A DNA stretch of 64,000 nt from Arthrobacter echini (GTDB taxonomy: Bacteria > Actinomycetota > Actinomycetes > Actinomycetales > Micrococcaceae): positions 157,305 to 221,304 of the forward strand of contig NZ_SSWH01000002.1 in NCBI RefSeq assembly GCF_004803505.1. Reading direction: 5' to 3'. Below are positions 1 through 64,000 of the stretch, one piece after another. The notes beneath the pieces are model-generated. The model ran no database searches. It was not told the origin of the DNA and was given only the letters and a program-made list of their open reading frames with translations. The translations under genes were made by a program, and so were the position numbers. Positions within the stretch are counted from its first letter, which is position 1. Each line of letters begins with the position of its first letter.

Positions 1-344
1 CGCATACGACTCGACCGTCCCGTCCGAGTCAGTCGAACCCGACCCGTCCACCGCGACACCCAACCCATCGACCACCGACACGAACCCAGCCACCGGCGGT
101 ACATTCGCAGGAGCCTGGACAACTGTCACATCCTTCGACGTACTGTGCGTCGCCCCCTTGTCATCCGTGACGGTCAACCGCACAGGATAAGTCCCGGCAG
201 CAGCATACGTATGCGACGCCTTCACACCAGTCGCCGTCACCCCACCACCGAAGTCCCACGCATACGACTCGACCGTCCCGTCCGAGTCAGTCGAACCCGA
301 CCCGTCCACCGCGACACCCAACCCATCGACCACCGACACGAACC
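1..344. repeat. 258-bp-period coding repeat (PKD domain)
   Basis: Bases 1-86 and 259-344 are identical, so the PKD unit repeats with a 258-bp period at DNA level. After the 86 bases the copies diverge. Further copies probably lie left of the window. Confidence 0.85.
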
Positions 345-2784
345 GAGCCGCCGGCGGTGCATTCAGAAGCACGCCCGTTGTTCCCGCATCGAAGTGGCGC
401 TTCACCGCCTCGGCGCTGAGCGCCGATGGGTAGATGGCTACCTCGTCCACTGCCCCGGCGAGATACCTGCTTGTCGGCGCGGACGACCACCCACTCAGAT
501 TATCGCCTCCGATACGCCAGTACCCGTCGTAGGACTCGCCGGTTGTCGTGTCCGATCGAGTGGCCACGCGTACCCCGTCGACGTAGAGCTGCATGCCCTC
601 GGACCCCAGTGTGGCCACGACGTGATGCCATCGTCCGTCGTTGTAGCTGGCGGCACTGTTGATCGTTCGGCGCACTCCTTTCGGGGCCACCCCGAAATAC
701 AGCCGGCCATTGTTGGCCATATAGACGTGACGGTCCACGTCGTCCGACAGCGTCTTAAGGGCGTTGCCGAACCCGATGACCTTGCCACCTTTGGTACTAG
801 TCGTCCGGATCCACGCTTCCGCGCTGAAGACGTTAGGCCTCTTGACACGGGTCGGATCTGAGAGGATTCCGCTCGTCGTCCCGTTCAGTGTTACAGCGGT
901 GTTCGACTCCGCGCTGATCGCTCCTGCCGTGCCGAACGTGACCCCAGCCGATGCCGCCAGGTCGTCAGCGCCAACCTCGTCGAATCCGGTTGGTCCGGTC
1001 GCCTCCCCGAGTCGCCAAGCATGCGCCGGTTCGTCGCGTCGGATGGTTTGCTGGTATGCACCGATCGGCGGCGTCTCGGACGCAACGGTCACCAGGACAG
1101 TGTCGGACCGGACCTCGTTACCAAGTGGATCAGTGGCGAAGATTCGATAGCCGTACTGACGCCCGGGCACGAGCCCTTCGTCGAGGAACGTCAAACCCGG
1201 CCGCTCCCAGAAGGTGGATTCCTGGTCCACGGTCTTGATCACGGCGTTGTCACGACGGACTTGATAGGTCAGGTTCTTGTTGTCCTGGTCCCAGTTGGCC
1301 TGCCAGCGTACCCGCACAGCGCCCGCCTCGGGAGATCTGACGGTCGGGTTGAAGTTCGCACCCGTGACCCGAGGACCACGCTTGTTGGGTGCAAGGTCCT
1401 TGACGGCGAACCGGACCAAGCCCTGCTGCGCGGTCCCGTTCACCGAAGGGAACTCGCCCCCGTAGGAGAGATACTGCGAATTCCCGGTGACGGACCACGG
1501 ACCCTGGTTCTGGCCCGTGTACCGTCCGTCCAGAATGCTCGGGAACCAGTTCAGAAGAGTGGGCGAAGGATTTCCTTCGAAATTGGTGTATCCATGCGCC
1601 TCGTCTGAGATCTTGCCGGTGGCCGTCCTACTGAAGGCGATGGCCCTGTTGAAGTCCCAGGGTGCTTCCTGGGGGAAGCCACCGATATTTCCGCAGTAGT
1701 GCGCGTGTCCAGCAGCGTAGATCACGTCGCCCTGGGCATGCACCGAATACGTGTCGCCGTGACAGTCCTCGAGCCACTCGGTCGAGAGGTCGGACCATTT
1801 CACTGAGAAGATCCCTTCGAGTGTGCTGCTACGGCCGAAGGTGTAGCCGGACCCGTAGACGTTCGTGGAATCTGAGGACAGGCTTGTGATCGATCCGTTC
1901 GGTCCCCCGTTGCGGACGATGTCATTCACGGGCAAGGGCAGCTGCTGACCGGTCGCCACGTCGAGGGCAGCCAGTCCGTAGCCGGGTCGATTGGAACCGT
2001 TGAGCGTCGTGAAGGATCCTCCCACCACCATCTTCGTCCCGTCCGGCGACAGGACAAGATCATTCACCTGTCCGTCGCCGGCCGCCGGCGCCCAGTCGAG
2101 CAGCGCTCCGTCGCTCGCACTGAAGGCGGCAAGCCGCGATCGGACCACGGAACCGACGCCGGTGAACACACCGCCGAGATAGACCGTGTCGTTGGTCGCC
2201 ACGATGGCCCGAACCGATGCATCCATCTTCGGGACGAAATTCGTGAGGAGGCGTCCGGTGGACGGGTCGAGAGCCGCGACGCGCCAGACCGAGGCTCCGT
2301 TCACAGAGGTGAATGAACCACCGACATAGATCCGGGAGCCGTCAGGCGATGATGTGATGGCTGTGGCTTGCCCGTTGAGATCCGGGGCGAAGGAGTCGAT
2401 GAGGGTACCGGTGCGGATGTCATAGGCCAGGATGTTGTTGCGGGACACCGTGTTGACGCCGGCCGGCGCGCCGGCCGGACGGGCCGTCGTGAAACTGCCC
2501 GCGACGTACACCGTGTTGCCGAGGACGATCTGCTGCCAGACGACACCGTCGATCTGTACGGTGGGAAGCGCATCGGCGGAGACGGTCGTCGGACTGTCCG
2601 GGGCCGACGGATCCATCGGCGATGTATCGGCGACGGAAGCCGGAGCACCGACAAGAGCCACCGATATGCCGATGACGAGCGTGCACATGATGGCGGTGAT
2701 CCTGCGCAACCCCGCCCCCGGGAGACGGCGGAGAATACCGATCGATGTCAGGGCCCGACCGGAACCCAGCTGGTAAGAGCTCAT
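1..2784 (-). CDS. Secreted multidomain protein: beta-propeller, FnIII, LamG and PKD repeats (3' end outside window)
   Basis: This is an open frame of 928 codons that is still open at the window edge. It starts at an ATG preceded by an AGAAGGA ribosome site, two bases after the upstream gene. Residues about 25-50 form a signal peptide (hydrophobic run, then an ASVAD-like cleavage region). Residues about 75-430 hold repeats of the type YVGGSFT..G...R.AALD..TG, as in secreted beta-propeller proteins. About 470-565 looks like fibronectin III, about 600-795 is a LamG/concanavalin-like domain (WHHVVATLG, LYVDGVRVA), and PKD domains begin at about 805. The PKD unit is 86 residues, and a second copy starts before the edge. 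Family knowledge points to a cell-surface or extracellular glycan-binding or adhesive role. It is the last visible gene of the surface-polymer operon, so it may bind or display that polymer; this is inference. No catalytic domain is visible in the part seen. Confidence 0.85.
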   Translation of the reverse strand, partial: MSSYQLGSGRALTSIGILRRLPGAGLRRITAIMCTLVIGISVALVGAPASVADTSPMDPSAPDSPTTVSADALPTVQIDGVVWQQIVLGNTVYVAGSFTTARPAGAPAGVNTVSRNNILAYDIRTGTLIDSFAPDLNGQATAITSSPDGSRIYVGGSFTSVNGASVWRVAALDPSTGRLLTNFVPKMDASVRAIVATNDTVYLGGVFTGVGSVVRSRLAAFSASDGALLDWAPAAGDGQVNDLVLSPDGTKMVVGGSFTTLNGSNRPGYGLAALDVATGQQLPLPVNDIVRNGGPNGSITSLSSDSTNVYGSGYTFGRSSTLEGIFSVKWSDLSTEWLEDCHGDTYSVHAQGDVIYAAGHAHYCGNIGGFPQEAPWDFNRAIAFSRTATGKISDEAHGYTNFEGNPSPTLLNWFPSILDGRYTGQNQGPWSVTGNSQYLSYGGEFPSVNGTAQQGLVRFAVKDLAPNKRGPRVTGANFNPTVRSPEAGAVRVRWQANWDQDNKNLTYQVRRDNAVIKTVDQESTFWERPGLTFLDEGLVPGRQYGYRIFATDPLGNEVRSDTVLVTVASETPPIGAYQQTIRRDEPAHAWRLGEATGPTGFDEVGADDLAASAGVTFGTAGAISAESNTAVTLNGTTSGILSDPTRVKRPNVFSAEAWIRTTSTKGGKVIGFGNALKTLSDDVDRHVYMANNGRLYFGVAPKGVRRTINSAASYNDGRWHHVVATLGSEGMQLYVDGVRVATRSDTTTGESYDGYWRIGGDNLSGWSSAPTSRYLAGAVDEVAIYPSALSAEAVKRHFDAGTTGVLLNAPPAARFVSVVDGLGVAVDGSGSTDSDGTVESYAWDFGGGVTATGVKASHTYAAAGTYPVRLTVTDDKGATHSTSKDVTVVQAPANVPPVAGFVSVVDGLGVAVDGSGSTDSDGTVESYA

Positions 2785-2786
2785 TG

Positions 2787-3611
2787 CTATCCTTCTTCGA
2801 CTGGTGCTGGGCCGTGGAATGCCGCTATCGGGGACGAGGCCTCGATGCTGAGGAGAATCGTCGTTTGGGCGCGCTGATCGACTGGTACGGCGAAGACCAT
2901 GGTGGCGCTCACCGACTCGTGCGGAGGGACTGAACCCTCGAACGGCTTCGCGCCCGACCCGGTGAGCTGGACCGCCGGCAGTTCGTCGGGCCCGTACTGG
3001 ACAGTCACTACAGAGTTACCGAGGTCAACCGCACTGTCGGTAGCGTTCTGCACGGTCACGACGAAGCGCAGCGCGGGTCCCGCTATCTCACCGATACCGA
3101 ATGCTTCAGCCTGTATCGCCTCCAGGGAGCTGACCGTTGCCGTGATCCCGTCGGTCACCTCGGCCGGCTCCTCCAGCTTCACAGCCTTGGATACAGGCTG
3201 CTCGATGGTCGCGAGCTCCGCGTCTCCATCGACCTGATGTGCCACCTCCTCGGGTTCCTCCGTGGCGGTCACCTCCTCATCCGGTCCGGCGGACATACCA
3301 GGGTCCTTCTGCGCACTCTCGCTCGGCGTCACGGGCTGCGCGGCGGCAGTGGGTGGTAGCCGTGGTCCGCCCGGCGACGTCGTCTCCGACCCAGGGGCTT
3401 CGTCAGGTTGGGCAGACGGCATCAGCAGGGAGGACGATGGGGACTGCGACGATCGGCTTGCACTCGGTTCCACCCCGTCCGGTGCTGATGACACGTAGGC
3501 GAAGCTGATGACCAGGATGGCGGCGACCACCAGAGTGAGTCCCACTGTCCACCAGCCCTTCCTCCGCGCAGGGGCGTGCTCCGGGGAGCGTGGACTGGGA
3601 GGTGTGGTCAC
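2787..3611 (-). CDS. Membrane-anchored protein with extracytoplasmic beta-sandwich (DUF4352-like)
   Basis: This 274-residue protein has a short basic N-terminus and one membrane segment at about 20-42 (VGLTLVVAAILVISFAYV). A Ser/Pro/Thr/Glu-rich linker covers about 45-150. The C-terminal region from about 155 (EVTDGITATVSSLEAI, RFVVTVQNATDSAVDL) has the alternating pattern of small immunoglobulin-like DUF4352 sandwiches. The topology implied is a cytoplasmic N-terminus and an outside C-terminus. Its start overlaps the CDP-alcohol phosphotransferase stop by 4 bp, and its stop lies 2 bp before the next ATG, inside that gene's ribosome site, so translation is probably coupled. The function is unknown. 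Its place in a glycan operon suggests an accessory or scaffold role. The Ser/Thr/Pro-rich linker is the kind of segment that protein O-mannosyltransferases modify. Confidence 0.75.
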   Translation of the reverse strand: MTTPPSPRSPEHAPARRKGWWTVGLTLVVAAILVISFAYVSSAPDGVEPSASRSSQSPSSSLLMPSAQPDEAPGSETTSPGGPRLPPTAAAQPVTPSESAQKDPGMSAGPDEEVTATEEPEEVAHQVDGDAELATIEQPVSKAVKLEEPAEVTDGITATVSSLEAIQAEAFGIGEIAGPALRFVVTVQNATDSAVDLGNSVVTVQYGPDELPAVQLTGSGAKPFEGSVPPHESVSATMVFAVPVDQRAQTTILLSIEASSPIAAFHGPAPVEEG

Positions 3612-4450
3612 GAGTGCTGCCCCCCTGTGACCGGTACCTGATCTGATCGGTCGTCAGTACCACCCCTGGTCGTACTGTTCGTGTCGAGTCGCCCCATGTC
3701 CCTGAACCACTTCGCGGATGCGAGGAGGAGATGTCCGAGGTTCGCAACGAATACGAGCGTGTAGAGGATGAAGAAGAAATCGGGAGCCCCAAGCAGCAGA
3801 AACAGGAGACATAGGAACCCGTAGTCGGTCGGGAGCAGCAGAAATGACTTGAGCTTGGATCCGGAGCCGCTCAGGAGCACCGTCCCCGTTTTGAGGGAAT
3901 GGATTTCCTTCAGGTGATCGTTGAGGATCATCGAGAAGAATGACACTGCGGCGACGATGCAGAAGGCCAGGGGAACAAGCATCCATCCCGGGTGCGGCAG
4001 ATCGAATCCGCGGTATGCGGCAACGAGAACGGCGAGATGGAGGCTTGAAACCTTGGCGCTGTCCACCACGTGATCCAACCACTCGCCGGCCAGTGATCCG
4101 CCACCGCGTAATCGCGCCACCTGCCCGTCCGCTGAATCGAAGGCGTAACCCACGGCAAGGCAGAGCCAGACGGCGACGCCGAGGGACCACGACAGATCTC
4201 CGAACGCGAGAAACCCTATCCCTGTGAAGGTGAAGGCCGCGCTGATGACACTGACGATATTGGGGTTCAGTCCGGCACTGTGGCAGACTGCAGCCAGATA
4301 TCGGCCGGCACGGCGGTTGATGTAGATGGAGTAGGGCGGAGCGCCTGGCGCCGCGACCTTCTGGGCACTCGCCAGTGCCTTCACCGTGGTGCGGTAGCCG
4401 ACAGCATTGGTCACGTCCCGTGACGCATGACCTCCCCCAATGACGTTCAT
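3608..4450 (-). CDS. CDP-alcohol phosphatidyltransferase family membrane enzyme
   Basis: The 280-residue integral membrane protein carries the CDP-alcohol phosphotransferase signature D..DG..AR........G...D...D, seen as DSADGQVAR followed by GEWLDHVVD at about residues 105-130. Several hydrophobic segments lie between about 70 and 255. Family members transfer a phospho-alcohol from a CDP-alcohol to an acceptor, usually a lipid, using metal ions bound by the aspartates. Here the enzyme lies two genes after a TagD-like cytidylyltransferase that could supply the CDP-alcohol, in an operon with a glycosyltransferase and a sugar-phosphate transferase. It may therefore add a phosphoglycerol-like group to a polyprenyl-linked glycan rather than make phospholipid; that is inference. 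Both ends overlap the neighbouring genes by 4 bp. Confidence 0.88.
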   Translation of the reverse strand: MNVIGGGHASRDVTNAVGYRTTVKALASAQKVAAPGAPPYSIYINRRAGRYLAAVCHSAGLNPNIVSVISAAFTFTGIGFLAFGDLSWSLGVAVWLCLAVGYAFDSADGQVARLRGGGSLAGEWLDHVVDSAKVSSLHLAVLVAAYRGFDLPHPGWMLVPLAFCIVAAVSFFSMILNDHLKEIHSLKTGTVLLSGSGSKLKSFLLLPTDYGFLCLLFLLLGAPDFFFILYTLVFVANLGHLLLASAKWFRDMGRLDTNSTTRGGTDDRSDQVPVTGGQHS

Positions 4451-5658
4451 CGCGCCGCCGCCGAGGTGGAGGGTGCCGCGATCGTCGGTGCCGTCACTGC
4501 GCGCCTCCGGCCAGGGCGTCGTCCGCGGTCGTGAAGTTCATAGCAGAGCGTTTCGTAGCGCAGCGCGACATCGTCCCAGTCGTAGCGTCCTGCTGCCTCC
4601 CTTGCCAGCAAACCTCTGGTCTCGCAATCCTGCCGGTCACGCTCCGCTGCCTCCACGAGGCGCACGACGTCCTCACTCTCGGCGAAGTAGCGGCCAGCGT
4701 CACCAAGCACTTCCGAGTTGAAATCGACGTCGAATGCATTCGTCGCTGCACCTGCTCCGATCGCACGGAGAAGCGAAGGGTTCGTTCCGCCGACCGAGTG
4801 TCCGTGCCAGTACACCAGTGCGTTAGCATAGAGCTGGTCGAGCAACTTTTGATCCCAGACTCCTCCGAGGAACCGAACCCGGTCGTCAGCGAGCGAGCGA
4901 ATCTTCTCGATGTATGCGGGCGCGTAGGGCGCCGTACCGACGATCACCAGCGGCAAGCGGGCCGAGCTCCGTCGGTACCCGTCCACGATCAGATGGACGT
5001 GATTCTCCGGTTCGAGCCGGGCAACAACGAGGTGGTACTCGCTTGGCTCGAGGCCGATCTCCCTCACCTTCTCGCTCCCTGCGTCGTCGAGAATGGGCGC
5101 ACCGTACGCCAGGTACTCCGTGGAGGCGTCGAAGCGCTCCCGATAGTAGGCCTGGATACCCTTTGCATCAGCGATCAATGCATCCGACCATCGGACCGCA
5201 AGCGCCTCCACGGACCTGTAGTACCTTTTCCCGATCTTGCCCCACTTCGCCCGCTTCCACTCGAGACCGTCGACATGAGTGGCAACGGGAATTCCTGCTG
5301 CTCGGATCACCGGGAGCCAGGGGGCATTCGCCGCATTGAAGACGATCGCTACATCGGTACGGTTCCACAGAAGATGGTTGACGGACAAACCAGTGTGGCT
5401 CAGTGTCTCGAGGGAGCGTCGTCGGATGGACGGCAGGTGGATCAGGCGCATCCCGAGATACTCGTCGGGGGAAGTCTCCGACGACGAACGGCAGTAGACG
5501 GTGACGTCGTGGCCGAGTGAAGCGAGTCGACTGCCGACCTCCTCTACGCAGGTCTCGAAACCGCCGTACTTCGCAGGCACACCGCGGGTGCCGATGAGTG
5601 CGATGCGCAATCCGGAGGAACCTACGGCGCCGGCTGGACGTATGCGCGATTCGGGCAT
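4447..5658 (-). CDS. DUF1972-type glycosyltransferase (GT4-like)
   Basis: The protein has 403 residues. The N-terminal DUF1972 signature is clear: RIALIGTRGVPAKYGGFET at about 18-36, then a Rossmann-like half (HDVTVYCRSS). The C-terminal half has the GT-B donor-binding pattern (VVARLEPENH at about 210-220, RFLGGVW, then HGHSVGGTNPSLLRA with the acidic/Glu-replaced GT4 loop). DUF1972 enzymes are commonly rhamnosyl- or related glycosyltransferases that extend a lipid-linked saccharide on the cytoplasmic face. The acceptor is probably the product of the upstream glycosylphosphotransferase. The start ATG overlaps the preceding TGA by one base, and the stop overlaps the next ATG. The donor sugar cannot be read from the sequence. 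Confidence 0.85.
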   Translation of the reverse strand: MPESRIRPAGAVGSSGLRIALIGTRGVPAKYGGFETCVEEVGSRLASLGHDVTVYCRSSSETSPDEYLGMRLIHLPSIRRRSLETLSHTGLSVNHLLWNRTDVAIVFNAANAPWLPVIRAAGIPVATHVDGLEWKRAKWGKIGKRYYRSVEALAVRWSDALIADAKGIQAYYRERFDASTEYLAYGAPILDDAGSEKVREIGLEPSEYHLVVARLEPENHVHLIVDGYRRSSARLPLVIVGTAPYAPAYIEKIRSLADDRVRFLGGVWDQKLLDQLYANALVYWHGHSVGGTNPSLLRAIGAGAATNAFDVDFNSEVLGDAGRYFAESEDVVRLVEAAERDRQDCETRGLLAREAAGRYDWDDVALRYETLCYELHDRGRRPGRRRAVTAPTIAAPSTSAAAR

Positions 5659-6116
5659 CAGACTGTCCCGTTCATCATCGGATCGTGCGTCACACCGCGC
5701 CGCAGCGTGTCCAGGGCGAGACGGAGCGCTGTACTCGAGGTATGGACGGTGTACGGGAAGTAGACCACTTCGACGCCTACTCGGGTGAATACCCTTTCGA
5801 GTTCATCGCCCTTCGATGATCCCTTCCAGTCGTCGCCCTTGAAGAGCACATTGAAGCCCAGCTCCTCCCACATCTCGAGCTTCGTCGGCATGTCCTCGGG
5901 TACCGCCCGATCGACGAATTGCACGCTACTGACGATCTCCAGACGCTCCACGAGCGGTACCACCGGTAGCCGCCCCTTGCTCTCCAGCAACAACTCGTCC
6001 GCCACCACTCCCGCGATGAGGAAGTCACACTGGCTCTTGGCATGGCGCAACAGGTTGAGATGGCCGATGTGGAAGAGGTCGAATGCCCCTGCTGCGTAGC
6101 CGATCCGAATTCCCAT
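5658..6116 (-). CDS. TagD-like cytidylyltransferase (glycerol-3-phosphate type)
   Basis: The 152-residue protein matches the small nucleotidyltransferase fold: GYAAGAFDLFHIGHLNLL near the N-terminus has the HxGH motif that binds CTP, and the length equals that of TagD/glycerol-3-phosphate cytidylyltransferases. The C-terminal RTxGISTT motif of classical TagD is here HTSSTALR, so the substrate may differ. The start ATG at 6116 is chosen because AGGAGG sits 5 bases upstream. The frame stays open upstream, but those codons have no ribosome site and run into the sugar transferase gene. The expected reaction makes a CDP-alcohol from CTP and a phospho-alcohol, presumably for the CDP-alcohol phosphotransferase two genes downstream. 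Ethanolamine-phosphate or another polyol-phosphate substrate is also possible. Confidence 0.87.
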   Translation of the reverse strand: MGIRIGYAAGAFDLFHIGHLNLLRHAKSQCDFLIAGVVADELLLESKGRLPVVPLVERLEIVSSVQFVDRAVPEDMPTKLEMWEELGFNVLFKGDDWKGSSKGDELERVFTRVGVEVVYFPYTVHTSSTALRLALDTLRRGVTHDPMMNGTV

Positions 6117-6190
6117 CGGGCCTCCTGGTGTCTTGTTGCCTAGCTCGGACGTCCGGTCCAGCACCGCACGCTTGGAAAATGATGGCCTCA

Positions 6191-7678
6191 TCAGTAGGCT
6201 CCGACGGGCTTGAACACGACCTTGATCGTGCGCCACAGAATCATCAGATCTCCCATCACGGACCAGTTCTCCACGTAGTACAGGTCCAGCCGCACGCTCT
6301 CGTCCCAATCCAGATCGGAGCGTCCGCTGACCTGCCACAGACCGGTGAGGCCGGGCTTGATGAGCAGGCGGCGATGCGTGTGCTGCTCGTATCCGGACAC
6401 TTCGCTCAGCAGTGGTGGTCGAGGCCCCACCAGCGACATGTCGCCGCGCAGGACGTTCCAGAACTGGGGCAGCTCATCGAGAGAGTACTTGCGGAGGATA
6501 TGGCCGAGACGTGTCACGCGGGGGTCGTCCCGCAGCTTGAACAGGACGCCGCTCGCCTGGTTCTGATCCTTGAGCAGTTCCAGCTCATCCTCTGCGCGCG
6601 TGACCATGGAGCGGAACTTGAACATCGTGAAACTGGTGAGGTCCTTGCCTGCGCGCTCCTGGGCGAACAATGCGGGTCCGGGACTGTCATGCCGTACCGC
6701 AACGGCCAGAAGAAGGAAGAGCGGCGAGAGGATGGCCAGGACGGTGGCGGAGACGACGACGTCCATGGCGCGCTTGAGCACGTGCCGTCCGCCGCTGAAG
6801 TGCGGGAGTTCCACGTGCATGAGCGGAAGTCCCTCGACCGGGCGCATCGTGATGCGAGGTCCGGCCACGTTGGTGAGCGAGGACGCCAGCACCAGTTCGG
6901 TGTTGGACGCCTCCAGGCGCCAGCCGAGCTGGCGGATGTATGCGCTCCCCTTGCGGAGGTGCCCCGCAACGATCACTGCGTCCGCGCCAATCTCCATGAC
7001 GAACTCCTCGATCCTGCCGAGGCCACTGACAGCAGGTACGACGCGTTCTCCTGTGCGCAGTTCAGTGCCACCGGACTTTCCCTCGTACACGGCACCGACG
7101 ACGTCGTAGGCCGCCCCTGACTTCTTCGCCAGTTGAGCTGCCACATAGCGGACATCGGCAGTGCGGCCCACTACCACCACGCGCGACAGATAGTGTCCGA
7201 GGCGGCTCTGCCGGATCAGCCATTGGCGCCAGAGCCAACGGCTGCCCAGGAGCAGGAGGGTTCCTGCGGGTAGGGCGAAGACGAGCAGACTGCGGTAGTA
7301 CTGCAGATCGAGCAGCACCACGACGATCGCCGTTGCGGCAAAGGTGGACACGCTCGCCCTGACGACCTTGCGGTACTCGCCGGCCCCGGTACCGACCATC
7401 CGCGAGTCCCGCGTGCGGAACAGTGCCATGGCTGCCATCCAACCGACAGCAATGGCCCCACCCAGTCCGAGAACGTACGTTCTACGCTCAGTACTCGCGT
7501 GGAGCGTCACGAGGTTGACGGTCAGCAGCAGGATCCCGAGGATCAGCACGGAGTCGGTGCATGTCAGCGACCTCTGGTAGCGACGCCGCCACGCGGTACC
7601 GGATGCGACGACCTGCTGAGCTGCCGAAATCGCCGGGGCGGAGGAGGCAACAGAAGCGGTGGAGTGGGTCTGCGTCAT
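6191..7678 (-). CDS. Polyprenyl glycosylphosphotransferase (exopolysaccharide initiating enzyme)
   Basis: The 495-residue protein has the layout of WbaP/CpsE-type enzymes. There are about four or five membrane segments in residues 40-155 and a soluble Rossmann-like domain at about 165-285 (VVVVGRTADVRYVAAQL). A membrane re-entrant helix at about 302-330 (KRAMDVVVSATVLAILSPL) precedes the bacterial sugar transferase core at 330-495, with the family motifs FKFRSM, DELPQFWNVLRGDMSLVGPR and GLTGLWQVSGR. It transfers a sugar-1-phosphate from a nucleotide sugar to undecaprenyl phosphate, the first step of a repeat-unit glycan. It is the first gene of the surface-polymer operon, with 74 bp to the cytidylyltransferase. 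No strong ribosome site precedes the chosen ATG, so a slightly different start is possible. Confidence 0.93.
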   Translation of the reverse strand: MTQTHSTASVASSAPAISAAQQVVASGTAWRRRYQRSLTCTDSVLILGILLLTVNLVTLHASTERRTYVLGLGGAIAVGWMAAMALFRTRDSRMVGTGAGEYRKVVRASVSTFAATAIVVVLLDLQYYRSLLVFALPAGTLLLLGSRWLWRQWLIRQSRLGHYLSRVVVVGRTADVRYVAAQLAKKSGAAYDVVGAVYEGKSGGTELRTGERVVPAVSGLGRIEEFVMEIGADAVIVAGHLRKGSAYIRQLGWRLEASNTELVLASSLTNVAGPRITMRPVEGLPLMHVELPHFSGGRHVLKRAMDVVVSATVLAILSPLFLLLAVAVRHDSPGPALFAQERAGKDLTSFTMFKFRSMVTRAEDELELLKDQNQASGVLFKLRDDPRVTRLGHILRKYSLDELPQFWNVLRGDMSLVGPRPPLLSEVSGYEQHTHRRLLIKPGLTGLWQVSGRSDLDWDESVRLDLYYVENWSVMGDLMILWRTIKVVFKPVGAY

Positions 7679-8002
7679 CTCGTACTCGAGCCGCCGCAGG
7701 ATCGTACGAGTGGCAGTACTGCGTCGGGCCGACGTCGATCTCCATCTTCCGGAAGGATGTTGTGGAGGGTTCTCGCTCGACCAACCCGGAGCTCGTTGCA
7801 GGACGAGCTGCCCATGGTCAAGACCCGCTTCTTCACAATCCCCCCGCGCTGTGGAAAAACCCTATACAGCGACCCTAGGAAGCATTCGTCGGCTGCACAC
7901 GAGTACGGTCTACCCGTTCGACCTGAGGGATCTGTGCGGCAACTACCTGCCGACTACTCGGACCTACTACGCATCAGCTCCTGGACTACTTGCCCGACAG
8001 AT
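7679..8002. other. Gene-free interval upstream of the surface-polymer operon
   Basis: These 324 bases lie between the stop of a LAL regulator and the first glycan gene, both on the minus strand. No convincing coding frame is seen. The interval should contain the operon promoter. A weak minus-strand TATAGG box near 7860-7870 is the only candidate I can point to, without a good -35 partner. No clear terminator hairpin was found. Confidence 0.4.
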
Positions 8003-10684
8003 TCATGGCTCACGCAGGTCCTCGCGACGGTTGACGCCGAACTTGGCGAAAATCCGGTAGAGATGGCCTTCCACGGTACGGACCGACACGCCTTTGGAAT
8101 CCGCGATATCGCGATTCGAGTAGCCCTCTCTGACGAGATCAACGATGGAGCGCTCTGTGGGAGTCAGGCGGGGTGCCGTCGCCGAGGGATATGCCGAGAC
8201 GAAGGGCGAAGGCACCGGTCCTTGCCGCTGTTCGCCCAGCATCACGAGACGCCGACGGGTCTCCTGTGCGCGTCTCCTCGAGCCCTGCTCATCGAGACTC
8301 TGGTGGGCGAGCGAAAGTGCTGCGAATTCGAGGGCGACGTTGCCGATACCTGCGGCCGCCGATGCCGCTCCCAGCATCGCATCGCCGTCCCTCGCCTTCG
8401 CCGCCCTGGCGAACTCCAGGAGTATCCGCGCATCGGCGCCCTCCACGTCGGGCAGCAATGCGACGAGCGGATCAAGAGCATTTGTGTTTCCGATGAGTAC
8501 CAGGAGCTGGAGGGCAGTGCTCGCCAACGCCTTCATGTGGTCCCTCTCCGCCTGCGCTGCGAGAGTGAGTAGGTCGGCGCCCGTACGGGTCGTGTTCGGT
8601 AGCAGGTCCATCGTGGCGGTGGCGTAGATCGCACTCGCTGTCCGCACGGCCTGCGAGGTGCTCGACGGAGAGCGATCGAGCTCCCCGATGAGGGACAAGG
8701 CCGAATCGGTCTCGCCGACCAGCGCGCAGGCATAGGCGGCCATTGCTGTCACCAGAGGTACCGACTGAGTGTCACCGCATTCCTTCAGACCCTCACGGGC
8801 GAGGAGGAAGCGATCACGCGCTTCCCTGTTGCGGACGGACCGTAGTGCACGAGTACCGTCGACGAAGTCCGTCCACGCTCCGTAGTAGGTGGCGCTGAGC
8901 GGGTATGCGCGCAGGCATTCATCGAGCAGAGCGATCGCCTCGTCGAGGCGCCCACTGTTCGTCAGCAGGAGCACATGCCTCTCGACTGCGACCTCCCGGT
9001 AGGCGAGCAAGGACGCACCACCGGTCTCGATGTCCTTCAGGGACCGAAGCGTGTAGGTGCTCCCTTCGTCGGTTCGCCCTAGCGTGCCGAGCAGGTCTCC
9101 GAGCAGAACCATGCACGCGACTCGCGATTCCGCCGTCCCGTCAGGGTGCGAAAGGAGAGTGCGCAGGTCCTCCTCGAGCTCTTCGAGCTGTCCCTCGAGG
9201 AGTCGCACCCGGCACTCGAGGATCGCGCATCCCAGCCGGGCACGCACGTAATCCTCGGGGGTCCGGTCGGTTCTAGGCAGACTCTCGATGGCCGAGATGA
9301 GCGACTTCCAGTGCGCGACGTCGCGGCGGAGGTCCTCGTGGGATGACGCCGCCCTCACTCTGAGTTCGAAGGACACGAGAATGCCGTGCTTGGCCACGTG
9401 AAGATCGCGGCAGTCACGCAAGGCCTCGTCGACGAGGTCACGGGCGTGCACCGCGTTCTTCCTGCCGAAATGTGCACGAGCAGTTTCGACCAGTGCACGC
9501 CCACGCAGCGCGGAAGCCGATACCGCTCGTGCCGCCCGCAGTGCGAGGGTGTGATCGCGCAGACCGTTGGCGATGTCAGCTACACCGAGAAGCGTCCTGT
9601 CGTCGGTGGCGGCACCGCCGGCCAGTCTCCAGGAGAACCTCTGCACGGTGCGCTCGGGTGACTCCGGCGCGGGTGGAAGCGCCTCGATGAACGTCCGGCG
9701 AAGACTGATGGTGCGCGCTGTCGGTGCTTGGCTGGCCAGCACGTCTGCATACAGCGGTGGATTCACGCTCACCGTGCGATGGGGCTCCTGTCCTACCACG
9801 ATGAGGCGTTCGTTCAGCAGGTGCGTGAGCACCTCACCGTCGACGTGCCGGGCCAGTACCTCGACCGTCGCCGGCTCCACCAGTGCCACGAACTCCAGCA
9901 CGGCCTTCTCCATGTCGCTTCGGGAACGCAGACGTGCACCGACCAGATCGACGAGCTGCGGATGGAGCACCGGCGTATCGGAGTTCAGGCGCCACACCTG
10001 GGCGACCTGCGTCAAATACCCCTGCGCCTCCCCGTGTCCGAGGACCGTCCGCAGCAGCTTCGGGTTACCACCCGTCGCCACGGCCAGCGTGTGCGCGGTA
10101 CCCGTGAGCACCGGTCCACCGAGTACTCGTTCGCAAAGCGCTCTCACCTCCTCCAGCTCGAGGGGTGCCAGGTTGAAGCGGGTCAGCAGATTATCGGTGC
10201 TGAGGCTCCGGAACTCGGTCGAGGCAGGCGACGAATCCCGCATGATGACGAGAACCCTCGCACGTCGCGCACTGATGAGCTGCGCGAGCAGAGTACTCGA
10301 GCTGCCGTCGAGGTCGTGTGCGTCGTCGACGACGATGAGCGGAGGATGCCGCTCACCACGCGTTGCTCGTCCTCGTGCCAGCTGCGCCATCACGGCGCGA
10401 AGCACTGCGACGGGTGAGTCGTCCTCGCCCGGCGAGAGGTTTCGAAGATACGGCGCGAACGCACCATAGGGGACGCTGCGCAGAGCGGAGTCTCCCCTGA
10501 GCGGAAGGACCGGCGCGCTCCAGTCGAGCTGCTCGAGAACTGCACGTGCCACGGCGGTCTTTCCCACCCCCGCTTCCCCGACGAGTAGTGCACCGAAGCC
10601 GCTCGTATCCCTGAGTGCGACGATGATCTCACTGACCAGGCCAGCTCTTCCGACAAGATCTTCGCCGAATGCTGGGGCGATCAT
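8003..10684 (-). CDS. LAL-type STAND ATPase / LuxR transcriptional regulator (LAL1)
   Basis: The 893-residue protein has an N-terminal NTPase domain with Walker A GEAGVGKT (36-43) and Walker B LIVVDDAH (about 116-123). A long helical TPR-like middle follows, and a LuxR helix-turn-helix lies at about 835-893 (LTPTERSIVDLVREG, SVRTVEGHLYRIFAKFG). MalT/LAL-family proteins hold an autoinhibited ATPase that oligomerises on ligand binding and activates promoters through the C-terminal HTH. The sensed ligand is unknown. The start ATG overlaps the stop of LAL2 by 4 bp, so the pair is coupled. It lies directly upstream of the surface-polymer operon, a likely target (inference). The N-terminal stretch RSVPYGAFAPYL closely matches LAL3 (RSVPFGALAPLL), showing common ancestry. 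Confidence 0.92.
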   Translation of the reverse strand: MIAPAFGEDLVGRAGLVSEIIVALRDTSGFGALLVGEAGVGKTAVARAVLEQLDWSAPVLPLRGDSALRSVPYGAFAPYLRNLSPGEDDSPVAVLRAVMAQLARGRATRGERHPPLIVVDDAHDLDGSSSTLLAQLISARRARVLVIMRDSSPASTEFRSLSTDNLLTRFNLAPLELEEVRALCERVLGGPVLTGTAHTLAVATGGNPKLLRTVLGHGEAQGYLTQVAQVWRLNSDTPVLHPQLVDLVGARLRSRSDMEKAVLEFVALVEPATVEVLARHVDGEVLTHLLNERLIVVGQEPHRTVSVNPPLYADVLASQAPTARTISLRRTFIEALPPAPESPERTVQRFSWRLAGGAATDDRTLLGVADIANGLRDHTLALRAARAVSASALRGRALVETARAHFGRKNAVHARDLVDEALRDCRDLHVAKHGILVSFELRVRAASSHEDLRRDVAHWKSLISAIESLPRTDRTPEDYVRARLGCAILECRVRLLEGQLEELEEDLRTLLSHPDGTAESRVACMVLLGDLLGTLGRTDEGSTYTLRSLKDIETGGASLLAYREVAVERHVLLLTNSGRLDEAIALLDECLRAYPLSATYYGAWTDFVDGTRALRSVRNREARDRFLLAREGLKECGDTQSVPLVTAMAAYACALVGETDSALSLIGELDRSPSSTSQAVRTASAIYATATMDLLPNTTRTGADLLTLAAQAERDHMKALASTALQLLVLIGNTNALDPLVALLPDVEGADARILLEFARAAKARDGDAMLGAASAAAGIGNVALEFAALSLAHQSLDEQGSRRRAQETRRRLVMLGEQRQGPVPSPFVSAYPSATAPRLTPTERSIVDLVREGYSNRDIADSKGVSVRTVEGHLYRIFAKFGVNRREDLREP

Positions 10685-13449
10685 TGCTGTCGCCTGAAGA
10701 TGAGCGACAGCTGTTTTCGGCTGGAGAGTCCGAGCTTGGACATGATCTGGTGTACGTGACCCTCGACGGTACGCGGTGAGATGTGTTCCTGTTGCGCTAT
10801 TTCCTTGTTCGGTACGCCCTGGGCTACTTTCCGGGCAATTGCGCGTTCCCTCTCGCTGAGCAGCTTTCGCCGCTGGTGCCGGCGCGCTGGGATAGCGGTC
10901 CTTCTCAGGATCTGCTCGGCCTGCACACGGATCATCGGATCGTCCGTCTCGACGAGGTGATCGATGCTCAGCGCCGCGAGATCACCGGCAAGATTGGCGT
11001 TCCCCAGCTCAAGGGCCTCGAGCGCCACCTGTTTCAGCGCACCGGGGTCACGCGAGGACAATGCCTTGGCCAATTCCTCCGTCAGCCGGGAGAACCGTCC
11101 CTCGTTCGCAACAGCTGCAGCAGTGAGACAATCCGCGGACTCGTAGCGTCCGAGCTGCACAGCCTGGCACAGGAAGAAGAGCTCAACGCCGCGCAAGCCC
11201 TTCTCGTTGAGGTGACGAGCGTGTTCCAGAAAGTCGATGGAGACGACGTCGGCGGTGCCCAACCACGCTTCGGTCAGGAGCCGGAAGTACAGCACCGCTT
11301 CGCGCAGGTACCAGGGGGAGCGCAGTCTGGTGACATCGACCGCACATAGGTACTGCCGGGCGTCGTCGGAGTCCCCGTTGAGAGCACTGACATAGGCCGC
11401 AGCAGCCTCCGCGAGGGGAAGGAACCCGTACCGATCCCGGACATGAAGCTGGCCGATGGCCGGCTTGAGCTTCACCAGTGCCTCTCCACTCCTTCCGAGG
11501 TAGGCGAGGATCAACCCCTCGGAGAGTTCGAGCGTCGACCTTTCAAGGCCCGGGACAACCTCGTCGCTCTTCTCGCTCACCAGCTCGAGGCACTCGTTCC
11601 AGGACCCGGCCATGAACAGCGAACCCAGGAAATGCCCGAAGGCCATCCCGTGGTCGGTCGGCTTCGACCGCACATCGTCCAGACGCTCGACAACGGCCTC
11701 AGCCGCCCTGATGGCCGCTTCCTGCTCTCCTATACTCGACTGCGCGAAAGCCAGGATGGTCCTGATCCGCAGACTCCCCGGGGTCTCGTTCGCCTGATGC
11801 GCCAGGACACCGGGAGCCCGTGCGCACACCGAATCGAACTCGCCCTCGAAGACATACGCTTCCAGGCGGGCCAGATCGAGCACGGCGCGCAGGTCCTCGT
11901 CAGCACCGCGATGACGCTGCACCTGCGCGCTCACCGCATCGAGCAGAGCGTCCGCCTCCTCCCGTCTGCCGGGTGTTCTCCTCCGAAGACGAGAGGCCAG
12001 GACGTTCGCGTCGACCCAGTCGCGCAGCGCTGTATCATCTGTCAATCCGGGCACCAGGAGATGCTCGACGGTATCGAGAGCGTCCGCCACTGCGCCCTCG
12101 CACCACAACTGACGAGCGCGTTCTATCCCTGCCCTGAGCGACCCTTGGCCTGTCGGCAGAGCGTCGAGGAACCGGGCTGCCATGACATCGAGACCACGGT
12201 CGTTCGCACATTGCGCGAGGCCTGCCAGTTCGGAGCTGTCCGGCACCTCGCCCCGGGAGAGGGACCATGCTGCCAGTGCCAGCGTCGCCTCCATGGGCAC
12301 TCCCGGCGCACTCCGGAGCCGACCGAGCACCTCCAGCGCGTCGACTCCCGCAGCGGAGGTGTACTGACCACGGACGACGTCCGCGAGCACGCCGCAGGAG
12401 AGCCTGAGGAGAGGCTCATCGACTCCATCGGGCATCAGCATTCCCCGGGATTGCAGGGAGTCGAGCGAGGTGGACTGCACTGCCTGCATCAGCAGGGTCA
12501 CGGGTAGGCTGCCGGCAACAGCAAGTACCTCGATCACCGTCCGATCATCGGGTGACATCGTGACAAGCTCGGGTATCTGTCGATCCTCCGTTGCCCAGAC
12601 GACATGCTCGTGCGGCCCGTGACTCATCACCCAGACCCCGTGCTGCGGGAACAGTCGCCCGGAATCGACCGCCGCTTCTGTCGCCATCTGGAGGAACTTC
12701 GGGTTGCCACCGCTCGACGTCCACAATTCCTGGGCTGCAGCCCGGGAGACGGGCGCCTCGAGCGCAGCCGATACCATTTCGGTGGTGGCGTCAAGAGTCA
12801 GGGGCCGGAGATCGATCCGTTCCAGCACTTCGTCTTTCCATAGATCGAAGAATGCTTCTGGCGCACGGAGAAGGTCCTTACAGGTGATGAGCAGGTGCAC
12901 CGCACCCATCCGTGCCAGCTGGACGATCACCGCGGCGGAGTCGCTGTCCACGTCCTCGACTTTGTCGACATGCATGAGGATGCGCCGGCCGGACGAATTT
13001 TCATCGAACATGCGCTGCAACGCGATGAGAATCAGGAGCGGGCTTCTCGTCGTAGCCTCATCGAGCTCGGCCAGCAGAACATTCAGCGCGGCATAGGCGA
13101 CTGTGGAATACGCTGCCGCTCCACGAATATAAACATGGTCGAAATGCGCGGACAAGCTCGACACCGCCTGCTGTGCCACACGTGTCTTACCGGCCCCACC
13201 CGGGCCGACGAGCATAACGCCACCGACCGAGTCCGACCGAAATGCGGCCTCGATCGCGGTGAGTTCATCGCGCCGTCCGGAAAAGGGCCAGCGCAGGTCG
13301 ACACTGCTCATCGACCACAGCCGTCGATCGATCGAACACGACGGAACGCCGTCTGACCCAGCATCGTCGGAACCGCGGAATTCTTCCCCATCGTCAACTA
13401 CCATCCTGAGACGCTTGCGTTGTCCTGTCACTGTATCGCGCGTCTGCAC
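10681..13449 (-). CDS. LAL-type LuxR regulator with degenerate Walker B (LAL2)
   Basis: The frame has 922 residues from a GTG. Later starts are possible because the first 50 residues look non-conserved and no clear ribosome site is seen. Walker A is intact (GPGGAGKT, about 82-89). The Walker B region reads ILMHVDKVED (about 157-166): the usual Asp-Asp pair is Asp-Lys and the following His is missing, so ATP hydrolysis may be impaired. The middle is helical and TPR-like. The C-terminal LuxR HTH is intact (LSERERAIARKVAQG, SPRTVEGHVHQIMSKLG). It overlaps LAL1 by 4 bp and starts 38 bp after pth, so it may be transcribed with rplY-pth. One reading is a pair in which LAL2 binds nucleotide without cycling and LAL1 is the active partner; this is inference. 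Confidence 0.9.
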   Translation of the reverse strand: MQTRDTVTGQRKRLRMVVDDGEEFRGSDDAGSDGVPSCSIDRRLWSMSSVDLRWPFSGRRDELTAIEAAFRSDSVGGVMLVGPGGAGKTRVAQQAVSSLSAHFDHVYIRGAAAYSTVAYAALNVLLAELDEATTRSPLLILIALQRMFDENSSGRRILMHVDKVEDVDSDSAAVIVQLARMGAVHLLITCKDLLRAPEAFFDLWKDEVLERIDLRPLTLDATTEMVSAALEAPVSRAAAQELWTSSGGNPKFLQMATEAAVDSGRLFPQHGVWVMSHGPHEHVVWATEDRQIPELVTMSPDDRTVIEVLAVAGSLPVTLLMQAVQSTSLDSLQSRGMLMPDGVDEPLLRLSCGVLADVVRGQYTSAAGVDALEVLGRLRSAPGVPMEATLALAAWSLSRGEVPDSSELAGLAQCANDRGLDVMAARFLDALPTGQGSLRAGIERARQLWCEGAVADALDTVEHLLVPGLTDDTALRDWVDANVLASRLRRRTPGRREEADALLDAVSAQVQRHRGADEDLRAVLDLARLEAYVFEGEFDSVCARAPGVLAHQANETPGSLRIRTILAFAQSSIGEQEAAIRAAEAVVERLDDVRSKPTDHGMAFGHFLGSLFMAGSWNECLELVSEKSDEVVPGLERSTLELSEGLILAYLGRSGEALVKLKPAIGQLHVRDRYGFLPLAEAAAAYVSALNGDSDDARQYLCAVDVTRLRSPWYLREAVLYFRLLTEAWLGTADVVSIDFLEHARHLNEKGLRGVELFFLCQAVQLGRYESADCLTAAAVANEGRFSRLTEELAKALSSRDPGALKQVALEALELGNANLAGDLAALSIDHLVETDDPMIRVQAEQILRRTAIPARRHQRRKLLSERERAIARKVAQGVPNKEIAQQEHISPRTVEGHVHQIMSKLGLSSRKQLSLIFRRQQ

Positions 13450-13487
13450 GGACTTATCACTGATCGGCCGCGGGTCGGCCGCGTCCT

Positions 13488-14072
13488 CTATTTGCTCGGA
13501 TGAAAGCGCTGCTGCGCCGGAAGAAGACCGTCGGAAATGAGAAGTTCCACTGCGTCTGCCGCATCGTCGAGCAGAAATGGAAGGTCCTTCTTCTCCGCAG
13601 CACCGAAATCCCTGAGGACGAAATCGGCAGGGTCCTGACGGCCCGGTGGTCGTCCTACTCCCACGCGCACGCGGTGATAGTCCTTCGTACCCAGGGCCTT
13701 GCTGATGTCCCGCAGGCCGTTATGGCCGCCTTCCCCTCCACCCAGTTTCAGCCTGACGGTATTGGCGGGTATGTCGATCTCGTCGTGTACGACTATGACA
13801 TGATCCGGCGCGACATCGTGGAAGCGTGCCAGCGTCGCGACAGGTCCGCCGGAGAGGTTCATGTAGGTCAGTGGCTTCGCGAGGACGACCCGGGGTCCCC
13901 CGACACCCAGGCGTCCCTCGAGAGTGACCGCCTGGGCCTTCGAGGACGAGAAACGTCCCTGTACACGGCCTGCCAGCAGATCGAGAACCATCTGGCCTAC
14001 GTTGTGCCGGTTGCCCGCGTAGCCGGGTCCGGGATTTCCCAGCCCGGCTACGAGCCAGGTGTCCGTGGACAC
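13488..14072 (-). CDS. pth: Peptidyl-tRNA hydrolase
   Basis: The 194-residue protein matches Pth in length and motifs. [20 protein letters not shown] at the N-terminus contains the conserved Asn and the catalytic His. [16 protein letters not shown] and the [16 protein letters not shown] segment with its conserved Asp follow, then [13 protein letters not shown]. It recycles tRNA by cleaving peptidyl-tRNA released from stalled ribosomes. It lies 10 bp downstream of rplY, the usual bacterial arrangement. The next gene on the same strand here is a LAL regulator. Confidence 0.97.
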
Positions 14073-14082
14073 AGGTGACTAC

Positions 14083-14742
14083 CTACCGCTCGTCGGCGTC
14101 GGTGACGACAGCATCCCGATCGGCGTCGGGGGCTGTCGCGCCCTCGCTCACGGCCTCGGTGTCCACGTCGGTCTCTTCAGTTTCCTCGGCGTCGCCGAGA
14201 TCCTGCACCACAGGAGCCATGAGGTTGACGATCAGCGTCTCCGGGTCGATGAGGAGCGTGACGCCGGAGGGCAGCTCGATGTCCGAGGCGAGGACGTGCT
14301 CGCCGATCTGGCGGCCCTCGATGCTGACGGTGAGGGTCTCAGGAAGATTCGTTGCATCGGCCTCGACCAGCACCGTGCTGGCCTCGAGGTTGGACACGAC
14401 CTCTGGGGCCGGTTCACCCTCGACGTGGATGGCGACGTCCACCTCGACCTTCTCGCCGCGCCGAACGGTCAGCAGATCAAGGTGCTCCACGATCTGTTTG
14501 ATGGGATCACGCTGGATGTCCTTGACCAGTGCGAGGTGGTCCTCTCCCTCGATGTCAAGAGTCAGCAGGGCGTTGGCGGTACGTACCGCCAGCGTGGTGG
14601 TCTTCGCTGGCAGCAGAACGTGGATCGGATCCGCTCCATGGCCGTAGACCACGCCGGGAATCATGTTTGCGCGGCGCGCCCGCCGCGCCGCCCCTTTACC
14701 GAATTCTGTGCGGACATTTGCAGGGAGTTTTTGCTCGGACAT
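14083..14742 (-). CDS. rplY: 50S ribosomal protein L25 / general stress protein CTC
   Basis: The 219-residue protein is of the long CTC type. The N-terminal L25 domain (about 1-95) binds 5S rRNA (RTEFGKGAARRARRANMIPG, VYGHG). A C-terminal TL5-like beta domain spans about 100-185, and an acidic Asp/Glu-rich tail follows (EETEETDVDTEAVSEG). The start at 14742 is chosen because GGAG lies 5 bases upstream and the family begins with M-(S/A)-E. The frame stays open for about 380 bases upstream, but that stretch has no homologous content. rplY normally follows prs in this phylum; here two LAL genes lie between. Confidence 0.96.
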   Translation of the reverse strand: MSEQKLPANVRTEFGKGAARRARRANMIPGVVYGHGADPIHVLLPAKTTTLAVRTANALLTLDIEGEDHLALVKDIQRDPIKQIVEHLDLLTVRRGEKVEVDVAIHVEGEPAPEVVSNLEASTVLVEADATNLPETLTVSIEGRQIGEHVLASDIELPSGVTLLIDPETLIVNLMAPVVQDLGDAEETEETDVDTEAVSEGATAPDADRDAVVTDADER

Positions 14743-15255
14743 GGTTTCTCCTCGTGACATTGCGGCTCGGCCGGAAGGGCGCAAGCTCTGGGCATTGCCA
14801 GGCGGGAGCAGGTCCGCATGGTTCAGGAATCCGGAGGTACATCCGCACACCAGCCACCGTCGATCACGGAGTCCGGCCGGAAGAGTCTGATCCGGCCCGC
14901 TCCCTCGCCTAGGCACTGTATCCGATGATAGCGCAGGCAACCCTGCGCCTGCGCATCGCCATCGGCCTGCGTCGAACGGAGTGTCCCGCCAGCCGGAGCT
15001 CCTTGTACTTCTGGTTCGATCACAGTCGGACCCGGTTCCAGGGAAAGGCCACGATATACGAGGGTCGGCGGCGGCTGGGGACGAAGTTCCGGTCTCAGGA
15101 GAACTCCTACGCCGCCGACCCAGCATATGGGTCCAAGGAGTCGTCCGCGACGGACAACCCCTCGACGAGAACCACTGTAGGCAGGAGAACTGACCCCCTA
15201 CACGAGTAGTCCGGACGCAACTTTCAGATCACGGTACTCGGATCCTGTTCTTCGA
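14743..15255. other. Gene-free interval between LAL3 and rplY
   Basis: These 513 bases hold no supported gene, although one frame stays open. The interval must contain the end of the LAL3 transcript and probably the rplY-pth promoter. A possible minus-strand -10 (TATCAT at 14925-14930) has no good -35. A nested inverted repeat at 15063-15120 is the clearest element. Confidence 0.45.
15063..15120. other. Nested inverted repeat (structured RNA or terminator candidate)
   Basis: GGTCGGCGGCG at 15063-15073 pairs perfectly with CGCCGCCGACC at 15110-15120. Inside the loop AGGAG (15097-15101) pairs with CTCCT (15104-15108). No U-tract follows on either strand. It lies 135 bases after the LAL3 stop and about 320 bases before rplY. 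It could be a Rho-independent-like terminator of LAL3 or a leader structure of rplY. Confidence 0.5.
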
Positions 15256-17817
15256 CTACCTACCCGCATCACGTCCGCCGGGCGCAGGGAGCAGATCGTT
15301 CATGGTCCCGGGGAGATCCTCACGTCGCACGATCCCCAGTTTGGCGAAGGTTCGGTACAAATGCCCCTCGATGGTTCGTATGGAGACCACCAAATGCCGG
15401 GCGATCGCCCTGTTCGAATACCCATCGGCGGCCAGCAGTGCGATTTCCCGTTCGCGTGGTGTCAACGGCCGCGTGGTCGTCGGTTCGACCGGTTCCATGA
15501 CCGGGCCTCCATCGATCAGCATTCGACGACGACGCACCATCAGGCCGAGCTCTCGTCTGTGGTCCTTGCTACTGCCGGCAGGGAGGAACGTCATCGCCTG
15601 CCGAGTCGCCTCAACGGCCAGCGAGTACTTCTGCAGTGACTCGGCGCGGTCCGCTGTCACCGCAAGAGCCTCCGCGTCCCCCGACGCCAAGCTGGCGGCA
15701 TAGGTATGCAGCACACGTGCCTCGTCACCTTCCAGCGATGCCGTGACCGCAGCAAGCAGGGCCGGGGCACCTGGGTCGCCGAGACCGACGGCGAGCTCGA
15801 GAATCTCCTTCTCTGCGGTCAACCACCCATTTTCCCGGGCCATCCCCGCCTGGCCGAGCAGCTGGGACGTGGCGCCTGAGCCCTGGATGACCCGAGCCGC
15901 GGCGACAAGAGCATGTGCCAGCACGGAATTCTGCGCGCTGCCGCGATCCGTGATCGAGGAGAATTCCGCGAACCACTGTTCCACCTGGTCCGCCTCGCCC
16001 AGGGTTGCGGCTGCCCAGCTGCCGATGCCCAGGCCATAGACCAGCAGTCCGTCCTGGTCGGAACAGCGCAGAGAAACCAGTGCAGGACGAATTTTGGTCA
16101 GTCCGCTCCTGAACCGCCCTTTCCGTACGTCGACTGCCGCATCGAGCACCGCGATACTTCCGCTGCAGAATGCGTAGTCCGAGTCGGTCGCAGCCGTGTA
16201 TTCGCCGAGAGCATCCTCCGCCGTGCCAAGGTCACCGCTGTGCACCACCACGCTCAGGTGGCGTAGGAACGCACCGCGGTACAGGTCGGACACTACCTCC
16301 GGGTGGTCGTCGATGAGTGCCAGAGCAGCTGATCCGTGACGACGTGCCTGGACACTCCTGCCGACGGCCCCGAGAGCTTCCGCGAGGAGAGCGTGCGCTG
16401 ACGTGAGAAGTCGTAGGTCCTCCGATCCTTCGCCGACGATCTGTTCCAGTGACTCGATGGTCTCGCTGTACCGTCCGGCATGATTCGACCAAAGCGCTCG
16501 AAGGATCCGCAGCTCAGGAGTCTCCACAGGACGTCCGTGGACGCTTGCCCCTGCAGAAGACGCTGGTTCCGTCCGGCCGACCTCGTGGAGACAATACGGG
16601 TCGAACCGGGCCATGGCACTGAACCGGGTCGCATCCGCTGCACGGTCCGGGGCTCGGACGGCATCTGCCAGCCGCAGAGCGGAGCGATACTCGCCGGTCC
16701 TCGCAGCCGTAGCCGCAAGTTCCAGCAGACGCCGGTCGGGCACGGTCTCACCGCACTCGAGCTCCCAGAGAGCGCGACGGACCCGGCCGGGAGCGGGCAA
16801 GGTCCGGTCCTTTTGTGTTCCCGGGCCCAGCCGGCGAAGCAGGGTCCTTCTCCTCCCCATCGGAATGACGGTCCGGAAGATCGGATCAGGGAGGTCCCGC
16901 GTGCGGAACCCGATGAACCCCCTGCGGTTCACTCTTCTGAGGAGACCAGCCTGCAGCAAGGATGAAACTGCACTCTCGCTGCTCAGCCGGACCAGGTCGG
17001 TGAGGCTCACGACTTCTGCCAGTACGACGAGTTCGAATGCTGTGCGTTCCAGCGCGCCGAGCTGCAGCACGATGGACCGCGCAACCTGTTGCAGACTCGC
17101 TGGTGCGGCGGAGGCGGTGTCCTTCAGGACCCACACACCATCGATGACGACGAGGGATCCGCACCTGACGGCGTGGTCGACGAGCGCCGGCAGGAACAGC
17201 GGATTACCCGCTGATTCGCGACGGAACCACGAGCTCACGCCCCGGGCGAGATCGTCACCGAGGACCTGACCGCAGAGTGCCAGAACCTCGACATGAGTCA
17301 GTCTCAGCATGGCTTGCTGCTCGACCAGGCCGTCCTCGGCAAGTTGTGCCAGCTCGGTGCAGAGCGCTGTCACCGAGGGCGCGAAACCCGCGATTGCGAT
17401 GTCGCCGCAGCTCGCCAGCTGTGTGAGGAGAATGGCGCTCTCCTGATCCAGAAAATGCATGTCGTCGATGATGAGCAGGACCGTGCGATGTCCGGGTCGG
17501 TTGCGGACGAAGGACCTCACGATGCGCAGAACGGCCAGCGGTGAGTTCAGGTGTCCGGGCGATGCCTCTGCCAGTAGAGGTGCAAGTGCTCCGAACGGGA
17601 CGCTCCTCAGCGTCGGTGTCCCGACCAGGAGGAAGGACTCGAAGTTATCCCTGCAGGCAGCCCGAAGCCGTCGGGCCACGGTGGTCTTTCCCATGCCTGC
17701 GCTGCCGTAGACGAAGACGCCGCAGCCTGACCGGCGCCGCAGTGTATCGCTGATGTCGGCGAGCAGCTCGGTTCTGCTCTCATACTCATAAGCGCCGTGT
17801 CCGGTCGCGGACTTCAC
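15256..17817 (-). CDS. LAL-type STAND ATPase / LuxR transcriptional regulator (LAL3)
   Basis: The 853-residue protein starts at a GTG that overlaps the LAL4 stop (GTGA). It has Walker A GSAGMGKT (38-45) and Walker B VLLIIDDMH (about 113-121), both intact. A long helical middle leads to a C-terminal LuxR HTH at about 785-840 (LTPREREIALLAADG, SIRTIEGHLYRTFAKLG). The N-terminal half resembles LAL1 over the RSVPFGALAPLL and SP-AVLR regions, so LAL1 and LAL3 are paralogues. It probably acts as a ligand-responsive activator. The target and ligand are unknown. It is the second gene of the LAL4-LAL3 pair that separates prs from rplY. Confidence 0.92.
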   Translation of the reverse strand: MKSATGHGAYEYESRTELLADISDTLRRRSGCGVFVYGSAGMGKTTVARRLRAACRDNFESFLLVGTPTLRSVPFGALAPLLAEASPGHLNSPLAVLRIVRSFVRNRPGHRTVLLIIDDMHFLDQESAILLTQLASCGDIAIAGFAPSVTALCTELAQLAEDGLVEQQAMLRLTHVEVLALCGQVLGDDLARGVSSWFRRESAGNPLFLPALVDHAVRCGSLVVIDGVWVLKDTASAAPASLQQVARSIVLQLGALERTAFELVVLAEVVSLTDLVRLSSESAVSSLLQAGLLRRVNRRGFIGFRTRDLPDPIFRTVIPMGRRRTLLRRLGPGTQKDRTLPAPGRVRRALWELECGETVPDRRLLELAATAARTGEYRSALRLADAVRAPDRAADATRFSAMARFDPYCLHEVGRTEPASSAGASVHGRPVETPELRILRALWSNHAGRYSETIESLEQIVGEGSEDLRLLTSAHALLAEALGAVGRSVQARRHGSAALALIDDHPEVVSDLYRGAFLRHLSVVVHSGDLGTAEDALGEYTAATDSDYAFCSGSIAVLDAAVDVRKGRFRSGLTKIRPALVSLRCSDQDGLLVYGLGIGSWAAATLGEADQVEQWFAEFSSITDRGSAQNSVLAHALVAAARVIQGSGATSQLLGQAGMARENGWLTAEKEILELAVGLGDPGAPALLAAVTASLEGDEARVLHTYAASLASGDAEALAVTADRAESLQKYSLAVEATRQAMTFLPAGSSKDHRRELGLMVRRRRMLIDGGPVMEPVEPTTTRPLTPREREIALLAADGYSNRAIARHLVVSIRTIEGHLYRTFAKLGIVRREDLPGTMNDLLPAPGGRDAGR

Positions 17818-20600
17818 GGGTTGCCCGGTGGCAGCAGGAGCTCGTTGAGCTCCACCCGCGAGCTGACGCCGAGTTTCGCGTATGCCCGATACAGGTGCCC
17901 TTCCACCGTCCGCACAGAGAGGAAGACTTCTCGGGCAATGTCATGGTTCCTCCGGCCGGTGGCAGCGAGCGTGGCGATCTCCTTCTCGCGAGCGGTCAGC
18001 ATCGACAGGCGGAGGTCGGCGTCGACCGCCGTCTGTGCGCGGGACGCCAGGTCCGGATCAGTACGACGCCGGCGGGGTCCGTTCTGCCCACGCGTCGCTC
18101 TGGTGGCGGCGCGGAGGTACCCTGGCTGGTGCTCACTGCTCGGAACAGCGGTGCGCATGACACCCAGGAGCGATTCCGGATCGGAGGACATGAGAGCCCG
18201 CACGTACAGCCACCGCACCCGCTCCCGCGATTCATGACTGCTGTCGGAGGAACGGACGAGAGCGGCGAGTGCCTCCCGCCGCCCGAGGCACGCGGCAGCG
18301 GCGAGGCTCGTCAAGGCCCACGCTCCGGCTCCCCGCGCACGATCGTCGGCCGCCCGAGCATGGAAGCCGGCCGCGGCCTGACTCCGGCTCCCGACGCGTG
18401 CAGCGAAACACGTACGGTAGAAAGATGCCGCCCGCCGCATCAGCCAGGAACTGCGCCGTTCGGCATCCGTCAGCGGAAGTCCGGCGGTGACCCGCTGCGC
18501 TGATCCCTCATCCGTACAGCAGAGGGTGAGCGCCGCCGCCGCGAGGTTCAGTATTCCGTGGGGGTCGGCGTCCCGCACCTGCTGCACCACCGTTCGAAGG
18601 GCGGTGCCCGCCTCCTCCCGGCGACCAGCCGCGAGGAGATCGAGTCCCGTCAACAACTGGGCGAGCGAACCGCGTTCGCTGGACCAGGGAATCGCTTGCG
18701 TGCGCTGGGGTGCAGCGGGCAGGGCCTCACCCTGTCCGCCCGTGAGCATGGACGCCAGCCGGACCCGCAGGAGCGCGGCGTCCGCGATGCGGTAGGAGAT
18801 CCGTGGATCTGCCAGCTGCAGCGAGAGCGCGTGGGTCAACTCCGGGTTCGGATGTCCGGCGAGGATGTTCGCCTCGAGCAGGAGAGACTGCGCGGTGACC
18901 TGGAGGCCGCGCTCCTCGACGCTCAGCGCGTCGGGTGAATCGGTGCACACGAGGGAGGTTAGAGCGTCGAGGTTGTCCCGGAAGCGCCCCTCGAAAGCAG
19001 CGAGTTCTGCACGGGCAACCCGGATCCTGCGCTCGAACAGATCCACCTCGCTCACCGCACCAGGAGTGTCCGCCGCCCGACGCCATGCCGAGGTACGGGC
19101 AGCCAACTTCTGGAGCGTCTGCGCTGCCGACGGAATGGAGCTGACGCGCTGCAGCCTCGCCTGTTCGATTCCGCAAGCGACCAGCTTCTCGGGCTCGAGG
19201 TACTCCCTTCTTGCAGCGAGAAGGCCGGCGAAGGCGCTTGCCTCGTCGTAGTGCCCCTGCTGGAGGGCGGCGACCAGTCCCTGACAGCTGATGCATGAGC
19301 GCTTACCTGCGTTCCCGAGCGAGGCGATCAGCCGAATGACGCGACCGTAGTCACCGCTGCCGTCAAGGAGCTGGAGTGCGTGCGCCGTCTCCTCGATGGT
19401 CACCGCTCTACCCGCCTTCAGTCGCCATAGGACGTCACGAACCGGATCCCTGCGAAGATCGTCGAGCGCGCCACCCATGCGGGACAGCCTCGAGTACAGG
19501 TGTGCTGCGACGCTCGGAGACACTGCGTCGGTCAGTCCGGACGCCATGCGGGGAGTCGTGAGGCTGATGCGCGGCATCCGCCGTCCGTCCACCCTGAGCA
19601 ATCCCGCGCTCTGGAGCTCATCGAGATCCGTCGGGTCCGCGATGAGCGCCACGTCGGTCCACGACGGCGAGCCCAGAAGCGCCACCAGGACGAGGATGTC
19701 CCGCTGATTCGCCGAAACCGACGGCCCGCCGGAGAGGAACGCGTCGACACCATGCAGGCACGGGGCCGGATGCTCCGCGTGAACCCAGACATCCTTCCTC
19801 CGCACGAGCGCGGATCGCTGCGTCAGATCTCTGATTCTTTCCAGAATGGAACGCGGGGTCGCGACGGCCACCTCGGCCACGGCTTCGGCGCCCTCCCTGC
19901 TGAGCGGGGCCCCGAGAACGACCTCTGCCAGGAGCCACACCTGCGAGAACGACAGTTCCGGCAGGTCGATCCGCTGCAGATCCCCGGAGCGCCACAGAGC
20001 CAGTAATGAGGGATTAACCTGTGCGGTATCCGTGACCGACAGTACGACGCGTGGTCCGTGAGTAAGTGCGACCTGACCGATCACGGCAATCGGCAGCTCA
20101 TCCAGATGCTCCGCATCGTCGATCACCAGGACGGCCTCCCTGCTACCGGCAGCCTGGTGGACGAGTCGGAGGATCGCCTTGGCGATCAGGGCCGGATGCG
20201 TCAGCTCCGCCGGAAGCCCCGGCACGAGTGATCGAAGACAGTGGTACGGCACAGGTGCGAGCTCCGCTCGGCCATGCAGGACATACGCAGAAGTCAGGCG
20301 CCGTTGTACCTGCTGCAGGAAAGCGGACTTTCCGGACCCGGGAACTCCTGCCACCACGGTTCCCGCGGACCCGATCCGGACGAGGGCTTCGAGGACCAGC
20401 GCGATCTCCTCCTCGCGTCCCACGAAACACTCGGGCGCGGACGCCCGCCATGCTTGCCTCCCCGCAGCTTCTCGCGAGGACCGCACCGGTGGGCGGACGG
20501 CCGAACCGTCGACGAGATTCTGCGGGCACATGGAGGACCGACTTCCCTGGTGTGACGCTTCCTTGAGAAGAAGCGTAGGAAGTCGACCGGGGCGCAGCAC
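17814..20600 (-). CDS. LAL-type STAND ATPase / LuxR transcriptional regulator (LAL4)
   Basis: The protein has 928 residues from a GTG at 20600; an ATG at 20531 is an alternative. The GTG is favoured because a TAGCGT box lies exactly 6 bases before it, as in leaderless actinobacterial transcripts, while neither start has a ribosome site. Walker A is GVPGSGKS (about 85-92) and Walker B is VLVIDDAEHLD (about 157-167). The TPR-like middle is Ala/Arg-rich, and the LuxR HTH lies near 860-915 (LTAREKEIATLAATG, SVRTVEGHLYRAYAKLG). It is the first gene of the LAL4-LAL3 pair, about 100 bp after prs on the same strand. Its ligand and targets are unknown. Confidence 0.9.
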   Translation of the reverse strand: MLRPGRLPTLLLKEASHQGSRSSMCPQNLVDGSAVRPPVRSSREAAGRQAWRASAPECFVGREEEIALVLEALVRIGSAGTVVAGVPGSGKSAFLQQVQRRLTSAYVLHGRAELAPVPYHCLRSLVPGLPAELTHPALIAKAILRLVHQAAGSREAVLVIDDAEHLDELPIAVIGQVALTHGPRVVLSVTDTAQVNPSLLALWRSGDLQRIDLPELSFSQVWLLAEVVLGAPLSREGAEAVAEVAVATPRSILERIRDLTQRSALVRRKDVWVHAEHPAPCLHGVDAFLSGGPSVSANQRDILVLVALLGSPSWTDVALIADPTDLDELQSAGLLRVDGRRMPRISLTTPRMASGLTDAVSPSVAAHLYSRLSRMGGALDDLRRDPVRDVLWRLKAGRAVTIEETAHALQLLDGSGDYGRVIRLIASLGNAGKRSCISCQGLVAALQQGHYDEASAFAGLLAARREYLEPEKLVACGIEQARLQRVSSIPSAAQTLQKLAARTSAWRRAADTPGAVSEVDLFERRIRVARAELAAFEGRFRDNLDALTSLVCTDSPDALSVEERGLQVTAQSLLLEANILAGHPNPELTHALSLQLADPRISYRIADAALLRVRLASMLTGGQGEALPAAPQRTQAIPWSSERGSLAQLLTGLDLLAAGRREEAGTALRTVVQQVRDADPHGILNLAAAALTLCCTDEGSAQRVTAGLPLTDAERRSSWLMRRAASFYRTCFAARVGSRSQAAAGFHARAADDRARGAGAWALTSLAAAACLGRREALAALVRSSDSSHESRERVRWLYVRALMSSDPESLLGVMRTAVPSSEHQPGYLRAATRATRGQNGPRRRRTDPDLASRAQTAVDADLRLSMLTAREKEIATLAATGRRNHDIAREVFLSVRTVEGHLYRAYAKLGVSSRVELNELLLPPGNP

Positions 20601-20704
20601 GAGTGGACGCTACGGATACGTGACGGCACCATACTCGCATCGGGTGCCTGCGTGTGATACGCCGTACTCATTTTTTGCCGTAGGACTACCTGGGCCTTGG
20701 GCCC

Positions 20705-21685
20705 TTACGCTATGCCGTCGAAGAGACTCGTCACCGAGCCGTCGTCGAACACCTCCCGGATGGCGCGGGCGATGAGCGGGGCGATCGACAGGACGGTCAA
20801 CTGCGGGAAGCGCTTCTCGGAGGGAATGGGCAAAGTATTCGTGACCACCACTTCCCGGGCCCCGGACTCGGCGAGCCGCCGGGCGGCGTGATCGGAGAAG
20901 ACGGCGTGCGTTGCGGCGATGATCACGTCCTTGGCGCCGGCGTTCTTGAGCACCTGCACCGCGCCGGAGATGGTTCCCCCGGTATCGATCATGTCGTCGA
21001 TGAGGACGCAGGTGCGCCCCTCGACCTGACCCACCACCTGCTTCGACACCGCCTGGTTGGGCATCGTGAGGTCCCTGCTCTTGTGCACGAAGGCCAGGGG
21101 TGCACCGCCGAGCCGCTCCGCCCACTGCTCCGCCACGCGCACGCGACCGGTGTCGGGCGAGACCACCGTGATGTTCTCGGCGTCGACCCTGGTGCGGATG
21201 TAGTCGGCCAGCAGCGGGATGGCCATCAGGTGATCGACGGGTCCGTCGAAGAAGCCCTGGATCTGCGAGGTGTGCAGATCCACGGACATGAGCCGGTTGG
21301 CTCCTGCCGTCTTGTACATGTCCGCCACGAGGCGGGCCGAGATGGGTTCGCGTCCGCGCCCCTTCTTGTCCTGCCGCGCATAGGGGTAGAAGGGCGAGAC
21401 GACGGTGATGCGCTTGGCCGAGGCACGCTTGAGCGAGTCGACCATGATCAGCTGTTCCATCAGCCAGTTGTTGAGCGGCGCCGGATGCGCCTGGATGACG
21501 AAGACGTCGGTGCCCCGCACACTCTCGCCGGAGCGGACGTAAATCTCCCCGTTGGCGAAGTCGTAGGCCGAGACCGGGAGGAGTTCGGTACCGAGCCAGG
21601 ATGCGATCTCCTCGGCCAGTTCGGGATGCGCGCGCCCGGAGGCCAGCACCAGTTTCTTCTCGCCGCGTGCCGTGATCTCGCTCAT
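20705..21685 (-). CDS. prs: Ribose-phosphate pyrophosphokinase (PRPP synthetase)
   Basis: The 326-residue enzyme makes PRPP from ribose 5-phosphate and ATP for nucleotide, His, Trp and NAD synthesis. Visible family motifs are YDFANGEIYVRSGESVRG near residue 45, PFYPYARQDKKGRGREPIS (flexible ATP loop), SVDLHTSQIQGFFD and the PRPP loop VLIDDMIDTGGTI at about 225-237. The start ATG at 21685 shares ATGA with the glmU stop. The longer open frame upstream runs antiparallel to nothing useful and lies inside glmU in another frame. The glmU-prs coupling is the conserved actinobacterial order. Confidence 0.97.
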   Translation of the reverse strand: MSEITARGEKKLVLASGRAHPELAEEIASWLGTELLPVSAYDFANGEIYVRSGESVRGTDVFVIQAHPAPLNNWLMEQLIMVDSLKRASAKRITVVSPFYPYARQDKKGRGREPISARLVADMYKTAGANRLMSVDLHTSQIQGFFDGPVDHLMAIPLLADYIRTRVDAENITVVSPDTGRVRVAEQWAERLGGAPLAFVHKSRDLTMPNQAVSKQVVGQVEGRTCVLIDDMIDTGGTISGAVQVLKNAGAKDVIIAATHAVFSDHAARRLAESGAREVVVTNTLPIPSEKRFPQLTVLSIAPLIARAIREVFDDGSVTSLFDGIA

Positions 21686-23196
21686 GCCTGTCCGCCTTCG
21701 TGTGGTTCTGCTGGGGAATCGGACCCCTTGCCGGCCGTCGCCGCTTCGGCCGCCGCGGTTCCGGGGCGGTGTGAGGCAGTCCAGTCCGGCATGGTGCGCT
21801 GCGGCATCACGCTCAGGCCCAGTGCTCCGGCGGGGACGTCCTTGCGGATGACGGCGCCGGCACCGGTGTAGGCGCCGTCGCCGATCGACACCGGCGCGAC
21901 GAACACGGTGTTGGATCCGGTCCGCACGTGGGAGCCGATCGTGGTGCGGTGCTTGTTCACGCCGTCGTAGTTGGCCGTGATGTTCCCGCACCCGATATTG
22001 GTGTGCTCCCCGATCTCGGTGTCCCCCGCGTACCCGAGGTGGGAGAGCTTCGAGCCGCGGCCGACGACGACGTTCTTCGTCTCGTAGAAGGCACCGATCT
22101 TGCCCTCCTCCCCGAGGACGGTACCGGGTCGCAGGAACGTGAAGGGCCCGACGCTGGCACCTGCCCCGATGCGTGCCCCGCTGCCGTGGGTTCGCATCAC
22201 CTGTGCTCCCTCTTCCACGACGACGTCGGTGAGTGTCGTGTCAGGGCCGATCACCGCGTCCCTGGCGATCGTGGTGCCACCGTGCAGCTGGGTGCCCGGG
22301 AGGATCGTCACGTCCTCGTCGAGTTCCACGGAGACGTCGATCCAGGTGCTCGCGGGGTCGGTGATGCTGACGCCGGCGCGCATCCAGCGTTCCAGGATGC
22401 GCCGGTTCAGTTCTGCCCCGAGGCCGGCCAGTTGCACCCGGTCGTTCGCCCCCTCCACCTGCCAGCGGTCCTTCACGAGGAGGCCCGCCACCCGGCCGCC
22501 GTCCTCGCGGGCGAGGCCGAGCACGTCGGTGAGGTAGAGCTCACCCTGCGCGTTGTCGGCGTCGATACGTCCCAGAGCAGACCGGAGCGCGGCCACGTCG
22601 AACGCGTAGATCCCCGAGTTGACCTCCGAGATGACCAGTTGGTCCTCGTCGGCGTCCTTGTGCTCCACGATCCCGGTCACCGTTCCGTCCGCTGCACGAA
22701 TGATGCGACCATAGCCGCTCGGGTCCTCGAGCTCGGCGGTGAGCACCGTGGCGGCGTTGGCCTGCTGCTCGTGTGCGGTCACGAGAGCCCGCAGCGTGGC
22801 GGCCTCCAGCAACGGCACATCCCCGTAGGTGACGACGACCGTGCCCCGGGTAGCGGCGTCGCGCTCATCGAGCGCGGCAAGGGCCACCTGCACGGCTCGT
22901 CCTGTCCCGGGTACGTCGTCCTGGTCCACCAGGAGCGCCGACTCGTCGAGGGCCGTGATGTGCTCGGCGACGAGATCGCGTTCGTGCCGTACGACGACGA
23001 CGAGGTCGCGTGGTGCGACGCCCCGCGCCGCTGCGAGCGCGTGTCCCACCATGGACTGCCCTCCGAGGAAGTGCAGGATCTTCGGGGTGCGCGACTTCAT
23101 CCGGGTTCCTGCGCCTGCTGCCAGGACGATCACCGCTGCCGGCCCGTCCGCCGAATGATGCGGCCGTACTGTCTGGTCTGCGCTCTGGGGGCTCAC
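21682..23196 (-). CDS. glmU: Bifunctional GlmU (UDP-GlcNAc pyrophosphorylase / GlcN-1-P acetyltransferase)
   Basis: The 504-residue enzyme catalyses the last two steps to UDP-GlcNAc for peptidoglycan. The N-terminal uridyltransferase has LAAGAGTRMKSRTPKILH (about 24-41), the GDVPLL aspartate and the NSGIYAF segment. The C-terminal left-handed beta-helix has hexapeptide repeats and the acetyltransferase motifs FLRPGTVLGEEGKIGAFYE and NITANYDGVNKHRT. The start is taken as the GTG at 23196, which has AGGAG about 10 bases upstream. The frame is open further to 23328, but that would overlap tRNA-Gln. It is coupled to prs by a 4-bp overlap. Confidence 0.96.
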   Translation of the reverse strand: MSPQSADQTVRPHHSADGPAAVIVLAAGAGTRMKSRTPKILHFLGGQSMVGHALAAARGVAPRDLVVVVRHERDLVAEHITALDESALLVDQDDVPGTGRAVQVALAALDERDAATRGTVVVTYGDVPLLEAATLRALVTAHEQQANAATVLTAELEDPSGYGRIIRAADGTVTGIVEHKDADEDQLVISEVNSGIYAFDVAALRSALGRIDADNAQGELYLTDVLGLAREDGGRVAGLLVKDRWQVEGANDRVQLAGLGAELNRRILERWMRAGVSITDPASTWIDVSVELDEDVTILPGTQLHGGTTIARDAVIGPDTTLTDVVVEEGAQVMRTHGSGARIGAGASVGPFTFLRPGTVLGEEGKIGAFYETKNVVVGRGSKLSHLGYAGDTEIGEHTNIGCGNITANYDGVNKHRTTIGSHVRTGSNTVFVAPVSIGDGAYTGAGAVIRKDVPAGALGLSVMPQRTMPDWTASHRPGTAAAEAATAGKGSDSPAEPHEGGQA

Positions 23197-23270
23197 GAGG
23201 TGGGAACTCCTACCTTTGGTCTGCTGGCCGATCCCGCATCCTGCGATGCAGGGTACCGGGGCTTGCGCCG

Positions 23271-23342
23271 TTCCGCCCATAGGATTCGAACCTATACTCC
23301 ACAGCTCCAAAGGCTGGGGTGCTGCCATTACACCAGGGCGGA
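23271..23342 (-). tRNA. tRNA-Gln (anticodon TTG)
   Basis: The minus strand folds as a 72-nt cloverleaf. The acceptor stem TCCGCCC (from 23342) pairs with GGGCGGA (23272-23278), discriminator A. The D-arm is GTGTAATGGCAGCAC, the anticodon loop is CTTTGGA with TTG as anticodon, and the T-arm is TAGGTTCGAATCCTA. CCA is not encoded. It lies just upstream of glmU. Confidence 0.95.
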
Positions 23343-23490
23343 CCGTGCTGCGGTGCGACCTCCTGGCGGGGTCACCTGCGCACGGTTATCCAGTTTGCCA
23401 TGGAGTGTTCGTAGCAGCGACTTCCTCCCGGACCCGCAAGGGCTCCGGCAGGACGGTCGTTGCCGGCTCCTCCTCGGTGCGAGCAGATCG

Positions 23491-23525
23491 TTGAAGGACG
23501 GGGGCCGCCACGCTAGATTCTCACC
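23491..23525 (+). promoter_or_regulatory. Leaderless-type promoter
   Basis: TTGAAG at 23491-23496, a 17-base spacer and TAGATT at 23514-23519 form a sigma-70-type promoter. Only six bases separate the -10 box from the ATG at 23526 and no ribosome site is present, so the transcript probably begins at or next to the start codon. Confidence 0.7.
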
Positions 23526-24071
23526 ATGCGTCCTCCACGCCCAGAGATGTCCGACACCACGCCGCCGCCCGTACTGCTCACCCGCAGCCCGACCGGAACC
23601 GTGCGACTCGCGGGGTGGCTCTGGTTCAGCAGCGTGGCGCTCGGGCTGGCCGCCGTCGTCCTTCGTGTCCTCGACCGCGAGGGCCAGCTCTCCTACCTGC
23701 AGGAGACTGCCGCCGAAGTGGATGCGACCATTCCCGCTGCGGATCTCGAGACGGTCGCTCTCATCGCCTTCTGGGGCACCGTCGGGGCACTTCTCATCGT
23801 GTTTCTCTCGGAGGCGATCCTGGTCCGGCCGTTCCGACTCGGTCTCGGCTGGACCCGCTGGGTGCTAACGGTGCTCCTGGTGGTGAATCTGGGCGCCACG
23901 CTCCTGGCGTCGGCGTTCCTCACGGACGACTCCGGCACTCTCCAACCGACACCCGTCCTCCTGTCCGTGCAGGCCCTCCTCGCTGTCGCGGCGCTGATCC
24001 TGTCCTTCCTCCCGACCTCAAGTCGCTGGTTCAGGGACGTTCGTACTGCTCCCGGCGTGGACCCGTCGTGA
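23526..24071 (+). CDS. Small four-helix membrane protein of unknown function
   Basis: The 181-residue protein has four likely membrane segments at about 26-47 (LAGWLWFSSVALGLAAVVL), 77-98 (LIAFWGTVGALLIVFLSEAIL), 108-132 and 142-163. No enzymatic motif is seen. The layout (two hairpins with a short outside loop containing LSYLQETAAEVD) resembles uncharacterised actinobacterial integral membrane proteins next to glmU. It is expressed from its own leaderless-type promoter. Its last 54 bases overlap, tail to tail, the 3' end of the iniC-like gene, so the two transcripts are antisense to each other there. Confidence 0.75.
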   Translation: MRPPRPEMSDTTPPPVLLTRSPTGTVRLAGWLWFSSVALGLAAVVLRVLDREGQLSYLQETAAEVDATIPAADLETVALIAFWGTVGALLIVFLSEAILVRPFRLGLGWTRWVLTVLLVVNLGATLLASAFLTDDSGTLQPTPVLLSVQALLAVAALILSFLPTSSRWFRDVRTAPGVDPS

Positions 24072-25565
24072 TCCGGGACCTCCGGCGGCCTCGCGATCAG
24101 GCTGCCGATGGTCCCGGACGAGTTGCTCGCAGGAGCGTACGACCACCTGGCAGGCCTCGACGGCGGTTCGGTCGGTGAGTGGATTCTCCGCGACGAGGCG
24201 CCAGCGGCGCAGTTCGGCCAGCGCCGTGGAGCTGATGTCGTCCGGAGAGGCATCGTCGTCGAGCGCCAGACGCTGTGCGGCACTCACGCCCGAGCCTCCG
24301 ACCAGGCGCTCGGCGTCCTGTGCGTACAGAGCAGACAGCGGAACGGCCCGCGAACGAAGTGCCGACAGCACTCTCAGCTCCCGGAGCTGGTGGGCGCCGG
24401 TCTCGATCCTCTCGATCGATCCCAACAGGCCCCGGCCCTGCGGCGACGGGTCGGCGCGCGCCAGCGCTCCTACACCGGTGAGGACCGCCCTGGCCCGGAG
24501 CTGATCGGACCGCGCCCTGAACTGACGCTCCACGAGCTGCAGGAGCTGATCGAGACCGCTGCGCCGCGCCAGCTCGTCGGCGAGTTCCGAGGAACTGTCG
24601 ACTCCGCCGCGCAGCAGCGCGCACGCCAACCGGATCCCGAACACGCCGAAACGGTCGAGGAGGGAGGCGCGGAGGCCCTGATCGACCTGCAGTGCGGCGT
24701 CGGCGCGCACGAAGCGGTCCGCCGACAGCAGCATCTTCTCCCGCACGTCTCGCTCGAGCGCCGCGAGGACCGCAAGCGCCCGGAATTCCTCCTGCCGCAG
24801 GGTGCGGGCACTCTGTGCCAGCAGACCCGCGATCGGAACGACGTCGAGCGCGAGCGCCCGCAGGGAGGGATCCGATCGGTACCGGTCGGCGATCCCGGCT
24901 GCGGAGATCAACGAGTCGATCCTGCCCGCCCCCACCTCGTCGGCCCGCGACAGGACGGCGAGGGCGTTGACGGTCCCCGAGCTGCCGGTACTGTCGTCGC
25001 GGAAGGCCTCGAGGAAGCTCAGGTCGGAAGCGTGCAGATGACGCATCAGGTAGATCACGGCGTCGGCCTCCGACGCGTTGTCCCCGGGCGTCAGTAGACG
25101 CAGGCTGCGTTCGGAGACCCCCGAGGAGAGGGAGGCGATGCCGGGGGTGTCGATCAGCGTCAGCCGGCGGAGGCTCTCGGCGGGCCAGTCCACCACGAGT
25201 CGTTCCACGTCCTCGGGGCGGAGGCCACCGAGTTCGAACTCGAGCCGTCCGGCGATCCGCCGGACGGGCAGGAGCACCTGCTCCCCACCCGTGCGGTGCA
25301 GGGTGATCCTCGGTGTCGCCGACCAGCGGTACCAGGTGACGATCCGGGTGCACTCCCCCGCATCGGTCGGCGCGATCTCCTCGCCGATGATCGCGTTCAG
25401 CAGGGTGGACTTACCTGCCTTCATCATGCCCGCGATCGCCACCCTCAGCGGTTCACGCAGGCGATCGGCGAAGGCATCGAGCGCTGCGCACGCGGCCGGG
25501 TCGTTCGCATATGCCGAGCGCGCCCGGATCAGGAGCTCCTCCACCGCTGCCGACGTGCTGCTCAT
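24018..25565 (-). CDS. iniC: Dynamin-like GTPase, IniC-type
   Basis: The 515-residue protein starts at ATG 25565, overlapping the iniA-like stop by 4 bp. The frame is open further upstream, but that part lies inside iniA in another frame. GTPase motifs are visible: G1 AGMMKAGKST at about 44-53, a G2 Thr in ECTRIVTW, G3 LIDTPG at about 130-135 and G4 SRAD at about 200-203. The remainder is helical with Arg/Leu-rich stalk-like segments. In mycobacteria IniA and IniC are paired dynamin-like proteins of the iniBAC operon, induced by cell-wall inhibitors and active at the membrane. This gene takes the IniC place by order and size; a true orthologue assignment needs a phylogeny. No clear membrane hairpin is seen here, unlike in IniA. 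Confidence 0.82.
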   Translation of the reverse strand: MSSTSAAVEELLIRARSAYANDPAACAALDAFADRLREPLRVAIAGMMKAGKSTLLNAIIGEEIAPTDAGECTRIVTWYRWSATPRITLHRTGGEQVLLPVRRIAGRLEFELGGLRPEDVERLVVDWPAESLRRLTLIDTPGIASLSSGVSERSLRLLTPGDNASEADAVIYLMRHLHASDLSFLEAFRDDSTGSSGTVNALAVLSRADEVGAGRIDSLISAAGIADRYRSDPSLRALALDVVPIAGLLAQSARTLRQEEFRALAVLAALERDVREKMLLSADRFVRADAALQVDQGLRASLLDRFGVFGIRLACALLRGGVDSSSELADELARRSGLDQLLQLVERQFRARSDQLRARAVLTGVGALARADPSPQGRGLLGSIERIETGAHQLRELRVLSALRSRAVPLSALYAQDAERLVGGSGVSAAQRLALDDDASPDDISSTALAELRRWRLVAENPLTDRTAVEACQVVVRSCEQLVRDHRQPDREAAGGPGSRRVHAGSSTNVPEPAT

Positions 25566-27421
25566 CCGGCAACCTCTACAGCCTCTGCTGCCGACTCCCC
25601 GGTGGTCGCCTCGACCGGGACCAGGGCTGCAGCCTGCTGACGCAGGGTGGACACGCGCGCGAGCATGCCTCTGAGCTCGCTGATCCGGTGGTCCCTGTCC
25701 TTCGCCCGGGACGACGAGGTGCGCTGTGCAGCAGCCACGGAGTCGGTCAGGGACCGGTGGTACTCCTCGGCGATCTCCGCGAAGTGATCGCGGGTCTCGC
25801 GCTGAACGAGCCGCAGGCGGTCCTTGAGCTGCTTGCCGACCTGGAAGACGACGTCGTCGATCTGGCGGCGCACCATCGTCTTGGCCTCTGCCTGACGGCG
25901 CTTGAGCCGCGCCTCCTTGTCCTCGCGGTAGGCCTTGCGTCCGAGGAGCAGTCCTGCACCTACCGACAGCGGATTGATCAGTGACATCCCGACGATGCCC
26001 GTCAGCAGGCCGAACATGAGCACGCCACCGTACGAGCCGCGCATCCCGATCAGGATCTTGCCGGGAAGACTCACCCTGCCGGGATCCAGATCCGGCACCT
26101 CCTCGACGGGGGTGAGGACGTCGTCGGTTCCGGAGACCTGAAGCAGCGGCAGCGGCACCTCGTCCCGTGCGAACAGCTCCGCGACCTCGCCGGCCAACCA
26201 CTGCGACCGCTCGTTGGTCCAGACGAACGTATCCGACACCGCGGAGGCGACGCGCTGTTCCAGCCACTGTGCGAACTGGTCCCACACCTCTCCCGGATCC
26301 GCGGTGTCGATGGCCGTCTCCGCCTCGCGCTGGATCCTGCGCAGGCGGTCCCGGAGATCATGTTCCATGTCCGCGATGAGATCCGACATTCCATCGTTGA
26401 GGGTGACCTGCCAGCGCGCTGACCGCCGGCGCTGCTGGTCCGCCTCCGCCTTCGTCTCCTCGAGGTCGGCCAGGAGCGCCTCGACGCCCTCGGGATTCTC
26501 CAGGGCGCTGAGCTCGGAACTCAACGCGAGGTGGAGGTGTTCCGCCGTCGAGAGCAGATCCTGCGCCACCGATCGTCTCTGGAGCGCTGCGGCCTTCCCG
26601 GCGATCTCGCGCAGCAGGTAGGTCACGAGTTCGGTGAAGCCCGACTCCTGGTTCAGCTCGGCGTCGTTCGTCCGCCCGGCATGCAGGCGCAGATCGGAGG
26701 ATACGGGGATCAGCGGGACCGTACCAGCCCCGGCTCGATCCAGGTGACCCCGGTCCAGCTCCAGGATCCTGCGCCACTGCGGATACAGATCGGTCTTGGA
26801 GAGGACGCAGGCCACCGTGGGCACGATGCGCTGGGCCTGCCTGAGGAAGCGGAGTTCGGGTTCCGTGTACTCCTGGGACGCATCCGAGACGAGCAGCATG
26901 GCGTCCGCCGTCGGAAGAGCGGTCAGCGTCGTCAGCACATGCGCCGAGTCCAGCCCGCCCACACCGGGCGAGTCGATGATGGACAGGCCACCGGCCAGGA
27001 TCCTGCGGGGCAGCCCCACCTCCGCCGAGGCCACGCGCTGCACATTGCCCGGATTGTGCCGCTCCGAGACGTAGTGGGCGATGTCCGCGAGTGCCACCGG
27101 ACGCTTCTCCAGAGGTGCGCTCTCCTCCCCCGCCGCGGCGCCGTCGATCGGGACCAGTACTGCGGCGGACGCCGGATCGCCCCACCGGACCACCGTGGGT
27201 ACGGAGGTGGCGATGTCGTCGTCCACGGGACAGACCGGTGCGTTCACGAGAGCATTGATGAGCTTGCTCTTGCCCTGCTTGAACTCGCCCACGACGATCA
27301 CCCGGACGTCCGGCTCGGCCAGGCGCCGGAGGGTCTGCTCGAGGCGCTGCTTCAGATCGTCCCGCTCTCCCACCGAGACGAGCTCGATGGCGTCCTCCAC
27401 CATTCCGACCAGCTCCACCAT
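25562..27421 (-). CDS. iniA: Dynamin-like GTPase with membrane hairpin, IniA-type
   Basis: The 619-residue protein has a dynamin-type GTPase head: G1 GEFKQGKSKL at about 45-54, G2 TSVPTVV, G3 DSPGVGG at about 150 and G4 SKTD at about 208. A helical stalk contains coiled-coil-like Glu/Arg-rich stretches. A double hydrophobic hairpin (about 453-492, FGLLTGIVGMSLINPL and LSVGAGLLLG) works as a membrane paddle, followed by a basic helix (REDKEARLKRRQ). This matches bacterial dynamin-like proteins such as mycobacterial IniA, which bind and remodel membranes. The ribosome site GAGGGG lies 7 bases before the ATG. The gene follows iniB after a 107-bp gap carrying a strong hairpin and is coupled to iniC. 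Confidence 0.87.
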   Translation of the reverse strand: MVELVGMVEDAIELVSVGERDDLKQRLEQTLRRLAEPDVRVIVVGEFKQGKSKLINALVNAPVCPVDDDIATSVPTVVRWGDPASAAVLVPIDGAAAGEESAPLEKRPVALADIAHYVSERHNPGNVQRVASAEVGLPRRILAGGLSIIDSPGVGGLDSAHVLTTLTALPTADAMLLVSDASQEYTEPELRFLRQAQRIVPTVACVLSKTDLYPQWRRILELDRGHLDRAGAGTVPLIPVSSDLRLHAGRTNDAELNQESGFTELVTYLLREIAGKAAALQRRSVAQDLLSTAEHLHLALSSELSALENPEGVEALLADLEETKAEADQQRRRSARWQVTLNDGMSDLIADMEHDLRDRLRRIQREAETAIDTADPGEVWDQFAQWLEQRVASAVSDTFVWTNERSQWLAGEVAELFARDEVPLPLLQVSGTDDVLTPVEEVPDLDPGRVSLPGKILIGMRGSYGGVLMFGLLTGIVGMSLINPLSVGAGLLLGRKAYREDKEARLKRRQAEAKTMVRRQIDDVVFQVGKQLKDRLRLVQRETRDHFAEIAEEYHRSLTDSVAAAQRTSSSRAKDRDHRISELRGMLARVSTLRQQAAALVPVEATTGESAAEAVEVAG

Positions 27422-27454
27422 CGTGCATCCCCTCGTTCACCGGATCCGGACAAC

Positions 27455-27496
27455 GGTCCGACCCGACGAGGAGATGACTCCCCGTCGGGCCGGACC
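27455..27496 (-). other. Strong hairpin between iniB and iniA
   Basis: Two 19-base arms (27455-27473 and 27478-27496) pair along their full length around a 4-base loop. In the minus-strand transcript this gives 17 Watson-Crick and 2 G-U pairs. No U-tract follows it in the transcript. It sits about 32 bases after the iniB stop and 33 before the iniA start, so it can act as a processing or stability element or as a partial terminator setting the IniB:IniA ratio. Confidence 0.8.
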
Positions 27497-27528
27497 GGTT
27501 ACCCGGTTATTATCGTGTGCTGTCCTGC

Positions 27529-29184
27529 CTAGTGACCAGGCTCCTCCACCGCGACATCGGTGTCGACGACGACGTCCAGGGAGTTGTCCTCGTTGAACGA
27601 GTCGTCGATCGAGGTGAACTCGTTCTCTGAGTTGTCGTTGAACGAGTCCACGACGGCCACCGCCGTGTTGTCCGAGTAGTCGTTCAGCGAATCGTTGACG
27701 TCGACGTCGGTGTTGATCGACTCGTCGTTGAACGAATCCACCACTGCCGTGTTGACGGAGGCATCGGTCGTGATCTCGTTGAACGAATCCACGACCGCCG
27801 TGTTGACGGACTCGTCGGTGGTGGTCGAGTTGTCGTTCAGCGAATCGGAGATGGCGACGTCGAGATCGACCGAGTTGTCCGTGTTCGTGGTGGTCGAGCT
27901 GTCGTTCAGCGAATCGTTGATCGAGTTGTCGGTGTTGACGGTGTTGCCGTTCAGCGAATCGGCGACCGAGTTGTCCGTGGTGGTGGTGGTCGAGTTGTCG
28001 TTCAGCGAATCGGAGATCGCCACGTCCAGATCGACCGAGTTGTCCGCGTTCGTCGAGTTGTCGTTCAGCGAATCATTGATCGAGTTGTCGGAGTCGTCGT
28101 TGAACGAGTCGTTGACCGAGTTGTCCGAATTGTCCGAATTGTCGTTCAGCGAGTCACTGATGTCCACGTCCACCGAGTTGTCGGAATTGTCCGAGTTGTC
28201 GTTGTACGAGTCCCTCGTCGAGTTGTCGTTGTTGGAGTCCACGGTATCGCCGACGACGACGCTGGCACCGCCGGCCGCCGAGACGTTGGTGGAGCTGTTC
28301 TGGGAGTGGTCGTCGGAATTGTCGACCGAGTTGTCGACGACGGCGTTGCCGTTGGCGGCAACCGCATGATCGCCGGAGGCGACGTAGGCGTCGTTGTCGA
28401 ACATCTGGCTGACGTCACCGTTGGCCCAGATGTTCTGGTTGACGGAGCTGTCCACGATCGTGTCCCGATCGTCCACCGAGGAGGTGTAGGAGTAGTTGTT
28501 CACCACGTGCATGAGCTGCTGCACGGCGTGCCCGTGGTCGGTGTCCTCCCCACCTGTGGCCGGCGTCTCCGGGACCGGTGGTGGTGTGGAACCGCCACCA
28601 TTGCCGCCCCCGCCGTTACCGCCTGTACCGGAGCCACCCGTCCCACCGGCGCCACCGTCTCCACCCGTCCCACCGTCTCCACCGTCTCCACCGTGTCCAC
28701 CGGCACCGCCTGCTCCTGCTCCATTGTCGCCGCCGGTGCTCGGGGCTCCGTTCCCGCCGCCTGGGTGTCCGCCTGCTCCATTGTCGCCGCCGGTGCTCGG
28801 GGCTCCGTTCCCGCCGCCTGGGTGTCCGCCTGCTCCATTGTCGCCGCCGGTGCTCGGGGCTCCGTTCCCGCCGCCTGGGTTCCCACCGACGCTCGGAGCA
28901 CCGCCGGTACCGGGCATGCCAGGCATGATGGGTGCGCCCGGCATCATCGGGGCCACATCACCGGAGGAGTTGCCACCGGTCAGGTAGGTGCGATCGAACG
29001 ATGCGTTGACCGGCGCGTAGTCCAGGACCACCGGCATGACGGCGTCGACGTCGTCCATGCAGACGCCGTCGAGGCCCGCTGCGGCGAGGGTGCCTTCGGG
29101 GTCGGCGAGGAACGCGTCGGCCGCATCCGCGTCGCGGAAGAGATCCATCAGGAAGTCGAGGAGATCGTTGGCGAGAGTGGTCAT
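27529..29184 (-). CDS. iniB: IniB-like protein with Gly-rich and Asn/Asp/Ser-repeat regions
   Basis: The 551-residue protein has a short N-terminal helical domain (about 1-60: LLDFLMDLFRDADAADAF, LADPEGTLAAAGLDGV) of the IniB N-terminal type. A Met/Pro stretch follows, then a Gly-rich region (about 85-205) with three 19-residue repeats of the PGGGNGAPSTGGDNGAGGH type. A very long acidic repeat tail covers about 225-540 and contains 13 copies of D-S-(L/F/Y)-N, mostly in the form DNSVNDSLNDNS. No signal peptide or membrane segment is seen. Mycobacterial IniB is also glycine-rich and is the first gene of iniBAC, but the Asn/Asp/Ser ladder here is different. It may be disordered or a regular solenoid; I cannot decide from sequence. 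AAAGGA lies 6 bases before the ATG. Confidence 0.85.
   Translation of the reverse strand: MTTLANDLLDFLMDLFRDADAADAFLADPEGTLAAAGLDGVCMDDVDAVMPVVLDYAPVNASFDRTYLTGGNSSGDVAPMMPGAPIMPGMPGTGGAPSVGGNPGGGNGAPSTGGDNGAGGHPGGGNGAPSTGGDNGAGGHPGGGNGAPSTGGDNGAGAGGAGGHGGDGGDGGTGGDGGAGGTGGSGTGGNGGGGNGGGSTPPPVPETPATGGEDTDHGHAVQQLMHVVNNYSYTSSVDDRDTIVDSSVNQNIWANGDVSQMFDNDAYVASGDHAVAANGNAVVDNSVDNSDDHSQNSSTNVSAAGGASVVVGDTVDSNNDNSTRDSYNDNSDNSDNSVDVDISDSLNDNSDNSDNSVNDSFNDDSDNSINDSLNDNSTNADNSVDLDVAISDSLNDNSTTTTTDNSVADSLNGNTVNTDNSINDSLNDSSTTTNTDNSVDLDVAISDSLNDNSTTTDESVNTAVVDSFNEITTDASVNTAVVDSFNDESINTDVDVNDSLNDYSDNTAVAVVDSFNDNSENEFTSIDDSFNEDNSLDVVVDTDVAVEEPGH
28717..28881. repeat. 57-bp in-frame tandem repeat in iniB
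   Basis: Copies start at 28717, 28774 and 28831 with a 57-bp period and almost no differences; the third is slightly shortened. The unit encodes 19 residues, so copy-number change would keep the frame. Confidence 0.9.
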
Positions 29185-29215
29185 GGGACAATCCTTTGCT
29201 CTATGTCACGGTGCT

Positions 29216-29245
29216 CGATGTCACGGTGCCGGTTGCACCCGGCGT
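29216..29245 (-). repeat. 15-bp tandem repeat in the iniB leader
   Basis: On the minus strand the leader carries GCACCGTGACATNGA twice in direct order, about 25-60 bases before the iniB ATG. It lies between a candidate -10 box (TAGATT, 29265-29270) and the ribosome site. Confidence 0.6.
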
Positions 29246-29319
29246 CGTTGCCGGGGTTGATGCAAATCTAGGGTCGGGCGGCTGAAGGGGCATCGGGGCG
29301 CCGCCCCCTATCGCCGCCC

Positions 29320-29355
29320 CTGTCGTTAGGGGTTGATCGGTCCGTCGATTAGGGG
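29320..29355 (-). promoter_or_regulatory. Direct-repeat boxes upstream of iniB (possible regulator sites)
   Basis: CTGTCGTTAGGGG (29320-29332) and CCGTCGATTAGGGG (29342-29355) share the core GTCG-(A)TTAGGGG, spaced 22-23 bases apart, about two DNA turns. A related TAGGGGGCGGCG lies nearby on the other strand. They sit in the 172-bp gap between the LuxR regulator stop and iniB. They are candidate binding sites for that regulator. Confidence 0.45.
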
Positions 29356-29356
29356 A

Positions 29357-31498
29357 TCAGGGGGCTGCGGGGATGCGCGCACCGGTGTCCGCGATGAGCG
29401 GGCGCAGACGTGCGAGCAGGTCGGAGCGGGTATCGGCGCCGAGACGGCGCCGGATCCGCGCCATGTGGTGCTCGACGGTCCGAGGCGAGATGAACACCGT
29501 CTCGCTGATCTCGCGGTAGGTGCGGCCCTGCACCACGAATGCGGCAATCTCTCGCTCCCGGTCGCTCAGGAACGCGCCCACCGTGTCCACTCCGGCATCT
29601 GCTCCCTCGTCCCGCGTGCTCGCGGGGATCCTGCCATCCCCGGTCTGCGGAGCATCAGCTCGGAGCGCCCGTTCACGGTGAGGGCGGGACCGACCGGTGC
29701 TGCGCGCGGACGCGGGCACCGGCTCCGGCGCTGCTGCAGGGGCCGTCCGCCGCGGGGCCGGCCGGAGGTCACGGGCACAGGCGAGCAGGCGGATCATGTC
29801 GCGTCGCTCGCCAGCCCGCGCCGAGGCGTGCCCGGCAAGTCTCGCGCCGTCCCAGGCATGCCCCACCTCGGCCAGTCCCCGGGCGGCGGTCTCGACCGCG
29901 TCCGGATCGATCCGCCCACCCAGGACCCGGACCCAGGCTCGTCCGGCTGCGGCGTAGGTTCCCGCCAGGGGGTGGTCCGCCGCCGCCCGGACGAGGGCGG
30001 CAGCGTGCGGTGCCAGCCGCGCGGGACGCTCCAGCAGGAGCTCTGCCTGGACGGCGCACCAGCGCAGCGGAACCGTCCAGAGCGCCGGTTCACCGATTCT
30101 CTCCAGCAGGGACCAGGCTTCGTCGACGAAGGGCTCGAGGAGCTCGGCCTTCCTCAGGCGTGCCCCGGCGATCATGAGTTCACCCAGCGGCAGCAGGGTG
30201 AACAGGTCGACGGTGACATGGAGCAGCGCCTCTCCGGCACGCTGCCACGCGTACACGAGCCCCGCCGTGTCGTCGGTCCTCCGAGCCATGCCCACCTGCA
30301 GTGCGCACAGGAGCACCTCGTCGCGCGGGACGAGGTCGCTGACGGACGCCCTGGCCCGGGCGATGAACTCGTGCGCGTCGTCGAACTGTTCCGCCAGCAT
30401 CGCGGCCCAGGCGGCGATCAAACACAGCCGCGCACGCTCTCCGTCACCGCCCTGTCGCCCCTCGAGCGCTGGTGCTATGACTGATCGTGCGGTGGACGGC
30501 GCTCCGGCCATGATTGCTGCGAGGCCGGCGAGCGCGGCCGGGGTCTCCGGGCTCGGCAGGAGCCGGCCCGATGCCGTGAGGGTGTCCGAGGCACGCACGA
30601 GCAACGGGAGCGCCCGCCCGGGTGATTCGAGGGAAGCGAGCACACCGTCCGCGAGGAGCATGGCGGAGACCTCTGTGAGGGACGGGGACCGGGTCAGCTG
30701 CTGAGCTGTCCTGAGCTCCAGCGCGCCGTCCCGGTCCCCGGCTGCGACGAGGGCGACCACGCCCAGGGGGTCCGGGCTGCCCTGCTCCACACCCGCTGCC
30801 CATCGATGGACGGCGGCGGCACGGGACATCATGCCCCGCTGCGCCCACACACTGGCCGACACCCTGACGGCCCGGGAGAAGTCGGGCAAGCCCGACCCGT
30901 GCGCCTCATCGGCGGCTGACTCCTCACCCCCGGCGAAGTACTCATCGAGGATGCGGCATGCCACGTTGAGCTCTCCCGAGGACGCAGCCGCTTCGGCACG
31001 AGCTGCCGCGAGGCTCGCGGGGTCGGCGCCTGCGGCCACGGCCAGATCGAAGAGCTCGAGCGCCTCGGCGGGATCATCGGCCAGCGCCGCCACGGCCTCC
31101 TGCAGCAGCAGCGGAGGCAGTCGCGCATCCTGGAGGCCGTCCCGGGCAAGATCCTGGGCCAGGCCTCCCAGCGGCACCCCGTGATCCTCGTGGACCTCGA
31201 TCAGCGTGCGCTGCAGACGACGTACCTGGAACGCGTCGGCCTCGTGCAGGACACTGGTGCGCACATCGGGATGGGGCCGGCCCGCCTGTGTCACCAGACC
31301 ATCGGCCGTCGCCCTGGTGATGAGGGATTCGAACGATTCACCGGCGCTGTGCACCAGGGGCGGGACAGGTCCGAACGGCCGGAATCCGACACTCAGTGCC
31401 AGGACGGCCTCGCGCAGGGCGGGGTCGTCGATGCTGCGGACCGTGTCGGTTCCGGCTGCGGGTGACGGCGTCAGGGGGTCGGTGTGGTCCACCCGCAT
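29357..31498 (-). CDS. LuxR-family regulator lacking an NTPase domain
   Basis: The 713-residue protein ends with a LuxR/GerE HTH at about 650-700 (LSDREREIAAFVVQG, SPRTVEHHMARIRRRLG). The rest is an Ala/Leu-rich helical array of TPR type, followed by a Pro/Ala/Arg-rich linker (about 575-640). No Walker A or B motif is visible, so unlike the four LAL proteins it is not a STAND ATPase. The N-terminus (ALREAVLALSVGFRPFGPV) resembles only the winged-helix/TPR part of such regulators. It lies 3 bp after the hsp70-like gene with GGAGGG 7 bases before its ATG, and ahead of iniB. A LuxR regulator controls iniBAC in mycobacteria, so it is the natural candidate regulator of this cluster. What it senses, possibly through the neighbouring Hsp70-like protein, is inference. 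Confidence 0.88.
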   Translation of the reverse strand: MRVDHTDPLTPSPAAGTDTVRSIDDPALREAVLALSVGFRPFGPVPPLVHSAGESFESLITRATADGLVTQAGRPHPDVRTSVLHEADAFQVRRLQRTLIEVHEDHGVPLGGLAQDLARDGLQDARLPPLLLQEAVAALADDPAEALELFDLAVAAGADPASLAAARAEAAASSGELNVACRILDEYFAGGEESAADEAHGSGLPDFSRAVRVSASVWAQRGMMSRAAAVHRWAAGVEQGSPDPLGVVALVAAGDRDGALELRTAQQLTRSPSLTEVSAMLLADGVLASLESPGRALPLLVRASDTLTASGRLLPSPETPAALAGLAAIMAGAPSTARSVIAPALEGRQGGDGERARLCLIAAWAAMLAEQFDDAHEFIARARASVSDLVPRDEVLLCALQVGMARRTDDTAGLVYAWQRAGEALLHVTVDLFTLLPLGELMIAGARLRKAELLEPFVDEAWSLLERIGEPALWTVPLRWCAVQAELLLERPARLAPHAAALVRAAADHPLAGTYAAAGRAWVRVLGGRIDPDAVETAARGLAEVGHAWDGARLAGHASARAGERRDMIRLLACARDLRPAPRRTAPAAAPEPVPASARSTGRSRPHRERALRADAPQTGDGRIPASTRDEGADAGVDTVGAFLSDREREIAAFVVQGRTYREISETVFISPRTVEHHMARIRRRLGADTRSDLLARLRPLIADTGARIPAAP

Positions 31499-31501
31499 CG
31501 C

Positions 31502-33628
31502 TCAGCCCTCCGAGGGGACGGGTGTTCCGGCCGGCGTCGACTGTGGATCGGGTGGTTCCGGCTCGCCCGCGGGCTCCGCCCGGGCACCGTTGCCCTCCCC
31601 GGCCGCGGCGTCGCCGGATCCTGGTGCCGTCGTGGGATCGGTCGAACCTGCGCCGGGTGCAGGGGTAGGAGCCGGTGGTTCCGGGAGCGGCTCGACGGGG
31701 ATCGATCCGGGGGCGGGCGACGGCGGAGCAGGCGTGGTCGGTTCCACGGGAACCGGGGCTGTCGGCTCCGTCGTCGGTTCCTGAGACGGTGCCACGACGG
31801 GAGGATCCGGTGAGGGGGACGGCACCGAGGGCGACGGCGCTACTGGTGTCGTACCCGGTGCGGGCGCACGGGGTGGCTTGCCCGGCACCGCGGACGGTGC
31901 GGGGGCGACCATCGATCCGTCGCCCGTGGAGCGCGCCGCGGGCGTGGGGTCCGTCGCAGCAGAACGCGCGGGCTCCGGTGTCGGGCCGATCGTCTCCGCG
32001 CCGCGCCTGGCGGGCTCCTCGTCCGTCGGCTCCTCGGTCGGTTCCTCGGTCGGTCCCTCGGTCGGTCCCTCCGAAGCACTGCGCTCGTCCTGATCGGCCC
32101 CAGCCGTCCGGGCACCGTCCCCGGATCCGGAGGGTTCTGCGGAGAGACCGCCGCTGAGAGTCTCCTGTACCCGGTCCAGCAGGGTGGGCCCCGGGCTCGA
32201 CGCGAGCCCGTCCACCGAGGCCTCATCCGCCTCGGCGGTGACGCCGTCATCCGATGCGTCGGTCTGCTCCGGGACCGTCCCGGACCGGGCGGCGTCGGCC
32301 CGCTCACCGCCGGCAAGGGACGTCAGAGCGGACAGGGGTGTCGGCAAACCGGCGGCGGTGGCCGTGGCGACACCGAGCAGGGCCACCGCGCCGAGCACGA
32401 GAGCCGCGCGTGTACCCGTCCGGCGACCCGCTGACCTGCGCACCGGCCCGTGTTGCGGGACGAAGGGCCTGGCCGTGCCGTGCTCGGCTCCCGCAGCGTC
32501 CGTCCCCTGGTCCCCGGCCGGATCCGCCTCGGCACTGCTGCCCACCCGGTCCTCCTCGAGTGCCCCTGCCGCGAACGCTGCCCCGAGGGCGATCGAGGCT
32601 TTCGGGTCCGCATCGACCGCGAGTGGACGTTCGAATTCCTCCGACAGGAGCTGTGCCACGAACGGAATCCTGGACGAGCCACCGATCAGCAGGATCGCCG
32701 ACACATCCTCGGGGTTTACCTGCGCCCGGTCCATCGCGGCACGGAGCACGTCGATCGTCTCGCGGATGTCCGGCTCGATCATCGCTTCGAACTCGGAACG
32801 GGTCAGCCGGACGAGGGCCTGCCCACCCGGAAGATACCCAGGGATTGTTGCATCCGCGTCCGCGGAAAGGGCCTCCTTGGCCTCCGAGCACTCCCTCCTG
32901 AGCCTGGTCAGTGCCTGCACGGTGCCGGGTGCCGAGGGATCGAGATCAGTGAGGCCTTCAGGTAGGGATCCGATCACGTGGGCGAACACCCGCTGATCGA
33001 AGTCGGCTCCGCCCAGTCGTTCCAGACCCGACGGCTCACCCAGGACGGTGAATGCATCAGCGGTCTTGGCCAGGACAGTGGCATCGAAGGTACCGCCACC
33101 GAGATCGTAGACGGCGAAGGTACTTCCCGGAGCTACCCGCTGCTGGGCGGCGTAGGCGAGAGCAGCAGCCTCCGGCTCGGTGATCACCAGGACCTCACCG
33201 ATCCCGGAGCGTACCAGCGCGTCCTGGACGGAGGTGATCCTGTGTTCGCCCCACGCAGCGGGATGCGTCACCGTGATCGAGGCCGCGGGCTCACCCTCGC
33301 GCTGTTCGGCGAGATCGACCACGTGGCCCACGAGCATTGCGAACAGATCCTCGGCGAGCACTGAGTTCCCGCCCATCACGAGCGGAACGTCGTCACCGAT
33401 CCGGCGCTTGAACTCACGCGCGAGGCACTCGGGCCGGAGCATCCCTCTTCGCTCCGCGGTCTCACCCACCACCGCGCTGCCGTCGTCGTCGATGAAGACC
33501 AGGGACGGCATGGACGTGGCACGCAGACCGAGGGGGAGGATCTGCGGCTCCTGCTGCGCTCCCTCGGTCCTGATGATGGCGGCGGCCGTATAGCTCGTTC
33601 CTACATCGACACTGACGTGATAGGACAT
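31502..33628 (-). CDS. Transmembrane Hsp70-like ATPase with Pro/Thr/Glu-rich outer tail
   Basis: The 708-residue protein starts at ATG 33628 (GGGAG just upstream); an open extension to 33697 looks spurious. Residues 1-370 form an Hsp70/actin-type ATPase: VSVDVGTSYTAAAI (phosphate 1), VYDLGGGTFDATVL (phosphate 2) and ILLIGGSSRIPFV (adenosine). There is no Hsp70 substrate-binding domain. Instead a basic stretch leads to one membrane helix at about 406-430 (AALVLGAVALLGVATATAAG) and a roughly 275-residue Pro/Thr/Ser/Glu-rich tail with PTEEP repeats. The implied topology is a cytoplasmic ATPase and an extracytoplasmic disordered tail. Such proteins could couple envelope state to a cytoplasmic partner, here perhaps the LuxR regulator 3 bp downstream. 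It is first in the Hsp70-LuxR-IniBAC cluster. Confidence 0.87.
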   Translation of the reverse strand: MSYHVSVDVGTSYTAAAIIRTEGAQQEPQILPLGLRATSMPSLVFIDDDGSAVVGETAERRGMLRPECLAREFKRRIGDDVPLVMGGNSVLAEDLFAMLVGHVVDLAEQREGEPAASITVTHPAAWGEHRITSVQDALVRSGIGEVLVITEPEAAALAYAAQQRVAPGSTFAVYDLGGGTFDATVLAKTADAFTVLGEPSGLERLGGADFDQRVFAHVIGSLPEGLTDLDPSAPGTVQALTRLRRECSEAKEALSADADATIPGYLPGGQALVRLTRSEFEAMIEPDIRETIDVLRAAMDRAQVNPEDVSAILLIGGSSRIPFVAQLLSEEFERPLAVDADPKASIALGAAFAAGALEEDRVGSSAEADPAGDQGTDAAGAEHGTARPFVPQHGPVRRSAGRRTGTRAALVLGAVALLGVATATAAGLPTPLSALTSLAGGERADAARSGTVPEQTDASDDGVTAEADEASVDGLASSPGPTLLDRVQETLSGGLSAEPSGSGDGARTAGADQDERSASEGPTEGPTEEPTEEPTDEEPARRGAETIGPTPEPARSAATDPTPAARSTGDGSMVAPAPSAVPGKPPRAPAPGTTPVAPSPSVPSPSPDPPVVAPSQEPTTEPTAPVPVEPTTPAPPSPAPGSIPVEPLPEPPAPTPAPGAGSTDPTTAPGSGDAAAGEGNGARAEPAGEPEPPDPQSTPAGTPVPSEG

Positions 33629-33717
33629 CTTTCTCCCGGACGCGGTTTCCCCATGACCAACTCTTTCCAGCCAATACCGCGTCCTCCGGGCGGACAAGAG
33701 TAATCACCCGCAGCCAT

Positions 33718-33733
33718 TACGTGATTCCACGTA
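33718..33733. promoter_or_regulatory. Perfect palindrome upstream of the hsp70-like gene
   Basis: TACGTG (33718-33723), ATTC, CACGTA (33728-33733) form a perfect 6-bp inverted repeat with a 4-bp centre. It is about 90 bases before the ATG, in the 187-bp gap after the ABC-F gene. Its size and place suit an operator for a dimeric regulator. A possible -35 TTGTCC follows nearer the gene, without a clear -10. Confidence 0.5.
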
Positions 33734-33815
33734 GCGGATACTTGGGTAGTGCGTCGCGGCCGCACGATGCGGTATCGGGGGAGTCACGCCGAGGAGATCG
33801 TCCCGGGCCGGAGCC

Positions 33816-35636
33816 CTACTCCCCCACCACCTCCGCCGCCTCCATCCACTGGGCCTCGAGACCCTCGATCTCCGCCTGCAGTTCCTGCAGACGCCCGTTG
33901 ATCTCGGCGATGTGGCCGAAGTCGGCGTCGGGTCTGGCACCGGCGTCGTTCATCTGCTGCTGCAGTTTCCCCTTCTGCGTATCGACCCTGGTGATCTGCC
34001 GCTCGATCCGCGCGAGATCCTTCCGGGCCTGACGGAGCTCCGCCTCGCTGGAGCTGCCGGTCGATCCACCGCTGACGGCGGGCGAGGCCGCGGCAGCGGT
34101 GGCTGTCAGCGGACCGGCAGCCGTGCGCAGTTCGAGGTACTGGTCGACGCCTCCGGGCAGGTCACGCAACCTGCCGTCGCCGAGCAGAGCCATCTGGGAG
34201 TCGGTGACGCGCTCCAGCAGGTAGCGGTCGTGGGAGACGACCACGAGGGTACCCGGCCAGCCGTCGAGTACGTCCTCGATGGCGGAGAGGGTGTCGGTGT
34301 CGAGGTCGTTGGTGGGCTCGTCGAGCATCAGGACGTTCGGCTCACCCACGAGCAGGCGTAACAGCTGCAGCCGACGTCGCTCACCTCCCGAGAGTTCACT
34401 CACGCGCGTCCACTGCTTCTCGTTCGTGAAGCCGAGCTGTTCCACGAGCTGGCCGGCCGAGACCTCCTTGCCGCCGACGGCGAACACGCGCTTCTCCGAC
34501 TCGATGACCTCGATGACCCGGCTGTCCCTGACGTCGTCGAGCTCGCGGACCTCCTGGGAGAGCACGGCGGTCCGGACGGTCTTGCCCCTCTTGTACTTGC
34601 CCGAGGTGGGGCGCACATCACCGTTGAGCAGTCGCAGCAGGGTGGTCTTGCCCGAGCCGTTGACACCGACGAGGCCGAGGCGCTGCCCGGGGGCCAGACG
34701 CAGCGTGATCCTGTCGAAGAGCTCGCGCTCGCGTCCCTCGCCGTCGTTGATCGTCAGACTCACGTCCTCGAGATCGAGCACGTCCTTCCCGAGGCGGGAC
34801 ATGGCCATCCTGCTCAGGGCCAGTGAGTCCCGCGGTTCGGGGACATCGGCAATGAGCTCGTTGGCCGCCTCGATGCGGAACTTGGGCTTCGCCGTACGCG
34901 CCGGAGCGCCCCGGCGCAGCCAGGCGAGTTCCTTCTTGACGAGCTGCACGCGCTTGGACTCGACGACGGCGGCCATCCGGTCGCGCTCGGCACGGGCCAG
35001 CACGTAGGCGGCGTAACCGCCCTCGAAGTCGTCGACGACGCCGTCGTGGACCTCCCACGTGTGGTTGCACACCTCGTCGAGGAACCAGCGATCGTGCGTC
35101 ACCACGAGCATGCCGCCCTCGTTCGCCCGCCAGCGCTGCCTGAGGTGACGCGCGAGCCAGGCCACGCCCTCGACGTCGAGGTGGTTGGTGGGCTCGTCCA
35201 GCATGATGACGTCGTCGTCCGCGATGAGCAGTTTCGCGAGCGCGACCCGCCGCTTCTGCCCGCCGGAGAGCGAGGATACCCGGGCATGCCAGTCCACCTC
35301 CGAGACGAGTCCGCCCATGACATCGCGGATCCTGGGATTGGAGGCCCACTCGTGATCCGCCTGGTCACCGACGATCGCGCGCCCGACGTCGAGATCGCCG
35401 TCGAGCACGTCCGACTGGTCGAGGTACCCGACCGAGACGTCGCGGCGCTTGGTGACCCGGCCTGAATCCGGGGTGGTCCGCTGCGCGAGCAGGCGCAGCA
35501 GGGTGGACTTCCCGTCGCCGTTGCGCCCGACGACGCCGATGCGGTCGCCCTCCTCGATACCGAGGGAGACCGAGTCGAGGATGGTGCGGGTGACGAAGGC
35601 GACGCTGAGATTTTCGGCGCCGATCAGATGTGCCAA
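33816..35636 (-). CDS. ABC-F family ATPase (Uup-like, ribosome-associated)
   Basis: The 606-residue protein has two ABC ATPase domains in one chain and no membrane segment, the ABC-F layout. Domain 1 has Walker A GRNGDGKST (about 38-46), LSGGQKRR and DEPTNHLD. The inter-domain linker is charged. Domain 2 has GVNGSGKTT (about 320-328), LSGGERRR and DEPTNDLD. A short C-terminal coiled coil (about 530-600, RQARKDLARIERQI) resembles the Uup C-terminus. ABC-F proteins act on stalled or antibiotic-blocked ribosomes. Position in the tatD-rsmA-ispE operon is the usual actinobacterial context and argues for a housekeeping rather than resistance role. Confidence 0.93.
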   Translation of the reverse strand: MAHLIGAENLSVAFVTRTILDSVSLGIEEGDRIGVVGRNGDGKSTLLRLLAQRTTPDSGRVTKRRDVSVGYLDQSDVLDGDLDVGRAIVGDQADHEWASNPRIRDVMGGLVSEVDWHARVSSLSGGQKRRVALAKLLIADDDVIMLDEPTNHLDVEGVAWLARHLRQRWRANEGGMLVVTHDRWFLDEVCNHTWEVHDGVVDDFEGGYAAYVLARAERDRMAAVVESKRVQLVKKELAWLRRGAPARTAKPKFRIEAANELIADVPEPRDSLALSRMAMSRLGKDVLDLEDVSLTINDGEGRERELFDRITLRLAPGQRLGLVGVNGSGKTTLLRLLNGDVRPTSGKYKRGKTVRTAVLSQEVRELDDVRDSRVIEVIESEKRVFAVGGKEVSAGQLVEQLGFTNEKQWTRVSELSGGERRRLQLLRLLVGEPNVLMLDEPTNDLDTDTLSAIEDVLDGWPGTLVVVSHDRYLLERVTDSQMALLGDGRLRDLPGGVDQYLELRTAAGPLTATAAAASPAVSGGSTGSSSEAELRQARKDLARIERQITRVDTQKGKLQQQMNDAGARPDADFGHIAEINGRLQELQAEIEGLEAQWMEAAEVVGE

Positions 35637-35668
35637 GGAGATACTGCTTTCGGTCGGAACGGTGGAGC

Positions 35669-36640
35669 TCAGCCTGCGGCGTCCGGGACGAGCCGCGCTC
35701 CGTGCGCCGGGCCCTGGACCGGCAACGCCTGCAGCCCCTCGGCGTCCAGGACGGCTGCCAGTTCGACCGCCTGGCCGGAGCTCCGGGTGAGAAAAGCGAT
35801 GGTGGGACCGGACCCGGAGACCATTCCGGCAAGTGCGCCCGCGTCCCTTCCCGTCTCAAGGATATCGCCCAATCCCGGCGCGAGCTCGAGTGCCGCCTGC
35901 TGGAGGTCGTTGTGCAGCAGGGGTGCCAGGCCGAGCGCGTCGCCTGCCCGCATCATGCCGAGGACCGCCGGGTCGATCTCTGGCCGGGGATCGACGTCGA
36001 CGCCGTCGCGCAGCCGGATCTCGTCGAGTCTCCGGTAGACCTCGGGCGTGGAGAGCCCGTAGTCGGAGCTGACCAGCACCCAGTGCAGTGGTGTCTTCGA
36101 GATCGCCGGGGTGAGCACGTCCCCGACCCCGAGCCCGACGGCGGTCCCGCCGACGAGCGCGAAGGGCACGTCCGCTCCGAGGTCGACGGCGATCTTCGCG
36201 AGCTCGTCCCGCGAGAATCCGCTGCCCCAGAGCGCATCGCAGGCGAGCAGGGCAGCCGCGGCGTCCGCCGAGCCGCCGCCCATTCCGCCCGCGATGGGAA
36301 CCCGCTTGGTGATGTCCAGGTGCACGCCGGTACGGCCCGGGCTGACCTCCGCGAGCAGCTCGGCGGCCCTGACCGCCAGATTCGTACGATCCAGCGGAAT
36401 CGACTCGGGCGGCAGGTTGAGGGTCCCCTGCCCGTTGACGCTCACGCTGACGCCGTCGCCGCTGGTCTCGGACGCCGTGACCTCCTCGAAGAGTGACACG
36501 GCCAGGAACACGCTGGCTATGCCGTGGTAGCCGTCCTCACGTGGCGGTCCGACGCGCAGCGCCACGTTGATCTTCCCGGGGGCGCGGACCCGGACGGACC
36601 GTGCGCCGGAGCGCAGATCGACTGTTCTGCCCGGACCCAT
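35669..36640 (-). CDS. ispE: 4-diphosphocytidyl-2-C-methyl-D-erythritol kinase
   Basis: The 323-residue GHMP kinase phosphorylates CDP-ME in the MEP isoprenoid pathway, using ATP. Visible motifs are VRAPGKINVALRVG with the substrate-binding Lys-Ile-Asn, the ATP loop PIAGGMGGGSADAAAAL at about 125-140, and the C-terminal MVSGSGPTIAFL. The ATG at 36640 is preferred over a TTG three codons earlier. It lies 23 bp after rsmA and 32 bp before the ABC-F gene, so the four genes are probably one transcript. Confidence 0.95.
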   Translation of the reverse strand: MGPGRTVDLRSGARSVRVRAPGKINVALRVGPPREDGYHGIASVFLAVSLFEEVTASETSGDGVSVSVNGQGTLNLPPESIPLDRTNLAVRAAELLAEVSPGRTGVHLDITKRVPIAGGMGGGSADAAAALLACDALWGSGFSRDELAKIAVDLGADVPFALVGGTAVGLGVGDVLTPAISKTPLHWVLVSSDYGLSTPEVYRRLDEIRLRDGVDVDPRPEIDPAVLGMMRAGDALGLAPLLHNDLQQAALELAPGLGDILETGRDAGALAGMVSGSGPTIAFLTRSSGQAVELAAVLDAEGLQALPVQGPAHGARLVPDAAG

Positions 36641-36663
36641 GCTTCCCAATCTAGCCCACCGGC

Positions 36664-37623
36664 TCAGTCGGTACGCTGACCGTCCACGGTCCCGACGGGT
36701 TCGTCGAGGTGCGCCTCGGCGATGCGCGCGAACGCACTGATGTCCAGCACTTCACCGCGCGCCGTCGGAGCCACTCCGGCCGAGCGCAGGGCCTGTTCGG
36801 CGAGCGCCGGCGTCCCGGCCCAGCCCGCGAGGGCTGCGCGCAGCGTCTTCCTGCGCTGGGCGAAGGCGGCGTCGACGACGGCGAAGACCTCCTCGCGGGA
36901 GGCGCGGGTCGCCGGGGGGTCGCGCCGCATGAAGCGGACCAGGCCGGAGGCGATCTTCGGCGCCGGCCAGAACACGTTCATACCGATGACCCCTGCCTTC
37001 GTCATGGTCGAGTACCAGGCGGCCTTCACCGAGGGGATGCCGTAGGTCCTCGAGCCCGGAGGAGCAGCGAGCCGGTCTGCGACCTCGTCCTGGACCATGA
37101 CCAGTCCGTGCCGGAGCGAGGGGAACCGCTCGAGGAGATTGAGCACCACGGGGACGGCCACGTTGTACGGCAGATTGGCCACGAGGGCGGTCGGTTCGTG
37201 CGGCAGGGCGGTGACCCGCAGGGCGTCGGCGAGGACGACGTCGAGAGCGGCGACGCGCTGCGGCCGCCAGCGGAGGATGGTGTCCGGGAGTCGTTCCGCC
37301 AGGACGGGATCGATCTCGACGGCGACGACGCGCTCGGCGGCGTCGAGGAGGCCGAGGGTCAGCGATCCGAGTCCCGGGCCCACCTCGAGGACGGTCTCGC
37401 CCGGATCGAGGTGGGCGGCTGCGACGATCCGGCGGATGGTGTTGCCGTCGATCACGAAGTTCTGCCCGAGGGTCTTGGTGGGACGGATCTCGACCTCCGC
37501 CGCCAGTCTGCGGATGTCTGCTGCTCCCAGAAGGGGTGCGGGCTGTCCTGCAGCAGAGGGGGTTCTCACCCTGTCATCGTATCGGCCCGGCACCACAGCC
37601 CCCGGGGCCGGTTGGCGCGTCAT
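36664..37623 (-). CDS. rsmA: 16S rRNA (adenine-1518/1519 N6) dimethyltransferase
   Basis: The 319-residue enzyme (KsgA) dimethylates two adjacent adenines in the 3'-terminal hairpin of 16S rRNA. Motifs seen are [12 protein letters not shown] (about 48-59), the SAM loop [11 protein letters not shown] (about 79-89), VEIDP, and the target-adenine motif NLPYNVAVP. The C-terminal helical domain is complete. A GTG at 37569 is an alternative start that would remove a non-conserved 18-residue N-terminus. Short 14-bp repeats fill the gap to tatD. Confidence 0.95.
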
Positions 37624-37631
37624 CCATACGC

Positions 37632-37678
37632 TGTCATCTGTGCCCTGTCATCTGGGTCCTGTCATCTGGGTCCTGTCA
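37632..37678. repeat. 14-bp tandem repeat between tatD and rsmA
   Basis: TGTCATCTGKGYCC occurs at 37632, 37646 and 37660 with a further partial copy at 37674 that includes the tatD stop codon. The second and third copies are identical. Confidence 0.9.
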
Positions 37679-38668
37679 CCACGTCCCGTAGACCGCCTCC
37701 GTGTTCCGCGTCAAGCGGGCGCAGAGCGCATCGAGTTCCGTATCGAGGAGCTCCGCCATGGCCCTGACCGTGGCGGGCATCACGTAGGACGCGTTCGGGC
37801 GTCCGCGGTAGGGGTGGGGCGTGAGGAAGGGTGCGTCGGTCTCCACGAGTACGAGCGCGGGATCGGCGACCAGGAGTGCCTCACGAAGATTCGCCGCATT
37901 CCTGAACGTGAGTGTTCCGGCGAAGGACATGTACCAGCCCTGCTCGTTGCACCGGCGGGCGAGTGCGGCGTCGCCCGAGAAGCAGTGCAGTACCACCCGA
38001 TCCGGTGCGCCGTCGGCCAGCAGGGTGGCGACGACGTCGTCGTGCGCGTCGCGATCGTGGATCTGCAGGGCCTTGCCCAGCCGTTTGGCGATGTCGAGGT
38101 GACTGCGGAAGGACAGCAGCTGACTTCCCCGGCCGTCCTCCCCGGTCCGGAAGTAGTCGAGCCCCGTCTCGCCGAGGGCTCGGACCCGCTCACCAGAGGC
38201 GAGCTCCTCGATCTCCCCCAGCGCGTCGTCGAGCGTGCCCGCCTCGGCCAGGAGGGGCGCTTCATTGGGGTGCAGGGCCACCGCTCCGAGGAGCCGGGCG
38301 TCCTGCTCGACGACGGCCGCCGTCAGACGCGATGACGCCAGGTCGGTTCCCACCTGCACGGCGCCGCCCACCCCCGCCGCCGCGGCGACGTCGAGAGCCT
38401 CCCCGACCGACACCTCCACCGCTCCGTCGCGGAAGTCGAAGTGCGTGTGATTGTCGATCACCGGCACGGGCAGGGGCTGCGGCAGCGGCGGGTACCCTCC
38501 CTTGCGCCGCGATCGACGGGTCGTGGACCCGGTCTCCGCCGGGTCGTCGGTGGACCCGGTCTCCGCCGGGTCGTCGGTGGGGCCGGACGACGGCTCGGGT
38601 TCCCGGTACGGCGCAGGTGTCTCACCGACGGTAAAGGGATGCGGGGACGGCTCGGCGCTGGCTGGCAT
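37676..38668 (-). CDS. TatD family metal-dependent hydrolase (DNase)
   Basis: The protein has 330 residues. The core from about 70 shows the TIM-barrel metal motifs: DNHTHFD near the start, GLDYF within ALGETGLDYF, QIHDRDAHDD, LHCFSG and VLVETDAPFL. TatD enzymes are 3'-5' exonucleases or related hydrolases. The first 65 residues are a Pro/Asp/Glu/Ser-rich extension containing a duplicated TDDPAETGS unit (DNA repeat 27 bp, 38523-38576), absent from typical TatD. The start ATG has a TAGGCT box 7 bases upstream, suggesting a leaderless transcript. It heads the tatD-rsmA-ispE-ABC-F operon. Confidence 0.93.
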   Translation of the reverse strand: MPASAEPSPHPFTVGETPAPYREPEPSSGPTDDPAETGSTDDPAETGSTTRRSRRKGGYPPLPQPLPVPVIDNHTHFDFRDGAVEVSVGEALDVAAAAGVGGAVQVGTDLASSRLTAAVVEQDARLLGAVALHPNEAPLLAEAGTLDDALGEIEELASGERVRALGETGLDYFRTGEDGRGSQLLSFRSHLDIAKRLGKALQIHDRDAHDDVVATLLADGAPDRVVLHCFSGDAALARRCNEQGWYMSFAGTLTFRNAANLREALLVADPALVLVETDAPFLTPHPYRGRPNASYVMPATVRAMAELLDTELDALCARLTRNTEAVYGTW

Positions 38669-38831
38669 GGTGCCAAGCCTAGTCAGCTCGAGGAACTTAT
38701 CTCACGGCGGGCCGGTTGTAGCTAGTACTCTGTTGGATCATTCAGCGGTGGACCAGTCGACCCGCCCAGCAGCCGTCCATGAAGCGATGACTGCAGCGAC
38801 TGCCCACCAGCCGCCTGCCCGGAAGGTACCC

Positions 38832-39854
<1,023 letters not shown>

Positions 39855-39933
39855 CGATCGTGACGACGCTCGACCCGACGGTGCCTGACGACGACTGCAT
39901 GCCACCCGTGGACCAGGAACCGGAGGACACCTG

Positions 39934-41514
39934 ATGGCACTTCCCGACAGGCTACCCTCGGGTATCCTCACCGCGCGGGGCTGGGGGTTCATCCTCTCCG
40001 GCGTCGTGGCGCTCCTGTTCGCCCAGACGCTCGGTCGCCGTGATCTGCTCTACGTCGGCATCCTGCTCCTGAGTCTTCCCGTCACCTCGGCGGTCGTCCT
40101 GCGGCTCGTCAAGCCGCGCTTCACCATCGCACGACATTTCCAGCCGGAGCCCATCGAGGTCGGGGGCACGACGACGGTGAGCCTGGAGCTGACCGCATCC
40201 ACCGCGGGCGGGGCGAGTATCTCGATGGAGGAGCAGTTGCCTGCGCGGTTCGGGGACACGCCACGGTTCTCCTACCCCTCGGCGAATCCGATGCCCGACG
40301 GCGTCTCGCGCTACGAGTACCGGCTCCGGTGCGCCTCACGCGGTGTCTTCGCCATCGGCCCGGTCACGGCGGAGTTCATGGATCCCTTCGGCCTCGTGAC
40401 CTCACGCCACGTCCTCGGCGGGACGGAGGACCTCGTGGTCACCCCCTCGGCCGTGGACCTCCTGGGGGCCGCACTGTCCGGTGTGCGGGGAGCTGACGGC
40501 CGTGTCTCGACACGGAGGCAGGCCAACCCGAGCGACGACGACGTCATGACCCGCGAGTACCGCCACGGCGATTCGATGCGGCGCGTGCACTGGCCGGCCA
40601 CCGCCCGCCACAGCGAACTCATGGTGCGCCAGGAGGAATCGGTCACCACCGTCGAGGCCACCCTCCTGATGGATCAGCGGCACCACAGCTTCACCACGGG
40701 TTTCAGTGCGGCCTTCAGTGGAACAGCGGCCGGACCCGACGCCATGTCCACCTCGCCTGCCTTCGAGTGGGCCGTGACGGCGGTCATGTCCATCAGCGCG
40801 CACCTCCTCGAGCGCAGCTACGCCCTGCGCTTCCTGGACCAGCACGGCGCCCCGGCGCTCCTGCGCTCCGTCTCGGCCCCCTTCCCCACCGACGAGGAGC
40901 ACCGGGGCGCCGGTGCCATCGCCGGGATCGCGGAGGGCCTGGCGGCCCTGGAGCTCGCGCCGGAGACGGGGCGCCGTGGTCATCGGGAGCCCTCGGGCAG
41001 CACTGCGGTGCGTCCCGGACGGTCCTCCGGGCGATCGCCGCGTCCGGCGCGAAGCACCAGGAGCAGTGACGGCACCATGACGGCGGACAGGGCTCCGGGG
41101 CCGCACACTGCCTTCGGGGACGAGCTGCTGGACGGACTCGCCGGCACGCGGCATCGGGGACCGCTCATCGCCGTCCTCGGCGTTCTCACGCAGGAGGAGG
41201 CACGGGCGCTGGCCTCCGCCGTCGACTACGGCTCGGCCTCCTACGCCATCATCGTCTCGGAGCGCCCTGCTGATGCGCGCCGTGAGCTCGAGATCCTGCG
41301 GAGCGCCGGCTGGCATGCGAGCGCGGTCTCTCCGGCAGCTGCCCTGCCGGCCGTCTGGGCCGGCCTCGAGCAGGATTCCGGCACTGCCTACTCCGGCACT
41401 GCCCACTCCAGCACTGCCCACTCCGGCACCACGCCGTCCGCCATGACCACCGGTGGTCCGGCGCCGGACGCTGTACGGCTCTCCTCCCAACCACCTCGGC
41501 AAGGCCCTGAATGA
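39934..41514 (+). CDS. DUF58 domain-containing membrane protein
   Basis: The 526-residue protein has two membrane segments near the N-terminus (about 15-55, [18 protein letters not shown] and [18 protein letters not shown]). A beta-rich extracytoplasmic-type region follows ([31 protein letters not shown]). The DUF58 core [20 protein letters not shown] at about 205-225 sits before a VWA-like half. The C-terminal 140 residues are of low complexity with a Ser-Gly-Thr-Ala-(His/Tyr) repeat. GGAGG lies upstream of the ATG, and the stop overlaps the next ATG by 4 bp. DUF58 proteins accompany MoxR ATPases; their precise role is unknown. Confidence 0.92.
41377..41430. repeat. 15-bp tandem repeat in the DUF58 gene
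   Basis: Units at 41377, 41392 and 41407 plus a partial at 41422 have the form TCCRGCACTGCCYAC and encode [15 protein letters not shown]. The period is a multiple of three, so the frame is kept. Confidence 0.9.
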
Positions 41515-43943
41515 CCTCCACGCTGTCCCGTCCCGCATCGGCTCCCTCCGCTCCCCCTGATAGCGGCGCCGAGACCCGCGCCCTGCGTCAGGCTGATCCC
41601 TGGCACTGGCTGGTGACGGGTGCGGTCCTGCTCACCGTCGTTGCGGCCGCGAGCAGTCTCAACGGCGTGGTGGAGCCGTGGACGTGGTTCCGGCCGGTCA
41701 CCGGCACCCTCGTCCCGGTCCTGCTGGTCATGGCGCTCGTGCGGACGGTACGCCCGGGCAGGGTGCTGCCGACCCTCGTCGGCCTCGTCGCGCTCGTCGG
41801 GACCCTGAGCGCGCAGTTCCTCCCGCGGCAGAGCATCCTGGGCGTGGTTCCGGGACCCGGTAGCCGGCTCGAGGTCCGGCGACTGCTGGCCATGGCCGGC
41901 GAGACCGTGGTGTCGGAGGTCGCTCCCGTCCTGGCGGACCCGGGGATCCTGCTGGTCATCTGCGCGTCGCTCGGAGCAGTCGCCATCCTGGTCGATCTCC
42001 TCTCCACGTCGCTGCGCATGCCTGCGGCGAGCGGTCTGGCATTGATCGTCGTCATGATCCCGGCGGCCATCGTGAAACCCGCCGGCGTCGGGATGAGCGC
42101 ATTCGTCGTCACGGTCCTCGCCTTCCTCCTGCTCCTCGCCGCGGCGCAGTGGCGCGAGAACCGGCTCGCCGGCGCCGGCGGGAGGCCGTCCTCCGGCTTC
42201 GTGGGCCGCAGCCTCATCATCACGGCGGCGGCGCTCGCCGTGACCGTGGCCCTGCCCCAGCTCATCCCCGGCTTCACCTCCGGGGCCTTCCCGCAGGGTT
42301 CGCGCCTGAACGTGTGGGGCACGGCCTCGGGCCTGAACCCGGTCGTGACGCTCGGGAACGATCTGCGCAACCCCTCCGGGTCCGGGCGCATCACCTACTC
42401 CACCAACTCGGACTCCCCCGTGTACCTGCGTGCCGTGACCCTCGAGGATTTCAGCGGCCGTCGATGGGAGCCCGACCAGCGCATCAACGACCGAGAGGAG
42501 GGGGTCGCCCGGATCGGAGCGGAGCGGGGGGCACCCGAAACCACCACCGGACAGACGATCTACACCCACATCCGGACGCAGAGCTACGCCAGCCCCTGGC
42601 TCCTGTCACCCTACGCGCCCGAGAGCGTCATCGATCTCGCGGGGAACTGGGCCTGGGATCCGGCGAATCTGTCCATCATGGCGACGGACGGTGGTTCCAC
42701 GGCGGGCCAGGACTATCTCGTCCGGAGCCGCTCGGCGTCACTCACGAAGGAGGGGCTGGCAGATGTCCGGCCCTCTGCCGGCGCGGCTGTCCCGGAGGTG
42801 TTCTCCGGACTCCCCGCCGACACGCCGGAGATCGTCCTGACGACGACGGACGACGTCGCCGGTGACCTCGTCGATCCGTACGACAAAGCCCTGGCGATCC
42901 AGAGCTATCTGCGCGGCCCCGAGTTCACCTACTCGCTGGAGGCACCCGTGGAGGGCGGGTACGACGGCAGTGGCATGGGTGTGATGGCGGAGTTCCTCGA
43001 GCTGAAGGCGGGATACTGCGTGCACTACGCCGGGACCATGGCGGTCATGGCGCGTGCGGCCGGTATTCCCAGCCGAGTGGCCATCGGGTACACACCCGGC
43101 ACGGCGACGGGTGACGTCGAGATCGGCCCGGGCGGCCTGGAGCTCGAGCAGTTCACCGTCGATTCCCGCAACGCCCATGCCTGGCCCGAGCTGTACTTCG
43201 AGGGCGTGGGCTGGGTCCGCTTCGAGCCCACGCCCTCACGTGGAGTGGTCCCGGCCTACGCGCAGCAGGCGTTCGTACCGGGTGGGACGAGCGCCGACGA
43301 CTCCGATGCCCTGAATCCGCGCGGAGTCACGGACGCGGTGGAGCCGACGACGCCGCAGACCTCCGAGGCGACGGACCAGGACGGACCCGGCGGTACCGGG
43401 GAACCGGCCGTGGCCCCGGTCCTCGTCGCCGGGCTGCTCGTCGCGGCTCTCGCACTCGTGGTGCTGCTGCCCCTGGGACTGCGCACGCTCAGGACCGGTT
43501 CCAGGCGTCGCTCCGCGACAGCGACCGGTACACCCGTGCAGGAGGCTGCGACACTCGCCTGGGCAGAGACCAGCGACGCCGCCGCCGACCACGGGTACGC
43601 GCCGGAACCCACCGAGACCCCACGGAGCTTCGAGCGGCGACTGGCCCGGGACGCGGGGCTCGACGGTGGAGCCGCGGATTCTCTCTCACGGCTGCGTTCG
43701 GGGTACGAACACGCCGAATACGCAGAGCAGGCCGACCCGAGTGGTCCGGCACTGCATCCTGTGGACGGGCCCAAGCCCGGAAGCGTCCGGACCGTCGCAC
43801 GCCAGCGCCCGGTCGCGCAGAGCTGGGGCGACGTCGACGCCGTCACCGCCGCCCTGCGACGCGGCAGCCCCCTGTCCGTCAGGATACGGGCGCGGCTCCT
43901 GCCGCGGTCACTGTGGACCCGCTCCGGGCGTACGCTCCGCTGA
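41511..43943 (+). CDS. Transglutaminase-like membrane protein (TgpA family)
   Basis: The 810-residue protein has six to eight membrane helices within residues 30-260. An outside domain follows with the transglutaminase triad: Cys at about 503 in LKAGYCVHYAGTMAVMARAAG, His at about 555 in NAHAWPELYFEG, and an acidic residue in VGWVRFEPTP. A last helix at about 640-660 (VAGLLVAALALVVLLPLG) precedes a cytoplasmic DUF4129-like tail. TgpA-type proteins are encoded with MoxR and DUF58 partners. Predicted roles are in the cell envelope, either as a protein crosslinker or a protease-like enzyme. It is translationally coupled to DUF58 and ends in a hairpin terminator. Confidence 0.92.
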   Translation: MTSTLSRPASAPSAPPDSGAETRALRQADPWHWLVTGAVLLTVVAAASSLNGVVEPWTWFRPVTGTLVPVLLVMALVRTVRPGRVLPTLVGLVALVGTLSAQFLPRQSILGVVPGPGSRLEVRRLLAMAGETVVSEVAPVLADPGILLVICASLGAVAILVDLLSTSLRMPAASGLALIVVMIPAAIVKPAGVGMSAFVVTVLAFLLLLAAAQWRENRLAGAGGRPSSGFVGRSLIITAAALAVTVALPQLIPGFTSGAFPQGSRLNVWGTASGLNPVVTLGNDLRNPSGSGRITYSTNSDSPVYLRAVTLEDFSGRRWEPDQRINDREEGVARIGAERGAPETTTGQTIYTHIRTQSYASPWLLSPYAPESVIDLAGNWAWDPANLSIMATDGGSTAGQDYLVRSRSASLTKEGLADVRPSAGAAVPEVFSGLPADTPEIVLTTTDDVAGDLVDPYDKALAIQSYLRGPEFTYSLEAPVEGGYDGSGMGVMAEFLELKAGYCVHYAGTMAVMARAAGIPSRVAIGYTPGTATGDVEIGPGGLELEQFTVDSRNAHAWPELYFEGVGWVRFEPTPSRGVVPAYAQQAFVPGGTSADDSDALNPRGVTDAVEPTTPQTSEATDQDGPGGTGEPAVAPVLVAGLLVAALALVVLLPLGLRTLRTGSRRRSATATGTPVQEAATLAWAETSDAAADHGYAPEPTETPRSFERRLARDAGLDGGAADSLSRLRSGYEHAEYAEQADPSGPALHPVDGPKPGSVRTVARQRPVAQSWGDVDAVTAALRRGSPLSVRIRARLLPRSLWTRSGRTLR

Positions 43944-43973
43944 CGGGCGGCGGCGTCAGCGGACGCCCGTCAG
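43940..43973. terminator. Bidirectional terminator hairpin
   Basis: CTGACGGGCG (43940-43949) pairs perfectly with CGCCCGTCAG (43964-43973) around a 14-base loop. The arms contain the stop codons of both convergent genes (TgpA-like and the aldehyde dehydrogenase). There is no T-tract, as is common for high-GC hairpin terminators. Confidence 0.65.
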
Positions 43974-45451
43974 GAGGCCGAGGGATCGGCGATACCGACG
44001 TACTGCGTGTACAGGTACTCCTCGATGCCCTCAGCCCCACCCTCGCGGCCCAGACCGGACTGCTTGACACCACCGAAGGGCGCCGCCGCGTTCGAGATCA
44101 CGCCGGCGTTGAGCCCCAGCATCCCGACCTCCAGCCGCTCACCGATCCGCAGGCCGCGGTTCAGGTCGCGAGTGAAGACGTAGGCCACCAGACCGTACTC
44201 GGTGTCATTGGCCAGTTCCACGGCCTCGTCCTCGGTGCTGAACGTGACGATCGGCGCGACCGGCCCGAAGATCTCCTCCTGCAGGATCCTCGAGGACCGG
44301 GCCACGCTCGTGAGCACCGTGGCCTGGTAGAAGTACCCGTCCCCGGGCACCGGCTCTCCACCGGTGACGGTCCGGGCGCCGTCGGCCACGGCGGAGGTCA
44401 CCAGGTCGTGGACCTTGTCGCGGCTCTTGCCGTCGATCAGCGGGCCGAGCGTCGATTCCTCCTCGGTGCCGCGCGCCGTGGTCGTGGTCCCCATGCGCTC
44501 GGCGAGGGCGTCCGCGAAGCGATCGACCACCGATTCGTGGACGATGAAGCGATTCGCGGCAGTGCAGGCCTCGCCCATGTTCCGCAGCTTGGCGATCATG
44601 GCGCCGTCCACCGCCGCATCGATGTCCGCGTCCTCGAAGACGAGGAACGGGGCATTACCGCCGAGTTCCATGGAGGTCCGCAGGACGTTCGCCGATGCTG
44701 CCGCGAGGAGGCTGCGTCCTACGGGAGTGGACCCCGTGAAGGAGAGCTTCCGCAGCCGGGAGTCGTCGATCAGCGGACCCGTGACGCTGCCTGCGTTCGT
44801 GGTGGTGACGATGTTCAGGACTCCTGCCGGGAGGCCTGCCTCCTGCAGCACCGTGGCGAACAGGGCGGACGTCAGCGGAGTGAGGGCGGCCGGCTTGAGG
44901 ACCATGGTGCAGCCGGCCGCGATGGCCGGTGCGATCTTCCGGGTGGCCATCGCCAGGGGGAAGTTCCACGGTGTGATGAGCAGGCTCGGCCCCACGGGCT
45001 TCTTGTGCACCAGCAGCCGCGACCTGCCGTCCGGTGCGAGAGAATACCGGCCGGAGGCGCGCACGGCTTCCTCCGAGAACCAGCGGAGGAACTCCGCGCC
45101 GTAGGTCACCTCGCCTCGCGCCTCGGCCAGCGGCTTGCCCATCTCGAGCGTCATCAGCAGCGCGAATTCGTCGGCGCGCGCCGTGACGAGGTCGAAGGCG
45201 CGGCGCAGGATCTCCCCCCGCTCGCGGGGAGCGGTGGCCGCCCAGGCCGCCTGCGCCTCGACGGCCGCGTCGAGTGCTGCCATGCCGTCCTCCGGAGTCG
45301 CATCGGCGATCGTGAGCAGCGTGCTGCCCGTTGCAGGATCCTGGACGTCGAAGGTGGCGCCCGAGGAGGACTGGCGCCACTGGCCGCCGATGAGCAGACC
45401 CGTGGGCACCTTCTCGAGCAGTGCGTTCTCCTGGTCGATGGTGACAGCCAT
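43970..45451 (-). CDS. gabD: NAD(P)-dependent succinate-semialdehyde dehydrogenase
   Basis: The 493-residue aldehyde dehydrogenase has the substrate and cofactor motifs ITPWNFPLAMATRKIAPA (about 150-168), FTGSTPVG, the general-base Glu in MELGGNAPF (about 259) and the catalytic Cys in GEACTAANR (about 296). EIFGPVAPI and GVKQSGLGREGG are at the C-terminus. The FPLAM..RK and C-terminal patterns are those of GabD-type succinate-semialdehyde dehydrogenases, which link GABA breakdown to succinate; substrate specificity is not proven. The start ATG at 45451 has AAGGAG 8 bases upstream. It is monocistronic, with no transaminase next to it. Confidence 0.9.
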   Translation of the reverse strand: MAVTIDQENALLEKVPTGLLIGGQWRQSSSGATFDVQDPATGSTLLTIADATPEDGMAALDAAVEAQAAWAATAPRERGEILRRAFDLVTARADEFALLMTLEMGKPLAEARGEVTYGAEFLRWFSEEAVRASGRYSLAPDGRSRLLVHKKPVGPSLLITPWNFPLAMATRKIAPAIAAGCTMVLKPAALTPLTSALFATVLQEAGLPAGVLNIVTTTNAGSVTGPLIDDSRLRKLSFTGSTPVGRSLLAAASANVLRTSMELGGNAPFLVFEDADIDAAVDGAMIAKLRNMGEACTAANRFIVHESVVDRFADALAERMGTTTTARGTEEESTLGPLIDGKSRDKVHDLVTSAVADGARTVTGGEPVPGDGYFYQATVLTSVARSSRILQEEIFGPVAPIVTFSTEDEAVELANDTEYGLVAYVFTRDLNRGLRIGERLEVGMLGLNAGVISNAAAPFGGVKQSGLGREGGAEGIEEYLYTQYVGIADPSAS

Positions 45452-45591
45452 AGCGAGCTCCTTCGCAAAGATTCCGGGCGTGCCCGACGGCACATTCCCG
45501 CTCACGCTAACCCTGCCCACGAGGGCTGTCCACTGGAAGCTGCACCACTACGCGCGATGTGCATTGGACTCCTGCACAGTCCCCGCGGCGG

Positions 45592-46554
45592 TCAGCGCGA
45601 GGCGATGACCGCCGCGTAGAGCTCGCGCTTGCTCACCCGAGCGGTGGCGGAGACCGCCGCGACCGCATCCTTCAGGCGCATGCCGTCCTCGAGCAGGGCG
45701 GTGACCTCGAGGACGTGATCCTCCGGTCGGGAGAGCGGCGCATCAGGAGCTCCGCCGACCACGACGGCGATCTCGCCACGCACCTCGCCGTCCTGGGCCC
45801 ACTGCAGCAGTTCCACCAGCGATCCCCGGATCACCTGTTCGTGCACCTTCGTCAACTCGCGCGCCACCGCGGCCGGACGGTCCGAGCCGAATTCCTGCTG
45901 CAGTGAGCGCAGCATGGCCTCGAGCCGGTGGGGAGCCTCGAAGAACACCATGGTGCGACGCTCGGAGGTCAGTTCGGCGAGGCGCACCGCGCGCAGCCCC
46001 GCCTTGCGCGGCAGGAAGCCCTCGAAGCAGAATCGGTCGGTCGGCAGTGCGGACAGGGCCAGCGCGGCAAGGACCGCGGAGGCACCGGGCACGGTCGTGA
46101 GATCGAGTCCTTCCGCGACCGCCGCCTCGACGAGCCGGTAGCCCGGATCGGACACCGCCGGCATACCCGCGTCGGTGACCACCAGGACGGTGGCGCCCTC
46201 CCGCACCAGATCGAGGAGCTCCGGCGTCCGCTCGGCCTCGTTGTGTTCGTGATAGCTGATGATCCGGCCCGTGCGGCTCACGCCGAGTGCCTGGACAAGC
46301 CGGTGCAGACGCCGGGTGTCCTCGGCGGCGACGACGTCGGCGCTGTGCAGGAGACCGATGAGCCGTTCGGTCGCATCGCCCATGTTGCCGATCGGGGTCG
46401 CTGCCAGGACCACGCGACCCCGACCGCTGCCGTCGCCGGCAGTACCCCGATAGGCGGTGACCGCAGGCTGCAGGGAGTCAGGCTGCGGGTCTGCCGACTG
46501 CATGTCGACGTCGTCGTGCGTGTTCTGGCCGACGGCCCCGGGTGGCTGGTTCAC
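45592..46554 (-). CDS. rsmI: 16S rRNA (cytidine-1402 2'-O) methyltransferase
   Basis: The 320-residue protein has the RsmI tetrapyrrole-methylase fold: LAATPIGNMGDATERL at about 50-65, AAEDTRRLHRL, the VTDAGMPAVSDPGYRLV SAM region, PGASAVLAAL and EGFLPRK, then VFFEAPHRLEAML. It methylates C1402 near the ribosomal P site with RsmH. The N-terminus is extended by about 45 residues compared with usual members. The start is a GTG with TAGGGT exactly 6 bases before it, again consistent with a leaderless transcript. It is divergent from the protein mannosyltransferase gene. Confidence 0.94.
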   Translation of the reverse strand: MNQPPGAVGQNTHDDVDMQSADPQPDSLQPAVTAYRGTAGDGSGRGRVVLAATPIGNMGDATERLIGLLHSADVVAAEDTRRLHRLVQALGVSRTGRIISYHEHNEAERTPELLDLVREGATVLVVTDAGMPAVSDPGYRLVEAAVAEGLDLTTVPGASAVLAALALSALPTDRFCFEGFLPRKAGLRAVRLAELTSERRTMVFFEAPHRLEAMLRSLQQEFGSDRPAAVARELTKVHEQVIRGSLVELLQWAQDGEVRGEIAVVVGGAPDAPLSRPEDHVLEVTALLEDGMRLKDAVAAVSATARVSKRELYAAVIASR

Positions 46555-46596
46555 CTCATCACCCTATCCCCGGCGCGTGCCGTCCGCGCCGGAACC

Positions 46597-46634
46597 ATGA
46601 CGCGCCGGTACCATGACGCGCCGGTACCATGACA
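46597..46634. repeat. 16-bp tandem repeat at the mannosyltransferase start
   Basis: ATGACGCGCCGGTACC occurs at 46597 and 46613, with a partial third copy at 46629. Each unit brings its own ATG and a GGTACC palindrome. Because 16 is not a multiple of 3, the ATGs fall in different frames; that at 46613 is in frame with the gene. Confidence 0.9.
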
Positions 46635-48268
46635 ATGTGAGCCACGCCGCCGTCCAGCCCCGACGCGACCCGGCGCAGCAGAGCGGATCCCGCGTGCTCG
46701 ATCCACGTCGGGCCTTCACCGAGGCGGCACTGCGCATCCGGCTCCTCGGCCCGGTCTCCCACGCCGGCTGGCCGCGCTGGATCCTTCCGCTCCTGATGGC
46801 GGTCCTGGGCGGGGTGCTGCGCTTCGTCAGACTCGACGAGCCGGGCTCGCTCGTGTTCGACGAGACGTACTACGTCAAGGACGCCTATTCGCTGCTGCGC
46901 TCCGGGTACGAACGCGAGTGGCCGGAGGACGCCGACGAATCCTTCGCGGCAGGTGACCCCGACGTCCTGCTCGACTCCGCCGACTACGTGGTGCACCCGC
47001 CCGTCGGCAAATGGATGATCGCCTTCGGCATGGCCCTGTTCGGCTCCGACAACGCGTTCGGATGGCGTTTCTCCGCCGCACTGGTCGGCACGCTCTCGGT
47101 GCTCCTGATCGCTCTCGTGGCCCAGCGGATGTTCGGCTCGGCGATCCTCGGAGCCGCGGCCGGGCTGCTCCTGGCAGTCGACGGTCATCACCTCGTCGAG
47201 TCGCGCACCTCTCTGCTCGACATCTTCCTCAGCTTCTGGCTGCTCGCCGCCTTCGCCGCACTCCTCGTGGACCGGGACGACGGTCGACGGCGGCTCGCGC
47301 GCCGACTCGCGGCTCTCGCCGCCACGAGCGGGATCGGCGTTCCGCCTCGGCGGCAGCTGATGTACGGGCCCTTCCTGGGCCTGCGGTGGTGGCGACTGGT
47401 CGCGGGCATCTGTCTGGGTCTGGCACTGGGCACGAAGTGGTCCGCCCTGCCGTTCATCGCGGCCTTCGGCCTCCTGAGTGTCGCCTGGGACCTCAGTGCA
47501 CGGCGGATCGCCGGCGTCCACCGCTGGATGCTCGGCGGAGTGGTCAGGGACGGCCTGCTGGCCTTCGTCAGCATCGTCCCGGTGGCGCTGGCGACCTATC
47601 TCGCGACCTGGACGGGCTGGTTCCGTTCGACCGACGCCTACGACCGCCAGTGGGCCCAACAGCATCCCTCCGCGCTGTGGGGCTGGCTGCCGGACGGCGT
47701 GCGCTCCCTCGCCGAGTACCACCGCAGTGCCTACAGCTTCCATCGCGGTCTCGGCTCGGACCACCCCTATGAGGCCGGCCCCCTGTCCTGGCTGGTGGTG
47801 GGGCGGCCCACGTCGTTCTACTACGAGAAGCCCCAGGGGTGCGGCGCGGAGGCGTGCTCGCAGGCGGTGACGGTCCTCGGCAATCCGCTGATCTGGTGGA
47901 GTGCCGCACTCTCGCTCCTCGTGCTGCTGTTCTCCTGGCTGGGGCGCCGCGACTGGCGGGCAGCGGCGATCCTCACCGGCGTCGCCGCGGGATACCTGCC
48001 GTGGTTCCTGTACCCGGAGCGCACCACGTTCTACTTCTACGCGGTGTCCTTCGAACCGTTCCTCATCCTGGCCCTCACCTACTGTCTCGGTCTCGTTCTC
48101 GGCGCCCCCGGGGCCGACGGCGCCCGGCGGACGTGGGGCGTCGTCCTGGTGGGCCTCTTCCTCGCCGCCGCCGTCGTGCTCTCGGCCTACTTCCTGCCGA
48201 TCTGGACCGCCGAGATCATCCCCTACGAGCAGTGGCGGATGCGCATGTGGTTACCGAGCTGGATCTGA
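46613..48268 (+). CDS. Dolichyl/polyprenyl-phosphate-mannose protein mannosyltransferase (PMT)
   Basis: The 551-residue polytopic protein is of GT39/PMT type. After a cytoplasmic N-terminus, the first helix is followed by FDETYYVKDAYSLL with the catalytic-type Asp-Glu pair at about 82-83. The first outside loop contains VVHPPVGKWMIAFGMALFG. About ten more membrane segments follow, ending with the family tail EIIPYEQWRMRMWLPSWI. These enzymes move mannose from polyprenyl-phosphate-mannose to Ser/Thr of exported proteins. Ser/Thr/Pro-rich exported segments encoded in this window (Hsp70-like tail, L,D-transpeptidase linker, DUF4352-like linker) are plausible substrates, by inference. The start lies in a 16-bp repeat; GTG 46637 is an alternative. 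Confidence 0.93.
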   Translation: MTRRYHDNVSHAAVQPRRDPAQQSGSRVLDPRRAFTEAALRIRLLGPVSHAGWPRWILPLLMAVLGGVLRFVRLDEPGSLVFDETYYVKDAYSLLRSGYEREWPEDADESFAAGDPDVLLDSADYVVHPPVGKWMIAFGMALFGSDNAFGWRFSAALVGTLSVLLIALVAQRMFGSAILGAAAGLLLAVDGHHLVESRTSLLDIFLSFWLLAAFAALLVDRDDGRRRLARRLAALAATSGIGVPPRRQLMYGPFLGLRWWRLVAGICLGLALGTKWSALPFIAAFGLLSVAWDLSARRIAGVHRWMLGGVVRDGLLAFVSIVPVALATYLATWTGWFRSTDAYDRQWAQQHPSALWGWLPDGVRSLAEYHRSAYSFHRGLGSDHPYEAGPLSWLVVGRPTSFYYEKPQGCGAEACSQAVTVLGNPLIWWSAALSLLVLLFSWLGRRDWRAAAILTGVAAGYLPWFLYPERTTFYFYAVSFEPFLILALTYCLGLVLGAPGADGARRTWGVVLVGLFLAAAVVLSAYFLPIWTAEIIPYEQWRMRMWLPSWI

Positions 48269-48282
48269 GGACGGCCAGGGCA

Positions 48283-49161
48283 TCAGTTCCCGAGAGCCTC
48301 ACGGAAGCGGCTCGAGTCCTGGTCCTGTGCAAGCAGGGAGCGCTCGCGCCGCGCCCTCGTGGGCCAGCTGAGCAGCAGGGTGAGGGCCGTCGCGACGAGC
48401 ACCAGGAGCCCCACCGTGGTTGCCGAGTCCGACCAGAACTGCTCGGGGAACAGGCGGATGAGAGTGTCGTCGATGCGGAACGTCCACGTGCCGTCGGGGA
48501 AGAACACGGCGTGGACCTGCGTGAAGAACTGCTCCCAGGCCACGACGGCGAGCACCCCGAGGATCACTGCGCCTGCCAGGGTCAGCACCGCGCCCGCGAA
48601 CAGTGCCCGGCGGACGCCTCCGCTGTAGCGGCGGCGGAGATGGACGCAAGCGAGGACGGCCAGGACCAGGAGCACCAGGCCGATGAAGAACCCGAGTCCG
48701 AGCACCTGCTTCACGTCCGTCATGTGATCGACCTCGGAGGCGAGGAACAGTGGCTCCCCGTCCTCGCCCACGAGTCCCCCGAGATACCGGGGAGGCGCGA
48801 AGTTCACGACGTAGTCCAGCGCATAGGAGCCGTACGTCATGCGGTCCTCGAGGGAGAAACCGAAGCGGTCCGCGGGGAAGCCCGGGCGATGATACTCGAC
48901 CCACAGGAACGACGACGTCGCGACGAACCGCACAGCCGCTGCCACCACGACGACCGGGAAGAACAGGGCGACGACGACCTGGAGGAACCGCGCGAACCGG
49001 GGCTTCCTCCAGGTCGTCGCACGATCACGCAGCGCGGCGCGGCGCGCCGCGTCCCGGTCCAGGACCGGAGGGGTCACTGCACTCGCGCCCGCCGTCGGGC
49101 CGTGGACCACCGTCTGCCGGCCGTCGTCGTCGGTCGTGCGGATCCCGTCGGTGCGTGCCAC
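48283..49161 (-). CDS. DUF1461 (TIGR01906-type) integral membrane protein
   Basis: The 292-residue protein starts at a GTG with GGAGGAG upstream. Four membrane segments are seen at about 58-80 (FLQVVVALFFPVVVVAAAVRF), 160-180 (GLGFFIGLVLLVLAVLA), 193-213 and 258-278. A long outside loop with HMTDVKQVL at about 145-155 is typical of the family (the D-H-M-x-D-V motif). The family function is unknown. It follows spoIIM-like by 117 bp on the same strand and is convergent with the mannosyltransferase gene. Confidence 0.87.
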   Translation of the reverse strand: MARTDGIRTTDDDGRQTVVHGPTAGASAVTPPVLDRDAARRAALRDRATTWRKPRFARFLQVVVALFFPVVVVAAAVRFVATSSFLWVEYHRPGFPADRFGFSLEDRMTYGSYALDYVVNFAPPRYLGGLVGEDGEPLFLASEVDHMTDVKQVLGLGFFIGLVLLVLAVLACVHLRRRYSGGVRRALFAGAVLTLAGAVILGVLAVVAWEQFFTQVHAVFFPDGTWTFRIDDTLIRLFPEQFWSDSATTVGLLVLVATALTLLLSWPTRARRERSLLAQDQDSSRFREALGN

Positions 49162-49278
49162 TGCCCTGTCTCCTCCTGTACGTCACCGGTCGTGATGTCC
49201 GGCCCTGTCGAGAATACCCGGCGGCACCACCGGCGTGTTCCCCGTGATCCGCGGGCGTGACCTCACAGGGAAGTACAC

Positions 49279-50271
49279 CTAGGCGGTGATGACGCCCGCG
49301 CCCCGGTCCGCGGCGTCGAGATCCCCGCTGTGACCTGCGAGCACCGCTCGCCGGCCGAGGATCAGGGTGTACGCCCAGTAGGCGGCGAGGACGAGGAAGC
49401 CGATGGTCAGGCGCAGCCAGGGAGGCAGCGGACTGGGTGTTACGAAGCCCTCCACGAGCCCGGAGACGAGCAGGACCACGACGAGCCCGAGCGCGACGGT
49501 GATCAGTGCCCGGCCCTCCTGCGCCAGCGCCTCGGAGCGCAGGCGCCGTCCCGGGGCGACCCAGGCCCAGAAGATCCGCAGCCCGGCAGCCGTCGCGACG
49601 AAGATCGCCGTCAGTTCCATGAAGCCGTGCGGGAGGATGTAGAGGAAGAAGACGTCGAGCCTGTCGTAGGACGCCATCATGCCCGCTGCCAGGCCGATGC
49701 CCTGTGCGTTCTGGTACAGGATGTAGAGGGGCCAGAAGCCCGTGACGCCGAAGGCGACGGCCTGCACCGCGATCCAGGCGTTGTTGGTCCAGACCAGACC
49801 GGCGAAGGACGCCGCCGGATTCTCGGAGTAGTAGCCGACGAAGTCCTGCTCCACGTACTGACGCAGGTCCTCGTCGGATCCGAGTGCCTGGATGACCCCG
49901 GGGGTGCCGAGCACCCAGCGTGCGTACAGTCCGGCGACGACGACGAACACCACCGCAATCGCGACGGTGAGCCACCGCACCCGGTAGAGGGCTGCCGGCA
50001 GGGAGATCACGAAGAACCGGGCGAGGTCCTCCAGGGCATTGCCTCGGGCCCCGGTGAAGCGGGTCCTGGCCCTGGACAGGCGCATGGACAGCGCACCGGA
50101 GAGCGCACTCTCGGGGTCGAGCGACCGGATGATGGACAGGTGCGTGGACACGCGCTGGTACAGCACGAGCAGTTCGTCCGACTCGGCACCGTCGAGACGG
50201 CGCTGTCGGACCAGGTGATCGAGGCGCTCCCAGTCGCCGCGGTGCACCTCGATGAATGCGTCCACGTCCAT
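49279..50271 (-). CDS. Stage II sporulation protein M-like membrane protein
   Basis: The 330-residue protein has a cytoplasmic N-terminal helical domain (about 1-90, MDVDAFIEVHRGDWERLDHL) and then five or six membrane segments. The SpoIIM/DUF95 motifs are NNAWIAVQAVAFGVTGFWPL, GIGLAAGMM and FFLYILPHGFMELTAIF. In spore formers SpoIIM works with SpoIID/P in engulfment; in non-sporulating actinobacteria its role is unknown. It is paired head to head with an RDD protein gene, which is common in this phylum. A TAGGGT box 7 bases before the ATG suggests a leaderless transcript. Confidence 0.92.
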   Translation of the reverse strand: MDVDAFIEVHRGDWERLDHLVRQRRLDGAESDELLVLYQRVSTHLSIIRSLDPESALSGALSMRLSRARTRFTGARGNALEDLARFFVISLPAALYRVRWLTVAIAVVFVVVAGLYARWVLGTPGVIQALGSDEDLRQYVEQDFVGYYSENPAASFAGLVWTNNAWIAVQAVAFGVTGFWPLYILYQNAQGIGLAAGMMASYDRLDVFFLYILPHGFMELTAIFVATAAGLRIFWAWVAPGRRLRSEALAQEGRALITVALGLVVVLLVSGLVEGFVTPSPLPPWLRLTIGFLVLAAYWAYTLILGRRAVLAGHSGDLDAADRGAGVITA

Positions 50272-50441
50272 GCGCCCAACCCTATAGTCATGACAGGCCC
50301 GCACGGAGCTGGTCGGGGCAGACCGCGGTACACCTGCTCGCGGCGGTGATCCGGCCGTGATACGACGACGATAGGCTGGGTCCAGCTGGGGTGCTCGCGT
50401 GGACGCCCCAGGACATCACGTACACGAGGCACGGGGGTCGG

Positions 50442-51242
50442 ATGAGTTCGGTCGTCACGGGTGAGGCCGTCGTCCTCGAACTCCGACCGGCGGGATTCGC
50501 GGCGCGTGGACTGAGCGTCATGATCGACATCGTGGCGCAGGGGATCCTCGCCGTCCTGCTGATCCTGCTGATCGGGAACGTGTTCGGCGGCGTCTTCGAC
50601 ACAGCCCTCACGACGGCGCTCCTGCTCGTCGTCGTCGTGCTGCTGGTGGTCGTGCTGCCGGTGACCGTGGAGACGCTCACGCGGGGAAAGTCCCTGGGCC
50701 GGCTGGTGATGGGGCTGCGGATCGTGCGCGACGACGGCGGTGCCGTCCGCTTCCGTCAGGCCTTCATCCGCGCGATGGTGGCGGTGCTGGAGATCTACCT
50801 CCTCGTCGGATCGCTCGCGTTCCTGGTGTCCCTGTTCAACGAGAAGTCCAAGCGGCTGGGTGATCTGCTCGCCGGCACCTATGCGATGAGGGAGCGGCTG
50901 GTCTCGACTCCCCGGGCTCTGGTCCTCATGCCGCCGGGCCTGCAGCCGTGGGCGCAGGTCGCCGACATCGGACGCCTGCCGGATCCGCTGGCCCGCCGCA
51001 TGTCGCAGTTCCTGGCTCAGGCGCCACGGCTGACCGTGCAGGCGCGCCGGTCGATCTCCCGGGATCTCGCTGCGGAGGCCGCCCACCACGTGTCCCCGCC
51101 GCCTCCCGGGCACGCACCACCGGAGGAGTTCCTGCGGGCGGTGATCTCCTCGCGCCGCGATCGCGACTACACGGCGATGCTGCGCCAGCGTGAGCGGACC
51201 GAAGCGACGGCGAGAAGGATCCACCGGCTGCCCTTCACCTAG
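50442..51242 (+). CDS. RDD family membrane protein
   Basis: The 266-residue protein begins at ATG 50442. The RDD signature appears as RPAGFAARGLSVMIDIVAQG (Arg near 18, Asp near 30). Helices lie at about 25-48 and 57-78, then GKSLGRLVMGLRIV, a third helix near 105-135, and a hydrophilic C-terminal 110 residues with repeated Arg/Pro stretches. The family function is unresolved, with transporter-like roles proposed. It is divergent from spoIIM-like. A TAGGCT box at about 50373 could be its -10, leaving a leader of roughly 60 bases. Confidence 0.88.
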   Translation: MSSVVTGEAVVLELRPAGFAARGLSVMIDIVAQGILAVLLILLIGNVFGGVFDTALTTALLLVVVVLLVVVLPVTVETLTRGKSLGRLVMGLRIVRDDGGAVRFRQAFIRAMVAVLEIYLLVGSLAFLVSLFNEKSKRLGDLLAGTYAMRERLVSTPRALVLMPPGLQPWAQVADIGRLPDPLARRMSQFLAQAPRLTVQARRSISRDLAAEAAHHVSPPPPGHAPPEEFLRAVISSRRDRDYTAMLRQRERTEATARRIHRLPFT

Positions 51243-51380
51243 CCGGCCCGATCAGCCCCGGCGTCGAGATGGCAGACGTTACCGGCCAGGGTCCCGGATC
51301 ACGGTCGTTCCTGCGCTTTCGGCACCGTTCGTGAGCCGCCGCGTAGCTGCAGCGCCCTGAGGATCCGGGCCTCCTCGCAG

Positions 51381-52694
51381 CTAGGGCTGGTTGACCCATT
51401 CGTCCCAGGGGACGTTCCAGTCGCCGAAGCCGTCGTCCACGTACATGGGCCCGTAGTCCGTGTTGAGGATCTCCACCACGTCCCCGGCAGCGAAGGTGTC
51501 GTAGAAGTACTCGGCGCCCTCGGGGGACATACCGATGCAGCCGTGGGAGACATTTTCGGTGCCCAAGGCGTCTTGCGCATCGGACAGCGCCTCGTGGACG
51601 AACGCCCCATCCCTGCTCAATCGACTCGCATGATTGACGACGGTCGGCGGATAGTAGTGCGGGTCACCCGGATGGAGCCCGATCGACTCCGCCGTGAACT
51701 GAGTGCTCTCGTACTTCTCCATCACCACCATGTAGCCCTCGGTCGAGGGCCACTCGTCCGTTCCCAGCGTCACGGGGAAGGTCCGGTCCAGTCTGCCGTC
51801 GAGATAGACCTCCATGGTCTTGGTGGCGTTGTCCACCACGGCCAGGCGCGTGTTGTGCGTCTTCACGGTCATCGTCGTGTCACCGTTGCCGATCATCCCG
51901 TTGCCGAAGTCGACGCCGAAGAGATCCATGCTCACCGTGATCGTGCTGTTCGGCTCCCAGAAGGTCTCGGGCCGGTACCGCACCACCGTGTCCGAGACCT
52001 TGCCCGTCCTGTCCGGCAACCAGTAGAACGCTCCCTCCTGGCCGCTGGTGCTCGTGATGGTGATGGCCTTCTCGACTGCATCGCGATTCGTCACCGGCTC
52101 GCTGAACGTGAACTGCAGGGGCTGCCCGGTGCCGACCGTGCTGCCGTCCAGCGGGAACATCGCGGCGTCGGCCTCGTTGGCGGGTTCCACGGTGGTGAAG
52201 GTCGACTCCGCATGCTGCACCTGCCCGGCGGAATCGAGCACGCTGTAGCTGACCGAGTACTGGGTGTTGAAGGCGAGCCGCTCGGTCGCGGTCCAGGTGG
52301 CCTGATCGTCGGAGACGGAACCGGCCACGGGTGAGCCGCCAGCGCTCGGTCGGACGTCGACGGTGCCGAGCATGGCACCGTCGACCGTCACCGTCGCGGG
52401 CGTTGCAGGATTGACACCGTACGCCCCGTCCGTCGGCGTGAGCTCCACCGTGTACGCGTCAGCCACCCGGGATGCCGCCGGTCCGGAGGTTGCGTCCGAC
52501 GCCGGTGACTGCGATGGGGACGATGGTGCGGATGACGACGAAGCCGAGGGTGCGGAGGACGACGTCATCCCGCTGCCCGACGGCTCGGCGCCGTCAGGTC
52601 CCGTGCACCCCCCGATGAGGACCATCGCAGCACAGACCGCTGCGATCCTCCAGCCACTGCGCCGTACGGTTCGCACACCTGTTTCCTGCGTCAT
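51381..52694 (-). CDS. L,D-transpeptidase lipoprotein with Ig-like domains
   Basis: The 437-residue protein has a lipoprotein signal peptide with lipobox VLIGGC (Cys at about 31) and a Ser/Ala/Pro linker. Two Ig-like domains of the Ldt A/B type follow at about 80-285 (YTVELTPTDGAYGVNPATP, FTFSEPVTNRDAV). The YkuD catalytic domain ends in VNHASRL..DG and NVSHGCIGMSPE, with the catalytic Cys near 385. It makes 3-3 crosslinks in peptidoglycan on the outer face. The start at 52694 is chosen over 52724 because of the G-rich ribosome site directly upstream. A TATGAT -10 lies at 52725-52730. The layout is the one known from mycobacterial LdtMt2-type enzymes. Confidence 0.94.
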   Translation of the reverse strand: MTQETGVRTVRRSGWRIAAVCAAMVLIGGCTGPDGAEPSGSGMTSSSAPSASSSSAPSSPSQSPASDATSGPAASRVADAYTVELTPTDGAYGVNPATPATVTVDGAMLGTVDVRPSAGGSPVAGSVSDDQATWTATERLAFNTQYSVSYSVLDSAGQVQHAESTFTTVEPANEADAAMFPLDGSTVGTGQPLQFTFSEPVTNRDAVEKAITITSTSGQEGAFYWLPDRTGKVSDTVVRYRPETFWEPNSTITVSMDLFGVDFGNGMIGNGDTTMTVKTHNTRLAVVDNATKTMEVYLDGRLDRTFPVTLGTDEWPSTEGYMVVMEKYESTQFTAESIGLHPGDPHYYPPTVVNHASRLSRDGAFVHEALSDAQDALGTENVSHGCIGMSPEGAEYFYDTFAAGDVVEILNTDYGPMYVDDGFGDWNVPWDEWVNQP

Positions 52695-52774
52695 CGGCCC
52701 ACCCCCCCTTGCATGTTTCGGCACATCATACGCCGCACTTCCCCATCAGAGGCGGCCCCCCGAGCATGCCGCAC

Positions 52775-54274
<1,500 letters not shown>

Positions 54275-54316
54275 GGTCTGCTGTTCCTCACTGGTTCCTC
54301 CGGGTGGTTCTGGGTC

Positions 54317-54499
54317 TCAGGGGCGGTCGACGGTGGCATCGGCGCGAAGAAGCACCGGAATGCCGTCCTCGATCCGGTAGCTCAGGGGGCCGTCCGGGCC
54401 CGGTGTGGACGAGCGCAGGACATCGCCGTCCTGAACAAGCGTCGACCCGGTGACGGGGCAGCGCAGCACATCGAGCAGGTGGTCATGGAGAGTTGGCAT
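54317..54499 (-). CDS. Trm112 family protein
   Basis: The 60-residue protein has the Trm112/YcaR signature: LLDVLRCPVTGSTLVQDG at the N-terminus and YRIEDGIPVLLRADA near the C-terminus. Only one Cys remains (CPVTGS instead of CPVC), so zinc binding is doubtful. In eukaryotes Trm112 activates methyltransferases; in bacteria the partner is not established. It lies between DUF3499 and ahcY on the same strand. Confidence 0.88.
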   Translation of the reverse strand: MPTLHDHLLDVLRCPVTGSTLVQDGDVLRSSTPGPDGPLSYRIEDGIPVLLRADATVDRP

Positions 54500-54559
54500 G
54501 GGACGCTTTCGCCGTATCGATCAGGGGGAGGGTGGCTGATGCCAGTCTATCGTGGACCG

Positions 54560-54940
54560 TCAGGGCTCGCGGAGGATCCTCAGGTGCCTGGGCGCCGCTC
54601 CCGCGACGCCGGCCGGGACTTCCATGGGCGTCCTGGCGTCACGTCGGCCGGGCGTGGTCGGCTCGGGCTCGGCGGCGGCCTCCCGGACGGCCTCGACCAG
54701 GGCCACGAGATCATCCGGGTGGTGGTCGGGCGCGGCGTCGGGCAGCGCCAGGCGGAGAATCTCCCAGCCGCGGGGCACTGTCAGGCCCTCGGCGTGCGGG
54801 GAACACAGATCGTAGGTGTGCGGCTCGGCATAGGTCGCGAGCGGACCGACGACGGCGGTGGAATCCGCATAGACGTAGGTCAGCGTGGCTACCGCGCGCC
54901 GCTGGCAGGTCGATCTCGAGCATTGACGGAGTGGTCCCAC
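54560..54940 (-). CDS. DUF3499 domain-containing protein
   Basis: The 126-residue protein starts at GTG 54940, since the family begins a few residues before RQCSRSTC. The N-terminal RQCSRSTCQRRAVATLTYVY and the YDLCSPHAEGL segment give Cys-Cys and Cys-x-x-His, a possible zinc site. GPLATYAEPHTYDLC is highly conserved in this actinobacterial family. The function is unknown. It is divergent from a zincin-like gene and only 60 bp ahead of the Trm112 gene. Confidence 0.9.
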   Translation of the reverse strand: MGPLRQCSRSTCQRRAVATLTYVYADSTAVVGPLATYAEPHTYDLCSPHAEGLTVPRGWEILRLALPDAAPDHHPDDLVALVEAVREAAAEPEPTTPGRRDARTPMEVPAGVAGAAPRHLRILREP

Positions 54941-55053
54941 GATGGGCAAGCCTACCGGGCATGGACGACGATCGCCGTCCGGTGCGGGCGAGAGGAGTAC
55001 GCCCGGAGAGTACGCCGGGTGCGACACGCAGGTTCAAGGCTTAGAGTCGTCCC

Positions 55054-55548
55054 ATGGAGGATGCTGCGACATTTTCGGTCGAGCTGACCGATCCGACGCG
55101 CGGGGCAGGGCATCCGGCGCGTTCCTTCTTCGAGCGACGCCGGAACCGCAGGGGACGCGGGCTGCGCGGGGAACTGCTTCCACAGCATCTGCCCGGATCC
55201 CGCTCGAGGTCCGAGCGGTTCGACGACTGGGTCCTGGATTCCGTGCAGCGACTCGAGAGACTGTGGGGCGAGCGCATCCAGGACCTGCAGATCGTGGTGC
55301 AGGAGATCCCTGACGATCTCGAGAACAGGACGGCCGAGACCATCAACGGCCTGCTGGGCTCGTCCACTCCCGCCCGTCCCGGACGGCCCGCGGTGATCAC
55401 GCTCTACAGGCATCCGATCCTCATGGCCGCACGGAACGTCCTGCCACTGAACGAACTCGTCCACGACGTCGTGGTGGAGCAGACAGCCGAACTCATGGGC
55501 CTCGAACCGGAGGCGGTGGATCCGGCCTACGGCCGATCGCAGGCCTGA
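55054..55548 (+). CDS. Zincin-fold protein without HExxH (metallopeptidase family)
   Basis: The 164-residue protein belongs to the small zincin-like family next to DUF3499: FDDWVLDSVQRLERLWGERI, VVQEIPDD, ITLYRHPILMAA and LNELVHDVVVEQTAELMGL. The place where classical members have the zinc motif HExxH reads VEQTA, so the metal site is missing; this is typical of the actinobacterial branch. It is probably not an active peptidase. The N-terminal 50 residues are Arg-rich (RRRNRRGRGLRGELLP). It is convergent with whiB. Confidence 0.85.
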   Translation: MEDAATFSVELTDPTRGAGHPARSFFERRRNRRGRGLRGELLPQHLPGSRSRSERFDDWVLDSVQRLERLWGERIQDLQIVVQEIPDDLENRTAETINGLLGSSTPARPGRPAVITLYRHPILMAARNVLPLNELVHDVVVEQTAELMGLEPEAVDPAYGRSQA

Positions 55549-55585
55549 GCCCGGTCACCGAGGCACCGTACCGGCGGGCGCCGGA

Positions 55586-55621
55586 AGTACTCGGATCCCA
55601 CAGAGTACTCGGATCCCACAG
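55586..55621. repeat. 18-bp tandem duplication between convergent genes
   Basis: AGTACTCGGATCCCACAG is present twice in immediate succession (55586-55603 and 55604-55621), in the 78-bp gap after the zincin-like gene and before the whiB stop. Confidence 0.92.
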
Positions 55622-55626
55622 CTCGG

Positions 55627-56253
55627 TCAGCCGACGCCCCTGCGCAACCTGCGACGCTCACGCTCGGACAGACCGCCCCAGATGCCGAACCGCTCGTCCT
55701 TGTCCAGGGCGTACTCGAGGCACTCGGACCTCACCCTGCACGAGCCGCACACCTTCTTCGCATCGCGGGTGGAGCCGCCCTTCTCGGGGAAGAACGCCTC
55801 GGGATCCGTCTGCGCGCACAGTGCATCGGTCTGCCAGGACAGCTCGCCGTCGTCGTCGACACTGCCCGGCGTCATCGGCAGGACGAGAGCTACCGCCGGG
55901 GCTGCGGGTACCGGGAACAACGAGGTTCCGGAGCCGTACGGGGCATCGGATCCGGCCGGATCGGAGGCCCTCCGCCCGGCTGACGGAAGCGCGACGGCGC
56001 TGCTCGGGCGTTCGACGATCTCGGACATTGCGGCGTCGGCCAACAATGCATCCGGGAACGCCGACAGCGCGCCGTGCGCGGCGAGGAACGCCGTTGCCTG
56101 GTCCTCGAGCGCCGACAGCGAAGGCTGAGGACAGGACTCCACCGGACCGGCAGGATCGAAGAACCAGTCCGAGGGGTCCGACCCCGAGCCGTAGTGAACC
56201 GCTGCCTCCATCTCGATCCCGGATCGTTCCTGCGTGCGTTCTGCCTGCCCCAT
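55627..56253 (-). CDS. WhiB family iron-sulfur regulator with long N-terminal extension
   Basis: The protein has 208 residues from the ATG at 56253, which has GGAAGG 5 bases upstream. The last 82 residues are a complete WhiB domain: four Cys ligands (about 146, 169, 172 and 178 in DALCAQTDPEAFFPEKGGS and KVCGSCRVRSECLEYAL), the turn FGIWGGLSERERR and a basic tail. WhiB proteins bind a [4Fe-4S] cluster and usually the primary sigma factor. The domain resembles WhiB2/WhmD, linked to cell division. The 125-residue Ala/Ser/Pro-rich extension is unusual. The internal Met that would give a normal-length protein (55875) lacks a ribosome site. Confidence 0.9.
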   Translation of the reverse strand: MGQAERTQERSGIEMEAAVHYGSGSDPSDWFFDPAGPVESCPQPSLSALEDQATAFLAAHGALSAFPDALLADAAMSEIVERPSSAVALPSAGRRASDPAGSDAPYGSGTSLFPVPAAPAVALVLPMTPGSVDDDGELSWQTDALCAQTDPEAFFPEKGGSTRDAKKVCGSCRVRSECLEYALDKDERFGIWGGLSERERRRLRRGVG

Positions 56254-56333
56254 ATCAGCCTTCCCGGTGGTGCCGTTCCAGCATCAACAGGGTCGACGAT
56301 CGCTTCCCGCTGCTGGAACAAATCCGATGCCTA

Positions 56334-56363
56334 ATTACACGGGCGTAAGTCTTCCTTCGTCAA
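56334..56363 (-). promoter_or_regulatory. whiB promoter
   Basis: On the minus strand TTGACG (56358-56363), an 18-base spacer and TGTAAT (56334-56339) form a good sigma-70-type promoter. It leaves a leader of about 70 bases before the whiB ATG. Confidence 0.65.
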
Positions 56364-56504
56364 GCGGAAGAAGGATCTTATAGAGTCGGAGCGGAAACAA
56401 CCACGGGCGCCACGCCGGAGCGACTACCTGTTTTTCTCGTCGTCTCCCGATCATCCACCTCGGCGCTACGCCGCAGCCCCACCTCCGAGCCGGAAGATGC
56501 ACCC

Positions 56505-57287
56505 ATGCCGCAGTCACCAGCAGCACTCCTGGCGAGGATGCGCTCGAGCAGCCCCGCCTCCCCCCGCCTCATCTGGCACGGTAACGAGGGCCGGATCGAG
56601 CTCTCCGGTCGCGTCTTCGACAACTGGGTCGCCAAGAGCTCCAATCTCCTCGTGGAGGAGCTCGACGCGGTGGAGGGCACCGAGGTGGCATTCGACCTCC
56701 CGGTGCACTGGAAGACCCTCGCCCTCGCCTTCGCCTGCTGGCGGATCGGTGCGGTCGTCGTCCTGGCGGACGGTCACGATCCCGATGCGCGTGAGGAGCT
56801 CTCCCCCGACGCGGTCCCCGAGGGCGAGCTCGTCCTGTCCGCGACGGCCCTCGAGGGCATCGAGCCTCCGCGTGTCCTGGTGTGTGTGGCCCTCGGGTCG
56901 CTGGCCCCCGCATGGGAGGGGTCGCTGCCCACCGGAGCAGTCGACTTCGCGGCGGAGGTGCGCTCCCAGGATGATGTGTTCCCCGACCCGGTGGGCGGCG
57001 GCGTTGCAGGCTCCGCCCCTCTCGTGCGCGTGGGACGCAGGACACTGGATGCCCGGGATCTGGTGCGGGAGCTCACCTCGCCCTCACCGGTCACCGGCAG
57101 CGCGGGCTCGGCCCCCGGCCGGACACCGACCCTGCTCCTAGAACCGGGATCCACGGTGCTCAGAGCGCTGGCAGCCGCTTACACCCTCTGGGAGGGGAAC
57201 CAGGACGGCGCGCTCGTCCTGGTGGAGGAGGGCGTTGCGGTCTCGGAGGGCATGGTGCTCGGCGAGCGCATCACTGATCGGCTGTAG
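56505..57287 (+). CDS. TIGR03089 family protein
   Basis: The 260-residue protein is recognised as the actinobacterial TIGR03089 family by its N-terminal half (LLARMRSSSPASPRLIWHG, FDNWVAKSSNLLVEELD, HWKTLALAFACWRIGAVVV). This resembles the N-terminal subdomain of AMP-forming acyl-CoA synthetases but lacks their ATP and AMP-binding motifs. The function is unknown, and it is probably not a ligase. Its last 17 bases overlap the 3' end of gtrA on the other strand. It is divergent from whiB. Confidence 0.85.
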   Translation: MPQSPAALLARMRSSSPASPRLIWHGNEGRIELSGRVFDNWVAKSSNLLVEELDAVEGTEVAFDLPVHWKTLALAFACWRIGAVVVLADGHDPDAREELSPDAVPEGELVLSATALEGIEPPRVLVCVALGSLAPAWEGSLPTGAVDFAAEVRSQDDVFPDPVGGGVAGSAPLVRVGRRTLDARDLVRELTSPSPVTGSAGSAPGRTPTLLLEPGSTVLRALAAAYTLWEGNQDGALVLVEEGVAVSEGMVLGERITDRL

Positions 57288-57846
57288 AACGCCCCGCACG
57301 GGCCTCGTCCGGCATCCGGGCAGCCGTTCCGCCCTCCGGCACAGGGCCCTGCGCCGAGGGGCGGCCGTGCACGAGCTCCCGGTCGTGACCGAACCCGGGT
57401 TCCGCGTCGAGCTCGACGTTGAAGACCCAGAAGCGATAGGCCACGAACCGGACGAGTGTCGCGAGCACCGTACCGAGAATCCCCACGAGGAACAGCGGCT
57501 GCGGCTCGGTGACGCCGAACCCGTACTTCGCGACGGCGACGCATCCTGCGGCGATGCCCATCCCGATGACATTGATGAGCACGAACATGCCCAGTTCGCG
57601 GGCCGCGTTGGGCTGGCGGCGGTGACGGAAGGTCCAGTACCGGTTGGCGACCCAGGCGAAGACGGTCGCAACACCGGCCGAGACGAAACGCGCCTTGACC
57701 TCGCTGCCACTCATGGGCCCGTGGATCAGGTACCAGTAGAGACCGTTGTCGATGACGAATGCGATGCCTCCCACCGCGCCGAACTTCGCCGCCTCACGCC
57801 ACAGGAGCGAGGCCAGGCCCCTGATCCGGTCCATGGGTGCTGCCAC
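57271..57846 (-). CDS. GtrA family membrane protein
   Basis: The 191-residue protein has four membrane helices at about 16-145. GtrA motifs are KFGAVGGIAFVIDNGLYWYL, FAWVANRYWTFRHRR and FVAYRFWVFN. The GTG at 57846 is preferred over an ATG four codons later because GGAGG lies 7 bases upstream. GtrA-like proteins are thought to flip polyprenyl-linked sugars or help build teichoic-acid and arabinogalactan-type polymers. The C-terminal 50 residues are hydrophilic. It is divergent from purK. Confidence 0.9.
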   Translation of the reverse strand: MAAPMDRIRGLASLLWREAAKFGAVGGIAFVIDNGLYWYLIHGPMSGSEVKARFVSAGVATVFAWVANRYWTFRHRRQPNAARELGMFVLINVIGMGIAAGCVAVAKYGFGVTEPQPLFLVGILGTVLATLVRFVAYRFWVFNVELDAEPGFGHDRELVHGRPSAQGPVPEGGTAARMPDEARAGRSTADQ

Positions 57847-58059
57847 TGCTCTACCTCCGTGGGTGGGGATGAACGCCGGGCAGCAAGGGAACCTGTCCCC
57901 GGTCGCAGGAGAGTCCGTCGGTGGCCCGCGGAACGGGCCGCCGGGCAGAGCTCTCCGCGGCGTGATCGGTCCCATTTTACGGCCCTTCCCGCTGTCCCTG
58001 CGGCAGGGATCGCGCCCGGCCCGCAGGGGAGCTGTCACTGTGGCCGGTAATCTGTGGTG

Positions 58060-59235
58060 ATGACATTTCCAGTGGTAGGTGTGATCGGCGGTGGGCAACT
58101 CGCCCGGATGATGGCAGGCCCCGCCGTCGAACTGGGCATCGAGCTCCGCGTCCTCGCCGAGGGCCCGGACGTCTCGGCGGTCGCGGCCGTGGCACATTCG
58201 AGCATCGGGGACTACCGCGACCTTCAGACGCTGCGCGACTTCGCCGCCGGGGTCGACGTCGTGACGTTCGACCACGAACACGTACCGGGTGAGCTGCTCG
58301 AGCAGTTGGCAGCCGACGGAGTCTCCATCCAGCCATCTCCCTCGGCGCTGCTGCATGCCCAGGACAAGCTCGTCATGAGGCGTGCCGTCGAGGATCTCGG
58401 ACTGCCGAATCCCCGCTGGCGGGCCGTGCGGGACGCCGCCGGGATCGAGGCCTTCGCCGTCGAGGCAGGCTGGCCCGTGGTCCTGAAGACTCCCCGCGGC
58501 GGGTACGACGGCAAGGGAGTCCTCGTACTGCAGGATGCCGCCGGGGTCGCGGAGGCTGCCGCCTGGTTCACCGGCGGGGACCTGCTCGTGGAGCAGTTCG
58601 TCCCCTTCAGCCGCGAGCTCTCCGTCCTGGTGGCCAGGCGCCCCTCGGGTGAGTCGCTCGCCTGGCCCGTCGTGGAGTCGATCCAGGTCGACAGCGTGTG
58701 CGACGAGGTGATCGCACCCGCCCCGGGGCTACCCGCGGCGATCGCCGACGCCGTGACGGCGGCCGGGCTGCGGATCGCCGAGCGTCTCGGCGTCACCGGC
58801 GTCATGGCGGTCGAGCTGTTCGAGACCCCGGGGACGGGCGTGGGATACCTCGTCAACGAGCTCGCCATGCGCCCGCACAATTCCGGCCACTGGACCATGG
58901 ACGGCTCGCTGACCGGTCAGTTCGAACAGCACCTGCGTGCGGTGCTCGATCTCCCGCTCGGCGCCACGGATCCGGTGCGCCAGTACGCTGTGATGAAAAA
59001 CATCCTCGGAGGTCCGAACACCGATATCTACGCCGCCTACCCGCCCGGTATGTCCTCAGGACCATCCGCTAAGGTGCACTTCTACGGCAAGGACGTCCGT
59101 CCTGGCCGCAAGATCGGCCACGTCAACGCACTTGCCGCGCAGGGAGAACCGCTCGAGGCCGTGCGTGCACGGGCCGCGGGGGTTGCCGGGACACTTCGCG
59201 ACGGTACCGGGATGCCCTCCACCGACCACGCATGA
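58060..59235 (+). CDS. purK: N5-carboxyaminoimidazole ribonucleotide synthase
   Basis: The 391-residue ATP-grasp enzyme carboxylates AIR in purine synthesis. Motifs are [13 protein letters not shown] at the N-terminus, [24 protein letters not shown] (ATP-grasp loop), [19 protein letters not shown], and [28 protein letters not shown] (metal-binding Glu and Asn). GTG 58054 and 58057 are alternative starts. The ATG is chosen because TAATCT lies exactly 6 bases before it, suggesting leaderless transcription, though no -35 is seen. It overlaps purE by 4 bp. Confidence 0.96.
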
Positions 59236-59780
59236 TCGAAGGGAACACAGTGACCGACGCGCAGGTAGGGCTCGTGATGGGATCGGACTCCGACTGGCCC
59301 GTCATGGAAGCCGCAGCAGCAGCGCTGGCCGAGTTCGCCGTCCCCTACGAGGCCGACGTCCTCTCCGCCCACCGGATGCCGAGCGACATGATCGAGTACG
59401 GCCGGAGCGCCCACGCGCGTGGAGTGCGGGTCATCATCGCCGGCGCCGGTGGCGCAGCTCATCTGCCGGGAATGCTGGCATCGGTGACCCCACTGCCGGT
59501 GATCGGAGTCCCGGTTCCACTGCGTCATCTCGACGGGATGGACTCCCTGCTCTCGATGGTGCAGATGCCGGCCGGTGTACCCGTGGCAACGGTGTCGATC
59601 GGAGGGGCGCGCAATGCCGGACTCCTCGCCGTGCGCATCCTCGCCGCCGGGACCGACGAGCAGGCACGGACGCTGCAGCGACAGCTCGGTGATTTCGCAC
59701 AGGCGCTCCGGGAGACGGCCGAGCACAAGGGTGCAGCGCTGCGATCCCGGATCGCCGGGTCGACGGCAGCAGACTCGTGA
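59232..59780 (+). CDS. purE: N5-carboxyaminoimidazole ribonucleotide mutase
   Basis: The 182-residue class I PurE converts N5-CAIR to CAIR. The motifs [13 protein letters not shown] (Ser-Asp at the active site), VLSAHRMP with the catalytic His, [13 protein letters not shown] and [22 protein letters not shown] are all present. It is coupled to purK upstream (4 bp) and to the LCP gene downstream (4 bp, GTGA). Confidence 0.97.
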
Positions 59781-61345
59781 GCCTCACCCGCACCCGGACC
59801 GCCGTCGGCAGCAGCACCTCCCTGACCGATCCCGTTCGTTTTCCACGCTCCGCTCCCCCGAAGGTCCGTACCAGGCGTGCTTTCGTCCTCCTGCTCATGA
59901 CGCTCCTGCTGCCGGGTTCGGCGCAGATCGTCGCCGGCGACCGCGGGTTGGGCCGGCGCGCACTGCGCGTCACCTTCGCCTGCTGGGCGCTCGTCCTGCT
60001 GTCCCTGGTGCTCGCGCTGGCCGACAGGTCGCTGCTGGTCGGCATCGTCACGCATCGCTGGTGGTCACTGGCCATCATCGTCGCGCTGCTCGGGATCGCA
60101 CTCGGCTGGGCCCTGCTGTTCGTGAACACGCTGCGCCTGATCCGCCTACCGTTGCTCGATCGCGCGGTCCGTCCTGCCGTCGCGGCCACCATGGCGCTTC
60201 TCATGGTGCTCACCAGCGGATCCCTCGCTTACGGCGCCTATGTCCTCGGTGTCGGGCGCTCGACCGTCGGTTCCATCTTCTCCTCGGGACCGGCGTTCGA
60301 GCCTGTGGACGGGCGCTACAACTTCCTGCTCATGGGCGGCGATGCCGGTGAGGACCGCACCGGACGCCGACCGGACAGCATCTCGGTGATCAGCGTCGAC
60401 GCCGGGACCGGCTCCACCGTGACCTTCAGTATCCCGAGGAACTTCCAGAACGCGCCGTTCCCCGACGGCTCTCCGCTCCAACAGGTCTTCCCGGACGGCT
60501 ACTCGTGCGGGGACGAGTGCATCATCAACAGCCTCTACACCGAGGTGACCCAGAACTACGCCGAGCTGTATCCCGATGCCGCTGATCCGGGAGCGGCAGC
60601 CATGATGGACGCGGCGAGCGGTGTGCTCGGCATCGACGTCCAGGCCTATGTGCTGGTGGACATGAGCGGATTCGAACAGCTCATCAATGCGATGGGAGGT
60701 GTCACCATCGACGTCGGGGGCTGGGTCCCGATCACTGCCGCGGAGATTCCCGGCACCGACCCCGTCCGGCACTATCCGCCCGACGGCTGGATAGCGCCGG
60801 GCGTCCAGAGACTGGATGGGTACCACGCTCTCTGGTATGCCAGAAGCCGCGAGTTCGTCACGGACTACCACCGCATCTCCCGGCAGCAGTGCGTGCAGCA
60901 GGCGATGATCGCCCAGCTGGATCCGGCGACCCTCATCACGCGGTTCCAGTCCATCGCCGCTGCCGGTACGCAGATCGTCGAGACGGACATCGCGCAGGAT
61001 CAGCTGGCGGGCTTCGTCGATCTGGCCCTCAAGGCCCAGGGTCAGTCGACCCGCCGACTGACCATCGGCGCACCGGATTTCGGTACCGTGGAGGAGAACT
61101 TCGCCACCTACCCGGATCTGGATCGCGTGCACTCGCGCGTGCGGACCATGCTCGCGGAGGATGTCGCGGACGCCGGGGCGATCCGCCCTCTCGAGCTGGA
61201 GCGCGCAGGAGTCGTCGGGATGCTGCCTGCGCAGGACACCGGCAGCGGCATCACCGAGCAGTACCTGCAGGAGCTCGCCACCATCGGGGACGACGCCACG
61301 CTGAGCGAACTCCTCGACGACAACGGCGAGTGCTCGCCGGCCTGA
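59777..61345 (+). CDS. LytR-CpsA-Psr (LCP) family glycopolymer transferase
   Basis: The 522-residue protein has three or four N-terminal membrane helices (about 35-165), more than the usual single anchor. The extracytoplasmic LCP domain runs from about 180: [20 protein letters not shown] (catalytic-type Asp and Arg), SIPRNFQ, a disulfide-like Cys pair in [13 protein letters not shown], and [25 protein letters not shown] with the polyprenyl-phosphate-binding Arg residues. LCP enzymes attach lipid-linked glycopolymers to peptidoglycan. Such an enzyme could finish the polymer started by the operon at 1-7.7 kb, as inference. It starts at GTG overlapping purE. Confidence 0.93.
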
Positions 61346-61405
61346 ACCGCGCGTACCCGCCGTCCTTCCATCTTGTCCACTGCCCCCTCCCGAAGGACTC
61401 CGACG

Positions 61406-62863
61406 ATGCATCTGCTGGACAGCACGCTCCGCCCCTACGCCTGGGGATCCCGGCATGCCATTGCCGATCTGCTGGGCAGGGAACCCTCCGGTGAGCCCGA
61501 GGCCGAGCTCTGGATCGGCGCCCATCCGGACTCCCCCTCGCGCATCGCGGACCGGCACGGTGACGGGCCGGGTCTCGACGAGATCATCGGTGAGGATCCG
61601 AAGGGACTCCTCGGCGAGGCGACGGCAGAGCGGTTCGGTGACCGGCTGCCCTTCCTGCTGAAGGTGCTCGCGGCCGACTCCGCGCTGTCCCTGCAGGTCC
61701 ATCCCAGCGCGGAGCAGGCCGCGGCGGGCTTCGACGCCGAGGAGTCCGACGGCGTGCCCCGTTCCGCTGCGCACCGCACCTACCGCGACCGCAACCCCAA
61801 GCCCGAGATGCTCTATCCCCTCTCGGACTTCGAGGCACTCTGCGGGTTCAGGCCGCTGTCCGACGCCGTTGCCACCTTCGCCTTCCTCGCCACGGCCGTC
61901 GAACCCGGATCGCCGGCGCACGATCTCCTCGACTCCGTGGCGGCACGGCTCGTCGCAGGAGGCGAGGAGGCCTTGCGCGCGGTCTTCACGCAGTTGCTGC
62001 ACGCAGCCCCCGGCATCGTGAAGGAGGTCGCGGACGCCGTCGGGCAGATCGATCGCCGCGAGGAATCGGCCGGTGCTGCCGCTCCCGGACCGGTGTCCGC
62101 GGCAGTACCCCGGAGGACCGACGACGCCGTCGTGCTCGATCTGGCGACCGTCAGGGAGCTCTCCGCCCAGTACCCGGAAGACCCGGGCGTCCTCGTGGCA
62201 CTGCTGCTGAACCGCGTCTCGCTCCGACCGGGAGAAGCGATCTACCTGCCCGCGGGGAACGTCCACGCCTATCTGAGCGGGCTGGGCATCGAGGTGATGG
62301 CCTCCTCGGACAACGTGCTGCGCGGAGGCCTGACGTCCAAGCACGTGGCTCCCGACGAACTGCTCGAGACGGTGGTCTTCGAAGCCACGGCTCCGCCGAC
62401 GCTGCTGCCCGAGTACACCCTGTTCGACCAGGAGCTGTACCGTCCTCCGTTCGACGAGTTCCAGCTCCAGCGCATCGTCCTCGCTGATTCCACAGCAGGA
62501 CCCGGACATGCCAGGCCTGGCGGGAGCGGTGCGGGGCGGGCCGGTGGCGTGACTCCTCCTGCCGGGACCACGCATGCCGATGCCGCACCCGCCCATGTCC
62601 CGGTGGTCCAGAACGGACCGGTGGTGGTCCTGGCCGTGAGCGGTCCGATCCTGCTCGACACCCCGCGTTCCACCCTGTCCGTCCCGCGGGGCGCGAGCGC
62701 CTTCGTGGGGGCCGCCGAAGCGCCCCTGATCGTCCGCCCGGCGGCCGACGAGCACGGCGCTACCGCCGGTCCCGTGCTCGCCTTCGCGGTGACCGTCGGC
62801 ACAGCCGGGCCCTCCGACGCCGGTGTCGGTGCGCGCGACGTCGACGGGGACGAGTCCCGCTAG
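61406..62863 (+). CDS. manA: Mannose-6-phosphate isomerase, class I
   Basis: The 485-residue zinc enzyme interconverts fructose 6-phosphate and mannose 6-phosphate, feeding GDP-mannose and mannosylation. Motifs are LRPYAWGSRHAI, ELWIGAHPDSPS, LQVHPSAEQA (zinc His), NPKPEMLYPL (zinc Glu) and YLPAGNVHAYLSGLGIEVMASSDNVLRGGLT. It is longer than the roughly 400-residue norm because of Gly/Ala/Pro-rich inserts at about 222-240 and 370-395. ATG 61406 has GAAGGA 8 bases upstream. It ends with a 4-bp tail-to-tail overlap with femX-like. Confidence 0.95.
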   Translation: MHLLDSTLRPYAWGSRHAIADLLGREPSGEPEAELWIGAHPDSPSRIADRHGDGPGLDEIIGEDPKGLLGEATAERFGDRLPFLLKVLAADSALSLQVHPSAEQAAAGFDAEESDGVPRSAAHRTYRDRNPKPEMLYPLSDFEALCGFRPLSDAVATFAFLATAVEPGSPAHDLLDSVAARLVAGGEEALRAVFTQLLHAAPGIVKEVADAVGQIDRREESAGAAAPGPVSAAVPRRTDDAVVLDLATVRELSAQYPEDPGVLVALLLNRVSLRPGEAIYLPAGNVHAYLSGLGIEVMASSDNVLRGGLTSKHVAPDELLETVVFEATAPPTLLPEYTLFDQELYRPPFDEFQLQRIVLADSTAGPGHARPGGSGAGRAGGVTPPAGTTHADAAPAHVPVVQNGPVVVLAVSGPILLDTPRSTLSVPRGASAFVGAAEAPLIVRPAADEHGATAGPVLAFAVTVGTAGPSDAGVGARDVDGDESR

Positions 62864-63915
62864 CTGTTCCCGCCGCGAACCCTGCCGCGCAGTTCATGGA
62901 GTACGGGCTGTATGCGCGCTGCCTGCCGGCGCGCCTGCTGCATACCGCGCCTGGCCAGGGGCAGCAGGCGGTCGAACAGCGGGTAGTAGCGCGAGAGCGG
63001 CAGGTCCCAGGTGCCAGCGAGCTGGTTCTCGTGCTCCGCCCAGCCCATCTTGAAGCGGGAGACGCCGTCGTTGAGCAGACCGTTGAAGTCGTAGCGGGCA
63101 ACGCCGCGCGCCTTCATCTCCCGGATGGCGAACCACTTCAGCGCGTAGTTGGCGCGCAGTCTCTCCCCCTCCTCCGTCATGCCGCCGTAGAGCTCGAAGG
63201 AGGTCACCCGACTCGTGGAGAGCCACAAAAAGGCGACGACGTCGTGGCCCCGGAACGCCGCGTAGACCGGCGAGGCGTCGCCGAGGTTGTCGAAGATGTC
63301 GAGGTAGTAGGAGTCCTCGTGGATGCCGAAGCCGGCCCGCTGCGCCGTCAGCCGGTAGACGTCGAGGCACGCACCGAGTTCACCGCGCTCGACCCGGCGG
63401 ATGTCCAGGTCCTCCCGGCCCGACTTCCGGATGTACTGCCGGTGCTTCTTGGACATGCCGCCCAGCAGGTCGTCCTCCGAGCGGCGCAGATCGAGGATGA
63501 GCGTGCGCGGGATCAGGATCGTGTTCCCACTCGCCCTGAAGCCGCTGCCGGGCAGGGCCCTGGCCTCGGCGCTCGTCGCATCCCAGTCCGGTTCGATGCT
63601 CAGTGCCACGGAGCGGTGCGTGGATCGGACGTACTCCGCGACGGCGTGCAACACCTCTGCCGCCCTGCCCTGTCGCACCTGCGGTCCCCTCGGGAGGTAC
63701 GCGAGGCTGCGCAGGGGCACGGGCAGGGCCCTGAGCACGAGCTGGGCCGCGCCGATCACCACGTCGTCCTCCATCACGAGGAGACGGTCGGCGCTCCAGC
63801 CGTGGGCCGCCTTCGTCTGCCCCCAGCCCCACAGCTGCTGGGGATGGCCCTCCAGCTCGTTGACGGTTGCGTCCCAGAGGGCGCGGTCGAGGCACGGCGA
63901 CACGGAAAGACTCAT
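62860..63915 (-). CDS. FemABX-type peptidyltransferase (peptidoglycan bridge)
   Basis: The 351-residue protein has the two tandem GNAT-like halves of FemABX enzymes. It shows PQQLWGWGQTKAAHGW (the Q-x-W-W/G-x-x-K region), YLPRGPQVRQG, LDLRRSEDDLLGGMSKKHRQYIRKS (the M-x-x-K-x-R-x-x-I-R-K signature), YAAFRGHDVVAFLW, and YDFNGLLNDGVSRFKMGW near the end. They use aminoacyl-tRNA to add residues to the lipid II stem, giving the interpeptide bridge of A3-type peptidoglycan found in Arthrobacter relatives. No coiled-coil tRNA arm is seen. A TAGGCT box lies exactly 6 bases before the ATG, suggesting leaderless transcription. Confidence 0.93.
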   Translation of the reverse strand: MSLSVSPCLDRALWDATVNELEGHPQQLWGWGQTKAAHGWSADRLLVMEDDVVIGAAQLVLRALPVPLRSLAYLPRGPQVRQGRAAEVLHAVAEYVRSTHRSVALSIEPDWDATSAEARALPGSGFRASGNTILIPRTLILDLRRSEDDLLGGMSKKHRQYIRKSGREDLDIRRVERGELGACLDVYRLTAQRAGFGIHEDSYYLDIFDNLGDASPVYAAFRGHDVVAFLWLSTSRVTSFELYGGMTEEGERLRANYALKWFAIREMKARGVARYDFNGLLNDGVSRFKMGWAEHENQLAGTWDLPLSRYYPLFDRLLPLARRGMQQARRQAARIQPVLHELRGRVRGGNS

Positions 63916-64000
63916 CGAACCAGCCTATCGGTGCGCGGCGTCCGGACCGGCCGACGGCGGGCGGACTGTCCTGACCGACTACTGGTTCACGCGGGCGTAG

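Follow-up and report, generated by a model that had tools for sequence, protein, structure and literature searches.

Ancient paired LAL regulators of Arthrobacter and a candidate promoter element shared with surface polysaccharide operons

The window analysed here, a 64,000-nucleotide stretch of the Arthrobacter echini genome, carries two tandem pairs of LAL regulators, pair A (LAL1-LAL2) and pair B (LAL3-LAL4). We consider it probable that these are paralogous copies of one ancient pair of MalT-like STAND activators whose members are inherited together, and that the two partners of each pair form a hetero-oligomer at GTA-N5-TAC sites, from which they would activate both their own operons and polysaccharide operons. 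The partners fall into two co-inherited types, the types differ in their ATPase motifs across the family, and a promoter element recurs at LAL pairs and ahead of polysaccharide genes.

On the minus strand, the genes are ordered glmU-prs-(LAL1-LAL2)-rplY-pth-(LAL3-LAL4)-sugar transferase-cytidylyltransferase-GT4-CDP-alcohol phosphatidyltransferase (Table 1). An earlier note, made from the sequence alone, had described four LAL genes in two overlapping pairs, and both the genes and their 4-bp overlaps (GTGA for LAL1/LAL2, ATGA for LAL3/LAL4) were borne out by an ORF check and by Pfam domains. Pfam annotation also agrees with its placement of rplY-pth between the pairs and of a polysaccharide operon adjoining downstream. 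LAL3 begins 38 bp past pth. The glycosylphosphotransferase at the head of the polysaccharide operon scores 411.8 bits against TIGR03025 (cut-off 295.6).

Table 1. Features of the LAL locus, with positions in the window.
Feature	Position	Strand	Basis or remark
LAL1, type 1 (position 1), pair A	17814..20600	-	AAA_16 + GerE; type-1 clade
LAL2, type 2 (position 2), pair A	15256..17817	-	AAA_16 + GerE; type-2 clade
LAL3, type 1 (position 1), pair B	10681..13449	-	AAA_16 + GerE; AlphaFold model
LAL4, type 2 (position 2), pair B	8003..10684	-	AAA_16 + GerE; AlphaFold model
rplY (L25/CTC family)	14083..14739	-	PF01386, PF14693
pth, peptidyl-tRNA hydrolase	13488..14072	-	PF01195
prs + glmU, constant upstream neighbours of the locus	20705..23328	-	
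Exopolysaccharide polyprenyl glycosylphosphotransferase, operon head, presumed target	6191..7678	-	PF02397; TIGR03025
Remaining polysaccharide operon: cytidylyltransferase-like, GT4 glycosyltransferase, CDP-alcohol phosphatidyltransferase, 274-aa protein	2787..6338	-	
P1, before LAL1	20572..20613	-	GTAGCGTCCACTCGTG-N20-TACGCT, 1 mismatch
P2, between LAL2 and rplY	15174..15216	-	GTCCGGACTACTCGTG-N21-TACAGT, 1 mismatch
P3, before polysaccharide operon	7872..7913	-	GTAGACCGTACTCGTG-N20-TAGGGT, exact
Four GTAGT half-site copies upstream of P3, spacing 19, 13, 11 bp	7942..7989	-	Read directly
Conserved leader hairpin downstream of P2, ~61 nt	15062..15122	-	

To follow the pairs through the genus, we gathered LAL regions from 38 Arthrobacter genomes and obtained 147 LAL ORFs, arranged as 69 tandem pairs (one of them from G028, which belongs to another family) and nine unpaired ORFs, five of which are fragments. 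The members of a tandem pair lie on the same strand, and most well-bounded gaps between them measure -8 to +17 bp. In a FastTree phylogeny of 136 full-length proteins, upstream partners (type 1) and downstream partners (type 2) fall on opposite sides, with one very divergent upstream exception, and the split is kept in a tree of 250 sequences that adds loci of other genera. Five apparent exceptions to it are explained by type1-type1-type2 triplets that were mis-assigned by greedy pairing. In both trees LAL1 and LAL3 are of type 1 and LAL2 and LAL4 of type 2. A maximum-likelihood tree to which single LALs from other families were added as outgroups supports type 2 with an SH-aLRT of 99 and type 1 with 92; at type 1, one divergent type-1 protein falls outside and one outgroup row is nested inside. 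The paired genes are adjacent and co-directional, type 1 comes first, and the trees keep the two types apart; the order type 1 to type 2 holds across Micrococcaceae and in another family.

The histories of the two partners mirror each other. Distance matrices of position-1 and position-2 proteins correlate with r=0.958 over 63 pairs, and 2000 random re-pairings within genomes never gave a correlation above 0.60. Together with the trees of 136 and 250 sequences and the outgroup tree, this correlation upholds the history proposed in the earlier note, an ancestral pair that was duplicated. The duplication itself stands; it was not recent, the pairs being old and divergent (23-30% identity among the four window LALs). 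The same low identity is what could be said for a separate acquisition of each gene, with pairing as a coincidence of insertion, and the clean split and mirrored subtrees reject that history, to which we assign hardly any probability. On these trees, the paired LAL history reaches far beyond the window.

The surroundings of the pairs suggest which of the two is the older resident. Elsewhere in the family, a LAL pair directly follows prs-rplY-pth and stands ahead of a sugar transferase, and in another family a LAL pair also lies beside a sugar transferase. These positions indicate that pair B is probably still at the ancestral site and that pair A was probably inserted between prs and rplY in Arthrobacter.

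The two types also differ in sequence motifs, which were compared in 136 type-1 and 110 type-2 proteins. At the second Walker-B acid, 90% of type-2 proteins have D, and in type 1 this position holds N in 66% and D in 11%. The sensor-I Arg is found in 78% of type 2 versus 19% of type 1. At a winged-helix column, H accounts for 42% of type 2 and lies outside the five commonest residues in type 1; the corresponding His holds ADP in resting MalT (PMC10427625). Type 2 therefore tends, by alignment, to retain three ATPase or ADP-sensing residues that are usually lost in type 1, and this motif loss may entail reduced hydrolysis in type 1. Within the window, pair B fits the family asymmetry at two of the three places: LAL3 has K at both the second Walker-B acid and the sensor-I position, where Arg is absent, and LAL4 keeps the Walker-B DD and the sensor-I Arg. 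Pair A is hardly asymmetric, since LAL1 retains the Walker-B D and LAL2 is without the sensor Arg. The winged-helix His is absent from all four window LALs in the alignment.

The co-inheritance of the partners and the complementarity of their ATPase motifs are consistent with hetero-oligomeric switches. The same pairs might instead be separate homo-oligomeric activators, linked by a shared transcript and similar targets, and we regard this as unlikely though a real contender. MalT, the model STAND activator, acts as a homo-oligomer (PMC10427625), Walker A is intact and the full HTH is kept in both types, and linkage alone yields mirrored trees. A few singletons of either type exist, indicating that one partner is sometimes dispensable to the other. 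Physical linkage does account for part of the mirroring, but it leaves over the rarity of partner loss: at 25-35% identity such loss is very rare, and the gene order is fixed. Furthermore, losing ATPase residues mainly in one partner would be odd for a stand-alone STAND switch.

The four proteins (853-928 aa) are ordinary members of the LAL and STAND groups. Each has a Pfam AAA_16 domain at the N-terminus (38.6-46.5 bits, cut-off 32.6) and a GerE domain, the LuxR HTH, at the C-terminus (40.5-58.1 bits, cut-off 23.5). Walker A, GK[TS], is present in all four, and Walker B is altered in LAL3. The P of the STAND GxP motif occurs in 100% of type 2 and 75% of type 1 and in each of the four window LALs, LAL1 having A instead of G. 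Structures predicted with AlphaFold for LAL3 and LAL4 (pLDDT 87.6 and 89.5, respectively) have the arrangement expected of STAND proteins, in which a modelled NOD fold (NBD-HD-WHD) is followed by superhelical repeats. The best Foldseek match in the PDB for both is the TPR STAND protein 6mfv, and MalT (8bob) ranks second for LAL4 and eighth for LAL3. VIA-align superposes the NOD of LAL4 on CED-4 (Z 20.2) and its repeats on MalT domain III (Z 18.6), although the repeats also align with other superhelical proteins. LAL4 is not a MalT orthologue by the curated NCBIfam model NF003420, against which it scores 18.9 bits (cut-off 537) through the HTH alone. Foldseek also lists Avs3 among the matches of LAL3, as might be expected if the LALs were Avs-like, STAND-type anti-phage sensors. 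This identity is highly improbable, given that a LuxR DNA-binding domain occupies the effector end, that PADLOC matches are confined to the HTH and that the locus keeps its position beside prs-rplY-pth. The protein encoded at 29357-31498 was tried as a fifth LAL (LAL5) and rejected, because Pfam found no ATPase domain beside its LuxR HTH.

Across the genus, the gap between LAL4 and the transferase contains GTAGT-like copies and a conserved GTA-N5-TACTCGTG, with a TANNNT hexamer 20 bp further on. These features define a 14-letter pattern, GTA-N5-TACTCGTG-N20-TANNNT, as a candidate promoter element. If TANNNT is the -10 hexamer, the centre of the inverted repeat falls near -43, the usual place of class-II LuxR-type activators. 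The exact element has two matches in the window genome, P3 and one before a PgaC/IcaA-like operon; the latter stands ahead of a second polysaccharide operon (L266 2623-8212, contig C33) with a PgaC/IcaA-like GT2 and two polysaccharide deacetylases. The earlier note had suggested the surface-polymer operon as a plausible target, and the presence of the common element at P3 ahead of that operon supports its candidacy.

In the 38 genomes the exact element has 52 matches, spread over 31 genomes, and neither the reversed pattern nor one with a scrambled core has any. More than half of these matches (29/52) are no further than 5 kb from a LAL gene, in regions that make up 0.73% of the genome (binomial p ~3e-48, a value that treats hits as independent though the genomes are related). 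When up to one mismatch is permitted, the element precedes 18 of the 20 pair-A operons of the genus, at the same place as P1, and occurs within 500 bp after 34 of 65 type-2 genes; block-shuffled sequence gave none. The genes behind the sites include LAL pair A, the priming transferase, the PgaC/IcaA-like GT2, a sugar dehydrogenase-like protein and SARP regulators. Family-wide, the element is found in 44 of 245 genomes and its reversed control in none.

The distribution of the element bears on whether it belongs to the LALs or to another regulator, such as the LuxR-type protein at 29357-31498 or a response regulator, for which the LAL pairs would be targets or neighbours. Such an assignment is improbable in our view, although the 29357-31498 protein also bears a LuxR HTH and one genus genome (G042) has three elements with no LAL pair detected. 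By genus, the element co-occurs with LALs: all ten element-positive genera of the family have LAL pairs, and the element is absent from the LAL-negative genera sampled. The exact element was not found in several LAL-positive genera (g20, g21, g25, g96, g106, g110, g115). Two genomes, G019 and G048, have the element, and a LAL5 homologue was not found in them between ABC-F and glmU. In G042, a contig end interrupts prs and rplY is close to a contig end, so that pair A may fall in an assembly gap at the pair-A site; this genome is uninformative as a counter-example.

Position P1 affects the reading of LAL1 as well. Because the element (20613-20572) crosses the first codons called for this gene, its true start is probably elsewhere, at the ATG at 20531. 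The earlier note had reported a distinctive N-terminal sequence common to LAL1 and LAL3. This claim is weakened by the overlap with P1, by the 25% identity of the two proteins across their full length and by the very low predicted confidence of LAL3 residues 1-42 in the AlphaFold model. What the two have in common, judging from the trees, is membership of the type-1 clade.

Downstream of P2 lies a hairpin that also recurs in the genus. A pattern search found 36 copies of roughly 65 nt each, and in 35 of them the promoter element stands no more than 500 bp upstream, while 33 come after a LAL stop; the copy at position 287235 of G018 seems to be a chance match inside a coding region. Compensatory changes occur at eight of 15 predicted pairs, fold z-scores are -3.7 and -4.3, and the letters GAGACC...GTCC are invariant. 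The window hairpin has no Rfam match up to E 1, and no copy matching it was found behind P3. The hairpin was rejected as an intrinsic terminator, as a T-run does not follow. We put it forward as a possible new RNA element that belongs to polysaccharide operons.

These observations can be assembled into a mechanism for the hetero-oligomeric pair. A signal, which we guess to be a cell-envelope or sugar metabolite, would bind the superhelical sensor, whereupon ATP would replace ADP. The type-1 partner would usually contribute a degenerate nucleotide-sensing site and type 2 a canonical one, and the co-translated partners would assemble into a single hetero-oligomer. Its LuxR-type domains would then occupy GTA-N5-TAC sites whose centres lie some 43 bp ahead of the transcription start, and would recruit RNA polymerase there. 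Its targets would be the pair's own operon (P1), the exopolysaccharide operon (P3) and the PgaC/IcaA-like synthase operon elsewhere in the genome, and probably also rplY-pth-LAL3-LAL4 through P2, with positive feedback through P1 and P2. A wider proposal is that such switches are obligate hetero-oligomers throughout the family, with a degenerate and a canonical partner and a dedicated promoter module (a site near -43 plus the leader hairpin), controlling surface polysaccharides and their own synthesis as a transcriptional counterpart of paired NLRs. We advance this only tentatively, as a reading that could nearly as easily be right as wrong.

A close counterpart is MalT, the E. coli maltose activator and prototype of STAND/LAL proteins, which likewise has about 900 aa, a NOD ATPase, a superhelical sensor, a LuxR HTH and multiple promoter sites upstream of its operon. 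However, MalT is a single gene whose product is a homo-oligomer, whereas the Arthrobacter LALs come as two paralogous partners whose ATPase motifs complement each other. The actinobacterial LALs RevU, SCO0877/SCO7173 and AbsR2 resemble them in domain architecture and size, but their described roles concern antibiotics or phosphate, as pathway or pleiotropic regulators; neither type-1/type-2 pairing nor polysaccharide targets were found for these in the literature searched. In the same genus, the AirR cluster III LuxR genes of Arthrobacter sp. UMCV2 encode large ATPase-type LuxR proteins, and some airR genes are induced by dimethylhexadecylamine (PMC9659744). In the portion of that study available, the genes are taken singly and the tandem pairs, the locus and the promoter element are not reported (PMC9659744). 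Paired plant NLRs such as RRS1/RPS4 and RGA4/RGA5 are genetically linked STAND pairs with divided roles (PMC9975942). They offer a functional analogy alone, being divergently transcribed immune proteins, unlike the co-directional, overlapping LAL pairs with their DNA-binding domain. The literature searched, with subscription papers mostly outside reach, contained no description of paired LALs, and neither the paired organisation nor the motif asymmetry nor the promoter module turned up in it.

Actinobacterial LALs are common and mostly orphan, in that their partners, sites and targets are not known. The comparison made here yields a rule for partnering, proposes a binding site together with the geometry of its promoter, and names operons that may be targets; each of these can be tested in Arthrobacter strains that grow in culture. 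Should the heteromer prove real, bacterial STAND switches can split nucleotide sensing between two paralogous subunits, like some immune receptors, and a LAL pair would be a simple system for studying divided nucleotide sensing.

Several further observations were made in the course of this work. The 274-aa protein of the polysaccharide operon (2787-3611, minus strand) has no Pfam or NCBIfam match, and its homologues elsewhere in the genus sit behind the same promoter element (L268, L273, L282). A tRNA-Gln (23270-23342, minus strand) overlaps the start of the longest glmU ORF, which places the glmU start further downstream. Between glmU and ABC-F (24018-33697, minus strand) lie genes for two dynamin-like GTPases, a protein of unknown kind, a LuxR-HTH protein that lacks an ATPase domain and an Hsp70-like protein, a block conserved in many, though not all, genus genomes. 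The record WNZI01000020.1 (L170), titled Vibrio cholerae strain 35D, contains Arthrobacter-type LAL pairs and looks mislabelled. Finally, SARP (BTAD) regulator genes of one family stand directly behind a LAL-type promoter in five genomes (L278, L279, L283, L291, L296), an arrangement that suggests a regulatory cascade.
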